The position numbers were made by a program, and so were the translations under genes. From Pyropia yezoensis (taxonomy: Eukaryota > Rhodophyta > Bangiophyceae > Bangiales > Bangiaceae): DNA of 64,000 nucleotides. Position 1 is the stretch's first letter. Each line of letters starts with the position of its first letter. The notes under the pieces are model-generated. The model worked only from the letters and a program-made list of their open reading frames with translations, was not told the DNA's origin and did not search any database. Positions 1-64,000 of the stretch are shown one piece after another. The stretch covers positions 30,852,894 through 30,916,893 of the forward strand of contig CM020618.1 in NCBI GenBank assembly GCA_009829735.1, read 5' to 3'.

Positions 1-1417
1 TCCACACGTGATCGGCCGCCCCGAGTGCCACGGCCTCGTCCGCGTCCAGTCGCGCAGAGATCTTTGCCGACGGAAAGCGTTCTTGCAGGAGCCGCCGAAA
101 CCCCGGGATCCGCGAAGAACCCCCAAGAAGTACAAAGTCGTCAACCTTGAGGCTTGTGCGTCGCTGCGGGTTCTTCCGCACATCCTGGACCCGCGCCTCG
201 TCCATCGTCTTTTGAACAATGTCGACGGCACGGGTGTAGAGGTCCGCGCATCACTGGTCGAGGTCTTGCCGACGGATCTCCATCTCAAACTCGTCGTGCT
301 CGCCGAGACCGGACATAATCGAGAGCTCGCTGCGAGTCGCGGTCGACAGTGTGATCTTGGCTTCCACACACGCCTTCCTCACGCGCGCGTCCAGCTTAAC
401 ACTCAGCGCCTTGCCTTTCCGCGCCGCCAACAGCTTGTCGCGAACCTTGTCGGCAACGCGGGCGTCAACGTCCTCTCCCCCCAGATGCGGGTCACCGCCT
501 GTGGCGAGTGCAGACACAAACGGTTGCGACAAGGTCTCTGACTTGCGAATCGCAATGACCGTAACGTCACATGTGCCGCCACCAAAGTCCACGACCACGA
601 TGTTGCGGCTGCCGGCAAGTTGACCCTCGTCGACAGCAGCCGTGTCGATGTACCCCATGGCTATCGCAGCCGCCGTCGGCTCATTCAGCAACGTGGTAAC
701 GTCGGCACGCGTGCCCAGGCGATCCGCCGCCTTGGTCGCCTCACGCTGATCGTTGTTGAAGTGTGCTGGTACGGTGACGATGACAGACGCGGCCTCCCCG
801 TTGAGCTGCTTCTCCGCCATTGTGATGAGGTGATCGATGATAAAGCCAGCGATCTGCTCATAGGAGAACTCGCATTGCTTGCCTTGATAGTCCACATGCA
901 CGAACGGGGCGTCCGTCGTCTGGCCGTCTTGTTGGTTCTTGACGGTGTAGCGCAAGGCCTTCACGTCTCGCTGGACGCAAGGCGCTGACCAGGGCTGGCC
1001 AATGAGCCTCTTGATCGTGTAGACGGTGTTGCCTGGGTTGGTGGTCAAGTTGGCGACAGCCCCGTACCCGACTGCCATGCCGTCCTCCGTGAAGGACACG
1101 ACTGAGGGAGTCTTCCACTTACCCTGTTCGTCCTTGACAACGCGTGCAACGCTTCCCTCGGCGAGGCTGCGATGGGCAACCACCGAGAATGTCGTCCCGA
1201 GGTCGATTCCGAAATGGAGACGCGCCTTCCTCGTCTTGTGCCCTCCTGCGCGCTCATCGTTCCCGTCCTTGTGCTCCGTGGTTGTCTGGCTGGCACAAGA
1301 CCTTGGCAGTCGCTGCAACCCACAGCCGCCCAACGTGGACAGGAAGGAGCGAGGCCCACCGAGCGGGGTAGACGCCGCGCAGCGACCACACGCCAGGGGG
1401 CCGCGTCCGCGGCGCAT
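1..1417 (-). pseudogene. Hsp70-family chaperone, nucleotide-binding domain, interrupted by TGA and cut by window edge
   Basis: Hsp70 ATPase-domain protein, which would bind and hydrolyse ATP to drive substrate-peptide cycling. From the ATG at 1417 the frame shows the phosphate-1 motif IDLGTTFSVV (residues 71-80), NEPTAAA (245-251) and the VDFGGGTCDV connect/phosphate region (276-285). A 68-residue Arg/Ser-rich extension with almost no acidic residues in its first 45 positions could be an organelle-targeting peptide (inference). The frame stops at a TGA at 251-253, yet Hsp70 similarity continues in the same frame past it, including LLGGSSRIPGF of the phosphate-2 region, until the sequence leaves the window. 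So there is one in-frame TGA in an otherwise conserved domain: decay, sequencing error or recoding. The substrate-binding domain is outside the window. Family assignment is secure; functionality is not. Confidence 0.82.
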
Positions 1418-2882
1418 GTAAGAGAGGGGAGTGGGGGGCCCGTGGGGGCGGGGAGCGGGCCGGGGAGGGGGGCGGGGAGGGGGGCGGGGAGGGGGTTGGG
1501 TGGTTCGTAGAGAGGGGTGGGGGTGCGTCAGAGGGCGGGGGGGGGGGGGCGTCAGACGGCGAGGGGGCGTCAGAGGGCGGGGGGGCGTCAGATGGCGGAG
1601 GCGTCAGGGGGCGGGGGGGGGGGGGGGGGGGGGGGGGGGGATGGGGGGGGCGGGGCGGGGCGAAGGGGGGGGGGGGGGAGGGGGGGGGCGGTTGAGTGGG
1701 GACGGTGGACGACAGGGGAGTTGGGCCGGGGTGGGGCAGGACGATTGCAGAGGCGAGAAGGGGGCCGAGGGATGTCACGCGCTCGGGGTAGGCCGGGCTT
1801 CCTCTCGACGACGACGAGGATAGCTAAATCCTGGCGCCCCGCGTGCTGGTGGTTAAACAGAAAGGGAGCACCGGGCCCGGCCGGACCCACAACTCACCGC
1901 ACAATAACAAACGACCCGAAATAATCGAGTCGCGGTTTGTCTGTGCACCTCTCAACCACCACACCCCAAGCCCACCGCACCACGTTAAGTGCGACCCTTC
2001 CACTGACACCCCTTCGTAGCCCACGCACCGCACCCTCTACTCACCGCGCGCCCTGGGACGAGAGCCTTTGACCAACGCCTCGCCATGTCCCGCCTACTGC
2101 ACCCGCCATATGGCCATCGGGTGCGAGCCTTTCACCCATGCTAGGCGCACGCGCCCTCTCCTCCCGCAACACCCGCCTCGACACGCTCCCACGCCGACGA
2201 ACTCCATCTGTACCAACCACATCCCAAGGGTCGCCCTTCAGCCCATGTGAGCTGGAATAATTGTTCATTGGATACCAATTTGCACCCCTCGGTCGAACTA
2301 CCAAGCCCCCCCCCCCCCCCCCATTCCTAATGCCCACACCCCCCTCTTCGGAATGGCCCTCGACCGTGGTCGTGCCATCTTCCGGCGTCCTCTCACTCGA
2401 CCTCAACCCCCCACCCCCCCTGCCCAGTCACCACCCCCCCCCCCCCCCCCCCCCCCGACACCTTCTACCCTACTCCGTCACTCTCCCCCCCCCCCCCCCC
2501 CAATCCCCCCCCCCCCACCTCTAACCTCCTCTCCCTCTCGAGCCACCCCAGCTTCAGGCACCACCGCCCCGCTCCTTCTTCAGCCTCCCCCCCGACAAAC
2601 TTCTGCGACAACCCCCACCCCCTATCCCGATCCCCCCCTCGCCCCCGCCCCCCCTTCCCCCCTTTCGCCCCCCCCGCCCCCCCCGCCCCCCCAATGCACC
2701 GCTCCCCTCGCGCCATACCCACCAAGCCCATGTGGGCGCCGGGTGTGCCACTTCGTACTTATCGACCAGTACCCCTGTGCACTGCCGTGGCGCGAGCCCG
2801 TGTGGTCGTTTGCGGTGTGTCGACGAGGACAAAATGTCGGCGCGGATGAGGGCTGTCGGCGTTCGCTATTTGGCGAGGCCAC
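1418..2882. other. gene-poor G-rich then C-rich tract
   Basis: No supported gene. 1430-1700 is extremely G-rich on the plus strand with an unbroken G run of about 30 near 1615-1640, and 2300-2700 holds many C runs. Open frames here are Pro/Gly homopolymer artefacts. The segment 1780-2280 has ordinary composition but no recognisable product. Confidence 0.6.
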
Positions 2883-4151
2883 ATGCACCGCGACAAAGCC
2901 GCCCCTCCATGTTACGCCCGAACTGTACTTCAAGATGGCCGTGTTCTACCCACCCTACCTCCGTGTGCATGCGCGTCCTGTGCGGGACATGCTGTCGCGG
3001 AAGAAGGCGATAGCGAGGAGTTATGTGACGCCATCCGCCGATGTGTGCGCGAACTACTGCAGACAGACCCGGCCACCTGGCTTGACGGTCCTCCGACTGC
3101 GCCTCTGGACGATGAGGGTGCCGACGGTTCAAGGGCGATACCCACCGGCGAACAAGCCCTACCTGAGTGCGATAGCCGACTACTTATGGCTGCACCGGGG
3201 CGGGGTGTGCCACCCAGTGACACGAGGCCCACAGCAACACGCGTTGACGTTCCTGGTCATCAGGATGTGGTGGCGCACCCAGAGCCCGACCGCGGTGACG
3301 TGGCGGCGTCGGAACGCGACCAGGCGCCGTCTGCGGCGGTCAAGGTGACAGACGCACGTCAAGTGGGCGCCTCTCTGGCGGAGCGCGTTCCCGCGCTGAG
3401 TCCGCGGACCCTTTCCAGGACGCCCCCGGTTGAGGCGGCCTTCCCGCAGGCCGCGGCGAAGGACCGCAGCGGCACCGCCGAGCGCATCGCACGTATCGCT
3501 GCCGCGAGAGAGGGGTGGTACAAGAGTGCTACAGACGGGGACGTCCGCGTTGCACAAGAGACGTCAAGTACAGTGGCGAAGGCTGTCGGGCTTTCCGTCG
3601 CTGTTGAAGGTGATGCGTCCAACAAGCTCGGCAGCGCACGCGTAATGTACGAGGACGCCACCAGAAGGCGCAGATCCGCGCAAGCCGCCTACTTGGCACG
3701 CCAGGAGGCCCTGTCACCGGCGACCGCAAGAACACAGGAGCTGCAAGTCACTGTGGCCCATGTGACGGAGGACATCAAGGCTGCCGAGTCCCGCCTTCAT
3801 GCGGCGATGACAGCACTGGACGAGACCATGTGCAGCTCAAGCGTCGTGGCGGAACGACAAGAATCGGAAGCTGCCGTGCTCGAGGGGGACGCTGAGGACC
3901 TCTCTTCAAGATTGGGGTCCATGCGGCTCCGCATTGTGCGCCTACGGAGCGCGGTGGAAGGACGCCGTCTCCCGGCGCTTCCCGGGCCCAAGCCGCTGGA
4001 TGACACCACGGAGGACCAAGGGAATCGGCCACCCTCTTCAAGGCACGACGGAGAGGAAGCTCGCACGGGGACGAGTCCTCCCAGAAAGCGCAGGAAGCAA
4101 GTCCAAGTGGGCACGTTGGACACCATGGAACCAACCCCCAAGAGGGAATAA
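2883..4151 (+). CDS. unrecognised 422-aa protein with predicted coiled coil and basic C-terminal signal
   Basis: I do not recognise the family. The frame opens at an ATG and runs 422 codons to a TAA whose last bases sit within AATAAA, a possible polyadenylation signal. The N-terminal third is mixed and Cys/Pro-containing. The middle (about residues 240-360) is rich in Ala, Glu, Arg and Gln with heptad-like spacing, as in an alpha-helical coiled coil. The C-terminus is polar and carries PPRKRRKQ, a classic monopartite nuclear-localisation pattern, about 25 residues before the end. A nuclear, self-associating protein is a reasonable inference, no more. It converges on the minus-strand ORF ending at 4341, leaving 189 bp between stops. 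No intron signals were needed to keep it open. Confidence 0.5.
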   Translation: MHRDKAAPPCYARTVLQDGRVLPTLPPCACASCAGHAVAEEGDSEELCDAIRRCVRELLQTDPATWLDGPPTAPLDDEGADGSRAIPTGEQALPECDSRLLMAAPGRGVPPSDTRPTATRVDVPGHQDVVAHPEPDRGDVAASERDQAPSAAVKVTDARQVGASLAERVPALSPRTLSRTPPVEAAFPQAAAKDRSGTAERIARIAAAREGWYKSATDGDVRVAQETSSTVAKAVGLSVAVEGDASNKLGSARVMYEDATRRRRSAQAAYLARQEALSPATARTQELQVTVAHVTEDIKAAESRLHAAMTALDETMCSSSVVAERQESEAAVLEGDAEDLSSRLGSMRLRIVRLRSAVEGRRLPALPGPKPLDDTTEDQGNRPPSSRHDGEEARTGTSPPRKRRKQVQVGTLDTMEPTPKRE

Positions 4152-4340
4152 ACATTCGATGCCCTGGTTGTACAGAGCGCATGAACACGAACTGTGCAGT
4201 GCTTGGGGCGGGAAGCAAGCAACGGCGTAGGGGTTGGTGAACAAGACACGTAGGTGGTAGTATGTGGCCAACAGCCGCTTCTGTCTTTACAAACACAACT
4301 CCGCGTAGCTTTCACACGGGACACTCACTCCCACAGCTCT

Positions 4341-5012
4341 TCAAAGCGACACGTCGGGCTTGTCGTCGTTGTCTTTGACAGCAAAGGTGTGGATTGCAGA
4401 GTTCCAGAAGTCGTCAAAGTATCCCGCCACCAGGAGTGCCACCCGACAACGCGACAGGGTCCACTCCCTGGCATTTGGCGTGAAGTGCTTGTGCGATGCA
4501 CGCACGGGGGGGGTGGATTCTCCCGGTAGTGCACAGTGCCATATCCACTCAGTGTCCTGGATCTCCCTGGGAACAACACACCGAACAGGTGCGGCCCCGC
4601 CCATGTGCTTCTTCAACCACGCATAGAACCGCATCAGCCATGCTTTCGACACCTCGTCCACAGCGCGTAACTGACAGGCGTGCAAAGAGCGCTCCACCAT
4701 CGCCGAAGTGACGGGCCTGGGGTGTTGCTGCTGCTCGGGAAGTACTCTGGTAGCTCGTCCCCTTTTCTTCCGCCTCACATTTGTCAATCCGGCGCGCTCC
4801 TTAGCCTTGGCCAACAAATCATCAAACGACGCCTCCACTTCCGGTGCGACCGAGGACGGGGCTGGTCGCTCGCCGTTGTCCGCCACTATCGCGGGGGCAC
4901 CGGCGACGGGTGGAGTGGAGCCCAGAACAGTCGTGCTAATGTCAGCGCCTGTGGACTCTGCTGCAGGGGCCGTACGGGGTCCTTTGCTCTCCGCCTCAGC
5001 GACGGGTGGCAT
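4341..5012 (-). CDS. unrecognised 223-aa protein
   Basis: ATG at 5012, TGA-type end at 4341. The first ~90 residues are Ala/Pro/Glu-rich and low in structure, followed by the basic patch RRKKRGRATR. The second half looks globular, with aromatic-rich segments such as WLMRFYAWLKKHM and YFDDFWNSAIHTF. I do not recognise it. The reading frame stays open in the same phase upstream to an ATG at 5537 except for two TAG codons (5031-5033 and 5382-5384); the upstream segment also reads like protein (for example VYLFVHRGRTD). So this may be the 3' part of a longer gene that has decayed, or the terminal exon of a spliced gene. Convergent with the ORF at 2883-4151. Confidence 0.4.
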   Translation of the reverse strand: MPPVAEAESKGPRTAPAAESTGADISTTVLGSTPPVAGAPAIVADNGERPAPSSVAPEVEASFDDLLAKAKERAGLTNVRRKKRGRATRVLPEQQQHPRPVTSAMVERSLHACQLRAVDEVSKAWLMRFYAWLKKHMGGAAPVRCVVPREIQDTEWIWHCALPGESTPPVRASHKHFTPNAREWTLSRCRVALLVAGYFDDFWNSAIHTFAVKDNDDKPDVSL

Positions 5013-5030
5013 GGCAGCAATACCGGACGC

Positions 5031-5537
5031 CTAGTTTGTGTCAGGCATCCGCCGATTCCTACCTTCCAATGCACTTGAGGAGGGTCGGACAGAAACCATG
5101 GAAGTGGCACCGGCTTCGGGAGCTGCCGTCCTGGTTAGCCGTAGACCAATCTGCCTGCCGTATTGTATACGCACGTACTCATCGGCAGCGTCTAAAACTT
5201 GCCTCGGGATGGACTGTTCACCGGACGGCAGCATGAGCACGTCGGCAGCATTGTCAATGTCTGTGCGCCCCCTGTGTACAAACAGGTACACCCCGAAATG
5301 CGGCCCCTGCCTGTGTTGTTGAACATGCGTGGCGCAGGAAGCGAGTCCAGATACAATGACGCGCGTGACAGTGGTCACGTGCTACGACACGGTCCGTGTC
5401 ACGACGTCAAGCCCGCCTTCGACAGCGTGGCTATCAGCACTCTTGAAGAGGCAGTTGAATGGGAAACCGTGACGCTCACGGTCGCCCTGTCCGTGACCTC
5501 GGAAACGCCCATCACGGCGCTGTTCAGAGCCCGCCAT
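5031..5537 (-). pseudogene. in-frame upstream extension of the 4341-5012 ORF, broken by two TAG codons
   Basis: From an ATG at 5537 the minus-strand frame reads to a TAG at 5382-5384, continues in the same frame to a TAG at 5031-5033, and then enters the ORF that starts at 5012. No better-phased intron was found: removing GTGAGC...TAG-type stretches shifts the frame. Either the gene is mutated or these are unrelated frames that happen to be open in GC-rich DNA. Confidence 0.3.
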
Positions 5538-5667
5538 GCCGTACACTGACCCGTCGCGCTTGTCAGGGGAGGGTTCCGACCACCACCAAGACCACGTCAC
5601 AGGGCACGACAGAGTATCGAGAGGAAGGGATTGGCGGGGACTTGGCGGGCGGGCGGGGAAAGAGGGG

Positions 5668-5675
5668 AGGCTTGG

Positions 5676-5712
<37 letters not shown>
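5668..5712. repeat. poly-G tract
   Basis: An almost pure G run (more than 30 consecutive G) on the plus strand. Such tracts can form quadruplexes and are prone to length error in sequencing. Confidence 0.8.
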
Positions 5713-5713
<1 letters not shown>

Positions 5714-5884
5714 GTGACAGCAGGAATAGTGTTGACGCGGACGAGGGTTCGCTAGGAGAGGTGACAAAGGATGGCCGGGAAAGACGTTAAGGCCTTACGA
5801 ACGGAGAGGGGCAGGACACTGGCTGGGCGAAGGGTCGTGGATGCACAGGGTGCCCACTACGAGCGGCTCATCTTCATTTGGGTA

Positions 5885-6260
5885 CGAAATGATACTTGGG
5901 GGTTGCACGATCACTGGGCGACACCAGGGGGGGCGTGAAAGGGGGAGGGGGGGGACGATCATTGGACGACACCCGGGGGGGCGTGAGAGGGGGGGGGCAT
6001 TGAAATCCAATCCGATATGTGGGGGTTGCACGATCACTGGACGACACCCGGGGGGCGTGAAAGGGGGGGGGGGCATTGAAGTCCAAATGATATTTGGGGG
6101 TTCCACGATCACTGGACGACACCCGGGCGGGCGTAAGAGGGGGGGGGGCATTGAAATCCAAATGATATTTGGGGGTTGCACGATCACTGGACGACACCAG
6201 GGGGGGAGGGGGGGAGGGGGGAGTGGGGAAGGGGGGGAAGGGGGGGAGGGGGGGGCTTTT
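5885..6260. repeat. satellite array 1, ~75-bp units
   Basis: About five degenerate units, each holding the core CGATCACTGGACGACACC followed by a G-rich run and a segment ending in CCAAATGATATTTGGGGG. Cores begin near 5908, 5945, 6031, 6106 and 6181. The same core is found in the separate array at 9.36-10.05 kb. ORFs across it are repeat artefacts. Confidence 0.85.
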
Positions 6261-6769
6261 GAAATCAAAACGCGGGTTGTTCCGTTTGGTTCAATGATCA
6301 TACAGATGCTGATATGGGTGACAAACTTCTAAATAGACACGTGCGCTGACTTTCACATGAGAGACAGTCTATGTTCACATGTGGCTCGCAGTTGCCAAAT
6401 TCAAACCGTGGCAATTTAGCGGCTCGTCTTAAAACTGTCGGGCGGGCACGTGCAACGCCCTCCCTGGCCTGTAGTAGTACAGATATTTAGAAATATCTGA
6501 ATGCACTCAAAACTCATGTAGCCCTATACACTACGAGTGTACTTGGGGTGGGTTTCGGGCTTCAGGCATCTCCGCACGCAAGCACGCATGCATGCGCGCA
6601 CGCGTGCATGCATGCGTGCTTGCCTTGGTGCGCGTCGTGCGCATCGTGCTTGTCGTCCGCGCTCCTTCTCCCCCCCCCCGCCCCCCCCTCCCATCCCCCC
6701 CCTCCCCCTCTTTACCCTTTCCCCCCCCGCCCCCTGCGCCTCTTTCCCCTTTCCCACTCCCTCCCCCCC
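6261..6769. other. intergenic, less GC-rich
   Basis: No gene seen. 6280-6540 is noticeably AT-richer than its surroundings. Around 6582-6620 alternating GCATGCATGCG and GCACGCGTGC form a near-palindrome of alternating purines and pyrimidines. Confidence 0.5.
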
Positions 6770-7975
6770 TGTTCTGCTGACGTGCTTCTAGCCGTCGCGG
6801 GGCCTCCCCCTTTCGCCCCCCCCCCCCTGTTCTGCTGACGTGCTTCAAGCCGTCGCGGGGCCTCCCCCCTTTTTCCGCCTCCCCTGTTCTGCTGACGTGC
6901 TTCAAGCCGTCGCGGGGCCTCCCCCCTTTTTCCCTCTCCCCTGTTTTGCTGACGTGCTTCAAGCCGTCGCGGGGCCTCCCCCTTTTTCCTCCGCCCCCTG
7001 TTCTGCTGACGTGCTTCAAGCCGTCGCGGGGCCTCCCCCTTTTTCCCTCTGCCCCTGTGCTGCTGACGTGCTCCAAGCCGTCGCGGGTCCTCCCCCTTTT
7101 TTCCGCTTCCCCTGTTTTGCTGACGTGCTTCAAGCCGTCGCGGGGCCTCCCCCTTTTTTCCCTCCCCCCTGTTCTGCTGACGGGCTTCAAGCCGTCGCGG
7201 GGCCTCCCCTTTTTTCCCCCTCCAGTGTTCTGCTGACGTGCTTCAAGCCTTCGCGGGGCCTCCCCCTTTTTACCGCCTCCCCTGTTCTGCTGACGTGCTT
7301 CAAGCCGTCGCGGGGCCTCCCCCTTTTTTCCCTCACCCCTGTTCTGCTGATGTGCTTCAAGCCGTCGCGGGGCCTCCCCCTTTTTTCCCCCCCCCCTGTT
7401 CTGCTGACGTTTTTCAAGCCGTCGCGCCGCCTCCCGTTTTTTCCCCCTCCAGTGTTCTGCTGACGTGCTTCAAGCCTTCGCGCGGCCTCCTCCTTTTTTC
7501 CGCCTCCCCTGTTCTCCTGACGTGCTTCAAGCTGTCGCGGGGCCTCCCCCTTTTTTCCCACCCCCCTGTTCTGCTGACGTTCTTCAAGCCGTCGCGCCGC
7601 CTCCCCTTTTTTCCCCCTCCAGTGTTCTGCTGACGAGCTTCAAGCCGTCGCGGGGCCTCCCCCTTTTTTTCTATCTCTCCTGTTCTGCTGACGTGCTTGG
7701 TGCTGTCGCGGGGCCTCCCCCTTTTTTCCCCCCCACCTGTTCTGCTGACGTGCTTCAAGCCGTCGCGGGGCCCCCCCTTTTTTCCCCCGCCCCCTGTTCT
7801 GCTGACGTGCTTCAAGCCGTCGCGGGGCCTCCCCCTTTGTCCACCTCCCCTGTTCTGCTGACGTGCTTCGAACCGAGGCGAGGCCTCCCCCTTTTTTTTT
7901 CCCCCCCCCTGTTCTGCTGACGTGCTTGGTGCCGTCGCGGGGCCTCCCCCTGTCCACCCGCCTTCCCCCTTTACC
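6770..7975. repeat. 57-bp minisatellite, about 21 copies
   Basis: Tandem units of 55-58 bp, each with GTTCTGCTGACGTGCTTCAA, then GCCGTCGCGGGGCCTCC and a variable T/C tract. Because most units are 57 bp (19 codons), long frames are open on both strands. Plus-strand readings repeat LQAVAGPPPFF; minus-strand readings repeat KRGRPRDGLKHVSRTG. One-base changes in T or C tracts shift the frame several times across the array, so no single continuous ORF covers it. I regard it as a satellite, not a gene, but see the finding about the AT-hook-like motif. Confidence 0.9.
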
Positions 7976-8037
7976 CCCCGCCCCGTTATTCGTCTCAACC
8001 GGAACGGCTTCGCTTTCTTCCCTATTTCGTGCCGCTC

Positions 8038-9247
8038 ATGTCCTCGCCGTCGGGCAGCTACTCTCAGCGAGATGAAAACGGGAAGCGTGTCCGTGGACAT
8101 GGGCAGCGGAAACGGACAAAGCGATCATGTACCGCACTCGGACGGGATCCTCCACCGCTTCCCTCTACGGCTACCGGTGCCAATGGCCACGCGCAGCCAG
8201 GCGCCTCTACGCCGCCCAGTACCCTCTCGAGGACAACCGTAGACCAAGTCAACGGTCTGGGTGATGGCGAGCGCGGAGTACTCGGACGAATGGGCGTCAA
8301 TGCCGGTGGAGCGACATGGCGTGACTGGGAACCGTCATCGACATCGTCCCCAGGCCCAAGCCGAGAACCCGTGCGCGGCCTCCTCGTCGCTACCACACTG
8401 AGGACGGACTTCCAGTCGCACCTTGAGACACCCGGCCAAGGGTTTACGATTGTCAAGGCGGCGTGTGACCCGCAAGATGCTGTGGACGCCGCCCGTCTGT
8501 GCGACGACCTGCCGCGGTCCTCGTTCAGAACAATGTTCAACGACATGCTCAAGTCTGAAATGGAATCGGCGTGTATCGTCGTCCCCACGGACCTACTGGG
8601 AACGTGTCAAGGACAACCCCCGCAGTACGCTCGCGCGGACGGCACGGCATCGAGGGGTCGTGTGATGCGCTCATGCGGGCAGACCGTGCCGGCCCCACCC
8701 GAAGAGATCCAGAGCGCCGACTTGAGCACGTGGGTGCGCGTGTGTACGGCGGCCACCATTTTACACGGACAGGCGCAGTTCACATGGGGCAAGCGCTACC
8801 ACACGCTCTACGGGCCGTCACTGCTCCGAAGCTTTGGCGAATGTCCCGCGCAACTGGTTCACACCGACTCGTTCTACCCGGCCAACGTCAAGAGCGCCGG
8901 TCCTGCTCTCTCTTTTCTGCTTGCCCTATCGGAAGGCCCCACGCGGGTGGTCGTCTACCCGTCACTCGCACCGGTGTCTCCCGGCCTCCCCGGGAGGCGC
9001 TATGGCACAGGGGATTGAGCCGGTGGTCGCCGTTCTCCAGTCTGGGGACGTGCTGGTGTGTCGACAGGACCTGGTTCATCATGGTGCGGCTAGCTCGGGG
9101 ACTAACCACCGATTGCAATGGTACGCTGATGCGGGCCGGCCGGTGTTGAAGGAAAACATCTTTCGTGTGTACCTGCCGGGGGAGAGCCCAGAGAGCCGAT
9201 GGCCACAGCCTGGGACGTTTTCCAGGGCCACAAGATCTCGTAAATGA
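8038..9247 (+). pseudogene. 2-oxoglutarate/Fe(II)-oxygenase-like protein with a frameshift
   Basis: The ATG at 8038 opens a frame that ends at 9018, while a second frame (to TGA at 9247) continues the same protein-like sequence from about 8990. Together they give the iron-binding pattern of a double-stranded beta-helix dioxygenase: HTDSFYPANV (His-x-Asp) in frame 1, then strand-like LSFLLALSEG, and GDVLVCRQDLVHHGA (distal His) plus RLQWYADAG in frame 2. The N-terminal ~110 residues are polar and low complexity with a basic KRVRGHGQRKRTKR stretch. Known family chemistry is hydroxylation with 2-oxoglutarate and O2; the substrate cannot be guessed. The break lies near 8985-9015 and is too small for an ordinary intron, so either one base was gained or lost in the genome or the sequence has an error. 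The gene sits between two satellite arrays. Confidence 0.55.
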
Positions 9248-9354
9248 CTAATATGCTGTGACCAACGAGGCACGATCGGGTTGGTATAACCAAGCAAGTT
9301 TCGAGTATCTTCGCCACCGGACTGCACGTTGGTGTACAATCTCTGAAGGACTTG

Positions 9355-10048
9355 GCTGGACGACACCAGGGACGGTCTCAGACGGGGCGACCAGTGAAAT
9401 GCGTCCCAAAATTTAGGCGTCCACGATCACTGGACGACACCAGGGACGGTCTCAGAGGGGGGGCCAAGTAAAATGTGTCCCGAAACTTAGGCGTCCACGA
9501 TCACTGGACGACACCAGGGACGGCTTGGAGAGGGGGGGCACCAGCGACGGTCTCAGAGGGGGGGCCAGGTGAAATGCGTCCCGAAATTTAGGCGTCCTTG
9601 ATCACTGGACGACACCAGGGACGGCTTGGAGAGGGGGGGCACCAGGGACGGTCTCAGAGCGGGTGCCAGGTGAAATGCGTCCCGAAATTTAGGCGTCCAC
9701 GATCACTGGACGACACCAGGGACGGTCTCAGAGGGGGGGCCGAGTGAAATGCGTCCCGAAGTTTAGGCGTCCACAATCACTGGACGACACCAGGGACGGC
9801 TTGGAGAGGGGGGGCACCAGCGACGGTCTCAGGGGGGGGGCCAGGTGAAATGCGTCCCGAAATCTGGGCGTCCACGATCACTGGACGACACCAGGGACGG
9901 CTTGGAGAGGGGGGGCACCAGGGACGGTCTCAGGGCGGAGGCCAGGTGAAATGCGTCCCGAAATTTAGGCGTCAACGATCACTGGACGACACCAGGGACG
10001 GCTTGGAGAGGGGGGGCCAGGTGAAATGCGCCCCGAAATTTAGGCGTC
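9355..10048. repeat. satellite array 2, ~72-105-bp units
   Basis: About seven units built from CGATCACTGGACGACACC, AGGGACGGTCTCAGAG or AGGGACGGCTTGGAGAG, a G run, and GTGAAATGCGTCCCGAAATT with TTAGGCGTCC. Units alternate between a short form and a longer form carrying a duplicated ACCAG(G/C)GACGG segment. It shares the core with array 1 at 5.9 kb. Confidence 0.88.
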
Positions 10049-10376
10049 TTCCCATGTGCATTCTTTATGTACTGTACTCTACGTACGCGCGCGCGTGCTC
10101 TTCTGCTGAGCCTGCTTTCGATGCTTGCCGCGCTCCCTCATCGGATGCTCACCCCTCCTCTCATAGTGCGCGCGCTAGCCCGCTCTGCCCCCTCCGCTCC
10201 CCCCGCCCCCCCCCCCGCCTCTCTTCTCCCAGTGCGCGCGCTCGTCTGCATTCCCCCCACGCCCCGCCACCCCCCACCCCCCGCTCTTGCACACTTCCCC
10301 CCCCGCCCCCCGCTCTTGCACACTTCCCGCTCCCCCGCTCTCCCCCCCCCCCCCCCCTCCCCCTCTTCCATCCTGG
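10049..10376. other. C-rich spacer
   Basis: No gene seen. C-run-rich plus strand with repeated short motifs such as CTCTTGCACACTTCCC. It leads into the first R-block copy. Confidence 0.5.
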
Positions 10377-10540
10377 CCAAGACAAGGGAAGAGACAGGCT
10401 AGAGGTGGCCTTCAACCGGTGACGCCCTGTGCGTAGCCCGGTTGCCCCTCGCCTGCCTCTTCCCGCCCGCCCACCGCTCTTTCCCACTCCTTCCCCCCAT
10501 CTCCCACCCGGCTCCTCCGTCTTTCCTCCATCCACGCCGT
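10377..10540 (+). repeat. R-block dispersed repeat, copy 1
   Basis: Contains CAGGCTAGAGGTGGCC, GGTGACGCCCTGTGCG, CGGTTGCCCCTCG and CGCCCGCCCACCGCTCTT in fixed order, followed by a C/T-rich tail. The same string of motifs recurs at 13980, 18335, 18680, 32385 and (shorter) 35755, always on the plus strand. Here the next ATG, at 10620, opens an ORF. It could be a shared 5' flank/promoter, a SINE-like element or a duplicated intron edge; I cannot tell which. Confidence 0.8.
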
Positions 10541-10619
10541 CCCCCCCCCCCCTCCCCCCCCCCAATCCCGGCCAAGTCGCACGGCGCCTGCTGTTCTCTC
10601 CTACCGCAGGCGTCTCACC

Positions 10620-10976
10620 ATGGCCGATGCTGGGTATGATGGGCAGCGCGGTGGTGGCGGGGATACGGGTGAGGGTGCGAACCCTCCTGCCTGTCTTTTT
10701 CTGGCGGAGCGCCGACGACGCGCGCGTCGTAGCGCCGCTGCGGTCAGCTTGGCCGCACCTACTGTCGCCGACCAAACGCGCATGGGGGCTGGTACATCAT
10801 CCACCCGCTCTCCCGTAGAGGATGGCATCGGTGGTGGTGGTGGTGTCGGTGGATCATGTTCATCGGCGTCGTCAACGCCTCACACCCCCGACCGTCAGGT
10901 GTTCTCTGCTGGGGAAAGCGCCGCCGATGGTGGGGCGGATACGCCTGGCGTTGGCGAAGGCGACGATGTAGAGTGA
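10620..10976 (+). CDS. unrecognised 118-aa Gly/Ser-rich ORF
   Basis: ATG at 10620 in a good context (CACCATGG). It encodes a basic Arg cluster (AERRRRARRSAAA) followed by a Gly/Ser/Thr-rich acidic tail, ending in a TGA. It overlaps the next ORF (ATG 10856) in another frame. Either the two are one gene needing a frame change or splice, or one is spurious. No known domain. Confidence 0.3.
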   Translation: MADAGYDGQRGGGGDTGEGANPPACLFLAERRRRARRSAAAVSLAAPTVADQTRMGAGTSSTRSPVEDGIGGGGGVGGSCSSASSTPHTPDRQVFSAGESAADGGADTPGVGEGDDVE

Positions 10977-12382
10977 AGCGGGAGGACGTCCTGGCGGCTC
11001 AAGTGCGCGGCATCGACGGCCTCACAGCCGGGATTGGTGAGGCTGCGGTCGGGACCAGCATGTTGTCCTCGGGGTATCGCCAAGAGGACGTGGAAGCGCG
11101 CTCGCCTCCGCCGCCACCGCAACGCGCGCTGGCGGACATCATAGCTGCCGGGACGGATATCCTGGCGTCGGGGACTCGCCTAGATGGAGCAGGACAGGGC
11201 ATGCCGCCGACGCCACCTCCGCAACAGGTGCCGCCGCGGGTGCCACTTCCCCCGCTGGCGTCGTTTGGCATGGCGTCAAGGCCAGCAGTGCCGTCTCGTG
11301 GTGGGTCGGACGAACAGCACCGCCAAGAGGATGGGAGTGCGCGTGGACAGGAGCCTCCTGTGCCCCGCCCGACCCCTACAACGGTGAAAGTAGGCGGCGT
11401 GCCTGCTCCTGGTGGCCCGCCATCCACGGCGTGTGCGCGGTGTCTCGAGACCCCCAGTTGGGTGGGAAGCCCCCCACCATATGAGTACAAGAAGGGGCAG
11501 ACAGCTGACTCAAGCCTCAATAAGACCCTCGCGAAAAGGGTCGATTCGTGGAAGCGCGGACACCCCCCGGTCAAGAGCGCGTGTGGCTGTTGTGGCATGC
11601 GGTTTTGGAAGCGCCTGGACTGCGTGTTGCACGAGGTCGCGTGCAGGGAGTTTAAGGAGTCGTCTGTGTTGTCAATACCGGGCAGGCTGCTTTCGCGGGA
11701 CAGGGTGTCGGGTGTTGGGCATATGGCTGGCCCATCGGAGGGACGTATGGTCCGCCCAGCTCACCGTCGGGTGAGCGCTGTGCGCGGCAATGCTCCCCGC
11801 CACGGCCACGGCGATTCTCCTCAGCCACGACGACGGCACTTCTCCCCACCACGACGACGGCGCCGGCCCCCGCCACGACGACGGCACTTCTCCTCGCCAC
11901 TTCGACGGCACTTCTCCCCGCCACGGCCACGGCGCGGCTCTCCGCTACGACGACGGTGGTGCTCCCCGCCACGGCTACGGCGCCGATCCCCGCCACGGCA
12001 ACGGCGATTCTCCGCGCTACTTCCACGGCGCCGGTCCCCGCCACGGCCACGGCGCGGCTCCCCGGTACGACGATGGTGGTGCTCCCCGCCACGGCTACGG
12101 CGCCTATCCCCGCCACGGCAACGGCGATTCTCCGCGCTACTTCCACGGCGCCGGTCCCCGCCACGGCAACGGCGATTCTCCGCGCTACTTCCACGGCGAT
12201 GCTCCCCACTACGACGACGGTGGTGCTCCCCGCCACGGCAACGGCGATTCTCCCCACTACTCTCACGGCGATGCTCCCCGCCACGGCTACGGTGGTGCTC
12301 CCCGCCACCGCAACGGCGATTCTCCCCGCTACGGCAACGGCGATTCTCCCCGCTACGGCAACGACCACGGGCCTGTGCGTGA
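10856..12382 (+). CDS. 508-aa protein with Cys/His cluster and long RS-like repeat tail
   Basis: I do not recognise the protein as a whole. From the ATG at 10856, residues ~1-40 are Arg/Trp-rich, ~75-200 are Pro/Gln/Ala-rich, and ~195-265 hold a compact Cys/His region: ACARCLETPSW, then CGCCGMRFWKRLDCVLHEVAC, giving Cys-x2-Cys, Cys, His-x3-Cys spacing like a small zinc-binding module. The last ~190 residues repeat SPPRxRRxSPP and related units, resembling Arg/Ser-rich splicing-factor tails. At the DNA level this tail is a minisatellite of CCACGGCNACGGCG-type units (11,800-12,370), open in several frames, so the RS character could be a by-product. An R-block lies ~320 bp upstream. A nuclear nucleic-acid-associated role is inference only. 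Confidence 0.4.
   Translation: MFIGVVNASHPRPSGVLCWGKRRRWWGGYAWRWRRRRCRVKREDVLAAQVRGIDGLTAGIGEAAVGTSMLSSGYRQEDVEARSPPPPPQRALADIIAAGTDILASGTRLDGAGQGMPPTPPPQQVPPRVPLPPLASFGMASRPAVPSRGGSDEQHRQEDGSARGQEPPVPRPTPTTVKVGGVPAPGGPPSTACARCLETPSWVGSPPPYEYKKGQTADSSLNKTLAKRVDSWKRGHPPVKSACGCCGMRFWKRLDCVLHEVACREFKESSVLSIPGRLLSRDRVSGVGHMAGPSEGRMVRPAHRRVSAVRGNAPRHGHGDSPQPRRRHFSPPRRRRRPPPRRRHFSSPLRRHFSPPRPRRGSPLRRRWCSPPRLRRRSPPRQRRFSALLPRRRSPPRPRRGSPVRRWWCSPPRLRRLSPPRQRRFSALLPRRRSPPRQRRFSALLPRRCSPLRRRWCSPPRQRRFSPLLSRRCSPPRLRWCSPPPQRRFSPLRQRRFSPLRQRPRACA
11800..12370. repeat. Arg/Ser-encoding minisatellite
   Basis: Units of roughly 30-39 bp built from CTCCCCGCCACGGC, AACGGCGATTCTCC and TACGACGACGGTGGTG. Larger ~110-bp super-units repeat near 11940, 12060 and 12120. 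It lies inside the ORF at 10856-12382. Confidence 0.8.
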
Positions 12383-13979
12383 ACCATCTAGTCCGGGGAG
12401 TCCTTCGGGGTCGCGTAGCTGGGGGGCCGGGGGTCGGGGTATTTGAGTGACGTTGCAGTCTTTTTCCATTCCTATCACATCCACTCTTGGCCACGGGGTC
12501 TTGGCCACGGGGTCTAAGAATGATGGTAGGACGGCTTCTCGGAAAAGGTAACAGTGCTTGCTATCGTCCTCATCAGGGGAAGTTTTGGCGCCGCGGTCAC
12601 CTCCACCGCAACCGCTACGGCCACCGCCGCGGCCACCGCCGTCGGAGGAGCCGTCGGTCGAGCCGCAGCGGCCACGGCCAGCCGGTCGCGCTGCGCCGGC
12701 GGGGACGCGCTGACCGGGGACGCGCGGACCAGACCCAGGAAGTCTGCATTGGCCAGTGGCAGCGATGCCGCCGTCCCCGCGCACGTCACGTCACGTCAGT
12801 ATGGGGAACGCACACGGTACCCCACCTCCCTCCTTGTCCCCACCCCCGGCGGCCCCTCTCCGGCCGCCGCTGCATTTCGCCACGGCGACCGCCACTACGG
12901 CGACAGAAAAGGGGGGCTCCATGTACATGGCCTCGATGTGGGTGGCCACGTGTGCTCGGCCGCTGCATCAAACAGTGGTCCCACCTCCCTCCTTGTCCCC
13001 ACCCACGTCGTTGTCTCTGCCTCCCTCACCGGCCCCACCTTCCTTGCCGTCCGCATCCCCACGCGCCCCCCTCCAACCGACGAGCCATGAGCCCCTCGGC
13101 CAAGTCAGAGTGCTTGGGGACAGCTGGCGACTGCTGCCCCCGCACAGGTGACGGTCCCCTCTTTGGCGTGCCGTTGTCAGCAAACACGCTTGTTGTGGCG
13201 CTGCGGGACGCTGCCTCGACCACGGAGTGGGCCTTTTTCTCCCAGCACACGGTCGCACTGCCCCCCCACACCCTCCTGCCGCCAAAGGACTTGCACTCAC
13301 TGCCCCTCTAACAGCCCACAGGACGCACATCACCAGGGCCGTGGCGCGCCACAGCTCAGCAGGTGGTGGCTTGGTCTCCGATGAAAGCTATTTGGGGAGG
13401 GCGTGTCGCTCTCGGAGCTCTCTGGCAGGCTCCCTCTCAGACTAATCATTCAGGCCACCCCTGTGAAAGGTCATTAACCCCGCCTCTCAATGACACCAAA
13501 ATGACTCGGTTACAGGACCCTGCATTTGCTCATTGGAAGCTAATAGGTCATTTGACATCTAATCGTCCCCTCAATGGGCGCGCACATCTTTGGTGATGAT
13601 GCCAGCACACCCAGGCAAGAGCGGACTCCTGGGTGAAAATGCACACATCTCATTGGTGTAGAACCCACGCCCTCCCCCCCGTGCGCATGTGCGTGGCCCG
13701 CAAGGAACGCTCGCACACGAGCGGGCGCGCGCGCGCGCTCGTCTACGCTTCCCCGCCCCCCGCCCCCACCCCAACCCCCCTTGCCCACTGGTCTTGCACA
13801 CTTCCCCCCCTCCTCTCCCCCTCTCCCCCCCCCCCCCCCCCTCCCCCTCTTCCATCCGTCTCCTCCGCCTCTCCTTTGCATGCCCTCCCCCCCGTGCGCG
13901 TGTACGTGGCCCGCAAGGATCGCTCGCCTACGTTTCCCCGCCCCCCGCCCACACCCTCCCCCCCCCCCCCCTCCGATCT
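12383..13979. other. low-complexity region, one weak ORF
   Basis: No gene I can defend. A short frame from the ATG at 13087 to 13311 encodes a protein-like C-terminus (GVPLSANTLVVALRDAAST) but lacks a recognisable family. A 26-bp direct repeat (CCCACCTCCCTCCTTGTCCCC) occurs at about 12821 and 12980. Two copies of a ~75-bp segment with CCCCGTGCGC, GTGGCCCGCAAGGA and CGCTTCCCCGCCCCCCGCCC lie at about 13,672 and 13,886. C runs dominate 13,740-13,980. Confidence 0.45.
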
Positions 13980-14130
13980 TGGCCAAGACAAAGGGAGGGG
14001 CAGGCTAGAGGTGGCCCTCAACTGGCGACGCCCTGTGCGGGGACCGGTTGCCCCTCGTCTGCCTCTTCCCGCCCGCCCACCGCTCTTGCCCACTTTCTCC
14101 CCTCTCTCCCACCCCCCTCGAGCGTTGCCC
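13980..14130 (+). repeat. R-block dispersed repeat, copy 2
   Basis: The same ordered motifs as the 10.4-kb copy (GGCAGGCTAGAGGTGGCC, GGCGACGCCCTGTGCG, CGGTTGCCCCTCG, CCGCCCGCCCACCGCTCTT). An ORF with an ATG at 14319 follows. Confidence 0.8.
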
Positions 14131-14318
14131 TTTTCCCACTCGCCCACCGCGCTTGGCCTTTCTTCCCCCCCCTCTTCCACCCCCCCCGGGCGTTGCGGCA
14201 ACGTTCTCTGGCCCCTGTTGGCGTCAAATTGGGGCGGCTCTGGGGGTGTGCCGTGTCTGTCGCCCAATTGAAAGACCCGAGCGGTGGTGGCAACGGCGGC
14301 CGTGGGTAGGAGGCGACG

Positions 14319-14876
14319 GTGAACGAGGGGCTGTACCAGCCGCTAGGAGCGGTATCGCTACTGTACCTGCTACTGGTTGATGCTACGATGAAGCGCCATC
14401 GAGATTCTTCCTCGGGTACCGTCAGCTTCGACCTGGCCCTGTGCCGTGTTCCCGTGGTGCGCGAGGCTGTCAAGCGCATGGTTGACGCGTGGTGTGATCG
14501 GGTCTTGCGGCAGTACAGTCCTTCGATGGACGCGTCTGGTGACGCCGGAAGCCCTGATCTGCTTCCAGGCAATGTTCAATGGGCTCTGGACGTCGCCATC
14601 TGCAAAAGTCTGCGCCGTGCCTGTACTGCACAACACACCGGGCCTCGTCCCAGTGGCACAGATCCTTTTACTGCCACTCGCTCAGGCGGCGAGGCGGGCG
14701 CAGCCGGCGGTGAAGCTGTCGCTGTGGCTGGTGCAGCGGCGGGCGCAGCCGGCGTCGAGGCGGACACCGCCACTCGCTCAGGCGGCGAGGCGGGTGCAGC
14801 CGGCGGAGAAGCTGTCCCTGCTGCTGGTGCAGCGGCGGGCGCAGCCGGCGGCGAGGCAGACACCGCCACTCGCTGA
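14319..14876 (+). CDS. unrecognised 185-aa ORF running into an Ala/Gly repeat
   Basis: The ORF may start at the in-frame ATG near 14388 (MKRHRDSSSG) or upstream. Residues ~25-110 look globular (VREAVKRMVDAWCDRVL, VQWALDVAICKSLRRAC). The C-terminal half is a 32-residue Ala/Gly/Glu repeat encoded by the 96-bp tandem repeat. A TGA inside the third repeat unit (CGCTGAGG where the other units have CGCTCAGG) ends the frame, so the protein may once have been longer. R-block copy 2 is ~190 bp upstream, as with the 10.6-kb and 36-kb ORFs. Function unknown. Confidence 0.35.
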   Translation: MNEGLYQPLGAVSLLYLLLVDATMKRHRDSSSGTVSFDLALCRVPVVREAVKRMVDAWCDRVLRQYSPSMDASGDAGSPDLLPGNVQWALDVAICKSLRRACTAQHTGPRPSGTDPFTATRSGGEAGAAGGEAVAVAGAAAGAAGVEADTATRSGGEAGAAGGEAVPAAGAAAGAAGGEADTATR

Positions 14877-15150
14877 GGCGGCGAGGCGGGCGCAGCCGGC
14901 GGTGAAACTGTCCCTGCTGCTGGTGCAGCGGCGGGCGCAGGCGGCGGCGAGGCGGACACCGCCACTCGTTCAGGCGGTGAGGCGGGCGCAGCCGGCGGTG
15001 ACACTGCCGCTGCGGCCTGTGCAGCGGCAGGCGCAGTGGTGGGCGCAGCGGCTGGTGCAGGCGGCGGCGAGACGGGCGCAACCGACAGTGTCACTGTCGC
15101 AGCGGCTGGCGCAGCGGCGAGCGCAGCCGGCGGCGGGACGGACACCGGTT
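14671..15150. repeat. 96-bp tandem repeat, 4-5 copies
   Basis: CACTCGCTCAGGCGGCGAGG recurs at 14675, 14771, 14867 (with TGA) and 14963, exactly 96 bp apart. A more divergent copy follows. Long frames are open on both strands across the array because the period is a multiple of three. Confidence 0.88.
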
Positions 15151-15311
15151 CGGACGGGCAGAGAGATGGTCGTTGACGGCGGAGAGGCGCCCGTCCAAGG
15201 CATCGGGGTACCCGTCGACGAGACCGCCAGCGCCACAGACGCAAGGTCGTAATCAGTTGTCTCGACGATGAACAGATAGAACTCAAGGAGCTTGTCGAGC
15301 GGCAGACAACG

Positions 15312-15545
15312 ATGATCTCTGACATGCACCGTCTTCTGGACCAGCAGTCGACGGGGGACGACTCCGCCCGTGCTGGCGGACCCGCGGACTTGGTTTTTCA
15401 GGCCCCGTCTACAGGTACTGCGGGTGGTACTGGTGGCGTTGGCGGCGGCGCGTCCGTGTCTGGTGGGCTGCCCGTCGTATTCGAAAAGTTACTTCGGCTC
15501 TGCAACGAGCTGTGGCACCACAACGTGCATGCACGGAGCCTTTGA
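15312..15545 (+). CDS. small unrecognised ORF (77 aa)
   Basis: In-frame ATG codons lie at the start of the reading (MHRLLDQQSTGDDSA). Its tail VVFEKLLRLCNELWHHNV is helical and protein-like. It could be the 3' exon of the ORF at 14319 after splicing around the repeat, but I found no convincing splice pair. Confidence 0.25.
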   Translation: MISDMHRLLDQQSTGDDSARAGGPADLVFQAPSTGTAGGTGGVGGGASVSGGLPVVFEKLLRLCNELWHHNVHARSL

Positions 15546-15739
15546 AACGAGCCCCCGCTTTCGGAGGGCACGTCGGCGCCGGAAGAAGCGGATGCTGACG
15601 CGGACGCCCCGCCCCCTGTCCCGCCTCCGGCCGACACTCGGGAAGAAGCGAATACAGACTCGGACGCCGAGTGGGTGCGGCGGACGGACGCCGGGGACTC
15701 TTCCAGCCATGAGTGAGGTATCATTTTGGGCGGGCGCAT

Positions 15740-16360
15740 CGTGCCGCGGACGCCAATCTTGTCGTCCTTTGGGGGCTACGCGGCCCCACCCGCGCATGAC
15801 GAGGGTGGGGTGCATTCTTGTTTTTTTTTGGTCTGTTTGTCTTTACCCCCGCGGACGCCAATCTTGTCCTTTGGGGGCTACGCGGCCCCACCCGCGCATG
15901 ACGAGGGTGGGGTGCATTCTTGTTTTTTTTTGTCTGTTTTTCTTTACCCCCGCGGACGCCAATCTTGTCCTTTGGGGGCTACGCAGCCCCACCCGCGATT
16001 GACGAGGGTGGGTTGCATTCTTGTCTTTTTTTGTCTGTTTGTCTTTACCCCCGCGGACACCAATCTTGTCCTTCGGGGGCTACGCGGCCCCACCCGCGCA
16101 TGACGAGGGTGGGGTGCATTCTTGTTTTTTTTTGTCTGTTTGTCTTTACCCCCGTGGACGCCAATCTTGACCTTTGGGGGCTACGCGGCCCCACCCGCGC
16201 ATGACGAGGGTGGGGTGCATTCTTGTTTTTTTTTGGTCTGTTTGTCTTTACCCCCGCGGACGCCAATCTTGTCCTTTGGGGGCTACGCGGCCCCACCCGC
16301 GCATGACGAGGGTGGGGTGCATTCTTGTTTTTTTTTGTCTGTTTGTCTTTACCGCATCCC
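15740..16360. repeat. ~102-bp tandem repeat, six copies
   Basis: Each unit carries CGCGGACGCCAATCTTGTCC, TTTGGGGGCTACGCGGCCCC, ACCCGCGCATGACGAGGGTG and a T-run with TCTGTTTGTCTTTACCCC. Units differ by only a few bases. Peptides read from it are repeat artefacts. Confidence 0.92.
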
Positions 16361-16609
16361 AGACGAATAGAGACACTGTCAATGGTTTCATGTGGCGTCG
16401 CGCTCGTCTCTGGTATTTCTTGTGCCGTCTACAGGGCTGACGGGACACTACCGCCACAGCCACCCCGCTCATCCACAGCAGCCACCACCGCCAAGGTACA
16501 ACAAACCGCGTCCCGGGTGGGCTCCCACGCGGGTGAGCTCCCGAAAAGTTTGCGCGTGCCTTTTTCATATCTATCGCTTGTGACGTGCTCAGAATGACAG
16601 TCGCCTATG

Positions 16610-17311
16610 TCATGAGGGTGATGATGGCGATGTATTGCAGGGCGCTGGCCTCTCCTTTCCGCCTGTGTACAGCCCGTCGGGGTCGGTCGCCACCACCTGT
16701 TTAGCCAATTCCAGAGGCAGGAGCGCCAGAGTTCTCCAGCGACAGCCGACCAGGGAGCTTGTTGACGTCACCACCCGCAGCCGTCTACCATAGACGGATG
16801 CGAGGCGACGCATGACGGAGTCGCCGCCTCCCTTGTTTCTCGCCAGCAGGGTATGGTACTTGTGCACGGGAATACCAATATCGTCACTCATCCCACGGAC
16901 AATCATGGTGCAGTGTCGGTGGTTTTTGTACCAAATCATCTGCGAGGTCCTGTCCGTCCGCCGGATGTTTGTCGCCACATCCTCCGCTGCACGTAGGCGA
17001 CGGGGTATGGTCCCCATCAGCACCTGGCTGTCGCCAATCGCAGCATACACACTCGTGCCTTTTGCTCTCCCGCAGGTCCACCAGTCGTCCAGCCGACCAG
17101 CTCGAACAAATACCCGCGTCTCAGCGCCCACAACATCCAACGAAGGCGGACCCACCACAGTCGCGGGGGGTTGGTGTGAGGAACCGGGTGTATGAGCTTG
17201 CGCGGCGCCTTTGGTAGAGAGTGCATTACCTGTCGAGGCGTCCGCTACCGGCGACACGTACAGCACGTCGGGGTCATGTGCGGGGGAACACGTAGGAGCC
17301 GCACTGGCCAT
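16610..17311 (-). CDS. unrecognised 233-aa protein
   Basis: ATG at 17311, TGA at 16610. After a ~50-residue Ser/Ala/Pro leader the remainder is evenly composed and looks globular: ETRVFVRAGRLDDWWTCG, TSVYAAIGDSQVLMGTIP, SQMIWYKNHRHCTMIVRG, VVTSTSSLVGCRWRTLALLP. No motif I can name. The start codon lies in one arm of a ~23-bp inverted repeat (17288-17345), so either the promoter/5' UTR folds or the hairpin is an insertion scar. No long low-complexity runs, unlike most ORFs nearby, which argues for a real gene. Confidence 0.45.
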   Translation of the reverse strand: MASAAPTCSPAHDPDVLYVSPVADASTGNALSTKGAAQAHTPGSSHQPPATVVGPPSLDVVGAETRVFVRAGRLDDWWTCGRAKGTSVYAAIGDSQVLMGTIPRRLRAAEDVATNIRRTDRTSQMIWYKNHRHCTMIVRGMSDDIGIPVHKYHTLLARNKGGGDSVMRRLASVYGRRLRVVTSTSSLVGCRWRTLALLPLELAKQVVATDPDGLYTGGKERPAPCNTSPSSPS

Positions 17312-17345
17312 CTTGATAGAGATGGCCAGTGTGGGGCTCCTACGT
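17288..17345. repeat. inverted repeat (hairpin) over a start codon
   Basis: Arms GTAGGAGCC-G-CACTGGCCAT and ATGGCCAGTG-TG-GGGCTCCTAC are separated by only about 9 bases. It spans the ATG of the minus-strand ORF at 17311. Confidence 0.75.
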
Positions 17346-18150
17346 TTTCGTTCCCGTTGGTCCTATTGTGAAGAGGATACGAGCGGCTAGGAGCGGAACC
17401 GGGGCCGGTGCCGGGGTCCGTGCCGGGCAGGGGGGGGGGGGGGGGGGGGGGTGTGAACGACCGGCGTGTCGGCTGGGGTAGAGGGCGTGGTGGGGTACGA
17501 GCGGGTATGGGACAACGGGGAGTCGTGCGGGTCAACATGACGATGAAGCCAGTCCCAATGGGAGGGGCGGGGTGGATGGGGGGCTGGCCTAGTAGAAGGC
17601 TTTGGTAACACGCCCCCAAAACCGGGGCGTGAAGTGCGATCGCGCCCAATCACGCCCAGCCCAATCACGCCATAATCTCGGCCTTTTGTCCGCGTGTGCC
17701 GTGTGAAGCAGTCAATAAACTACGTAGACACAAACGCCGGAGAGAACATGGCAACTCAAACGAAGGACACATTGGAGCCGCCTTTTCTACAAAACCAACA
17801 ATTTAGGAGCGGCAACGCCGTTGTAAACACACTGGCGTTCAGAACACACATAGTTAAGACCCCCAGAGAGCGGACATAGGGTTTTCGCCACATGGTTAGA
17901 TGGTCGATGGAATTGAGGCTTCTCATTGAAAGAATCTGAAACACTCCAAACTTGGCGATTTACAGCGCCGCGGATGACGTCGTTAGCGAGGGGTGGAAGA
18001 GGGGGCTACATCTCCGTCGAATATGCTATGTCCGCCCTTAACTGGGTGTAAGGAGGAGCGCGCGCGCGCGCGCTCCTCGCGAAGGCTTGGGTGGCTGTGC
18101 GCTTGTGTGCGCATGCATGCGTGCGTGCGCGCGTGGCCCGCTCGCGGAAG
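17346..18150. other. intergenic, contains a 26-bp CG palindrome
   Basis: No gene seen. A poly-G run lies at about 17431-17451. 17,690-17,960 is comparatively AT-rich without a convincing ORF. 18053-18078 is a perfect palindrome: GAGGAG, alternating CG, then CTCCTC. Confidence 0.55.
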
Positions 18151-18159
18151 AGCTGTCGC

Positions 18160-18890
18160 ACCCCGTTTCGCAAGCTGGTGAAGCGCGCTCCCCATCGTCA
18201 TGCACGCGCCCGCCCCTGTTGGCCCGTCCCGGCCGAGGTAGGGAGAGTGGGGGAGAGAGGTGGCGGGGGGGGGGGTGGTGGTGTTGAGGAGGTGGTGGGG
18301 GCGGGTGGGAAGGTGGGTATAGGGTGGTGCGTGCGTGCGTGGGAAGAGGCAGGCTAGAGGTGGCCCTCAACTGGCGACGCCCTGTGCGGGGACCGGTTGC
18401 CCCTCGTCTACCTCTTCCCGCCCGCCCACCGCTCTTGCCCACTCCTTTCCCCCCTCTCCCACCCGCCTCCTTCGCCTCTCCCCTCTCCACGCCGTTCCCT
18501 CCCCCCGTTTCGCAAGCATGTGAAGCGCGCTCCCAATCGTCATGCAGGCGCCCGACCCTGTTGCCCCGTCCCGGCCAAGGTAGGAAGAGTGGGGGAGGGA
18601 GGTGGCGGCGGGGGGGGGGGGGGGGTAGAGGAGGTGGTGGGGTAGGGTGGAAATGTGGGTATAGGGCGGTGCGTGCGTGCGTGGGGAGAGGCAGGCTAGA
18701 GGTGGCCCTCAGCCGGTGACGCCCTGTGCGTAGCCCGGTTGCCTGTCATCTGCCTCTTCCCGCCCGCCCACCGCTTTTGTCCACTCCGTCCCCCCCTCTC
18801 CCACCGGGCTCCTCCGCCTCTCCTCCCTCCACGTCGTCCCCCCCGTTTCGCAAGCAGGTGAAGTGCGCTCCCCATCGTCGTGCACGCGCC
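18160..18890 (+). repeat. ~340-bp tandem repeat containing R-block copies 3 and 4
   Basis: CCCGTTTCGCAAGC starts at about 18163, 18506 and 18841. Each is followed by GTGAAGCGCGCTCCC-like sequence, a GTAGG(G/A)AGAGTGGGGG donor-like stretch, a G run, GGTGCGTGCGTG and then the R-block (18335-18495 and 18680-18835). The third unit is cut short at about 18890, where a retroelement fragment begins. A diverged single unit of the same design lies at 32160-32530. Confidence 0.85.
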
Positions 18891-19180
18891 GCTCACCTGG
18901 ACGAAGGTGATGCGCCCCGTCGTGTACTGCCTGCGGGTGTGAGCAGGGCTGTCGCATCATTGCCTACGTCAACTACTTGACGGCGCGCCGCCCGCCTTGC
19001 TGGGCCAACCGGCCACCAAGGCCCAGGCCACGGCCGCTTACCGCTACGCAGAGCGGCTCATCGGCGAGCTGGGCCTCGAGATGCACCCTACGAAGGGCGT
19101 CAACGAGGGGCCCACGCAGGTGCCCCTGCTGGGGCACATCGTCGACACCCACAGTGAGGGGGGCCGTGCTCAACTTCACC
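18890..19180 (+). pseudogene. DIRS-like reverse transcriptase fragment
   Basis: Conceptual reading (with one small frame disturbance near 18945) gives WTKVMRPVVYCLR, then CRIIAYVNYL in place of the expected YxDD catalytic box, then AERLIGELGLEMHPTKGV and VPLLGHIVDT. This block order (KVxRPVV, YxDD, LGL..xxK, LGxxID) is that of tyrosine-recombinase-type (DIRS/PAT) retroelement reverse transcriptases. The catalytic aspartates are lost and the fragment is only ~95 residues, so it is dead. It abuts the truncated third tandem unit at 18.89 kb. Confidence 0.55.
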
Positions 19181-19423
19181 AGCGGGCAGCCTCCTGCCGT
19201 CCCAAACGCGCAAGTACTGACCGCGGTCAGAGCTCACGGACGGGTCCGACGGGCTAGCGGTTCATCCTCGAGCTACCGGGTCGTCCTCGTACCCTAGTTG
19301 TTCCTTGTGGACCCCTCTCGTTGATGTGGTCTGCTGGAAGCACCTTCGCGCAAACGGTGAGCCCGCTGCCGTTGACACTGATGCTGCGGCTCCAGTGGCC
19401 GGCTTACAGCACGCAGAGTCACG

Positions 19424-22194
<2,771 letters not shown>

Positions 22195-22199
22195 GGCAG
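22195..22199. repeat. target-site duplication GGCAG (left)
   Basis: GGCAG directly precedes the LTR here and directly follows the other LTR at 31578-31582. A 5-bp duplication is normal for Ty3/gypsy integration. Confidence 0.85.
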
Positions 22200-22669
22200 T
22201 GTGGCAAAAACCACAAGCACACACGGCACCCAAGTTGGGGCGGTGTGCAAGGGCTGCCTCCCGTGTCGGGGGAACCGGAAGAAGTGCAAGTCGCACACAC
22301 TCTGTCCCTGTTGTGGGGCAAACCCCCCACGGACAAACAAGAGGATGGTGTGTGGTCCAACAGTTTTCTTGGTCGGGACGGGGACGCAGGGCCAAGCCCC
22401 GCTGTCCCTCCCCTTATCCCCCCAGGGTCCACTCAGAATCTCGCCACTCAGAATCTCCCACCCCAGCACCTGCCCACCGGGCCACACAAAAATTCGAGAC
22501 GATAAATGCAGAAAACCCTCAAATCCAAGTTGGATTTACTACTAAGCTAACTATCCCAAACTTAGGGAATATGGACCCAAATGCAGGGGGAGGAACGGAT
22601 CAGGCCAGTGGCCTGCCGCCCCTTGCATGGCACGTGTTGCCCCCCTACCTGGGGGTCAATACTGCCACA
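22200..22669 (-). repeat. 3' LTR (470 bp)
   Basis: Bounded by the perfect short inverted repeat TGTGGCA...TGCCACA. It is the same length as the right LTR, with four substitutions between the two. Confidence 0.95.
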
Positions 22670-22682
22670 CTCCCCTCGTCTC
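22670..22682 (-). other. polypurine tract
   Basis: On the minus strand GAGACGAGGGGAG directly abuts the 3' LTR, the place where plus-strand DNA priming occurs in LTR elements. Confidence 0.6.
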
Positions 22683-23007
22683 AGTTCCGACCGACCCGGT
22701 CGGCCCTGTGAGGGGGTGCGTAAACGCACGTCTCGGCGTTGGGGGCGCGACTTGCTGTCCCCCATCGAGTACGTAACGCGGATGTGGAGGCGGTCACGTT
22801 GACCGCCCCTCTCCTCAAACTTGCCCACTCGGCAGCTTGCTCTTCTCAGTTCACACTTCACCATCACCACCACCTCCCCTTCACCTTCCACTGGGCCGCC
22901 CCACGCTGGGGAGGCCACCCGTATACCCACGATCCGAGTCCCCCTCAACTCGAGGCGGGTCTCGTGCCGCGATAGCCAGAGCGTCTCTCCCCAACTTGGG
23001 GAGAGCC

Positions 23008-24951
23008 ATGGCGACCCCGGGAGTGGAGACGGACTCTCCAGATGAGCGTATGGAGGACCCCACCTACGGTGAAGCACCCGCCGGGACTTCCGGCGGGGGC
23101 TCCGCTATCGCTCCGGGGGATGGGACTCCCGCGTCGCCCGGCTTTGGGTTGACGGCGGGGTCTCCCCCGGAAGCGGGACAATTTGTCCCGCGTGAGGCCT
23201 AGGGGCGGTGGTTTTACCCCGCTTGGCCTCTCTATGAGGAGGAGTTGACTGTTCTTCGCTGTGGCCGACTTGGCGCAGCGATGGGTCGGGCATGGGACCG
23301 CTTACGGGAGAAGTATCCCCGTAGGGTCGGGTTCCCTGCCGGCTTCAGGACGGACCAGTTTGCCTTCCTGGACGATGAGGAGGTTGAGGACGTTCAGCGT
23401 GCCAAGGCCATGGTGGACCGCGGGGGAACTATCCCGGGTCCCGGCGACTTGCCGACCTTTACTTGGGACGCGGTGGCAACTCGCCCCCCGTACCTTCACG
23501 AGGCCGATCCGCACACTCATCACTTTGATGTGCGGATGGAGAAAGACTTCCGGCGAGGTCCCTACTTGGTGACCTCGGCTCAACTTGAGTTCCCTCAACA
23601 GTCTGCTGCCAGGAAGGCGCAGTACTATCCGAAGAAGCCCGAGTGGTGGCCTCAAGTTGAGGTCCCCTACGGGTTCCCGGCGTTGCTGCCACGGTCGCTT
23701 GACCACTTCGGCTCCGTCATGTTGACGGCCGGCCCTGATCACCTGGTGTGGGCCATGTTGGCCACCCAGTGGCTCCTCGAGGTCATGTCGACCTGGGTGT
23801 CCTGTGTTCAGCGGCGGGGGATGCTCTGGCATCTCCCCCTCCGGCTCATCCAAGGTTTGGAACAGCTCACCCCTCAGCTAGTTGCTGAGGGGTGCTCATC
23901 AGGACAACTCACTCTACTTGAGGAGATGCTCCGCCTCCACAAGTTTATCGAGTGGGAGAGCATTGAGCACAAGTTGCGCCGCCCCACTCGTGGGCCCAAG
24001 GACGATGGCGCACTTCGCCAGTTCGTGTGGGTCGCTCGTGGACTTCACGACGGCCGTGTGCTCCTACGAGAGGGGTTGGGCATCGGGGACTACCCGTATG
24101 CCCCGGGGGTGGATCGCCACACTGCGCCACCCCCGGACAAGCCCATAGTTATGGCTGTGCCCTCATATGATGACCATATGACTCAACCTACTGCGGGGGC
24201 CCCAAGTCGGGGTCGCAGTTACACCCGGGTACCGCCACCTCGGCGTGCCCCTCCGCTTCCTCCTGTTCCTTTCCAGCCTCACGGGAACATCCCGATCAGC
24301 GTGGCCGTGGAGTCATCCACCCCGGTGTCCCCCCACTTGGGGGCCACCCTCCTGACGGTATACCCCAAGTTCGTGTTACAGCCCACGCCACTAACCTCAG
24401 AGATGATGATCACCACGTTGGTGCGCACCATTTTCTGGTTAGCCGCGTCGACCGCAACCCTCCAATGGTCCGAGACTCCGCAACTTGAGGAGCGCGTTCG
24501 TACTGCAGTGGCGACCGCGAGTTGCGAGTCGGTGGCGGAGTTCATGACAGCCGAGTTGGCTCGCATTGGGGCTATTATGCCCCAGCCAGCCCCACTTGGG
24601 CGTGGCAAACGTCGGGCGAGCCGGGCATACTCGCCTCCTCGCCGTCGTCGCCGACACTCGCGGCGCTCTCCCTCCGTGTCGGAAGACGAGTTGTCTTACT
24701 CCGTCTCGGAGTCCTCTACCCCGTCGGAGACGGAGTCCGTCCAGCGTCTGCGTCGCAAACTTGCGCGCAAGACCAGGCAGAAGAGTAGCCACGGTCGGCG
24801 CCACTTGCGCGACCGTGAAGGGCGCGACGGTTCCGACTTGGAGCCGCCGCCCCTTCCAACGAGTGGAGACCGTTATCGGCGTGGGTCTCGCCGCTCGCCT
24901 CCACGTGAGGGCGAGGGCCGTGGAGTGGGAGAGTCTAGCATGCGTGCCTAG
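23008..24951 (+). CDS. extra ORF antisense to the retrotransposon, RS-like basic tail, one in-frame TAG
   Basis: The ATG at 23008 (GAGAGCCATGG) opens a plus-strand frame of 648 codons, interrupted only by a TAG at 23200-23202 (codon 65) and ending with TAG at 24949. It sits tail-to-tail with pol (stop at 25063) inside the retrotransposon. Residues ~1-64 are acidic and Gly/Pro-rich. After the TAG a globular region begins (WFYPAWPLYEEEL, then FAFLDDEEVEDVQRAK, YYPKKPEWWPQVEVPYGFPA, LEEMLRLHKFIEWESIEHKL). A Pro-rich linker follows, and the last ~120 residues are Arg/Ser-rich (YSPPRRRRRHSRRSPS, RRGSRRSPPREGEGRG), a nuclear or RNA-binding type tail. I recognise no family. The antisense strand has no comparable frame here, so this is the coding strand. 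It may be transcribed from antisense activity of the neighbouring LTR. The TAG may be a lesion or a readthrough site. Confidence 0.7.
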
Positions 24952-25062
24952 TTGGCAGCTGCCTTTGTTGTGAGAGTGTGAGGGTTAGGGCTGAAGTTAA
25001 AAGCCACTCTGCGTACCACTTCGACTTGAAGCACTCTCTTGGCACTGTTGCTCGGCCTTCCC

Positions 25063-28000
25063 TCACGTTGAGGGAGGGCTGTTAGGGTCTATCTCATTCC
25101 GGGCACAGTACGCCCGGACCTTCTCAGCGGGAAGATCCTCCACATACTCCCACGTATCATCCTTGGCTTTGTAGCAAAACCAACGCACCCTCAACATGAG
25201 GCGGTTAGTGTCCTCATCCCATCCGTGGTCGATGAACTTATCGAACACGTACTCCTGCGGGCCCTTTTTGGCCGCAGGCAGGGAGGGGAGGCGCCACGCT
25301 TCCGAAGCACGCGCCCAAGCTGGGTCGCCTGCAGGCGGAGGTGCAACTTTGACCACGTCCTGTCCGTTCACTGTGCGGACCCCATCGTCACTTTCGATGG
25401 TGAAGCGCCGCCCATCAGTACGAAGGGCCTGGTACGGCCCCTTCGTCTGGAATACCAACTTACCCCCAGTTGGGGTGTGTGAGTGAACCAACACCCAGTC
25501 ACCCTGCTCGGGGACATGCTTAGCATTGCGCACCTTTTTGTCAAAAGTACGCTTGTAGCGCTTCTGTGCTTTATCCATCTCAGCCCTGACTTTAGGGAAG
25601 AGGTTTTCGAGCCTAGCAGCGAACTCCGCCTTACTCTCAGTAGGAGTAGGCGTACTGCCACCACCCTCCATAGTTGGGAGCGACCGCCGCACGGCAATAG
25701 ACCGCACGCGACGGGGGGTCACAAAAGCGAAGGGTACTTCCCCGGTAGATGAGTGAACCTGCGAATTGTAGGCAGTAGTAAGGATAGAAATGTATTGGTC
25801 CCACGTCTTCACGTGCTCACTCACATAGTGGCGCAGCTGCCTAACAATAGTTTTGTTGAAGCGCTCCACCTGCCCATTAGTTTGTGGGTGGTAGGGGGTG
25901 GCATAGTTTGCCTTAACCCTCAACATATCCAGCACTCCCTGAAACAGTACAGACGCAAATTGCGGTCCATTGTCCGATAGTGTACTATCCGGAATGCCAT
26001 ACGCGGCAACCCAGTGATCTAGGGAGGCTGACACGACCGACATGGCCGTGATCTCTGCCAGTGGGATCGCTCGCGTAAGTTTCGTGAAGCGGTCACAGAT
26101 GACCAGGAGGTACTGGTTGCCCTCCTCGGTCACTGGCAGTGGCTCAAGGATGTCGATCGCCAACGCGGCGAAGGGCTCCTTGGCCGGGAACAATAGCATA
26201 GCCGTACTAGGCCGCCGTTCCATCAGACGGTTCTGTGCACAACTTGTGCAGGCAGCCACCCAACTATAGATGTCCTCCACCATGGACGGCCAGTAGTACC
26301 TGGTCCCCAGGGTCTGGTACAGTTTACTAGACCCCAGGTGTCCACCCGGGGGAGCGTTGTGCTCCCTCTCAAGGATACTGTCCTTGAGGGATGCGGGGAC
26401 GACAAGTTGTTCGGTCCACTGGAATACCCCCCTCCTCATGAGGAGGCCATCGTCTCCCAGAAAGAAACGCGTCTCCACCACTGTATCCAGTGTATCCCTC
26501 TGCGACTTGCAGAAGGGATCCTCGGCCTGGGCCTTCACCACCTCGTCCAGGGACAGGGGCAAGTACTTCTTGTTCCCTGGCGCCTCGGGGTTCAACGCCT
26601 GACCCGAGCGCGTGACTACCTCCACGATGGGGATGTCCTCATCGACTGGGTAAGTGTCCAGCCCCTCGGTAGGTACCCGAGAAAGGCCGTCGGCAAGGGC
26701 ATGTTGCCTGCCAGGTCGGTACTCAATGTCAAAGTTGAAGGGTGCCAGTCGCACCCTCCACCGATTGAGACGAGTGTTCGTACAGTCCGTCTCAAAGATG
26801 AACTGCAACGCGCGGTGGTCACAGCGGATGAGGAACTTCTCACCCTCTAGGTAGTGACGAAGTGACGTCACCGCCCACACCACTGCGAGTCCTTCCAACT
26901 CGGTGACTCCGTAGTTCTTCTCGGCCGAGTTCAGCCCCTTACTGAAGTATCCCACCGGCAAGTACTCCTTGTCCGGCTGCTGCTGAAGCAACACACAACC
27001 AATTTGGTCGTAGCTAGCGTCCACATCCAGGATGTAGTGGCCTCCCAACCGGGGAATAACCAAGATGGGGGGCTTCAGCAGAAGGTCCCGAAGAGCCTCA
27101 AAGGATTCCTGCTCCACCCGACTTGGGGGCGGCAGGTTCTTCGGTAGCGTTGAGCTCACTAGCTCATTCAACGGCTTCGCCACCTTGGCGAAGCCCTGGG
27201 TGAAACGTCGGTACACGTTACACATCCCGAGGAAGCTCCTCATCTGGGTCTGGGTCCGGGGGTACTGAGCCTTACGAATGGCCCTCAAGTTCTTCTCGTT
27301 AACACTGAGACGCCCCGGACGGACAACATGTCCCAAGTACTCCACCTCTTGAGTGAAGAGGTGGCACTTACTCGCCTTCAGTGACACACCGGCGTCAGCA
27401 AGTAGCTTGAACACCTGGCCAAGATGGCCAATGTGTTCCTCCGGACTTCGGGAGAACACAATGATATCGTCTAGGTACACAAGACAGATCTGCCACCGTA
27501 CTCCGGCCAGAATCATGTCCATAACAAGCTGGAAAGTTGCCAGCGCGTTACACAGACCAAACAGTAGGCGCTTGCACTGGTAGGTACCACAGTGACAGGT
27601 AAAGGTAGTTTTATGCCTGTCCTCCGGGGCAATGGGAATTTGCCAGTACCCCGCGTTACAGTCCAGGGTAGAGAACACGTTTGCCTCCCCCAGAGAGTCC
27701 AGACAGTCGTCCATCCTAGATAGGGGATAACTGTCCTTCACCGTGCTCTCGTTGAGCTTACGGTAGTCGATACAGAACAGGGGGGTCCCATCAACTTTGG
27801 GGACGATAACCACCGGACTCGCCCACTCGGCGTTGCTGGCCTCGATCACATCGAGGGCCTCCATGCAAGCAACTTGCTCCTTAACGAGGGCCCTTGAACG
27901 AGGTCCTCCCCTATACGGTTGTTGGCGTATAGGGGGTGCACCGGGCTTCAACTCGATCCGGTGTTGGGTGGCTCTCATGAGTCCCAATTGACCATCCCAC

Positions 28001-29223
28001 AACTTGTGATATTGGTCCAAGAGGCGTTCAACTTGAACCCTCAACCTGGGGGGGACACCCTCCATGTTCACATGGGGCCGAGGAGAGGCGGCCGACTTGG
28101 CTTGATGCTTCTCCTTTCCGGACTTCTGGTCGCTACTTGCGCCCGCGTTGAGGGTGACCGCTACTACCGGTCCCTCGTGTTGGTCGATATAGCCGAACTT
28201 GGCTCCCGAATTGAAGTACTTGGGCGACGAGCTCAGGTTCATCACCTGTATCCTCCACGGGACTCCGGCTTTGGAGTCCATCGTGCCAAGGGCAACATGC
28301 ACTTGGTGCTTGCGAGCAAGACGGGGGTGAGGGTGCACCAACCCGTTCCCCGTATAATCAGTTACAACATCAACGTGCGCCACCGAGTTGGGGGGCAACG
28401 TGACTTTACGGGCTAGACGCAGGGTAGCAGTAAACCCTTCCCTCACAGAGCAAACAGGCCTCGACTGTGAGACTGTCACAGGAGCCACAGACTTTCCCTT
28501 ACCAAGGATGGGGATAGTCTCCCCATTCATCAACTTGACCCGGTACTCAGGGCCACAAAACAATGGCACTTGTGTAACAACATAAGGGGTACCCAGAAGC
28601 AGGGGTACCGATATATTCTCAACTACACCATAGGTCACGTCGACCTCATGGGTCCCCAACCTAGTTGGTAGGGTCACGGCACCAACGATGGGAAGTACCC
28701 CACCATTGATGTCAATCATATGGTCAGCTTTGGACCTACAGCGTTGGAGCTTCACCTCCTTAGGTAATAGCGACTTGCGTATCAAGGAGGCTCCTGACCC
28801 GGTATCAAGTACGATACGGGCACAACAGGCGCGGCCGGGGGCAAGTTGCACCCGTCCAGCCACCTGGAAGCTCTCACCCGTCAGCACCGCGATGACCCGA
28901 CGTGGGTTTACGTTCTTGGGGAGTCCTACCCGAGGTGGGCGGACTCCCTTAAGTCGCCGCAGTATCCGGCACGGTTGGTTCGTCCTCCTGGCCCACTTGG
29001 CCGAGGCTGCCGTTGTGAGCTTCGGACGACCAGCCCCAACGGTCATTCGCTTCCCGCCGACTTGGCGTCCGAATCTGAGGGCGGGAGGAAGACGACGAGT
29101 CCGAGGACGACGTGTCCGCCTCCTCCGCCGAGGGTGTGGCGACCGCGACGACCGTTCCAGACCCACCCTCGCGGCGTGAACGTACTTCGTTCGTAGCCGA
29201 CTTCTTACTTGCATTCCTAACAA
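25063..29223 (-). CDS. pol: retrotransposon Pol polyprotein: protease, RT, RNase H, integrase, chromodomain
   Basis: An uninterrupted 1,386-codon frame. Domains in order: basic leader; aspartic protease with LDTGSGASLI (residues 139-148); reverse transcriptase with the catalytic box LVYLDDIIVFS (about residue 580); RNase H beginning near VDASYDQIGCVLLQQQ (about 735) with CDHRALQFIFE; integrase with a His-His-Cys-Cys zinc finger (REHNAPPGGH to CTSC, about 960-1000), catalytic residues in LAIDILEPL, LSDNGPQF and NGQVERFNK, and a GPY-type motif (TKGPYQALRTDGRRF). The C-terminal chromodomain-like segment (EYVFDKFIDH, LMLRVRWFCYKAKDDTWEY) marks a chromovirus and may steer integration to particular chromatin. 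Translation presumably follows a +1 shift from gag in the 275-nt overlap; the true N-terminus lies in that overlap. No stop or frameshift, so it looks competent. Confidence 0.95.
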   Translation of the reverse strand: MLGMQVRSRLRTKYVHAARVGLERSSRSPHPRRRRRTRRPRTRRLPPALRFGRQVGGKRMTVGAGRPKLTTAASAKWARRTNQPCRILRRLKGVRPPRVGLPKNVNPRRVIAVLTGESFQVAGRVQLAPGRACCARIVLDTGSGASLIRKSLLPKEVKLQRCRSKADHMIDINGGVLPIVGAVTLPTRLGTHEVDVTYGVVENISVPLLLGTPYVVTQVPLFCGPEYRVKLMNGETIPILGKGKSVAPVTVSQSRPVCSVREGFTATLRLARKVTLPPNSVAHVDVVTDYTGNGLVHPHPRLARKHQVHVALGTMDSKAGVPWRIQVMNLSSSPKYFNSGAKFGYIDQHEGPVVAVTLNAGASSDQKSGKEKHQAKSAASPRPHVNMEGVPPRLRVQVERLLDQYHKLWDGQLGLMRATQHRIELKPGAPPIRQQPYRGGPRSRALVKEQVACMEALDVIEASNAEWASPVVIVPKVDGTPLFCIDYRKLNESTVKDSYPLSRMDDCLDSLGEANVFSTLDCNAGYWQIPIAPEDRHKTTFTCHCGTYQCKRLLFGLCNALATFQLVMDMILAGVRWQICLVYLDDIIVFSRSPEEHIGHLGQVFKLLADAGVSLKASKCHLFTQEVEYLGHVVRPGRLSVNEKNLRAIRKAQYPRTQTQMRSFLGMCNVYRRFTQGFAKVAKPLNELVSSTLPKNLPPPSRVEQESFEALRDLLLKPPILVIPRLGGHYILDVDASYDQIGCVLLQQQPDKEYLPVGYFSKGLNSAEKNYGVTELEGLAVVWAVTSLRHYLEGEKFLIRCDHRALQFIFETDCTNTRLNRWRVRLAPFNFDIEYRPGRQHALADGLSRVPTEGLDTYPVDEDIPIVEVVTRSGQALNPEAPGNKKYLPLSLDEVVKAQAEDPFCKSQRDTLDTVVETRFFLGDDGLLMRRGVFQWTEQLVVPASLKDSILEREHNAPPGGHLGSSKLYQTLGTRYYWPSMVEDIYSWVAACTSCAQNRLMERRPSTAMLLFPAKEPFAALAIDILEPLPVTEEGNQYLLVICDRFTKLTRAIPLAEITAMSVVSASLDHWVAAYGIPDSTLSDNGPQFASVLFQGVLDMLRVKANYATPYHPQTNGQVERFNKTIVRQLRHYVSEHVKTWDQYISILTTAYNSQVHSSTGEVPFAFVTPRRVRSIAVRRSLPTMEGGGSTPTPTESKAEFAARLENLFPKVRAEMDKAQKRYKRTFDKKVRNAKHVPEQGDWVLVHSHTPTGGKLVFQTKGPYQALRTDGRRFTIESDDGVRTVNGQDVVKVAPPPAGDPAWARASEAWRLPSLPAAKKGPQEYVFDKFIDHGWDEDTNRLMLRVRWFCYKAKDDTWEYVEDLPAEKVRAYCARNEIDPNSPPST

Positions 29224-30988
29224 GATGTTGGATTCGTTTACTCAACTTGGGGCAATCATATGCCCAGTGTCCATCGGAGTTGCAGTTCCAACACCGATGG
29301 TCTGTTCCGGGAGGGGTCCTCCCAACTGGGGAAGACGAAGGGATACCCTGGGAAGTTCCCACGGCAGCTACCACCCTCTCCTTGCGGATTCGGCGTGCCT
29401 CTCTCAACTCTCTGGCCTGGCGCGCCTCCTCCCGTTCCTTGGCCAACTCGGCCTGACGCTCCTGGCGTTGTTCCTCCCGCGACTTGCGGTAGGTCTCGCC
29501 TCTGCGATAGGCGAACCTGGCCAACTCGGCCAGGGTCGCCCGGGCAGTGTTATGCTCCCGGGTCTCCATCCGGACTGACCAATGGAGTCCCTCCACAAAC
29601 CGACTCTTCACCACAGCTTGTGGATGAAGAAACCCACAAAGATTGTTGAGCTTACGGACTCGCTCCGCAAAGGACAACTCGTCCTCCGCCTCTTCCTGAT
29701 GGGCTTGCGTAAACTCCTCGACTTGAGAAGCCAACGCTGCCTCATCAACCATGGCTCTCAACAACCAGTTGACGAGCTCCAAATAGGACGTCACCTCCCC
29801 AGCGCCTCCACTTGGGGAGCTGGGCATGACGGACATGAGTTTTGTCCGCATGTCACCCTTCGTAAACTCCTGTAGCATGTAAAAAGCCATGCCTTCACTT
29901 ATGGCATTGTCGTCACAGGCTTTTGTGAAACGACGTAGGAACTCAAAGACACGGAGGGGGGGAGTTCCATCCCACTCCGCTTTGTGCCCAAAAGAACGAA
30001 GAGCATTCTTCTTGGCACGGCCCATGGCTCGGGCCTGGTCAGGACCATACGCCACCGACTTGTTGTGGAGGGCGTAGGTCTCACAGTCAAAGATCCGCTG
30101 GTAGACCGGGTTGGCTACCTGGATCTTGGGCGGCACCTCACGTTGAGGGAACAGCCGCTGTGGCACTGGGGTAAGTTGACCCTCAGCGCCTGTAGTCTGG
30201 TACGGCGAGCTTGGTGTAGCCGCCGGCGTTTCCGGGGGGAACTCCCCCATGAAGGGCGTACGCCCCACCGAGTATGGTGTGGCTCCCTCGTTGGGAGTCA
30301 CAGGTGTCGCCCCCAGTTCGGGGCGACCCGAGATAGGCGTGAGGAGAGATTCCCCCTGTGCCTGCGGGCTCGAGAGCCCCAATCCGGTCTGGACATTAAG
30401 GCCATCTGGCAAACTCGCCACAATCTGATTCAGAATAGTATTCGTCATCGTAACCACCAGGTCCGGCAAAGTCTGCCGCAACACATTGGTCGCCTCCCGA
30501 CGGACAGTTTCCGCGAGGAGTGGATTGACGACTCCAGTTGAGTCTCGGTCCGCCTCCGGGAGTCCACCTGAGGGGTAACCACGTTCCTCAGTGGTCTCAA
30601 CCGGGGGCATGGGCGCGAGCCCATCGCCGACCAACGGAGGTCCGCCGTCCTCCAAAAGCCTAGTTGGCGACGGCTCCAAGCCAAAGTTGGCTCCAACCCG
30701 AGTGGAACCCGCGGGGACAGTCCTCACCCCTTGGGACGTTCCCGTTGAGTATACCACACGGTGGCCAGACTTCGGCCCACCCACATCAGAAGTGTCACCC
30801 GAGTGAACTCCCGACTGAGTCGGGGTGGCCTGTTGCCCGCCCGCACTTCCAGTCCTGCTGGCTTGAGGGACCTCTAGTCCCTCTGCGACCCCAGGTAACC
30901 CCACCTGTGTCTCACCAGTATTCAAAGGCACTGAAGTACGTGCGTCACCCGTGTACTCACCAGACGACGGGGGGTCCGATCCATCTAT
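28949..30988 (-). CDS. gag: retrotransposon Gag with CCHC zinc knuckle; normal ATG replaced by ATA
   Basis: Gag forms the particle and packages RNA. An N-terminal Ser/Pro/Gly-rich region is followed by a capsid-like helical segment (VFEFLRRFTKACDDNA, LELVNWLLRAMVDEAAL, AERVRKLNNLCGF), a long Arg/Glu coiled region, and a nucleocapsid CCHC knuckle, CWNCNSDGHWAYDC, about 110 residues before the C-terminus. The stop is TAA at 28949. No in-frame ATG exists near the N-terminus. At 30986-30988 the codon is ATA where the related copy at 61.05 kb has ATG in the matching position (SLANM versus SANI). I take that as the original start, making this copy's initiation codon mutated. The frame is open upstream to about 31080 without any ATG. 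Confidence 0.88.
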   Translation of the reverse strand: MDGSDPPSSGEYTGDARTSVPLNTGETQVGLPGVAEGLEVPQASRTGSAGGQQATPTQSGVHSGDTSDVGGPKSGHRVVYSTGTSQGVRTVPAGSTRVGANFGLEPSPTRLLEDGGPPLVGDGLAPMPPVETTEERGYPSGGLPEADRDSTGVVNPLLAETVRREATNVLRQTLPDLVVTMTNTILNQIVASLPDGLNVQTGLGLSSPQAQGESLLTPISGRPELGATPVTPNEGATPYSVGRTPFMGEFPPETPAATPSSPYQTTGAEGQLTPVPQRLFPQREVPPKIQVANPVYQRIFDCETYALHNKSVAYGPDQARAMGRAKKNALRSFGHKAEWDGTPPLRVFEFLRRFTKACDDNAISEGMAFYMLQEFTKGDMRTKLMSVMPSSPSGGAGEVTSYLELVNWLLRAMVDEAALASQVEEFTQAHQEEAEDELSFAERVRKLNNLCGFLHPQAVVKSRFVEGLHWSVRMETREHNTARATLAELARFAYRRGETYRKSREEQRQERQAELAKEREEARQARELREARRIRKERVVAAVGTSQGIPSSSPVGRTPPGTDHRCWNCNSDGHWAYDCPKLSKRIQHLVRNASKKSATNEVRSRREGGSGTVVAVATPSAEEADTSSSDSSSSSRPQIRTPSRREANDRWGWSSEAHNGSLGQVGQEDEPTVPDTAAT

Positions 30989-31088
30989 GTTGGCTGACGA
31001 TCCGTATGACACGGTCCAAGTCCACCGTTCCTTTGAGACAGAGGGCCCCCTACACCCGGGTGCACCCGGAGGTAAAGTTTACCTCTAT

Positions 31089-31105
31089 CCCCTGCTGCTC
31101 CACCA
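31089..31105 (-). other. primer-binding site
   Basis: Two bases inside the 5' LTR the minus strand reads TGGTGGAGCAGCAGGGG, beginning with TGG as expected for the complement of a tRNA CCA end. The first 14 bases are identical in the second family member at 60931. It implies a tRNA whose acceptor stem begins GGAGCAG; which tRNA cannot be told from this window. Confidence 0.65.
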
Positions 31106-31107
31106 GA

Positions 31108-31577
31108 TGTGGCAAAAACCACATGCACACACGGCACCCAAGTTGGGGCGGTGTGCAAGGGCTGCCTCCCGTGTCGGGGGAACCGGAAGAAGTGCAAGTC
31201 GCACACACTCTGTCCCTGTTGTGGGGCAAACCCCCCACGGACAAACAAGAGGATGGTGTGTGGTCCAACAGTTTTCTTGGTCGGGACGGGGACGCAGGGC
31301 CAAGCCCCGCTGTCCCTCCCCTTATCCCCCAAGGGTCCACTCAGAATCTCGCCACTCAGAATCTCCCACCCCAGCACCTGCCCACCGGGCCACACAAAAA
31401 TTCGAGACGATAAATGCAGAAAACCCTCAAATCCAAGTTGGATTTACTACTAAGCTAACTATCCCAAACTTAGGGAATATGGACCCAAATGCAGGGGGAG
31501 GAACGGATCAGGCTAATGGCCTGCCGCCCCTTGCATGGCACGTGTTGCCCCCCTACCTGGGGGTCAATACTGCCACA
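31108..31577 (-). repeat. 5' LTR (470 bp)
   Basis: TGTGGCA...TGCCACA ends, the same length as the left LTR. It differs from it at four places, two of them neighbouring transitions (GGCTAATGG here, GGCCAGTGG there). Confidence 0.95.
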
Positions 31578-31582
31578 GGCAG
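31578..31582. repeat. target-site duplication GGCAG (right)
   Basis: Matches 22195-22199. Confidence 0.85.
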
Positions 31583-32384
31583 GCGGGTGGGAGCGCTGTG
31601 GCGTCGGGCGCGCCGGTGCCCCGCTCCCCCTGACAGCCGGTGCCCGGGCGGGAGAGGACAGCCTCGCGCGGCGCACCCGCCGCGTCGGTGACGGGGAGCG
31701 GGGTGGCGAGAGGGGGGGGGGAAGGTTTGGGTGGGGGGAAGGTTTGGGGGGGGGGGGCGCCCGCGGGAGCCCCGACCGCAGCGTTGCCGTGGCCCGCGAG
31801 CCAGCGTGGGGTGGCGACTGTGGCGGCGACGGCGGCATGTGAAAGAGGGGGGTGCGGGGGGGAGCCCTGTGGGAGCCCTGCGGGAGCCCGCCGGCGGGTG
31901 GCGGCCCTGGCGCGGCGTCCCGGGAAATATCGACTAAACACTATGTACTCCATATTCTGCTGTGACGGTATGTACGACCGAGCTTTTTTGTGGGTGCCGT
32001 CGGGACATGTTAAACGGGCCGTCATCACATGTGAAGGTGTGGGACCTGTGAAAGGGCCTCGCACGGGCACCCTCGCCGCCGCCGCCGCCATGGCGCCAAC
32101 GCGGCCACCGCCGCCGCCTCCGCACTGTTCACCGCTGCCTCCGCACTGTTCACCGCCGGCGCTCGTGGAAGCGCACCCCCTTTGCCACAATGAAGAGTGC
32201 CCGCCCCGTCGCCGTGCACGCGCCCGCCCTTCTCGCCACGTCCCGGCCAAGGTAGGAAGAGGGGGGGGGGGGGGGGGGGGGGTGTTGAGGAGGTGGTGGG
32301 GTAGAGGAGGTGGTGGGGATGAGGAGGTGGTGGGGTTGAGGAAGTGGTGGGGGAAGGTGGGACGGCGGGTTTGGGGCGGTGCGT
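31583..32384. other. intergenic; diverged tandem-unit relative
   Basis: No supported gene. 31,690-31,770 repeats GGGGAAGGTTTGGG. 32,160-32,384 is a diverged unit of the 18.2-kb tandem repeat: GTGCACGCGCCCGCCC, CGTCCCGGCCAAGGTAGGAAGAG, a G run, GGCGGTGCGTGCGTGGGGAGAG. Confidence 0.5.
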
Positions 32385-32530
32385 GCGTGGGGAGAGGCGG
32401 GCTTGAGGTGGCCCTCAACTGGTGACGCCCTGTGCGGGGACCGGTTGCCCCTCGTGTGCCTCTTCCCGCCCGCCCACCGCTCTTACCCACTCTTCCCCCC
32501 CTCTCCCACCCGCCTCCTCTGCCTTTCCTC
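32385..32530 (+). repeat. R-block dispersed repeat, copy 5
   Basis: The same ordered motifs (GAGGTGGCCCTCAACTGG, TGACGCCCTGTGCGGGG, CGCCCGCCCACCGCTCTT). It is followed by a splice-acceptor-like CTCCTTGCAG at 32532-32541. Confidence 0.8.
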
Positions 32531-32550
32531 CCTCCTTGCAGGTGGATGCG

Positions 32551-32823
32551 ATGGAGTTTGTGGCAGCGGCGGTCAGGTTGGGCGCTGTGCCGGCGGCCGT
32601 GCCGGCGTCGGTGGGTGTGGTGGCGGCCGAGCCGGCGGTGTACCCGTGGGTGGCTGTGGGAGGGGGGAAGGGGAGGGTACCGGGACGGCGCGCCGCCATC
32701 AGGCTGTGGCCGGAGCGTTGCAAGCCGAGCTGGGTGGGGCGGACCAACACCGGCTCGGTCGGCGCTGCGGTAAGGGCCTTGTTATCTGTTCCCCTGACTG
32801 CTCCCCAGTCCCTCGTCAATTGA
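32551..32823 (+). CDS. small unrecognised ORF (90 aa)
   Basis: The frame opens with ATG just after the acceptor-like CTCCTTGCAG and ends with a TGA after LTAPQSLVN. Val/Ala-rich with a central basic stretch; no known family. Could be a terminal exon, since an acceptor precedes it. Weak support. Confidence 0.25.
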   Translation: MEFVAAAVRLGAVPAAVPASVGVVAAEPAVYPWVAVGGGKGRVPGRRAAIRLWPERCKPSWVGRTNTGSVGAAVRALLSVPLTAPQSLVN

Positions 32824-32925
32824 GGCAAAGGTGTGCCCAGCTACCCGGCCGAGGAAGGGTTTACGGTTGTTGACCACCCACCTTGTACGAGCGAGCACAC
32901 TACAGGGGACCAAGACGATGTCCAT

Positions 32926-33532
32926 CTAGCCCCACAGCGACACAATAATGCCCATGTCGGGGTGCACCATCCAGCCCGGGTCAACACACACACCACCGAG
33001 CTCAGCTGTCAGGTGTACCTCGGGAGGCATGTTGTCCATGAGGGAGGACAGACAACCAGCGTATACCCGAGCCACATGGCCGACCTGTAGAGGATAAATA
33101 GGGAATCAGTGAGTTTCCAATACACATTGAGGGCCAATCACGGTGACGAGCGTCGGACCGCCGTGCGGGGCAAAGGTGTCGGACCAGCCGTTCGAGCCAC
33201 CATAAAGGGGGGGCGGGTGGAGGATGGGGAGTGCATTGGCGTGGCAGTCAGTACCCCAGGGTGGTCATCACATAAAAAACGGCAAGCCTTGTGACCCCAT
33301 GTGAAACGCGTTGCCCACTTACCATAGTACCGTGGACGTACACTTCGACAGCACACGGGTCCACCTTGTTCTTTGGATTCCGGACCAGCTTCACGGGTGT
33401 ACCGCGTACCAAACGCAGACTCCAGCTGTCGGGATAGTAGTAGCGACCCACCAGGGTCACGGTGCGGGAATCAACCAGCCCCTGGCCCGACTCAGACATG
33501 GTACACCGAAGACGACACGAGCCGGATTCCAT
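32926..33532 (-). CDS. HIRAN-domain protein, two exons (33323-33532, 33084-32926)
   Basis: The HIRAN domain binds 3' DNA ends in HLTF/Rad5-type fork-remodelling ATPases and also occurs alone. Exon 1 (ATG at 33532) contains TVTLVGRYYYPDSW and GTPVKLVRNPKNKVDPCAVE, the core HIRAN signature (LVR-x-P-x-N-x-x-D-x-x-A-V). It ends at ATG followed by GTAAGT. A 238-bp intron ends in CTCTACAG at 33085. Exon 2 resumes in phase with VGHVARVYAGCLSSLMDNMP, which completes the domain (VGH-x-x-R ... L), and stops at TAG 32926. The joined product is 122 residues, so it is only the domain with a short N-terminus; no helicase part lies nearby. The ORF is open upstream of the ATG, so an additional 5' exon is possible. 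Confidence 0.8.
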
Positions 33533-34440
33533 GTTGATTGATGGGGGAGTACGCAGACGCGGGGTGAGATGTGGGCAATGTGGGAAGGGGACGGACGGGC
33601 GGTGAGCGGTGGTATACGATGGTGTACCGGCGGTCACTACCAGACCTGCCAGCCAGTCGCGGAAGTTGTGTTGCCTTGCGCCGCCAGTCCCGGGCAGATC
33701 GGCCTCTGCTCGCGTCTGTGGTACTTGGGGGCGCGTGGCCTCCCCCAAAGCAAAGGAGGTGCAGCAGAGGGGTTCTAGTCGGTGCCTTCCTCTTCTCCCC
33801 ACCCTCTCCCCCCCCCCGCCCCCCCCCCCCCCCCCCTCCCAATTTCCCGATCTAACCTGTGGTCTGATTTGTGAGCTGGTCGCCCCGTCACAGAACCCGT
33901 CGGTCCCATGTTGCCGACCGGTGCCGCATGACAGTTCCGTGGACGGAAGAGGGACAGCCGCGGTTTCGTACGTGACTGGCCCTGCGACGCCGTGATCATT
34001 ACGTTACGAACCCGCAGCAGCAGGCCACCCGGGCTCCGTTGCCCACACATGCACGGGGGGGCCTTGCAAGGGGCGAAAGGCACGGTATGTATTGTAGCAG
34101 CAGGCCACCCGGGCTCCAAGGCCCACACATGCACGGGGGGGCCTTCCAAGGGGCGAAAGGCACCGTATCTATTCAGGAACAGGCCGCCGGCAGCGGAAGC
34201 GAAGAGGCGGACATGGTATTATGTGATCACCAAACGCGACAGAGCGATGCTGGGTGCGGGCGCGTGCATATTACACACGGGAGGCGAGTGTCCCTGCACT
34301 TGTGGCAGCCCGTCTTCCCGCGTGGGTGACGTCGGGTGTGGCGCAATCGATTTGGTCCCCCGCCACACAGGTCTCTTGCTGACACTTGTGCTACGTAGGT
34401 GCGTGCCGCATTCGGCGGCGGCACCCCCGAGATGATACGG
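33533..34440. other. intergenic with an 80-bp tandem duplication
   Basis: No gene I can support. 34017-34096 and 34097-34176 are near-identical direct copies (GCAGCAGGCCACCCGGGCTC, then CACACATGCACGGGGGGGCC, GGGGCGAAAGGCAC). C run at about 33,818-33,838. Confidence 0.6.
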
Positions 34441-35240
34441 GGAAGGTGACCCACGGGGAGAGAGGAGAGAGGGGGGTGAAGGGGGGGGGGGGGGGGGGGG
34501 GGGGTGTCGCCAGAAGCTCGTCTCTAGACAAGGAACGACCCAGCGCGGCAGGACAGCGCCGTAACTTGTGGGTATGTGGCAGGCAGGACCGGGCCTTAAC
34601 TCGTGATTACGGGCCAGGACCGGGCAATAACGTATGGGTATGGGCGTGCAGATCGCACGTTGCGGTGCCCGCTTCGGCCCAAAGGTTGTGGTTTGTGGAA
34701 CGGTCTGTCAGGACGGTGTACGGTTACATAGGGGGCTCTACTGCAGAAGCAAAGCTTGTCCGTGGGCCTCGTCCGTGAGCCTTGTTAATTTCTCCGCGGA
34801 CGAACCTCACAGACCACAATCTCCCGGCTGGGGCGCGCCCGAGGATTTGCACAGACTCGCCACGACCCCCACGCTACTCTATACGACTCACCTACCTGGA
34901 AGGTGCTCACAGACTCAATATGCATATCGTAACATATCACGTGTCGGCCGGCCCCGTACTTTCCTATTCGTACCGTGTGGCGGTCGATGCCCGCGGGTGC
35001 TTGGCTGGGTGGGCGGGTGGGCGGGCGGGTACGCGGGCAGGCAGGCCGACGGGCAGGCAGGTGGGCGGACGGGCGGACGGGTGCGCCGTCCCGAAACTGC
35101 CCGCGTGGGTGCCTGTGCGTGCTTTGGGGTCACCATCTCCTGCATTCGCAGCCATCGCATGGCGGCCCATTCACCGCCCACATTCAGCGCTTCACAGGCG
35201 CCCCATGAGCTACCCTTGGTCCCGTTGGCCATGGATGGAC
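34441..35240. other. intergenic, no gene seen
   Basis: A poly-G run at about 34,479-34,503. 35,000-35,090 is a string of GGGCGGGTG / GGCAGGC units. Open frames are short or compositionally odd. Confidence 0.5.
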
Positions 35241-35645
35241 CGGCGTGCCCCTGCCCGCATGGGCGTGGTCGCCCTCTGACTTGGTGGTGTGGTGTGGTGT
35301 GCCCCTTCCCGCCGGGGCGTGGTCGCCCTCTGACTTGGTGGTGTGGTGTTGTGTGCCCCTTCCCGCCGGGGCTTGGGAGCCCTCTGACTTGGTGGTGTGG
35401 TGTGGTGTGCCCCTTCCCGCCGGGGCGTGGTCGCCCTCTGACTTGGTGGTGTGGTGTGGTGTGCCCCTTCCCGCCGGGGCGTGGTCGCCCTCTGACTTGG
35501 TGGTGTGGTGTGGTGTGTGGTGCAGTGAGCTGCTGACTTGGTGGTGCGGTGCGGCGTGCCTCTGCCCGCCTGGGCGTGGTCGCCCTCTGACTTGGTGGTG
35601 TGGTGTGCCGTGCGGTGCGGTGAGCTCCTGCCCGCCTGGGGGAGT
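35241..35645. repeat. ~54-bp tandem repeat, about seven copies
   Basis: Units carry GCCCTCTGACTTGGTGGTGT, then GTGCCCCTTCCCGCCGGGGC. The 54-bp period (18 codons) keeps several frames open, giving Pro/Trp/Cys-rich peptides I treat as artefacts. A C run of about 40 follows at 35,655-35,692. Confidence 0.88.
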
Positions 35646-35658
35646 CTATTTTTCCACC

Positions 35659-35691
<33 letters not shown>

Positions 35692-35754
35692 CCCCACTCC
35701 TCCCCCCCTCCCCGCCCCTCACCCGGTTCCTTCGCCTGTCCTCCGGTCCGCCGT

Positions 35755-35850
35755 GCGCTGGGAGAAGCAGACGAGAGTGGGCCTTCAACCGGTGACGCTC
35801 TGTGCGTAGCCCGGTCGCCCCTCGTCTGCCTTTCCCCCCGCTCTCGACTG
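35755..35850 (+). repeat. R-block dispersed repeat, copy 6 (short)
   Basis: GGGCCTTCAACCGGTGACGC, CTGTGCGTAGCCCGGTCGCC and CCTCGTCTGCCTTTCCC match the other copies. It diverges afterwards. An ORF with ATG at 35991 follows. Confidence 0.75.
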
Positions 35851-35990
35851 CGCCCCACTTGGAGTGCTGAGAAAGTGCGGTGTGTCCCTGTCCGCCTGGT
35901 GATCGCTCTCTGTGTCGGTAGTGCGAGGTGTTGTGCGGTGTAACACCTGCCATCCCCGGTACATACCGACGGACTGCGTGGCTGTCATAA

Positions 35991-37591
35991 TGCCTCATAC
36001 GACGTCACTGCGGAAGGGTGGACGAAAGCGCAGCCGTCGTGCCTCTGGCGGTGCCAACACTCTACCTGCTTCTGGTCAGCCAGGTGTGTCCACTGGCGTG
36101 CCGGCCCTCCCATATGGCGGGTATGGCTTCACACCGGGACCCCACGCCTCTCCAGCGGCTGGTCATTACAACGTTGTGCCGGGGCCGCACGCCTTCCCAC
36201 AAGGTCCCGGCGGTCCACACGCCTTCCCACAAGGTCCCGGCGGTCCGCACGCCTTCCCACATGGTTCCGGCGGTCCGTATGGCTTCACACCGGGACCTCA
36301 CGCCTCTCCAGCGGCTGGTCATTACAACGTTGTGCCGGGGCCGCACGCCTTCCCACAAGGTCCCGGCGGTCCACACGCCTTCCCACAAGGTCCCGGCGGT
36401 CCGCACGCCTTCCCACATGGTTCCGGCGGTCCGTATGGCTTCCCAGTAGGTCACGGTGGCCCAGTAGATCACGGTGGCTTACCATGGACGAACACCGTCC
36501 CTCTTGGTCCGCATGGCGTCCTTCCTGTCGCGCATGCTCCGGGGCCGCATGCCTTCCCTCCTCGGCCTGGGATCTTCCCCGTTGCCCCTCAAGGCTTTCA
36601 ACCGTGGACCCACGCCCCTCCCCTGGGTCCGCACTATTCTCCGGATTTACGCGTTCTTCCCCCTGGCCCGCACTATCCTCCGGATTTACGCGGTGTTCCC
36701 CCTGGCCCGGGTGTCTACTATGGCTTTCCACCCAACTTCCCAGCTGCCCCCCCCGGCGCACAAGGCTGGGTGGGGTCAGCAGGGAATGCAGGGGGGGGCG
36801 CCCACGGGGCTCGTTTCCGTCGCACCGCAGGAGGTGCCCCACCTACTGTGCGGCCTCCTGCTGCAAGCACTATGCGCAGAGGCACGCGCTCCCCCAGTGG
36901 GCGCGGCGGCCGTGACGAACGGCATAATGTGCGTGCAGCGGCCGGGGGCAGCAGCCGGGGAGGTGCGGCGGTCGGCGGCGCCGTGGCCAGTGCCACGCCG
37001 ACCCCTGACAACGACAAAGAGGGTGGTGGGGTGGATGAGGAGGCAGAAGCGCGTCTGCTGGCCACAGACACACCGACCCCTGACAACGACAAAGAGGGTG
37101 GTGGGGTGGACGCGGACGCACAAGCGCGTCTGCTGGCCACAGACACACCGACCCCTGACAACGACAAAGAGGGTGGTGGGGTGGACGAGGAGGCAGAAGC
37201 GCGTCTGGAGCGGGCCATGAGTGATTGGCTGGCCGAGCACGAGGCCAACATGACGGTCATGCGTGTGGAGCCCCCCGCAGGTGGACACCCGCCTACCAGT
37301 CCACGAGCCGGACGACCGTCGACTGAAGACAGTGCGGAGGCACCAGTACCGGCCGCGTCTGCCCCTGTGCCGGCATCCCCCGTCATCCTGATTGGTGATT
37401 CGTCTACCTCCTCCGCCTCACCGCCCGCGTCACCCCGCCCAGTGGGGGGGTCTCCGCCCACGTCTGCCTCGCGCTGGTCGTCGCCTTGTCTGCCTGAAGA
37501 CTCGTCGCGTGAGGAAATCGTCACCGTCAGGCGGTCTCGTAAGCGACGACTCCGGCGTGGCACCCGATCGGATGCTGCCGGTCCCGAATAG
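35991..37591 (+). CDS. 533-aa Pro/Gly/His-rich repeat protein, unrecognised
   Basis: The ATG at 35991 is followed by a basic patch (RKGGRKRSRRASGG), then a ~145-codon Pro/Gly/His region repeating GPHAFPQGPGG and an 120-bp duplicated block (36120-36290 and 36290-36460). Next comes an Arg/Gly stretch, then three 25-residue repeats starting TPTPDNDKEGGGVD (37000-37205), a helical segment (ERAMSDWLAEHEANM) and a Ser/Pro tail with RRSRKRRLRRGTRS, an NLS-like cluster. It ends with TAG at 37589. The frame continues in phase into the ORF at 37697. R-block copy 6 sits ~140 bp upstream; bases 36043-36075 resemble 14340-14372 upstream of the 14.3-kb ORF, suggesting the two units share ancestry. Product unknown; mostly disordered. 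Confidence 0.45.
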
Positions 37592-37696
37592 GTCTCCCCC
37601 GGTGCATTGGAAGCAGGGACAGGGAGCAATTCCGCGCCCGTTGGCGGTGCTGCCTGTGCGGAGGAAGACGTTGTTGCTGGTGGCGCCGACGACAAC

Positions 37697-39103
37697 ATGG
37701 AAGGCTTGGGTGAGGAAGACCTTTTGCAGCGGCGGGGAGTCGACTGGAGCGTCGTTGACAGTGGCGACGACGACAGTGGCGACGACGACAGTGGGGACGA
37801 CGACGGCGGGAGCAGCGGTGACGCCCCGGGGGACGTTGACAATGCACAGCCACCAAATCCATCAAGTGGCAGCACGCGCGCCCAACGCAGTGGACAACTG
37901 CCCCTGCCACTCTCGAGGTACACTAAGAACGACGGTGTGTTTGGGGAGATGCGCGTCCCGCTCCGCACCAGGACGACTGCCACGCGATCTGACGCGTTCG
38001 CCACTTTAGGTGATGACCCACGGACAGCCCATTGGGTGTCACTCGACGGCCAGGCGGATCGGTCGGGGTGTCACGCTTTCCCGCCCGGAACAACCCGGCC
38101 CGAAAAACGAAAGTGGAGGAAGGTGATGCGGCTGCTCAAGAAGGCGATGCCTACGATTCAGGAAGAGGCCGCGCTTGCGGCGGCAGAAGGCGCACAACAT
38201 CCTCAAACGGTGGCCACCGACCCGGCAGCCAGAAAGGTACGGTCGGAGGAGAGCGGGGCAAAGTTTGTTTATGTCTACGTCTATGTCAAGGGCCGTTGCA
38301 AGACGTGCGTCAATGCGGTTTACGGCGGCAAGCGGTGCTACCTGGATACTATCACAATGGCGACAGTTCAGTGTGCTTTCAACGAACGGGACCGCGCGCA
38401 CCGCGATGCTGTTGCTGAACGAGGCCACACGACCCTGTTTGATACTCACTATCGACGACACCCGAAGGAGTTTTGGCGGACAATCGTCTACTACTACACG
38501 GGCCCGGACGGGGACATTCCCATTCGAATGGCGGTGACCGCGGTGGAGCAAGCCGTCTACCGCGTGCTTGAGGAACACGGCATGGCGGCACTCAACAACA
38601 AGAGGCCGTCGGTATCGGCTGTCCCACTTGTCCCTATTGTTCGGGACACTGACGAGTGGCGAAAGCTACGCGCCAAGCTGGTGGCGTACAATGAGGATAA
38701 CGGGGACATGCGGGTCGCTGACATGGCGGGGCCACTGAATACCCGAGTGCACAACATGCGGCTTCAGCGCGGACTTGGTGACCCGGCGGAGGAGCAGTGG
38801 CTCACCGACCAGGGCTTTGAATGGAAGGCGGACCGTGCAAGTCGTGCAGAGCGAGGCCTGCATCGGCGGCAATGGCCTCTCGTCAAGGCCATGATCGCAT
38901 GGCTGGAGAGCCACGAAGGTGACCTGCCTTTGACGTTGTCACGGGGGCCGATCAGGAAGAGCGGTCGGCATGCCGGACGGGAGGCGACGAAGGCAGGGGA
39001 CCTTTTGCGCAAGAGGTGGGACCATACGATCCGGGTGTACGGGGGCGTGTCCCTCGATCATGCGAAGCGCATCAATGCAGCGTTTTTTCGTTGGCGGGGG
39101 TGA
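37697..39103 (+). CDS. 468-aa unrecognised protein with Cys cluster
   Basis: The first in-frame ATG is at 37697 (ACAACATGG); the frame is open back to the TAG at 37589, so it may be the second half of the upstream ORF. The N-terminus is acidic with three DSGDD repeats. From residue ~115 the composition is balanced and looks globular: EKRKWRKVMRLLKKAMPTIQ, FVYVYVYVKGRCKTCVNAVY (Cys-x2-Cys), HYRRHPKEFWRTIVYYYTG, AVEQAVYRVLEEHGMAALNN, EDNGDMRVADMAGPLNTRVH, and a basic C-terminus (KAGDLLRKRWDHTIRVYGG). It ends with TGA. No family recognised. The length and even codon use over ~350 residues make a real gene likely; a mobile-element protein is possible. Confidence 0.5.
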   Translation: MEGLGEEDLLQRRGVDWSVVDSGDDDSGDDDSGDDDGGSSGDAPGDVDNAQPPNPSSGSTRAQRSGQLPLPLSRYTKNDGVFGEMRVPLRTRTTATRSDAFATLGDDPRTAHWVSLDGQADRSGCHAFPPGTTRPEKRKWRKVMRLLKKAMPTIQEEAALAAAEGAQHPQTVATDPAARKVRSEESGAKFVYVYVYVKGRCKTCVNAVYGGKRCYLDTITMATVQCAFNERDRAHRDAVAERGHTTLFDTHYRRHPKEFWRTIVYYYTGPDGDIPIRMAVTAVEQAVYRVLEEHGMAALNNKRPSVSAVPLVPIVRDTDEWRKLRAKLVAYNEDNGDMRVADMAGPLNTRVHNMRLQRGLGDPAEEQWLTDQGFEWKADRASRAERGLHRRQWPLVKAMIAWLESHEGDLPLTLSRGPIRKSGRHAGREATKAGDLLRKRWDHTIRVYGGVSLDHAKRINAAFFRWRG

Positions 39104-39259
39104 CCTTCCGGACAAGGTGATGGACGGCGTGTCATTCGTGGCGAGGGCAGCCGAGGCCACCTTAATGTCTCCCTGCATTTGCATGTCTTCGATATTTGTG
39201 ACAGGACCTACTTGGGTGCGGTGTGGTCGACGGGCGTTACGGTGTGCGGGCGGGCGGCC

Positions 39260-40104
39260 ATGGTCACCCTTGCACACGCGTCGGCGCCCGCCGGCGCCCG
39301 CCGGCAGCGGGCGGGTGGCGCTGCCGCTGCCGGCCGCCGTGGCGGGCGGGTGGTGCTGCCGCTGTCGCCGTGGCGGGTGGCGATCGCGGCGGCAGGGGCG
39401 TCGGCGGGCGGCTGGCGCTGTGGCGGTGGCGGTGGTGGTGGTGGTGGTGGTGGTGGTGGTGGTGGTGGTGGCGGTGGCAGTAACGATTGGGGCGGTGGTG
39501 GCAGGGAGGGGGAGCCTCCGCCCCCCTTTGGCGCCGTGGGCCGTGGGCAGTGCCTCCCCATCGCCATGGCCACCGCGGTATCGTCCCTGCTGTCGGCATC
39601 CTTTGCGTCGGCCGCGGCGGTCGCCCTCTTCACCGTTACCCCCTTTTTCCCGCCACCCGTGCCACCGCCGGCGGGCGGGCCCGCCCGCCGCGCGGCGGTG
39701 CGGGCAGTGGCGGCGGCGCAGCTGGCGCCTGCCTTTGCGATCGCAGTCGCCGCCTTGGCCGCAGCCGTCACCGCCATTGATAGCACCGGTGTCTTGGGCG
39801 GTGGCGGTGGCGGTGGCGGTGGCGGTGGCGGTGGCGGTGGCGGTGGCGATGGGCTGCGGCTAACCGAGGCGGTCGCGTGCCTGCTCGCCGCCCCGGCAGT
39901 GGCGTGGCGGTTTGGCGGCCGCCCCCCACCGGCAGCGGCAGGGTGGTGGCGAGGAGGCCTGCCGCTGGTGGCGGTGTTTCGGCTCTACGCCATCGCCTAC
40001 GCTGCGGTGGAGCTGGGGTGAGCGGGCCGGTCCCGCGTGCCGGGCCTGGCCCCCGCCGCCGCCCTGTCGGTGGTGGCGGTTGTGGTCGCCATGCAGCGGC
40101 GGCG

Positions 40105-40138
<34 letters not shown>

Positions 40139-40770
40139 GTGGTGGTGGGGGGGGCGGCACCCCTTCCCCCGACGCCATCCCCCCTCCCCCTCCCGCTCTT
40201 CCGCCCTCTCCATCCTCTTTTTCCGGTGGATGTCCCTGGCCATCCGCCGCGGCCGCACCGCCGCGCTCGTCCCCGCCGCGCTCCCCCCGCTGGCACCCGA
40301 CGCGACGGCCGCGGTGGTGACGCGCGCGGAGTTTGGGCCCGCCTGGGCGGCCGCCCGCGGCAGCCTGTGGCGCGCGCTGGCGGCTGCCTTTGGCGGGCGC
40401 CTCGCCGCGGGGGGGGTGTTCAAGCTGGGGAATGATGTGCTCAACTTTGTGCCCCCACTGCTGCTGGGCTCGGTAGTGCGGTTTCTCCAGGACGCCCGGG
40501 CGGCCGACGCAGCGGCCGCCGCCGTCGCCGCCGCTGCGGGGGAAAGTGGTGGTGGTGGCGGCGGTGGGGTTGGCACCGCGGACGGCCTGTGGCTGGCGTT
40601 TGGCCTCCTCGCCCCATTTGTGCTCCAGTCCCTCCTGTTCAACCAGTACTTTAACGCCAATACCGTGGTGCAGGTGCGGTCGCGGGCGGCGCTGGTGGGC
40701 GTTGTTTTTGCCTAGGCCCTGTGCTTGGCGCCCGACGCGCGCGCCAGCTTCTCGTCGGGCGCCATTACGT
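39260..40770 (+). pseudogene. ABCC-type (MRP-like) transporter N-terminal half, stopped by in-frame TAG
   Basis: ABCC proteins are ATP-driven exporters. A plus-strand frame from an ATG at 39260 to about 40020 contains hydrophobic helices (VSSLLSASFASAAAVALFTV, AIAVAALAAAVTAIDS, LPLVAVFRLYAIAYAAVEL) resembling the extra membrane domain of long ABCC transporters, with a GGT-encoded Gly run in between. It ends at GGGGTGAGCG, a plausible intron donor. Another frame from about 40,190 matches the start of the first ABCC transmembrane domain: LVPAALPPLAPDA, WRALAAAFGGRL, FKLGNDVLNFVPPLLLGSVV, LQSLLFNQYFNANTVVQVRS. It meets TAG at 40713-40715. ABCC-like sequence (ALCLAPDARASFSSGAIT) continues in the same frame past the stop, then fades. 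No nucleotide-binding domain follows, so the locus is a truncated remnant. Confidence 0.65.
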
Positions 40771-41432
40771 GCGGCCAGGAGCAATCTGATATGACCAATA
40801 CGTGGACCAACCAAAGGGCGTTAGCGCGACAACAAGCGTGGCCGCTTCATAAGGAGCTTGGCTAATAATGCAAATCTAATCCTTCTTCAGGGTTCGTGTG
40901 ATTTTTTTTCTGCATTCCCGTTTGGTCACCTTGCTCGCCGGCGACCTCTTCTGTTGGCCACCACCCCTCGTCGGCGTGCGCTGGTTGGTCACACTCCTCG
41001 ACCCGATGGACCCGGCGCTCCCCCGTCCCTAACCACTGAGCACCTTCGCCCCGTGGTGAGCGGCCGCCGTCCGTGGTGTCGTCGGCGGTTGCGGTGGGGA
41101 GCCGAGTCTGCTTCCCGGCCATCGCTGTCCGTCGTCTCGTCAACGCGGCGGAGTCGGCGTCGCTCTCCTTTCCCGCTTGCCGCCCCCAGTCCCTGTTGCT
41201 CGGACGCCCTGTCCGTTCCCCTTTCCCCGCGGCGGCCACGGCGGCGGAGGCGGTGGCGGGGCTTGCACCTGCGCGACGGTCGCGCCAGTGGTGGTGCTAC
41301 CCTTCCGTCCCCCTCTGACGTTTCTTGCTCCTCCCTCCTCTCTTCGTTGCCCCTTATTCCCCCCCCCCCCACCCTCTCCTCCATCGCCGCTGCCTCCCCC
41401 CCCCTCTGGCTCTCCTTCCCCTTTTTCCCGGG
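40771..41432. other. intergenic, upstream of ankyrin gene
   Basis: 40,780-40,920 is AT-richer and follows the point where ABCC similarity is lost. 40,990-41,430 is GC-rich with C runs and could include the 5' UTR or promoter of the ankyrin gene. No separate gene seen. Confidence 0.45.
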
Positions 41433-43448
41433 ATGGCCCCTCCGGGCCCTCCCCCCTGGGTAGGGGCCGTCCGCGAGGCGGTCGTCCGCATCGACGGCCC
41501 CCCGGGGGTTATTGCGGCGGGGGTAGCGGCGGCGCTGGTGGCGGCCCCCCCTGGGGCCGTCCACCAGCGCCTCACCCCTACCGGCGACACGGCGCTGCAC
41601 GTGGCCGCGGGGGCGGGCGCGGCGGTGGCCGTGTCGGCCCTCCTCGACCGCGCCGCGCGGGTGCGGTCGCGCAACGACGCGGGGGAGACGCCCCTCCACG
41701 TGGCCGCCGCGTCGTGGCGGCTCGACGCGGTCATGATGCTGCTCAACCGGCGGGCACCGTTTGGCGCCACCGACCACCGGGGGCGCTCCCCGCTGCACGC
41801 GGTGGCGGCGGGGGTGGGGGTGAGAACACGGGCAAGGGCCGTGGGGGGGGGGGGCGCCGTCCCCGGCGTCCCCGTCGCCGGCGCGCCCGCCGCCACTGAC
41901 GCCGTGCCGCCCATCCACGAGGGCCTGGCCGTCCTTCAGCTGCTCCTCCGCACCGCGGGGCGGCTGGCGGCGACGGAGGTGTCGCGGCCGGCGCCCCCCC
42001 CGCCGTTGGTGGGGGGCGACACGCCCCTCCTCACCGCCGCCCGGGGGGGGTGGCCTGCGCTGATGGAGGCGCTCCTCGCGGCGGGCGCGTCGCCCACCGT
42101 GGGCCGCGATGGCGGCGGCGCGCTGCTCGCCGCGGCGGCGGGGTGTGCGGGCCCACACGGGCCGCTGCCGCCCGCGTCCGACGAAGAGCGTGTCGGGGCG
42201 GTGCGGCTGGTGGGGCGGCTGGGCATCCCGTTTGACACCCCCTACGCGGGCATCACCGTCCTGGGCGCGGTGGTCGCCGCGCCTGCGGGCGTCACCCCCG
42301 CCGTTGTCGCGGCACTCTCCCGCGGCGGCGCGCCCGCCGACCGGCGGGAGCCCCCCAACGGGTGGACGCCCCTCCACACCGTCGTTGCGCGGGGGGCGCC
42401 GCCCGCGCTGGTGCTGGCGCTCGTCCGCTGCGCGGGTGCGCCTGTCGACGCGGCCGCCGCGGGAACGGGCACGACGCCGCTGCACCTGGCCGCCGCGTCA
42501 GGGCGGCTGCCGCTGGTGGCTATGCTCCACCGCCTCCGCGCGACGGTGAGCATCGCGCAAGCCGACGGCGCCACCCCGCTGGGCCTGGCGGTTGTGGGCG
42601 AGCACGCGCCGGTGGTCAAGCTGCTGGCCGAGGCGGCGACGGAAGCGGACGTGGCCGCCGCCGAGGCCGATGCCGCCCGCCGGGGGGGGGGGCGCTCCCC
42701 GCTCACCATCCTGTTCGCAGACCTGCGGCAGCGGCAGGCGAGGGAGCGGGCCGCCAGAGGGGGGGGCGCGGGCTCCGCACCTACTGAGGGGGAGGCGGAG
42801 CGCCCTGCTGGGGGGGATGGTGGGGCGCCCGCCGCGCCACTCCCTGCGGCCGCCGCGGCGGCTGCTGGGCGCGGCGCGGGCGCCGCACCGACCGCCGCGG
42901 GGCGGGCTTCCGAGGCGTCCCCGCTGCGGCCAGGCGCGCCATCCCCGCCGGGGGCACTCAAGGCGTTCCCGGCTAGAGGCGTGCTCACGCAGGGGGCGCC
43001 GCGGCCTTTGCCGGCGGGGGCCGCCCGACCGGTACCGCCTGGGGCTCCCACCGCGTGGCCGACGGGCGCCCCCGCGGCGTCGGCAGCCACCACCACCGCC
43101 GCCGCCGCCGCCGCCTCTCCCGTGCGCGCCGGCGCGGCCACCCCTCCCCCGCGTGCGGGCGGGGCTACCGCCCCCCAGCGCGCCGGCGCGGCCACCCCCC
43201 CCCCGCGTGCCGGCGGGGCTACCGCCCCCCAGCGCGCCGGCGCGGCCACCCCCCCCCCGCGTGCCGGCGCGGCCACCCCCCCCCCCCACGCCCCGGCGCG
43301 GGCACTCACCTGCCAGGTGGCGGCGGGGCTGCGGCCCCCACCACCCCCACGGCGGCCACCCCCGCGCGCACGCCCGCCCCTGCGCATTGCAGCTTGCCAC
43401 CTGGCCTCACCCCGCTCCTCCCCCTGTCGCTGCCGCTGCCGCGGGTGA
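41433..43448 (+). CDS. ankyrin-repeat protein (671 aa)
   Basis: ATG at 41433 (CGGGATGGC). Ankyrin repeats mediate protein binding. Recognisable repeat cores run from residue ~35 to ~430: TPTGDTALHVAAGAGAAVAV, NDAGETPLHVAAASWRLDAV, DHRGRSPLHAVAAG, GGDTPLLTAARGGWPALMEA, NGWTPLHTVVARGAPPALVL, GTTPLHLAAASGRLPLVAML, DGATPLGLAVVGEHAPVVKL and RSPLTILFADL. That is roughly eight repeats with an insertion of low-complexity Ala/Gly in the middle. From ~440 onward the protein is Ala/Pro/Gly-rich with a short tandem repeat (RAGAATPPPRAGGATAPQ, 43120-43290). It stops at a TGA within GGGTGAGG, which is also a good intron donor, so the real gene may splice into the frame that continues to 47212. Partner unknown. 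Confidence 0.8.
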   Translation: MAPPGPPPWVGAVREAVVRIDGPPGVIAAGVAAALVAAPPGAVHQRLTPTGDTALHVAAGAGAAVAVSALLDRAARVRSRNDAGETPLHVAAASWRLDAVMMLLNRRAPFGATDHRGRSPLHAVAAGVGVRTRARAVGGGGAVPGVPVAGAPAATDAVPPIHEGLAVLQLLLRTAGRLAATEVSRPAPPPPLVGGDTPLLTAARGGWPALMEALLAAGASPTVGRDGGGALLAAAAGCAGPHGPLPPASDEERVGAVRLVGRLGIPFDTPYAGITVLGAVVAAPAGVTPAVVAALSRGGAPADRREPPNGWTPLHTVVARGAPPALVLALVRCAGAPVDAAAAGTGTTPLHLAAASGRLPLVAMLHRLRATVSIAQADGATPLGLAVVGEHAPVVKLLAEAATEADVAAAEADAARRGGGRSPLTILFADLRQRQARERAARGGGAGSAPTEGEAERPAGGDGGAPAAPLPAAAAAAAGRGAGAAPTAAGRASEASPLRPGAPSPPGALKAFPARGVLTQGAPRPLPAGAARPVPPGAPTAWPTGAPAASAATTTAAAAAASPVRAGAATPPPRAGGATAPQRAGAATPPPRAGGATAPQRAGAATPPPRAGAATPPPHAPARALTCQVAAGLRPPPPPRRPPPRARPPLRIAACHLASPRSSPCRCRCRG

Positions 43449-46400
43449 GGGGGCCGGCGTCGTCTCCCTTGGGCGGTCAGGGTAGAGGCCGTGGCCGGGG
43501 GGGCGGTGGTTCCGGCAGCCGCGGCGGCGACGGCGGCGGCGGTCACAGGGGCGGCGGCCGCGGTGGCGGCGATGGCGGCGGCCGCGGCGGCGGTGGTGGC
43601 GGCGGCTGGAGCGGTGGCAGCGGCAAAGCGCTTGACACCTCCCAGCGAGGCAACCCCCCCGGTGGCGCCCCCGCCCCTTCATCCCCGACCAGCGGCGGCA
43701 CGGGCACGTCTGAGGAGATCTTAGCGGCGGGGGACGCCAGTCTGGCCGACGCTCCCGCCGGCGCCGCTGCCGGGAGAGAGGTGGTGTCGCCGTCGGCTGC
43801 GGGGAGGGCTGGCCACCTGCCCGCCACCCGTGACCTGCTCCACGCCGCCGGCGTGGCACGTGCCGCTGCTGACATGGGGCGCCAGGCGGTAGCCGCGGCA
43901 CCACCACCACCACCACCGCCACCGCCACCACCACCACCACCACCCCCACCGCCACCTCCACCACCACCGCCACCACCACCACCACCACCGCCGCCACCAC
44001 CGCCTCCCGTCGGCGGCGGCGGCGGCGGCGGCCGTGCGGCAGGGTCTGGCGTTCCAGCGGCGGCGGCGCTGCTCGGCAGCACAACCGCCGCTGCCACGGC
44101 CGCACGCGAGCGCGCCGCCGCCGCCGCGCTGGCAGCCACCACCGGCCGTGCCGCCGCTACTGCCGGCGGTACGGGCGGTGGCACCGCCGCCGCTCGAGAG
44201 CCGCTGTCGGTGGCGGCGGTGGCCCCCGCCGCACCTCTCCGTGGCGCGCCGCCGCCGCCGTCGCCGCCGACGGCGGCAGCGGCGGCGGCAAAACAGACGC
44301 CGGCCGTGGCGGCGGCAGCCGCGGAGGTGGCGGCGGCGGCACCGGCGCAGGGGGCGGCGACGGCGCCCGCCGCGGGCTCCCCCCCCGACTCGGTCCGCCG
44401 TCGACGCGGCCGTGCGGGGCCGCCCCGGTCACCGCCGTCGCGCCTCGTCGCCGTCATTGACCTGGCCGACAGCGACGGGGAGGCGCTGGGGGCGCCGCCG
44501 CCGCCGCCACCGCCGCTGCCGGCAGGCACTGCCGCCGCCTCTGCCGCCCCTGCCGCCGCCCCCACCGCCCCCGCTGCCGCCCCCGCCTCTGCCCCCCAGC
44601 CCGCCGTCGCACGGCCACAGCCACCGCCGCTACTGGCGGCGGCGGGGGTGGCGGCAGAGACCAAACCCGCCGTCGTTACGACGGGTGCGGGGGCGGCGCC
44701 CGACGGGGGGCCCGCCGCGACGGGTGCCGCCGCCGCCGCCGCTGCGCTCGCCTCTGCCGGCGGCACGCCCACCCCCACGGCAACAACCTCCTCCACCACT
44801 GCCGCGGCGGCCGCCGCGGCCACTGCCGCCATCGCCGCCACCGCCGCGGCTCTTGCGTCGCCGGCGCACAGCCCGGCCTCATCAACGGGCTCGGGCGCGT
44901 CAGAGCTCCTCTGCCCGAGCCCGTCTACGCCCAGCGCGTCGGCTTCGGCCGCGCCGGGCGCCACCGACCGCACCGGCGGCGGCGGAGGGCCCGCCGACGG
45001 TGCGGCCGTGGCTAACGGCGCCAGCGGGGCTGTCGGCGACGGCGGCGCGGCGGCGGCGGCGGCGGCGGCCGCGGTGGCGGCGGTGGCGGCGGCGGCGCGA
45101 CTGCACCCGGGCGCTGCGGACAGCGGCGGCACATCGTCGACCAGCACCGTTCCGCACAGCGCGAGCAGCAGGGTGGCGCCGGCCGCCGGGGGGGGTATGC
45201 CCGCCGCCGCCGCCCCCAGCAATGGCGCCCAGGCCGGCGTCGGAGGCGGGGCTGTGGCGGCGGCAGCACCACCACCGCCGCCGCCGCCGCCGTCGCCACC
45301 ACCCCCACCACCCCAACCACCGGTCGCTACTGCCGTCAAGCTTCCCCCCGCCTCCATCGCGGTCGTCCACCCCGCCAGTGCCAGCGCCCCCCCCCCTCCC
45401 TGCCCACCTTCTCCACCAGCCCCCCCGCCAGCCCCTCCGCCCCCAGCAGCGGGTGCGCCCGCCACCGCCGCCGCGCGGCGGCTGGCGCTCCTCGCCGCCC
45501 GCCTCGGCGACGGCAGCGTCGGCAGCGGCATCCGCACAGCGCCCGGCTGGGGCGCCCCGCGAAGAGGCGGGGGGGCGGGTGGGGGGGGGGACGCCGCCGC
45601 CGCCGCCGCCGCTGCCGCCGCCCCGAGGCCAGTAGCCGTGCTTGCGCGGCGCGGTGCGGCCGCTGCGGCGGCGCCAGCGGCCGGCAGTCCCGCGGTCCCA
45701 CCCGTGGCCACGACGACCCCGGCGGTGGGGGCGGCGGCGGCACCCATAGGCGCCGGGGGTGCCCCCGTGGCGCTCTCCCGACGCCCTTCACCACCTCCAC
45801 CCTTGCCTGCAGGGGCGACAACGGCGGGCGAGCCGGGCGCACCGACCGCCCCGCCGCCGGGGTCACCGGCCGCGGCGACCGCCGATGCGCCGCCGTGGCG
45901 GCCCGCGGCGGGGGCGGCGGCGGCGCCAGCGGCGGCGCTTCCGTCTGGCGTTCGCCCACTGCGGACGGCGGCGGCGGCGGTGGCGGCGGCCGCGGTGGTG
46001 TCGCCGCGGACGCCGTCCCCGCCAGAGGCTGACGCGGCGTCGCCCCACTCGGGGGAGGCCCTATCGCCGGCGGCGGGGTGCGCGCCCGGAGGGGTCGCCC
46101 CCCCCGTTGATGGTGGGGGGGAGGGTGGCGGCGGCGGCGGCACCGGCGGCGGCGGCGGCGGCGACGGCGGCACCGGCGGCGGCGGCGGCACCGGCTTGTC
46201 TGCCGTTCCCCGCCCCCCCGACACACCGCCGGCGAGCGGCCGCAGCGCCGACGCGGTGTCGGCGGCGGGCGGCGGCAGCGGCGGTGGCGGCAGCGGCGGC
46301 GCATCCGGCAGGGCTGCCGGCAGCGGCGGCCGCCGGCGGGGTGTTGTCTGCGGGCGGGGCGTCAAGCGCGCCGCCGCCGACCCGCCGTCGGCCGAGGATG

Positions 46401-47212
46401 GCGCCGCCACTGCCGATGGCGGCAGCACCTCTGCCGCTGCCGCCGCCACCGCCGCCGCTGCTGCCGCGGCCGCGGCCGCTGGCGGTGCGCGCGACGTGCG
46501 CCGGCGCACGGCCACCACCACTGTCGCCACTGCCGCGGCGCGGGGCGGCGGCAGCGGCAGCGGCAGCGGCGCGATCAGTGGCGCCACCCGTGGCGCCACC
46601 GACCCGGACGCGACCCCCGCCGTCGCGACAGGGGCGGCAGGGCCGGCCGGGCCGGCAGGGGCAGGCGGGGCGGCGGAGGCGGCGGCGGCGGCGGCGGCGG
46701 CGGCGACAGCGGCGGCGGCGGTGGTCCCCCCCCCGCCCCGCCCCCCCTCCCTCCCCCCCCTCGGCGCGATTGCCGCGGACCTGACGCCCGCCGAGGTGGG
46801 CGCCCGCTTTGCCGCCTCTGCGCGGGGCCTCCCCCCGGCGGCGGTGGCCGCCCTGGCCGCCGCCGTCACCCGCGCGGCGGTCGACCACGACCTGTCGGGC
46901 GGGGTGCTGCTCGCCGCGCCGCCCGCCGACGCGGACGGGCTGGCCGACGCGCTCGTGTCGCGCCACAAGGGGGGGGGGTCGGCGGGCGCCCGCGCGCTCG
47001 CGCGCGCGTTTATCCGCTCGCTGCGGGAGGCGGCGGCCGCGTACGCTGCCTCCAAGGGGGGTGACGGGGGGGGGGGGGGGGAGGGAGGGGGAGGGGTGGG
47101 GGGGGGGGGGGCGACGGGAGGAGGAGGAGGAGGAGGAGGAGGAGGAGGAGGCGGAGGAGGAGGAGGAGGATGGGGAGACGGCGGGCTCGGGGAGGGGGGG
47201 AGGCGTTTTTGA
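43449..47212 (+). CDS. very long low-complexity ORF with RGG box, poly-Pro, SUMO-interaction-like motif and a helical C-terminal domain
   Basis: The frame is open from 43055 to 47212 (TGA) but lacks an early ATG; the first is near 43873, so it is probably an exon, perhaps of the ankyrin gene upstream. Order: Arg/Gly-rich segment (RGRGGGGSGSRGG), Ser/Ala region, ~50-residue poly-proline (43898-44006), then LVAVIDLADSDGEAL at 44441-44490, matching hydrophobic-plus-acidic SUMO-interaction motifs. Over 500 residues of Ala/Pro/Gly follow. Near the C-terminus a compact helical block reads LTPAEVGARFAASARGLPP, VAALAAAVTRAAVDHDLSGG, ADALVSRHK, ARALARAFIRSLREAAA (46775-47045), reminiscent of a SAM-type fold (tentative). 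The opposite strand is also open for 1,344 codons, an effect of extreme GC content. I prefer plus because of the motif-like blocks. Confidence 0.4.
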
Positions 47213-47732
47213 GGGGGCGGACGCCCGACGGACCAGCGGCGACCCGTGTGGACGGCGACCGCGCCCGTGGCGCGCCCCGTTTTTACAATGCGCTCTGGCG
47301 GCCGCGGCGTGCCTGGTCGCGGCAACGGCGGCGGCGGCGCGTGCCCGTGCCGTCGCCGCCACCCTCCTTCTTCGCACCCCCTCTCCTTCCCCCATCCACG
47401 CCCTTCCCACCCCCCCCCCCCCCCCCCCCCCCCCAAGCCATCCGTCTCCCCCCACCCTCCTCCTCGCGCCGCTGAGCCGCCGCTGCCGTGTCCGCCGCCG
47501 CTGTTCCTGCTCTGTTGCCAGGCAGACGACGGTCCGCCGCCCCCGGGCGGGGGCCCCCACGGCGCGGCCGCGGTCACCCCGGCGGCGGCGACGGCGGCGG
47601 CGGCTGGGCCCCGCCCGCCTGCCCGGCGACGACGGCTCCGCAGACGCGGCGGCGGTGGCAGCGGCCGCGGCGGCGGCAGCGGCCGCGGGCGCCGCGCGGG
47701 CGGGGCGGCGCCCCCCGCGGGGCGCGCGTCGG

Positions 47733-49460
47733 TCAGCGGGGCTCAAACGCCGCGACGGCCTCGACGACGAGCGCCACGTGCTCCCGAAAGGACCCCACCG
47801 ACTGCCGCAGCGCGCGGGCGTCGGTCGCACGGAATAGCCTGTCGGGGGGGGGACGGTGGAAAGGGGGGGGGGGGGGGGAGAAGGCGCGCGCGTGCATGCA
47901 AAGCGGGGGGGAGGGGCGACAAGGGCAGGTGGGGAACGCGCATCCGTCGTCGGCGGGGTGCGGTCATCCACACAACCAAAACAAAAGCATGCGGGGGAGG
48001 GAAAACGAAACCAGCAGAGAGCGGGGCGGGGGGGAGGAGGAGGGGGGCGGCAAAAGAGCTGCGCACGTGGCCACACACGGGTCTGTCAGTAAGTAGGGCG
48101 CGTCGGCAGCCGCCGGGGGGGCTCGCGGTCTTTCCCCCCCCCCCTCCTTCTCGCCCCACCCCCTTCCCCTCCCCGCTCGTCCCTCCACAAGTCGATGCTC
48201 CACGCTCCACCACCGTCCCCACCCCCTCCCCCCCCTGGGCGCAACCGCCCCTGCACTGTCCCACGTGCCCGCCCGCAGCCCCCCCTCCCCCCCCCTCCCC
48301 ACCCTCCCCCCCCAGCCCCCTGCCCACAGCCATACACGCTGAGGGCGCACCCGTCCACGCGGAGCGCCTTGGTCACCCGCCGCGGCCGCAGCTCCGCGTC
48401 GGCGCCCAGGGCGGTCGCCGCGGCGGCGGCGGCTCGCGCCGACGGCAGCCGCACCACCACCTCCCTGTCGTCGTGGGCGCCAATGCAAGAGGGGAGAAAG
48501 GGCCGGGGGGGGGGGGGGGGGAGGGGGAAGGAGGGAGGGTGCGGGTGGCCAACGGGTAGCCAGCAGCAGGGCGGCGGTGGAAGCGGCGGCAGACGGCGGC
48601 GAGCGGCAGTAGTAGTAGCAAAGGCGGCAGACGGCCGCGAGCGGGAGTAGTAGTAGCAAAGGCAGCAGCGAGCGGCGGCGGAGATGATCGACAGCGGTGG
48701 GACGGTCCGCGCACCGCCGCCCCCCCCCGCCCCCCAAAGACGCGGTGCGGCAACACGGAACGGAGAGCACAGAGGGGAGCAAGCCGAGCTGCCGCGTTAG
48801 CCCTTTTGCCCCCGTCGGCCACAGCCCGTGGCCGGATGGGGCACCCCCACGCGAGCGGGCCTTCCACCACCCCCGCCCACCCGCGCCACCTATCCACGTG
48901 GCCTCAGCCTCCCCTCCCCCCCCCCTCCCCCCTCCATCCCACCCCAGCCCACCGCACGCGACCACGGCCCACCCCACCCCATCCCGTCCCACCCCACCGC
49001 ACCCCACCCCAACCCACCCCACCGCAAACCTGCCCGACCTCATCCCACGCCCCAACCAGCCCACCCCCCCACACCCACACCCCACAGAACCCCCGTTCCC
49101 ATACTCTGTCACCACCGACGCGGCGTCGGCGGCGTCGAGGGGGGTGCCGCCCACGCCGGCCGCTGCCGCCCCACCACCCACGTCCGCGTCGCTGTCCTCC
49201 TCCGCATCGTCAACGTCGCTGACAACGTCCTCATCATCGTTGGCGCCGTCGGCGTCAAGGCCGCCGGCGGATGCCGGCGGGGCCGCGTCTGGCACTGGTG
49301 CCGCCGACGGCGGTGCCGCCGACGGTGGTGCCGCCGCCGCTGGTGCCGCCGACGCTGGGGCCGCCGCCAGTGCTGCCGCCAGCGCCGCAGACGCCGCCGC
49401 CGTCCCCGCCGAGGCGGGTGCGGGCGGTGGCGCTGCCGCTGGCGCACTCACCCCATCCAT
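47733..49460 (-). CDS. PCC1: PCC1/LAGE3-like KEOPS (EKC) complex subunit, three exons
   Basis: Pcc1 dimerises KEOPS, which makes the t6A modification of ANN-decoding tRNAs. Exons: 49460-49105, 48464-48336, 47838-47733; introns of 640 and 497 bp start with the same GTATGG and end GACAG. The joined frame is 196 residues with matching phases at both junctions. Exon 1 (ATG in GCAGCCATGG) encodes an Ala/Pro-rich then acidic extension (NDDEDVVSDVDDAEEDSDAD). Exons 2-3 give the whole Pcc1 fold: VVVRLPSARAAAAAATALGA, DAELRPRRVTKALRVDGCAL, then FRATDARALRQSVGSFREHV and ALVVEAVAAFEP. Family members are usually ~80-110 residues, so the N-terminal extension is unusual. A donor-like GGTGAGTG right after the ATG is an alternative splice site that would drop exon 1. 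The TGA at 47733 ends the gene. Confidence 0.88.
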
Positions 49461-49789
49461 GGCTGCCGGCGGCCACGGGCGCACCCGCGGGTGACGGAGG
49501 GACGGGGGGGACGGCGCACCGGCGGCGGAGGCGTCGAGGAGGGGGGAACCGGCCAGGCCGCGGGGGGGACGGGTCGTGGTCAGAGCCCACCACCCGCGCG
49601 CGCACGCCCCACGGCCGCGGCTGTAAGGACCGATCGGTACGATTTTCTGTACCGTTTAACGGGTGGTATACCGATTTACCGATTTTGTATCGGCATCTCG
49701 GTACGATAAGTTTATAATAATAATTCCAATTCGTGCACTCAACCGCTGACGCCCAACCAGCGGAACCACACAAAGACAGGGTCCCCCCA
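49461..49789. other. spacer with an AT-rich patch
   Basis: 49,634-49,735 is AT-rich in an otherwise GC-rich setting and repeats CGGTACGA, ACCGATTTACCGAT and similar short motifs in both orientations. No gene seen. It lies between the PCC1 start and the DNA transposon and could hold regulatory DNA. Confidence 0.4.
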
Positions 49790-49827
49790 CACCCCCAGTT
49801 AAGGGCGGACACTAGGGTTCAGAGCGA
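49790..49827 (+). repeat. left terminal inverted repeat
   Basis: 38 bp, complementary to the right end apart from one ~10-bp gap. Confidence 0.88.
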
Positions 49828-50317
49828 ATATTGCATTACATCCAACACGTGCCACGTTCGGGCCACTTCTCTCCCGACACGGCTTCCTGGTTGGACGAGA
49901 GAAAACATATACGTCTATATACGACAAGAAAAACAGGAGCAAGAACACAAAAGAAGGAACAAGAGAACAAAGAGGTACGGCACTGTCCTTCTCATAGACC
50001 CAAAAAATGCCCCATAATGCGGGCCTTTTTTTCCATGCAAAAAAAGGCGTTACCTCACTTGTGCTTCGGCAATTACCCCGAGCGCGAATTCAACTTTCAG
50101 GGGCTCTTGCCCTTGCATGTAAATTTCACACTCTTTCGGGAATCGGTCTGATCCGGAGCGCAAATCAAACGGCCCCACCCGCTCCTGCTTGAGCCCACGG
50201 TCAGATCCGGACATCAGAGCGTCACACGCGGCGCCTTCCCTCTCCCCGTCAGATCACACATCGTGACGTCCGCCGAGCACCGTGGCATCCTACCGGGTGA
50301 ACGTCGGGTCCGCCGCC

Positions 50318-52843
50318 ATGGCCCCACACGATGTCCCCACTCCCCCTGGTGCGTGCTGTTCACTTCTGCACCCGTTGGTTTCGACCGATGGGCCCCCCAC
50401 CATCACCCCCACACCGGGTATCCTCGCACTCCTTTGGGGACCGCAGGTGGCGCTGGAGCAGGCGGCGCGCGCTCCGCGAGACCGGATGATGGTCTGTCGT
50501 GCATGCCGGTCTCTGGCTACCCGACGGGCTCTTGCTTCCCAGCACGGTGGCCCCGGAGAGGCTCCTCACAGCGGCTGTGGGTTGGCACCTGTGGACGGGC
50601 TGCGTACGCGTGCAGCTGCGCTGCCTTGCGCCGCGTGTGAGGCCTCCGCTGCCGCCTCGCGTCTCGTTACGACGGTAGGAGCATGCGCGCTGGACGTGGC
50701 GCCCGCTCCCCCCACCCGCACGGCTGGTGAGGCGATCACAGTCGTACGGTCATCTTTTGCCTGGATGGACGCCGCGCAGCGTGAGGAGGTGCTGGGCATC
50801 GTTCGGATGTACCTTGAGCTGATGAAGCCCCTGGAGGTGCGGGCGCGCTGGGGCAACGGCCGACCGATGCTGTACCGGCGCCTGAGCGTCCCTCTTGGTG
50901 CAGATGTGGGTCGTCGCCAGCTGCGGCGTCGCTCCTCGTTCGCTTGGGACACTCTGTCGAGCCTGTGCGAGTCCCGCGTGGACTCGTACCAGACGTTGAT
51001 TGGCGACCTCAGCCGGAGGGCTGCACGTGACGGCGTCATTGCGGTGGTGCCACGACGCGCGCTGGCTCCTCTTCCGGTCGATGTGCAGGCCAAGTTCGTT
51101 GTTGCTCGGAACCTGACCCAGGAGACGTGGGCGGCTCTGCGTCGTCTCCAAGGTGGACCCGCCAGCGGCCTGGCCAGCCGAGAGGTGATGCGTGCCGGGT
51201 TGAGGGCTGAGTACACCAAGAGCAGCAACCTCGTGACCTCCACGGAGGTTGGAGCGACGCTCGCTAGCGTTCGGGCAGCGCTAGAGGCGATGGTTGAGCG
51301 CCTGTGGCGGAGTGGGATGTTCATCGAGCGCGAGCTGGCGGGCAAGTCTACGAACGCCGTCGTTGTGCTTTTCGGGATGGACAAGGGGGGGACCCAGAGC
51401 ACGTGCAAGGCGGTCTTGGGGTGTGGCAACCAGGAGCATCCCTGCAGCCGGGAGAACACCATCCTCTTTGGGGCCTTCCCATGTCGGAAGGATGACTACG
51501 CCGCTCAAGCAACAATGGCGGACCTCTTCTCGGACGACATTGAGGACCTGCGGAGCAATGGCATGACTGTCGGGGACCAGCTCAGGCCGGTCCACCTCAT
51601 CATGATGGGAGACTATGCCTTCGTGACGACGCACCTGGGGCACGCGGGAGCCACGTGTCGGATGCCTTGCCTGTACTGTACTGCGTGGGCGCGGCCAACG
51701 AAGGTGAACGCCGAGCACCTGCATGAGTATGGCAACATGCAAGCTGGAAGCAAGGCGGGGGGTCGGCTCCGTACGATCCAGAACGCTGATGACATGGCGC
51801 TTGCGTACCAAGATGTGCCGCTGGCGGGCATGGACGAGCCCTTGGACATGACCGAGCACCTCTCCATTGAGCGGAAGCCCCTCCTGGTCATTGACGTTGC
51901 TGACATCGCCCCAATGCCGCTGCACGTGACGCAGGGTGGCACGGGCTACCTTCCTATCCTCGGCGTTGAAGCGGTTGTCTTCGATTAAGGGCCGGAGAAG
52001 GCGGCTGAGTACTCCATGGCAATGGCCGAGGTCCTCCGGTCCGGCGTGGGTGTATGCCCGGCTCCGTACCACGGGGGCGCGTTCGCTGGAAAGCAGTGCC
52101 ACAAGATTGCTGCTAAGCTGGAGCTCTTGTGCGACCTGCTGGACACTTTCGTGCCCGCATCGCGCGCGCGTGCCTATCGCGATGCGTGCACTCTCTGGGG
52201 CTCTATCATCCCCGTCATGAACCGGGCTGAGATCATCCCGCCGGCGGAGCGAGCCACCTTCCGTCGACGAGTAGCTGCCTTTGTTGACGGCCTCATTGCG
52301 GACTTTGAGTGGTGCAGTGTCATCCCCAAGTTCCACATCCTCTGCTGCCATGCGCCTGACTTCCTGGACCGGCATGGATCCATTGGCCTCTGCAGTGAGC
52401 AAGGCTTAGAGGCGTGGCATGGGCATGACAACCAGAACAACAAGGCCCTTGTTGGAGCCACCTTCCTGGAGCGCTGTGTGCGACTGCTGCAGAAAGCGGC
52501 CGTGGGATGCGGCTTAGACGACTCATCGTTCAACCTCGGCAAGCGTCGGGCCGCCGCGGCGGCTGGAGCTCGCAAAGCGACTAAGAAAACCGACATGCGC
52601 ACGACTAGTGCCAAGATAGCAGCCGGGAGCAGCCCTGGGGAGTCGGCAGCGTGTCTTGAGATGCGCGAGGACGACATGAACAAGTGGGCGACCAATACGG
52701 CCGCAGGGGCTGTGACCGAGATAGCTGCTTATCGTCAGAGAAAGGATAAGGCAGTAGCAGCGGAGGAGGCCGAAGCGGAGGCCGACGATGCCTTGCTTGC
52801 TGCCGCAGAGGAAATGTGCCTTGCCATCTTGCTTGGCGATTAA
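50318..52843 (+). pseudogene. transposase-like protein, single in-frame TAA
   Basis: The start chosen is ATG 50318 in a near-ideal context (GCCGCCATGG). The frame runs 841 codons to TAA 52841, broken only by TAA at 51986-51988. N-terminal Cys pairs (MVCRACRS, LPCAACEA) suggest a zinc module. Further in are VVLFGMDKGGTQSTCKAVLG (an acidic catalytic candidate), CGNQEHPCSRENT, HLIMMGDYAFVTTHLGHAGA followed by CRMPCLYC, then VIDVADIAPMPLHVTQGGTG. After the stop: CPAPYHGGAFAGKQCHKIAA, VIPKFHILCCHAPDFLDRHG and SEQGLEAWHGHDN. This arrangement (GD..F..., C..PC.YC, PLH.T.G, YHGG.F.G..CHK, EQG.E..H) is one I associate with transposase-like genes common in animal and algal genomes; I cannot name the superfamily securely. 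The flanking inverted repeats support the role. The TAA makes this copy presumably inactive. Confidence 0.7.
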
Positions 52844-53338
52844 AGATACACTGGCTGCTCTTTCACATGACCTGTGCACTCTGGACGACCGCTTGGACGT
52901 CTTCCAGGCTCCTATGTATTCCCTCAGCTTCCCCCGGCTTCCCCGCGTGCGACCTGCGCGCATACAGGGGAGGGGGATCGGACGACCAACCCTTGTAAGA
53001 GACCTCCTGGGATACGGGGGAATGATCAAGCTGCTCTTGTTTCCGTGCAAGTACCCCCTTCCGCCTCAGACGACCTGCTCTCCCTCTCTTGGGCTCCCTT
53101 GTGTGACTTAGCCATTGCTGTGCTGATGCGCACAAAGCTCTAGGCGCTCTTCCATCGAGAAGAAATATGCCGATTCCATGTCGACTTTCAACCCGAGAGG
53201 CCCACCGCAGGCGCCCCAGGCAGCTGTGCTCCAATTCTCATCAGACACGTCGTTTGAACCTTGGAATAGGGTCACAAGTTTCAATATATGCCATATTTGC
53301 TCCTGACACAGCGCTCTGGGCCAATGGCTGATCCGGAA

Positions 53339-53386
53339 TCGCTCTGAACCCTAGTGTCCGCTCTCCGGGCGTCTTAACTGGGGGTG
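53339..53386 (-). repeat. right terminal inverted repeat
   Basis: 48 bp; pairs with 49790-49827. CCCA follows it directly, as CCCA precedes the left end. Confidence 0.88.
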
Positions 53387-54512
53387 CCCAGCACAGTGGG
53401 GATTAAAGGGGGTCCATGAATCGGGTTGCTTTTCATTGCGAAGTGGATTGCCGGACACTTGCGGCCCCTCTCACAGGCTTGCCCAGTGGGTAAAAGTGCC
53501 AGATTTCTTTTGCAACTCATGATGTAAGCACTTTAGTACAGAGCCCCATTGCCAGCGACACATGAAAAGAAGCGCAGCGCGCTGCGCTCTCATGTAGCAT
53601 GAGACATGCAGTGGGAGTCGGTACTCCATCATGTAGGAGCATCGACGCGCGTATAGGCTGGCATATGTTGCACAAGAAGCTGTTCATCTGGACAGCGACC
53701 AGCTGGTCATCTACAATGATCTGACAAGTGTACGCGAAAGCCGAATATCTCGGATTGAGTTGATCAAGTGGAACGGTGACGCGTGACCACACATGCGAAA
53801 AGTCTACTCACTCTCCACTCTCGCCCTGTAGACCCCGTACAGAGCGTGCCTTCTTTGTTCCCCACAAAACGCAACCACCACCACCACCACCGTGGCCCAA
53901 GGCCTTTGCATCCGGCCCTTATTCCCTCCCCTCGTTCCTTGCCACAGCCAACGCCACCAGGACAAGCGCCAGCGCAGTCACCCACCACCACAAACCCGGG
54001 GGGGGGGGGGGGGGGACGTAGCAACGGCCGCAACATGAGCGCTGTTGTGCATGGGTGCCTGTCACTGTCGCTGCCGTCGCCCATCGCTGCTTGGCCGCCG
54101 GCGCAAAAGGCCGCCCCAGGTTCCGGGGGTGAGATGCGGTGGTGTTCACCACCCCGCGCCGCGCCGTTAACGCTTGAGGCAGCCGTCAACCACATACCCC
54201 CCCTGTTAGCATGGATGACATCCTCAGTTGCAGCTAACTCTTAAGAGAAAGAGCTGCGTTCAGGACGTCCGCTTGTATGACGCGGTCTCTCTGGATCCAT
54301 TCCACAAATGAAGGTCTTCGCAAGCGGTCCTCGAACAGGTTGAGCATAATGATCTCTGCCTCCAGCCGTTGCCGAAGTGGCGCAGCTGCCAGGCACTCCT
54401 CCTGCTAGTAGCGCTGCTCCGACAGTAACCACGTGTCCACAACGTCTTGTGGAGGTAAAAACCTGCCCACGATCTAGTCGCAAGCTGCTGCCCTTAGAGG
54501 GAGCGCGCCGAG
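53387..54512. other. intergenic, one protein-like minus-strand stretch
   Basis: 53,517-53,790 on the minus strand reads as an even, protein-like segment (VTVPLDQLNPRYSAFAYTCQ, IIVDDQLVAVQMNSFLCNIC) with no ATG at its head and no family I know; it could be an exon. G run at 53,998-54,015. Otherwise nothing recognisable. Confidence 0.4.
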
Positions 54513-55094
54513 TCATGATCCGGCGTGTCCATCCTCCGGCCCACCCGCAGAAAAGGAAACCGGGAATTCTATGCCCTCAGCTGCAGGGCATGCAGTGTCC
54601 CTCTCGTCGAGGTCGACCATTAGATCTTCGTCGATGTCAGGCGTGTCCAGGTCGACGAGGTCTTACGCGCGCCGTCCGACGGGGCCATGCTGGACGAGGC
54701 CATCCATGGCTTTTACCTCGCAAGGGTATCCCATCCATTCCAGGGTGTCGTCGTCAGACGACGCGCTTGACAAACCCTCGGATGCATTGTCCGTGTCCAT
54801 CTCCTGCTTGCCCTCGGCCACCGCCGCCGAGTTTGGCACCGCTGTCGTGGCTCCAGCCGGCGCCTGCGCCGCCGTAGCCGTCTGCGGCCGCTCCGCTTCC
54901 GAGACGGCTGCTACAGCTCTCGCTCCCGTCGGTGATTGCGCCCCCGTGGTAGTCACACATGCAGCAGCCGTAGCCGACATGACCGCCGCGGGCCCAACCG
55001 GCGGCTGCGCGACCGTGCTTGTCATACCTGCCGCAACCACAGCCGTCGTCTGGGCTGAGGCACCTCTCGGTGCCCGGCCAGCCATGGTGTTCAT
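54513..55094 (-). pseudogene. acidic unrecognised ORF with in-frame TAA
   Basis: From an ATG at 55094 the minus-strand frame encodes an Ala/Thr/Val-rich region, then an acidic stretch (DTDNASEGLSSASSDDD) and VQHGPVGRRA before TAA at 54663-54665. In the same frame the next codons continue strongly acidic (DLVDLDTPDIDEDLMVDLDE) to a stop at 54513. The TAA overlaps GTAAGA, so a splice donor is an alternative. No known family. Confidence 0.3.
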
Positions 55095-55815
55095 AGGTGC
55101 TGCTGCAGTACCCGTCCGCGCGTGGGCCGTGTGGTGTAGTACTCGATCCGCTTTAGACACGTGTCAGTATCCCTCGGTGGACAGGGACAGGTAACACAGA
55201 AAGGGGAACTACGAGAGTGGTATGCCTGTTGCCTCACGTGCCTGTCGGCAGGGCCGACAGATGCGCACGGTAGCGCACACGGGGAAGAGGAAAGCGAACG
55301 CGCAGTTGTCTTTTTCCCAGAGGGCGCGGGCCAAGGGCGCCTCGCTGTTTCTCTTCACGTGCATCTGGGGGAGCCTCGGCACGTTAGCCAGGTAGCCCCC
55401 CCCTACCCCCGAGTGGCCCCGACCCGAGTCTAACCTCGTCAGGTCGGGGGCCACTATCATTACTAAGTGTGTTCTCCCTCACTGATCTCACACTACATTC
55501 TCTCAGATCAATTCCCTCGCGAATATGCAAAAACCCATCAAAAGTCCCTCTCTCACGTGTGGGTAGCGTAGTCCACTGCATCCCAGTGCTGGGCACGGGC
55601 CACGGCCGCCAACCATCTCCACACGGTGGGCGTGTTCTGGCACCTGGTGTCCCCTGGTTGCCATCCCGGGTCAGCGCCAAGTCAGGGCCAGGGATGCTAC
55701 ATAGCTCCCTCCCTAGTCCGGCACGTCCTCGGGACCTACCCGGTGCCACCGTGCACAGCCTCGAGTACGTTCAGACCGGTACTGAGGTGGAGCGTCTTCA
55801 CCCTGATCCGTAGTC
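55095..55815. other. possible 3' LTR of the decayed gypsy element
   Basis: No convincing gene. It lies where the LTR downstream of the minus-strand element at 57.5-59.6 kb should be. On the minus strand a sequence starting TGACTACGG directly follows a purine tract (55818-55850). Its far boundary could not be fixed, and no second copy exists in the window to confirm it. Confidence 0.3.
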
Positions 55816-55817
55816 AC

Positions 55818-55850
55818 CTTCCCCCCTGCCCCCCCCTCCTTCCTCCTTCA
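55818..55850 (-). other. candidate polypurine tract
   Basis: The minus strand reads GGTGAAGGAGGAAGGAGGG and then GGGGCAGGGGGGAAGG, purine-only apart from one T and one C. It is placed as expected for a polypurine tract just before a 3' LTR. Confidence 0.4.
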
Positions 55851-55852
55851 CC

Positions 55853-56593
55853 TTGGCCTTCCCGTTCGCTTTGGTTCTGGACGGCATTTCCAGCTCCGAG
55901 ATCCTGGTTGGGCCCGTGGCTCCGGAGGCGGGTCCCGCGGAGGAGAACTCGGGTGGTGGTGCTCTGCTCCTACCTCCGGTTCCTCGAAGGTCGGTGCAGA
56001 CGCCGATCGTTCCGGCGGGGGATGCGGAACAAGTGCCCCCGGATCCAGCGTCGCGTCCGGTCGAGACCCTCCCGGCTGGTCTCCCGGAGATGCTTCTGGG
56101 TCAAGATCCCCTGGCAAGCCGTCGCTACAACACTGTGGTTGGGAATTTCAGCGCAGTCCGGTGCCAACAGGACCGCCTGGCCATCTGGCGTAAGGAGCTC
56201 CTGTGCGGGATATTGACCGAGATGGACAAGGCGCGCCTGCACACGGCTGACCAGATGCACCTGGCTCAAGACGGCTCCCAGAGCTTTTCCGTCTCGTCTT
56301 GGGTTGCCCGCCTTGCGGACCTCCCCTTTGCGCTGGTTCTGGATCTCCCTCGGACCGAGCGCCGAGGGTCTGCGTTAGTGCTCCGGTGGCCGCAGGAGGA
56401 GGATTACGTCCGCCGGGCGCCCAAGGTTCGGGACTGTACCGGCGGTCTGTCTTCACCGCTGCTTGTGCGCCAGGCACCTCCGGCGCCGATTTTTCAAGCT
56501 CCTTCGGCACCGCACCTGCCAGCTTTTGCTCTTTCCCGGTCCCGGGCAGCAGCATCCGGTAGCCTGCTCCCTCGGGGCCTCCTCGTCGGGTGA
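55853..56593 (+). CDS. ORF antisense to the decayed gypsy element, part 1
   Basis: Plus-strand frame of about 246 codons with no ATG in its first ~80 residues, so its start is uncertain. Protein-like content: PFALVLDGISSSEILVGPVA, RRYNTVVGNFSAVRCQQDRL, AIWRKELLCGILTEMDKARL, WVARLADLPFALVLDLP. It ends in TGA at 56591, only 5 bp before the ATG of the next plus-strand ORF in another frame, so the two may have been one gene before a frameshift. It occupies the place (between the end of pol and the 3' LTR, opposite strand) that the extra ORF occupies in the 22-31 kb element. No family recognised. Confidence 0.45.
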   Translation: MAFPFALVLDGISSSEILVGPVAPEAGPAEENSGGGALLLPPVPRRSVQTPIVPAGDAEQVPPDPASRPVETLPAGLPEMLLGQDPLASRRYNTVVGNFSAVRCQQDRLAIWRKELLCGILTEMDKARLHTADQMHLAQDGSQSFSVSSWVARLADLPFALVLDLPRTERRGSALVLRWPQEEDYVRRAPKVRDCTGGLSSPLLVRQAPPAPIFQAPSAPHLPAFALSRSRAAASGSLLPRGLLVG

Positions 56594-56598
56594 CGTCC

Positions 56599-57165
56599 AT
56601 GTCAGGTGGTGGTTTCGTGCCTACGCTGGACCTCGGTACTCCTGTCTCTGGTGTCGTTGGTAGTCGTCCCGGTGTGGCGCCGTCTGCTCGTTTTGAGATT
56701 CCGGTGCCGAAGCTGCGCTTTTCCCGCTTCCGGGTGCCTGACTGGTACCAGACTCAAGCTGGCCCCTTGTGCTGCCGGTACGACGCTGGCATGATCGAAA
56801 AGCAGCTGGGCCGACTTCCAGTGCAAGTCGAGGGCGTCGGGTCTTCCTTGGTACTGGGCACGTACGCCAGCGTCTTGAATAACGTGGTCGACCAGTTACT
56901 TGCCTGTGCGGATAGCGGCAAGATTTCGGATAGTCCAGTGGTCAGAGAGCTTCTTGCGACCTTCAATCGGCATGGCCTGGCCCATCGCTGGTCAGGGACC
57001 TTCAAGAGTTTCCAGGAGCGTCGGCGGGCGTACCTGGACGAGCGGAAGCGTCCGGCTGCTGCTAGTGCTGTTCCGCTGGCGGAGTATGCCGAGGCGTCTC
57101 GACTGTCCTACTACGCCATCCCGTCATCCTCTGGGCCCCGTCGTGCTGCCGATGAGGCGCTGTAG
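56599..57165 (+). CDS. ORF antisense to the decayed gypsy element, part 2
   Basis: ATG at 56599. 188 residues, globular in appearance: EIPVPKLRFSRFRVPDWYQT, LCCRYDAGMIEKQLGRLPVQ, LVLGTYASVLNNVVDQLLAC, VVRELLATFNRHGLAHRWSG, FKSFQERRRAYLDERKRP. TAG at 57163. It converges with the pol remnant, which ends at 57520. No recognised domain. I saw no strong sequence match to the antisense ORF at 23008-24951, though both have a hydrophobic-helical central part; a profile comparison is needed. Confidence 0.5.
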   Translation: MSGGGFVPTLDLGTPVSGVVGSRPGVAPSARFEIPVPKLRFSRFRVPDWYQTQAGPLCCRYDAGMIEKQLGRLPVQVEGVGSSLVLGTYASVLNNVVDQLLACADSGKISDSPVVRELLATFNRHGLAHRWSGTFKSFQERRRAYLDERKRPAAASAVPLAEYAEASRLSYYAIPSSSGPRRAADEAL

Positions 57166-57519
57166 GATGCTCCTGCAGCGCAGCGGGCGCGTCGAGAGTA
57201 AGGCTTGAGGACGGAGGGGGTGGAACTTACGGGGCATGGAGGAGGGAAGAGGCGGACAGAAGTGTTCCTCCAGCGGGTGCTTGCTTGCTTTCTGGTACCT
57301 CCATGCTTGTAGTGCTTGATTCCTTGATACACCCGTTTCCTTTTCTCAATCTTCTTGTTCCTCGTCCGTCCCTTCCGAGCTCGACTTGCCCGGCTGGCCC
57401 TGGTCAGTTCCTTGCTGCTCGTCGTTCTCCGAGTCTTATCCCAGGATCTTGCCAGGTCTGGCTACTGGGGTGCCCGCAATCCCATTCCTCCGCGTGTAGG
57501 CACAGACATCACCAATGGG
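57166..57519. other. spacer between convergent ORFs
   Basis: No gene seen. It corresponds in position to the 110-bp gap between antisense ORF and pol in the intact element. Confidence 0.5.
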
Positions 57520-59638
57520 TTACCGGTTGGATGGCCCCCAGGTATCATCAGCCGGGTTGAAGCCGATCCAGTGTACGCGCAGGTATAGGCGTCCCTTCAT
57601 CCAGGAATGGTCCACAAACCTGACGTCCACGTATTCTCGGCCTTCCTGACCGGATAACCAGGGTACTGCGGCGCGCTTGCGCTGAGTCAGATCACGCTTG
57701 CTTGGCGGGGGAGCTCGAGTACTGTGGTCACTACTCACCCGATACGGGGAGCCATCCACTTCAAGAAGGAACGTCCAGCTGTCCGTGCTCAGGATTTTGT
57801 AGGGCCCATCCGTCTTGGAGTCCAGCTTCCCCCGGATCTTGCTGTGGTTATCCACGAAAGCCCAGTCGCCATCACCCAGTTCCTTGTTCTTTTCCCGGAC
57901 ACCCTTGTCGAAGTCCCGCTTGTATCGCTCCTGGTTCTTCGCGATAGCCTCCCTGACTCGTGGAAGAAGGAGCTTCAGTTGTCCCAAAACTCTTCCATTG
58001 ACTTAGGGCCCGGCTTCAGGGCAGGCTGGAGACCGTCCGGCATTCCTTCCAGGGAGAAATTGGTCAGCCGTTTTAGGGTAACGAAGTCTATTGGAGCTAC
58101 TCCTGTCGTCCGGTGAACACCAGAGCTGTAGGCCAGAGTGAAGACGGTCAGGAGCTCGTCGCAGTCTTCTTGCTGCTACTCGACGTAAAGCCGGAGCATG
58201 TCTACCAGGGTCCGGTTGAATCCTTCCACTTGACCTTTCGTTTGCGGGTGATGCGTAGTCGTAAAGAAGTTTTTCATACCCATCAGGTTACAGACTCATT
58301 GAAAGAACACAGATGTAAACTGGGGACCGTTATCGGTCAAGACGGAGTCCGGGGTGCCGTAGGCGGCTATCCAGTACTTGCAGAAGGCCGACGTGACGTC
58401 CAGGGCCGTGATGGTTCTCAGCGGGATTGCTCGAGAGAACTTGGAGAACCGGTCACAGATAATGAGCAGGTAAAGGTTGCCGCTGAATGTCTCAGGTAGG
58501 GACCCCAGGATATCCACACTCAAGCTTGCAAAGGGTGCCGCCGCAGAAAACAGGCGTACCCTGGAAGTCTTCTTAATCTGGGTCAACCGGTTCCTTGCAC
58601 AGGAGACACAGGCTTCTAGATGCTTATGGACGTCACTTGCCATGGTTTTCCAGTAGCGGTGTCGCCGCATCGAGGCGTACATCCGGTTGATGCTAGGGTT
58701 TCCAGCCTGGGAAGACAAGAGTTCCAAGCGGAGGATATCAGCTCATAGGTCTTGGGGTACGTAGACTTGAGTTGCCCAATAAAAGAGTGATACCCGTACG
58801 AACACTTCGTCCGTCGACTCAGAGAAGCGACTATTTCGGTTCAAGTCCATCTGGTGGTGGACTTCTAGGCAATGAGGATCCCTAAGCTGCGCCTCCAGTA
58901 TCCGCTGCGTGGTTACCGGCTCGTTGGCTTCAGGCGTATCGCACAGGGGAGCGCGCCAGCCACGTCCGACGTTCGGGAGGACGAAGCAGGGTTTTTCCTC
59001 TCGGATGGGGCTCGTGTCGGCAGCGGGAGATTTCAACCGGGACATACTGTCAGAGCAGTGGTGCTCCCTCCCTGCTCTAGTGCACACCTTGTACTTGAAC
59101 TTGGAGAGGTGTAGACGCCAACGGGCGACTGTTCCTTGGCTTCTGTCCATGCAGAGCAGCCTCCTAAGGCTGGCGTGGTCCGTCCTGATAAAACATTCTC
59201 GTCCTTCCATGTAGGGGCGCAACAAGAAGCAGGCCTAGACGACGGCCAAGCACTCGCGTTCCATGGTAGAATATGTCTTCTCTGCTGGAGTCAGGACGCG
59301 ATTGTAGTAGCACACTGAGAGAAATTGCCCATCAGGTTGTTGCTGGAGTAGATGGCACCCAACCTGAACGCCGCAAGAGTCGGTTTCCAGGACGAACTGG
59401 CCCTCCCGCTTGGGTAGCGCCAGGACTGGAGTCGTGGTCAGGCGCTTCTTGAGCTTTTCGAAGGCGACTGTCTGCTTCTCGTCGAACACCGGGAGTTGTG
59501 CTGGGAGCTTCTTGCTGGTGAGCTGAGTCAACGGCCTGGCAATCAGGTCGTAGACGCGTACAAACCGGCGGTAGACGTTGAACATACCCAGGAAGCTCTT
59601 GAGCTCCGTCTGTGTCTTTGGTTGCCGGGCTTGCCGAT
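57520..59638 (-). pseudogene. decayed Ty3/gypsy pol (RT end, RNase H, integrase, chromodomain), different family
   Basis: Reading the minus strand from 59638: the RT thumb/connection (FLGMFNVYRRFVRVYDLIAR), RNase H (VLETDSCGVQVGCHLLQQQ, then CFIRTDHASLRRLLCMDRSQ), an integrase zinc-finger end (LEACVSCARNRLTQ), a catalytic core (VDILGSLP, VLTDNGPQF, TKGQVEGFNRT), and a GPY plus chromodomain-like end (TDGPYKILSTDSWTF, YVDVRFVDHSWMKGR, LYLRVHWIGFNPADDTWG). Stops interrupt at 59235 (TAG where Trp is normal), 58743 (TGA), 58296 (TGA), near 58184 (TAG) and near 57987 with a frameshift. The N-terminal RT, protease and gag are missing because another retroelement is inserted at 59639. It is clearly diverged from the 22-31 kb pol. 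Confidence 0.85.
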
Positions 59639-60928
59639 TGTCGCAGAACTGGGCCCCTTGCAGGGGACAGGGCGCGCCACACGGGGTCGGGAGACAGCTG
59701 GTCTGACCCGTTTCTCCCTTTGCATTTGATCTCGAAGTTCCGTCAGTTAGGGAAACACTGCTGGATAGGATGTTCAACATGGATTTGAGGGGTTTTCTGC
59801 ATTCTATCGTCTTGAATTTTCGTGTGGCCTGGTGGGCAGGTGCTGGGGTGAGAGATTCTGAGTGGCAAGATTCTGAGAGGACCCTGGAGAGATAAGGGGA
59901 GGGACAGCGGGGCTTGGCCTCGCTTCCCCGTCCCGACCAAGAAACTGTTGGCCCACACCCCATCTTCTTGTTTCATCGTTGGGGGAATACCCCACAACAG
60001 CGCAGTGGGTATTATACCATGTCCCTTACGCGAGGCGAATTTTCGTGCTTGGGCGTGAAAATGCGTCCTGGCACGGCCGAGCAAGGGTGTGCAAGGGGCC
60101 CAAATTCGTGCAAGGGTGCACGTTTTACCCTGTTTACGCGCACAAATCATTGCAATCGGTACCGAAAAGTGCTGCAGGCGCGTGGCGGATGCTGCATGAC
60201 GCCTTCACCCAGCGTGCACGTTCGTGCACAGAGCATGCACTGGAGATCGCTCGACTCGGGAAAAAGAAAGTCGCTTGGCTGCGCTGGCGTGCATAGGCAT
60301 TCCACTAAGTACGCACTGCAGATGGGGCGCGAGGGTTGCTCTCAAGAAGCACGTCATTGTAGAGAACATGAGCTTCTCCACAGGTCTGCACGCATATGCG
60401 ATGCATAGTCGTGCTAGATTGCACGGGATCTGGTGTAGGGGGGTGTTGATTGCAAACACGTTTTCCGTCTCTATGCGGCGTGTCGCCGCGAATCGTGCAA
60501 CCATGTATACACAATTGCACGTTTTTCACGACATGCTTCAGATGACAGAAGGCGACAATGGGCGAAGGAAGCGCCGACGATAAGAAATCTCATCACACAC
60601 ACCGGTCGTTCGCATGCTCCTCAAAAAAAAAATGGGGTCTTTCCGGCGCTTCCCCTTCTGGGGGGGGCCGTAACGGTGCAAACGTGCAGTGCATGAACGC
60701 GGAAAAAGACGTTCTTGGGCCCTTGGGGCCACATTGCAGTGCACGTGCAACGATCCTCGCACGCCGTTGCACGTCAAATCTGCCGTCCGTAAGGGACAGG
60801 GTTTAAGGCCCGCTGCGCAGGGATAGCGTGTGTGCGACTTGCGCTTCTTCCTGTACACCCGGCACGAGAGGCAGCCCTTGTGCACCGCCCTCACTTGGGT
60901 GCTGTGTGCGCGAGTGATTTTTGCAACG
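59639..60928 (+). repeat. LTR interrupted by a DNA transposon
   Basis: 59639-60000 and 60818-60928 align with the LTR of the 22-31 kb element. Removing the 817-bp insert and its 3-bp duplication leaves exactly 470 bp, the length of the intact LTRs. Confidence 0.88.
60001..60817. mobile_element. 817-bp non-autonomous DNA transposon (MITE-like) inside the LTR
   Basis: Terminal 30-bp inverted repeats (60001-60030 and 60788-60817; 25 of 30 positions match) begin CGCAG and share TGTCCCTTACG at their inner ends. CAG precedes (59998-60000) and follows (60818-60820) the element and occurs once at that point in intact LTRs, so it is a 3-bp target duplication. No transposase gene; the interior repeats GTGCACGTT/GTGCACG-type motifs in both orientations. 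Three-base duplications are known for PIF/Harbinger and CACTA groups; the end sequence does not decide between them. Confidence 0.88.
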
Positions 60929-61047
60929 TTTGGTGGAGCAGCAGAGGACAGAGGTACACCTTACCTCCGGGTGCACCCGGGTGTAGGGGGCGCTCTGTAT
61001 CAGAGGAACGGTGGTCTTGGTCTGTGTCGTGCGGATCGCTAGCCAAC

Positions 61048-61335
61048 ATGGCTGGATTGGACCCTCCGTCGTCCGCGGCGTACACGGGTGACGCACGTAC
61101 TTCAGTGCCTTTGAATACTGGTGAGACACAGGCAGGTGTACTTGGGGTCGCGGAGGGACTGAAAATCTATTTAGCCAGCAGGAGTGGGAGTACGGGCGGG
61201 CAAGTGGCCACCCCAACTCAGCTGGGAGTTCATTCGGGTGACACCCCCGAAGATGGAGGTTCGCAGTTCGGCCACCGAGTGGTGAGTCCTGTGGGGACGA
61301 CTCAAGGGCTCGATGGGAGCCCGGCTCGATGGGAC
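61048..61335 (+). pseudogene. gag N-terminal fragment with intact ATG
   Basis: The ATG at 61048 (GCCAACATGG) starts a frame matching the other copy's Gag: TGDARTSVPLNTGETQ, GVAEGL, QATPTQ-like and GVHSGDT stretches. It is about 95 codons long before similarity ends. It shows where Gag normally starts in this family. Confidence 0.75.
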
Positions 61336-64000
61336 TCGACGGACATTCTTCATCGAGCAAATGCTTTACAGTCTCGATACGCTACATGTCCTGTTTCCTA
61401 TTCTTCTTTGTCGCACTCGAGAGAACTGTGCGGTCTGCCTGCCATTGCGGCGCTGTTTTATCGCTGCCGATGTGGCGGTTTTCTTTTCATACCTGCCGAT
61501 GCGGTGTATTTTTGTGTACACATCCCTACCCCCGTACCTCTCCTGGCAGCCACTGGGTTCAGCAGTGAACAGAGAGCACCCTTGGTGTCGTGCTGCATAC
61601 GCAAGCCACGCTGGCGCCGGACGACTGCGGTGCCGCCGCCACCCAGGAATTTGAGGCGGCTGCGGTGCCACCATCACGGTTCAGCCGTCGCACATCCCGA
61701 CGCGCCTTGTCGCCCGGCACTGTATATGACCGGGAAGCGATGCAACAACATCGCAGTCGCAGCAGAGTCAGCCATGACAAAGTGGAAGCAAAACATACAG
61801 ATGCGCGCGGGCCCCAATCAAGGACACGCACTAACAATAAGCGTACTATCCCCCACACCCGTCGCCCACCCAAGTACTAGTTGGATGCAACGTCTCCTTC
61901 ACATCCCGTGATCAAACCGCGACAGGAGTCCCTGATTACTCCTTCCCCCCCAATCACCGCTGGTAGGCGTCCGATCTCCTCCCACTCGCCGACCCCATCG
62001 CGGGGGCGAGTCGATCCGTCGACCCCAGCGCGTCGGCCACCATGTCGCGGGCGCGGGGTCAATGTATGGGCGGCGGTCACGCTGCGGTCAGAGCGTGAGG
62101 GGTGGTGCCGTGGCAGCACCCACCCGCAGCGTCCTCCACCCTCAGCCCCCCCGCGTCTCGTCTTCCACTCACAAAACACCCCGCAACACACCGTTGAAGA
62201 ACGTACGGGAACGAATGCGACCGACGCCGGCACCACACAAATACGTACCGGCACAAAGTTGGCCGACGCCGACGGCGGTCGCGTCATCGCTCCCGCGGCA
62301 ACAGGGGAAGGGGCGGCAGAGGTGGGGGTGGGGGGGAGGGGGGAGGCTGGGAGACAAGCGCGGCGGCGGGGGGGGATGTCAAGCCACAACCCGCGCGATG
62401 GGCGGTGACGGCTCATGCCCATTCGCGAAGCCGATCTGTCAGCGCCGCTGACGTCGCCAATGGCAACGCCCCTGTAAAGATTTGCCCCTTAAATTCCCAC
62501 CCGGAACCCAGGGGATGTGGACTGGGACCTCTCCTTAGAGGTCCGGCCCCGAGAACTCCCCCCAAGACACATCAATTCCCCACTACCCTGGGCGACACCA
62601 CGCTGTATCCCTGACATTTGGCGGACGTCGGCCGACCGCACGAAAGCCGCCGTCAACGCACTGTCGGAACGCTGTCATGGACGTCGAAACTCGACAACGA
62701 GGAGCGAGTGACATCGTCGACCAACCACGGGCGGACATCCCCGTCTGTGCTGCCTGAATTTTATTCTCTGCGCTGCTTGAAAGCTGGCATCAAGGACCAG
62801 TCACATGATTCACCGACACTGAGGACACCACACATCCTCGCTGGCGGCTGAGTGCGATATGACTGGCTCGCCGGCTTTTCGATTGATTGAATTCGGCCAG
62901 CTGGTTGGTGACTGGCTGGCCGGTCAAGGGATTGATTGAATTTGGCCTTGCTGGCCCTTACAGCCGGTCGGACCTTCTGGCCGACCGGCGTTTGGAGCCG
63001 GCTGGTGGGGCGCGCTGGGCGCCAATCACGGAACCCCCTTCGTCTCGGGCAAACTGTGGCTGCACTCCTTTAGTGCGCACGCCCGCCCATGCTTTGTTCT
63101 GAGAGACATGCTTTGTTTCTGGACCGTTCTGTGCCTACCGGCGGTGCGATGGGGAAACGCATGCTTTGGGGCACCTCGGGTGCCCCGACGCGAGTATATA
63201 GTGAGTGGGTGTCGGCGCCACCGGGGGAGACGAGAGGGGCAACCACAGACACAGACCAAAGACACTGTTTACCTTTCGTACCCTCGATCCCCACTGACGT
63301 CGCGCCCATCTTCTTCCCCAGACCCACCCCCGTCCAGACCACCGTCCTTTTCCCCGTGCCCCGCCGCCCTATTGGCTGGCAGGGCCCGCTGACACCCCCA
63401 CGAGTACGTTGAGGGCTCCTCGGTTTTGGGTGGGTCCTCACAGCCCCCGTTGGAGTGGAGTCCCCGCCAGGCGACTCCACAGCCGCGACCGCCGCTGCCG
63501 CACCGATAGGCACACTCTGCGCATACAAGTGAGCGAAGACACACCACCGCGACAGCGGCAGGGTGGAAGGACGATAACTATACGAAGAGCAGCACATGAG
63601 CAGTGTACGTAGGCAGACGGGTGGTGCTCTATCGGTGACGCCGCTTCAAAGGTAGCTGAGAGACCCGGTTGACGTGTGGACGGCGGCAAAGTGAGGGAGA
63701 ATTACGGCCGACGGCGGAATCTCTGCTGACAGTGGATCAGTGTCCAATCGTAGTATCCTTTCGTGGTAGGGTCTCGCGATTTGGGCCTTCTCCCGAGTGG
63801 GTCCGGACGTTCGCGAGGCAAAACGACGTTGAGAGCTCGGAAAAGCTGCAAAGACAGGGCCAAGACAGGCCCCATCGAAATAGCGCTTGTCGCGCTTTCG
63901 ACGGGATCTCGATGGGCTGGGAACTCCAATGGAGGCCCTTTCGAAGCCCGTCGAGACGGGCGCTCGATGGGTCGATGGGCCGCGACGGGGCTCGACGGGA
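61336..64000. other. region without recognisable genes
   Basis: Two minus-strand frames could be coding but match nothing I know: 61877-62422 (181 codons, ATG at 62422, Arg/Pro-rich) and 63070-63597 (175 codons, ATG at 63597, with the plausible segments AAVAAVESPGGDSTPTGAVR and GLGKKMGATSVGIEGTKG). 62,870-62,950 repeats GATTGATTGAATT(C/T)GGCC. The last 150 bases repeat CGATGGG, CTCGACGGG and similar motifs, possibly the edge of another array. Confidence 0.4.

Follow-up and report, generated by a model that had tools for sequence, protein, structure and literature searches.

Within a 64,000-nucleotide stretch of the genome of the red alga Pyropia yezoensis (hereafter the window), a long plus-strand frame lies inside a Ty3/gypsy element whose own genes occupy the minus strand, and the question it raises is whether this frame is fortuitous or a gene, and if a gene, what its product might be. 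The genome containing the window comprises 107.5 Mb in 11 contigs, and the published description of the P. yezoensis assembly gives a repeat content of 48%, with LTR elements predominating (PMC7423979). The element, which belongs to what we call family 1, spans 22200-31577 and is flanked on both sides by an identical 5 bp, its target duplication (Table 1). Its two LTRs have TG...CA ends and differ at 4 of 470 positions (99.15% alike), in agreement with the ~99.1% identity reported in the first-pass annotation, and the family 1 copies are young, with LTRs 98.5-99.8% alike. The order of RT, RNase H and integrase in pol, the presence of gag, the LTR ends and the target duplication are those of a Ty3/gypsy element; a chromodomain (PF00385) is matched at pol residues 1334-1378 below the cut-off (E 0.013, 15.9 bits, cut-off 25.1). 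Rfam gives no match at its gathering thresholds across 22000-31800.

Table 1. Positions of the family 1 element and the family 3 remnant within the window
Feature	Position	Strand	Remarks
Target site duplication, left copy	22195-22199
3' LTR	22200-22669	-	470 bp
aORF, family 1 antisense accessory frame (putative)	23008-24951	+	stop at 23200-23202 in window copy
Gap between convergent genes	24952-25062		111 bp, aORF stop to pol stop
pol	25063-29241	-	RT, RNase H, H2C2, integrase core; weak sub-cut-off protease and chromodomain matches
gag	28949-31078	-	CCHC zinc knuckle
5' LTR	31108-31577	-	470 bp
Target site duplication, right copy	31578-31582
Broken antisense frames of family 3 remnant	55814-57165	+	55814-56593 and 56563-57165; homologous to aORF
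pol remnant, family 3	57478-59636	-	37-40% identical to family 1 pol

The antisense frame (aORF) begins with an ATG at 23008 and lies between the LTRs, tail-to-tail with pol (aORF end 24951, pol end 25063), as the first-pass annotation described. The same annotation gave it 648 codons, and while a long frame of that extent is present, it is not open throughout: codon 65 (23200-23202) is TAG, which divides the window copy into runs of 141 and 582 codons, stop to stop, leaving 582 open codons. A sense codon occupies this place in 20 of the 20 other copies read. Absence of the frame from other copies had been named beforehand as an observation that would speak against an accessory gene; all 20 full copies fetched carry it, these having been found by searching with the aORF itself, and it is open throughout in 12 and interrupted by an early stop or a frameshift in the other 8. 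Independent support comes from exact 26-mers of the aORF and of the pol integrase, which occur 895 and 882 times respectively, so that aORF and pol are present in similar numbers. In a protein search all of the best 75 of 3603 candidates are stop-free over 582 residues, with one identical score shared by 45 of the 75, although such genome searches score the best candidates only and open-frame counts are thus biased upwards.

The simplest explanation of such a frame would be a chance absence of stops in G+C-rich DNA, passively carried along by a young amplified family, and both the G+C-rich genome and the close similarity of family 1 LTRs are in keeping with this. However, when 22670-25062 was simulated 1000 times with an order-2 Markov model, the longest run without a stop, whatever the frame, averaged 220 codons and was at most 485, and none of the 1000 simulations reaches 582 codons; the homologous frames in two other families and the selection seen in families 3 and 1, both described below, likewise speak against chance, which we regard as a very remote explanation. 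No minus-strand frame lying wholly within 23008-24951 exceeds 191 codons, and the aORF is therefore not the shadow of a sense gene.

Two more Ty3/gypsy families in this genome, with pol ~65% and ~40% identical, have homologous antisense frames in the same place, and in all three families these frames are about 620-705 codons long, opposite to gag-pol and convergent with pol. At a family 2 locus (L029, pol 65% identical) the tail-to-tail antisense frame has a deletion; in other family 2 copies it is about 605-650 codons long, and 64 of 75 matches are stop-free over a 595-residue query. Family 3 is represented in the window by a remnant with broken antisense frames (Table 1), for which LTRs were sought as direct repeats of at least 40 bases in 52500-62500 and none were found. 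Besides the window's own there are at least 146 family 3 relatives at 58-75% identity, with frames of up to 846 codons; of the 63 full-length matches to one open relative, 57 lack stops, and at L044, a locus with an open frame, the C-terminus of pol lies convergent behind the aORF.

The aORF proteins of families 1 and 2 align at 34% over 290 residues (E 1e-39, hhalign probability 99.7) and those of families 1 and 3 at 23% over 166 residues (E 2e-7, 7-sequence set), and in each of five aORF protein comparisons the real score is reached by 0 of 1000 local shuffles. Profile-profile alignment by hhalign gives probabilities of 18% for families 1 and 3 and 23% for families 2 and 3 (E about 1e-3), and because these are low the family 3 link rests on the pairwise scores, the shuffles and the equal position. 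Judged by these comparisons the aORF proteins of the three families are homologous, and they have diverged faster than pol. The opposite strand and the lack of gag or pol similarity would also fit an outside origin, in which an ancient insertion brought in a gene of the host or of a different element that has since become part of this one, but given the shared convergent position such a capture would predate the split of the three families, and no relative is found in Pfam, in PDB-profile searches or among viral contigs. We think this origin improbable; it bears on where the gene came from and is compatible with an accessory role, which it does not exclude.

Direct measurements in families 3 and 1 show purifying selection on the protein encoded by the aORF. 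For three family 3 pairs (L043-L045) the dN/dS ratio is 0.315-0.326 in the aORF frame and exceeds 1 in four of the five other frames, the exception being the complementary frame, which shares its third positions with the aORF and contains 15-23 stop codons; a pair including the window fragment gives 0.39. The ratio is 0.79 for a family 2 pair, on 31 differences in a pair that is too young, and 0.55 between families 1 and 2, where dS is 1.5 and near saturation. Among family 1 copies, aORF variants shared by at least two copies fall 7/3/22 on codon positions 1/2/3 as against 58/55/77 for singletons (p 0.0037), third positions holding 22 of the 32 shared polymorphisms. For pol the corresponding numbers are 18/10/44 and 83/103/159, with the codon-position order re-registered by hand and no p value attached, and the gag control (shared 14/15/19, singletons 23/38/49) has no third-position excess, showing that this polymorphism test is not uniformly powerful. 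These counts use 20 aORF sequences (window included), 17 of pol and 14 of gag, chosen by coverage, with one frameshifted copy (L023) excluded from the codon-position count; variants private to the window copy were tallied separately (6/10/14). In an earlier count of 18 copies plus the window, excluding two copies with a common 2-base deletion (L015 and L023), the shared variants comprised 20 synonymous changes, 9 non-synonymous changes and 1 stop; for singletons the corresponding numbers were 71, 134 and 5.

The ratio near 1 with frequent stops that had been named in advance as the contrary outcome is thus not what is found, and from these comparisons we consider it nearly certain that the aORF is protein-coding and selected. 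This weighs on a further explanation, in which it is the antisense transcript that functions, by forming double-stranded RNA or interfering with gag-pol, while the open frame has no significance of its own. The convergent layout with its 111-bp gap would suit such a role, and PMC7264820 considers functions other than protein coding for the antisense ORFs of plants; nonetheless it is the amino acids that are selected, as shown by the dN/dS of about 0.32 in family 3 and by the excess of shared third-position variants in family 1, making this a doubtful account of the frame, while an RNA role alongside the protein is possible in addition.

Because an opposite-strand frame is present in three families, its proteins are homologous and it is under purifying selection, we favor as the likely overall explanation that it is an antisense accessory gene of a red-algal Ty3/gypsy group. 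The first-pass annotation's proposal of an antisense-encoded accessory protein is thereby well supported, the frame being open in many copies with homologues in two further families. The gene is convergent with pol and kept for its protein, which is probably real and would help or control the element, and its promoter is inferred to lie within the 3' LTR (22200-22669) or in 22670-23007.

The nature of the protein was approached through database searches and its own composition. Pfam, including PF04195 (TRP28), gives no match for the window frame (E up to 1) or for three proteins of families 2 and 3 (E up to 10), and no aORF relative was found in NCBIfam, in a profile-versus-PDB search or among viral contigs; solved structures searched with the aORF profile also gave no match. 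A viral relative was considered, and 0 of 62 viral-contig stretches fitting a pattern were confirmed. Among solved structures the window protein has one weak match, to Fc receptor-like A (E 0.0043); it covers a proline-rich stretch and we do not trust it. A copy of gag or pol was rejected, as similarity to either is no better than chance (gag best E 0.72).

The first-pass annotation also credited the protein with an ordered middle, an RS-like basic tail and a possible RNA-binding function. The middle is the part common to the aORF proteins of all three families, and the sole structure model (414 residues, 3 sequences) is of low confidence, with a mean pLDDT of 39, and mainly helical, which does not bear out the suggested order. 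A basic serine-containing tail is indeed present in family 1, where R+K make up 26% of the final 130 residues, but it is confined to that family, the same region of the examined family 2 and 3 proteins having 8-11% R+K. Since this RS-like tail is particular to one family and the libraries searched name no domain, RNA binding is unsupported. A third structural (Gag-like) or envelope-like protein is another candidate, as the interval between pol and the 3' LTR is the usual place of env and the tentative model is mainly helical. Against this the frame is antisense rather than sense, the highest 19-residue hydropathy of the aORF proteins is 1.2-1.9 with no clear membrane span, and similarity to gag does not exceed chance; an Env-like product was accordingly rejected, and we hold a structural or envelope role in general to be unlikely. 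The accessory protein may instead act in trans, as a regulator or as a targeting factor for the element.

The frame is also retained in a shortened form of the element. Two 5.0-kb non-autonomous elements (L025, 192-5210; L023, 194-5208) lack RT, RNase H, the integrase core and most of gag and retain LTRs, a full-length aORF and the C-terminus of pol; the aORF is open in L025, which is flanked by its own 5-bp duplication, and frameshifted in L023. When the stretch distinctive of this derivative was searched for, all of the best 40 of 3895 candidates scored were full length, giving at least 40 copies, and an exact 26-mer spanning one derivative junction occurs 22 times. Among the 74 best-scoring open aORFs, with the window's own set aside, 7 lie inside 5-kb derivatives, so that at least 7 derivatives have an open frame. 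The aORF therefore persists where the enzymes of the element do not, although passive carriage in a recent burst could give the same pattern. At one locus (C1:9719033-9737600) a full-length element (L015) and the 5-kb element L023 stand in tandem with one LTR apparently common to both; the two have the same aORF frameshift, and their outermost flanks resemble one target duplication.

Antisense ORFs between pol and the 3' LTR (aORF-3R) are described in PMC7264820 for plant LTR elements, including gene23 of maize Grande, rice RIRE2, Silene Retand and PvRetro13. The red-algal frame has the characters of this class, being a long antisense frame between pol and the 3' LTR that is present in most copies of its family, rather than a one-off transduction, and conserved as a protein. 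Grande gene23 is described as having its own promoter and a product reported to be nuclear (PMC7264820), and a regulatory or targeting role like that proposed for gene23 is a tentative suggestion for the aORF product, made by analogy. In Retand such ORFs are presented as a lineage feature and non-autonomous members exist (PMC11963269), much as the red-algal aORF lies antisense between pol and the 3' LTR and has a non-autonomous derivative. The hosts differ, however, and so do the proteins: TRP28 is given as encoded by 97% of Retand clusters and reported in flowering plants only (PMC11963269), and no match to it occurs in the red-algal proteins scanned. Retand is moreover described as a non-chromovirus lineage (PMC7264820), whereas the red-algal pol has a weak chromodomain match.

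Outside plants, the Boty element of Botrytis cinerea, likened here by its description in PMC7264820, likewise has an antisense frame between pol and the 3' LTR, and HTLV-type antisense genes such as HBZ are also near the 3' LTR, which is an analogy only (PMC7264820, PMC11963269). In the account of PMC7264820, antisense genes of LTR retrotransposons come from flowering plants and a fungal element, and their function is unknown. The present case extends a kind of antisense gene known from plants and fungi to a red alga, with a protein that is unrelated. Among the papers listed by literature searches none reports such a red-algal gene, although subscription papers and supplements lay outside these searches and absence is unproven. 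A selected protein, unrelated to any in Pfam, in three red-algal families suggests that antisense genes arose more than once and benefit the element, and with near-identical copies numbering in the hundreds in a genome of 108 Mb, tests of expression and localisation are practicable.

A second feature of these elements, noted post hoc during a motif search, is an excess of small hairpins, and it is a more surprising observation than the antisense gene. Perfect stems of at least 5 bp around a 5-base loop number 47 in 22200-31107 as against 11.0 expected, and those of at least 7 bp number 13 as against 0.8, either count being reached in 0 of 100 simulations. The recurrent pentaloop is N-A-[C/G]-T-N with variable stems in families 1 and 2. 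Among 318 such pentamers in family 1, 75 have at least 3 closing pairs (5.6 expected) and 50 have at least 4 (1.6 expected), and in family 2 (L029 1-4700) the numbers are 29 (3.0 expected) and 18 (0.9 expected). Three family 3 stretches contain 0-1 pentaloop hairpins with 1.1-1.6 expected, and a control stretch of the window (3500-12500) has 3 with 2.9 expected; family 3 thus has the aORF without the hairpins, and the two are not obligatorily linked. The 6-mer AACTTG, which is part of the hairpin pattern, occurs 11 times in 22200-24951 (2.0 expected) and is not enriched in the family 2 and 3 stretches tested.

In families 1 and 2, 120-base windows of either strand fold with lower energies than their dinucleotide shuffles (mean z -0.7 to -2.3), which is not seen in family 3 (mean z -0.4 to 0.0); unrelated window sequence gives -1.0, and this energy test alone is therefore not specific. 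The hairpins of families 1 and 2 do not occupy conserved positions (0-2 common centres per comparison, 0.16-0.47 expected), and double changes in stems are not clearly compensated. G-T versus A-C mismatches favor no consistent strand. A mutational origin was rejected, as 718 family 1 singletons (L023 excluded) create 29 pentaloop hairpins versus 31.3 under random placement, with losses of 83 versus 92.5. The hairpins of families 1 and 2 might be dispersed recognition sites for an element protein, either Gag or the antisense product, or a shield that stops the convergent sense and antisense RNAs from annealing and thereby feeding RNA silencing, a speculative reading to which we give little weight. 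If it is true, packaging-like dispersed signals would coexist with an antisense gene in one LTR element, a combination that to our knowledge is new for LTR retrotransposons.

Elsewhere in the window, a plus-strand fragment at 60958-61326 matches residues 1-123 of family 1 gag at 71% identity and probably derives from an older subfamily. Tandem repeats occupy 15723-16430 and 11752-12423, with spacings of about 101 bp and 24 bp respectively, and the G+C content of 42000-47000 is 81-85%. Two consecutive long plus-strand frames of 573 and 284 codons lie at 50267-52843, the first of which has a weak, sub-cut-off match to DUF1280 (E 0.00054) and is perhaps part of a DNA transposon.
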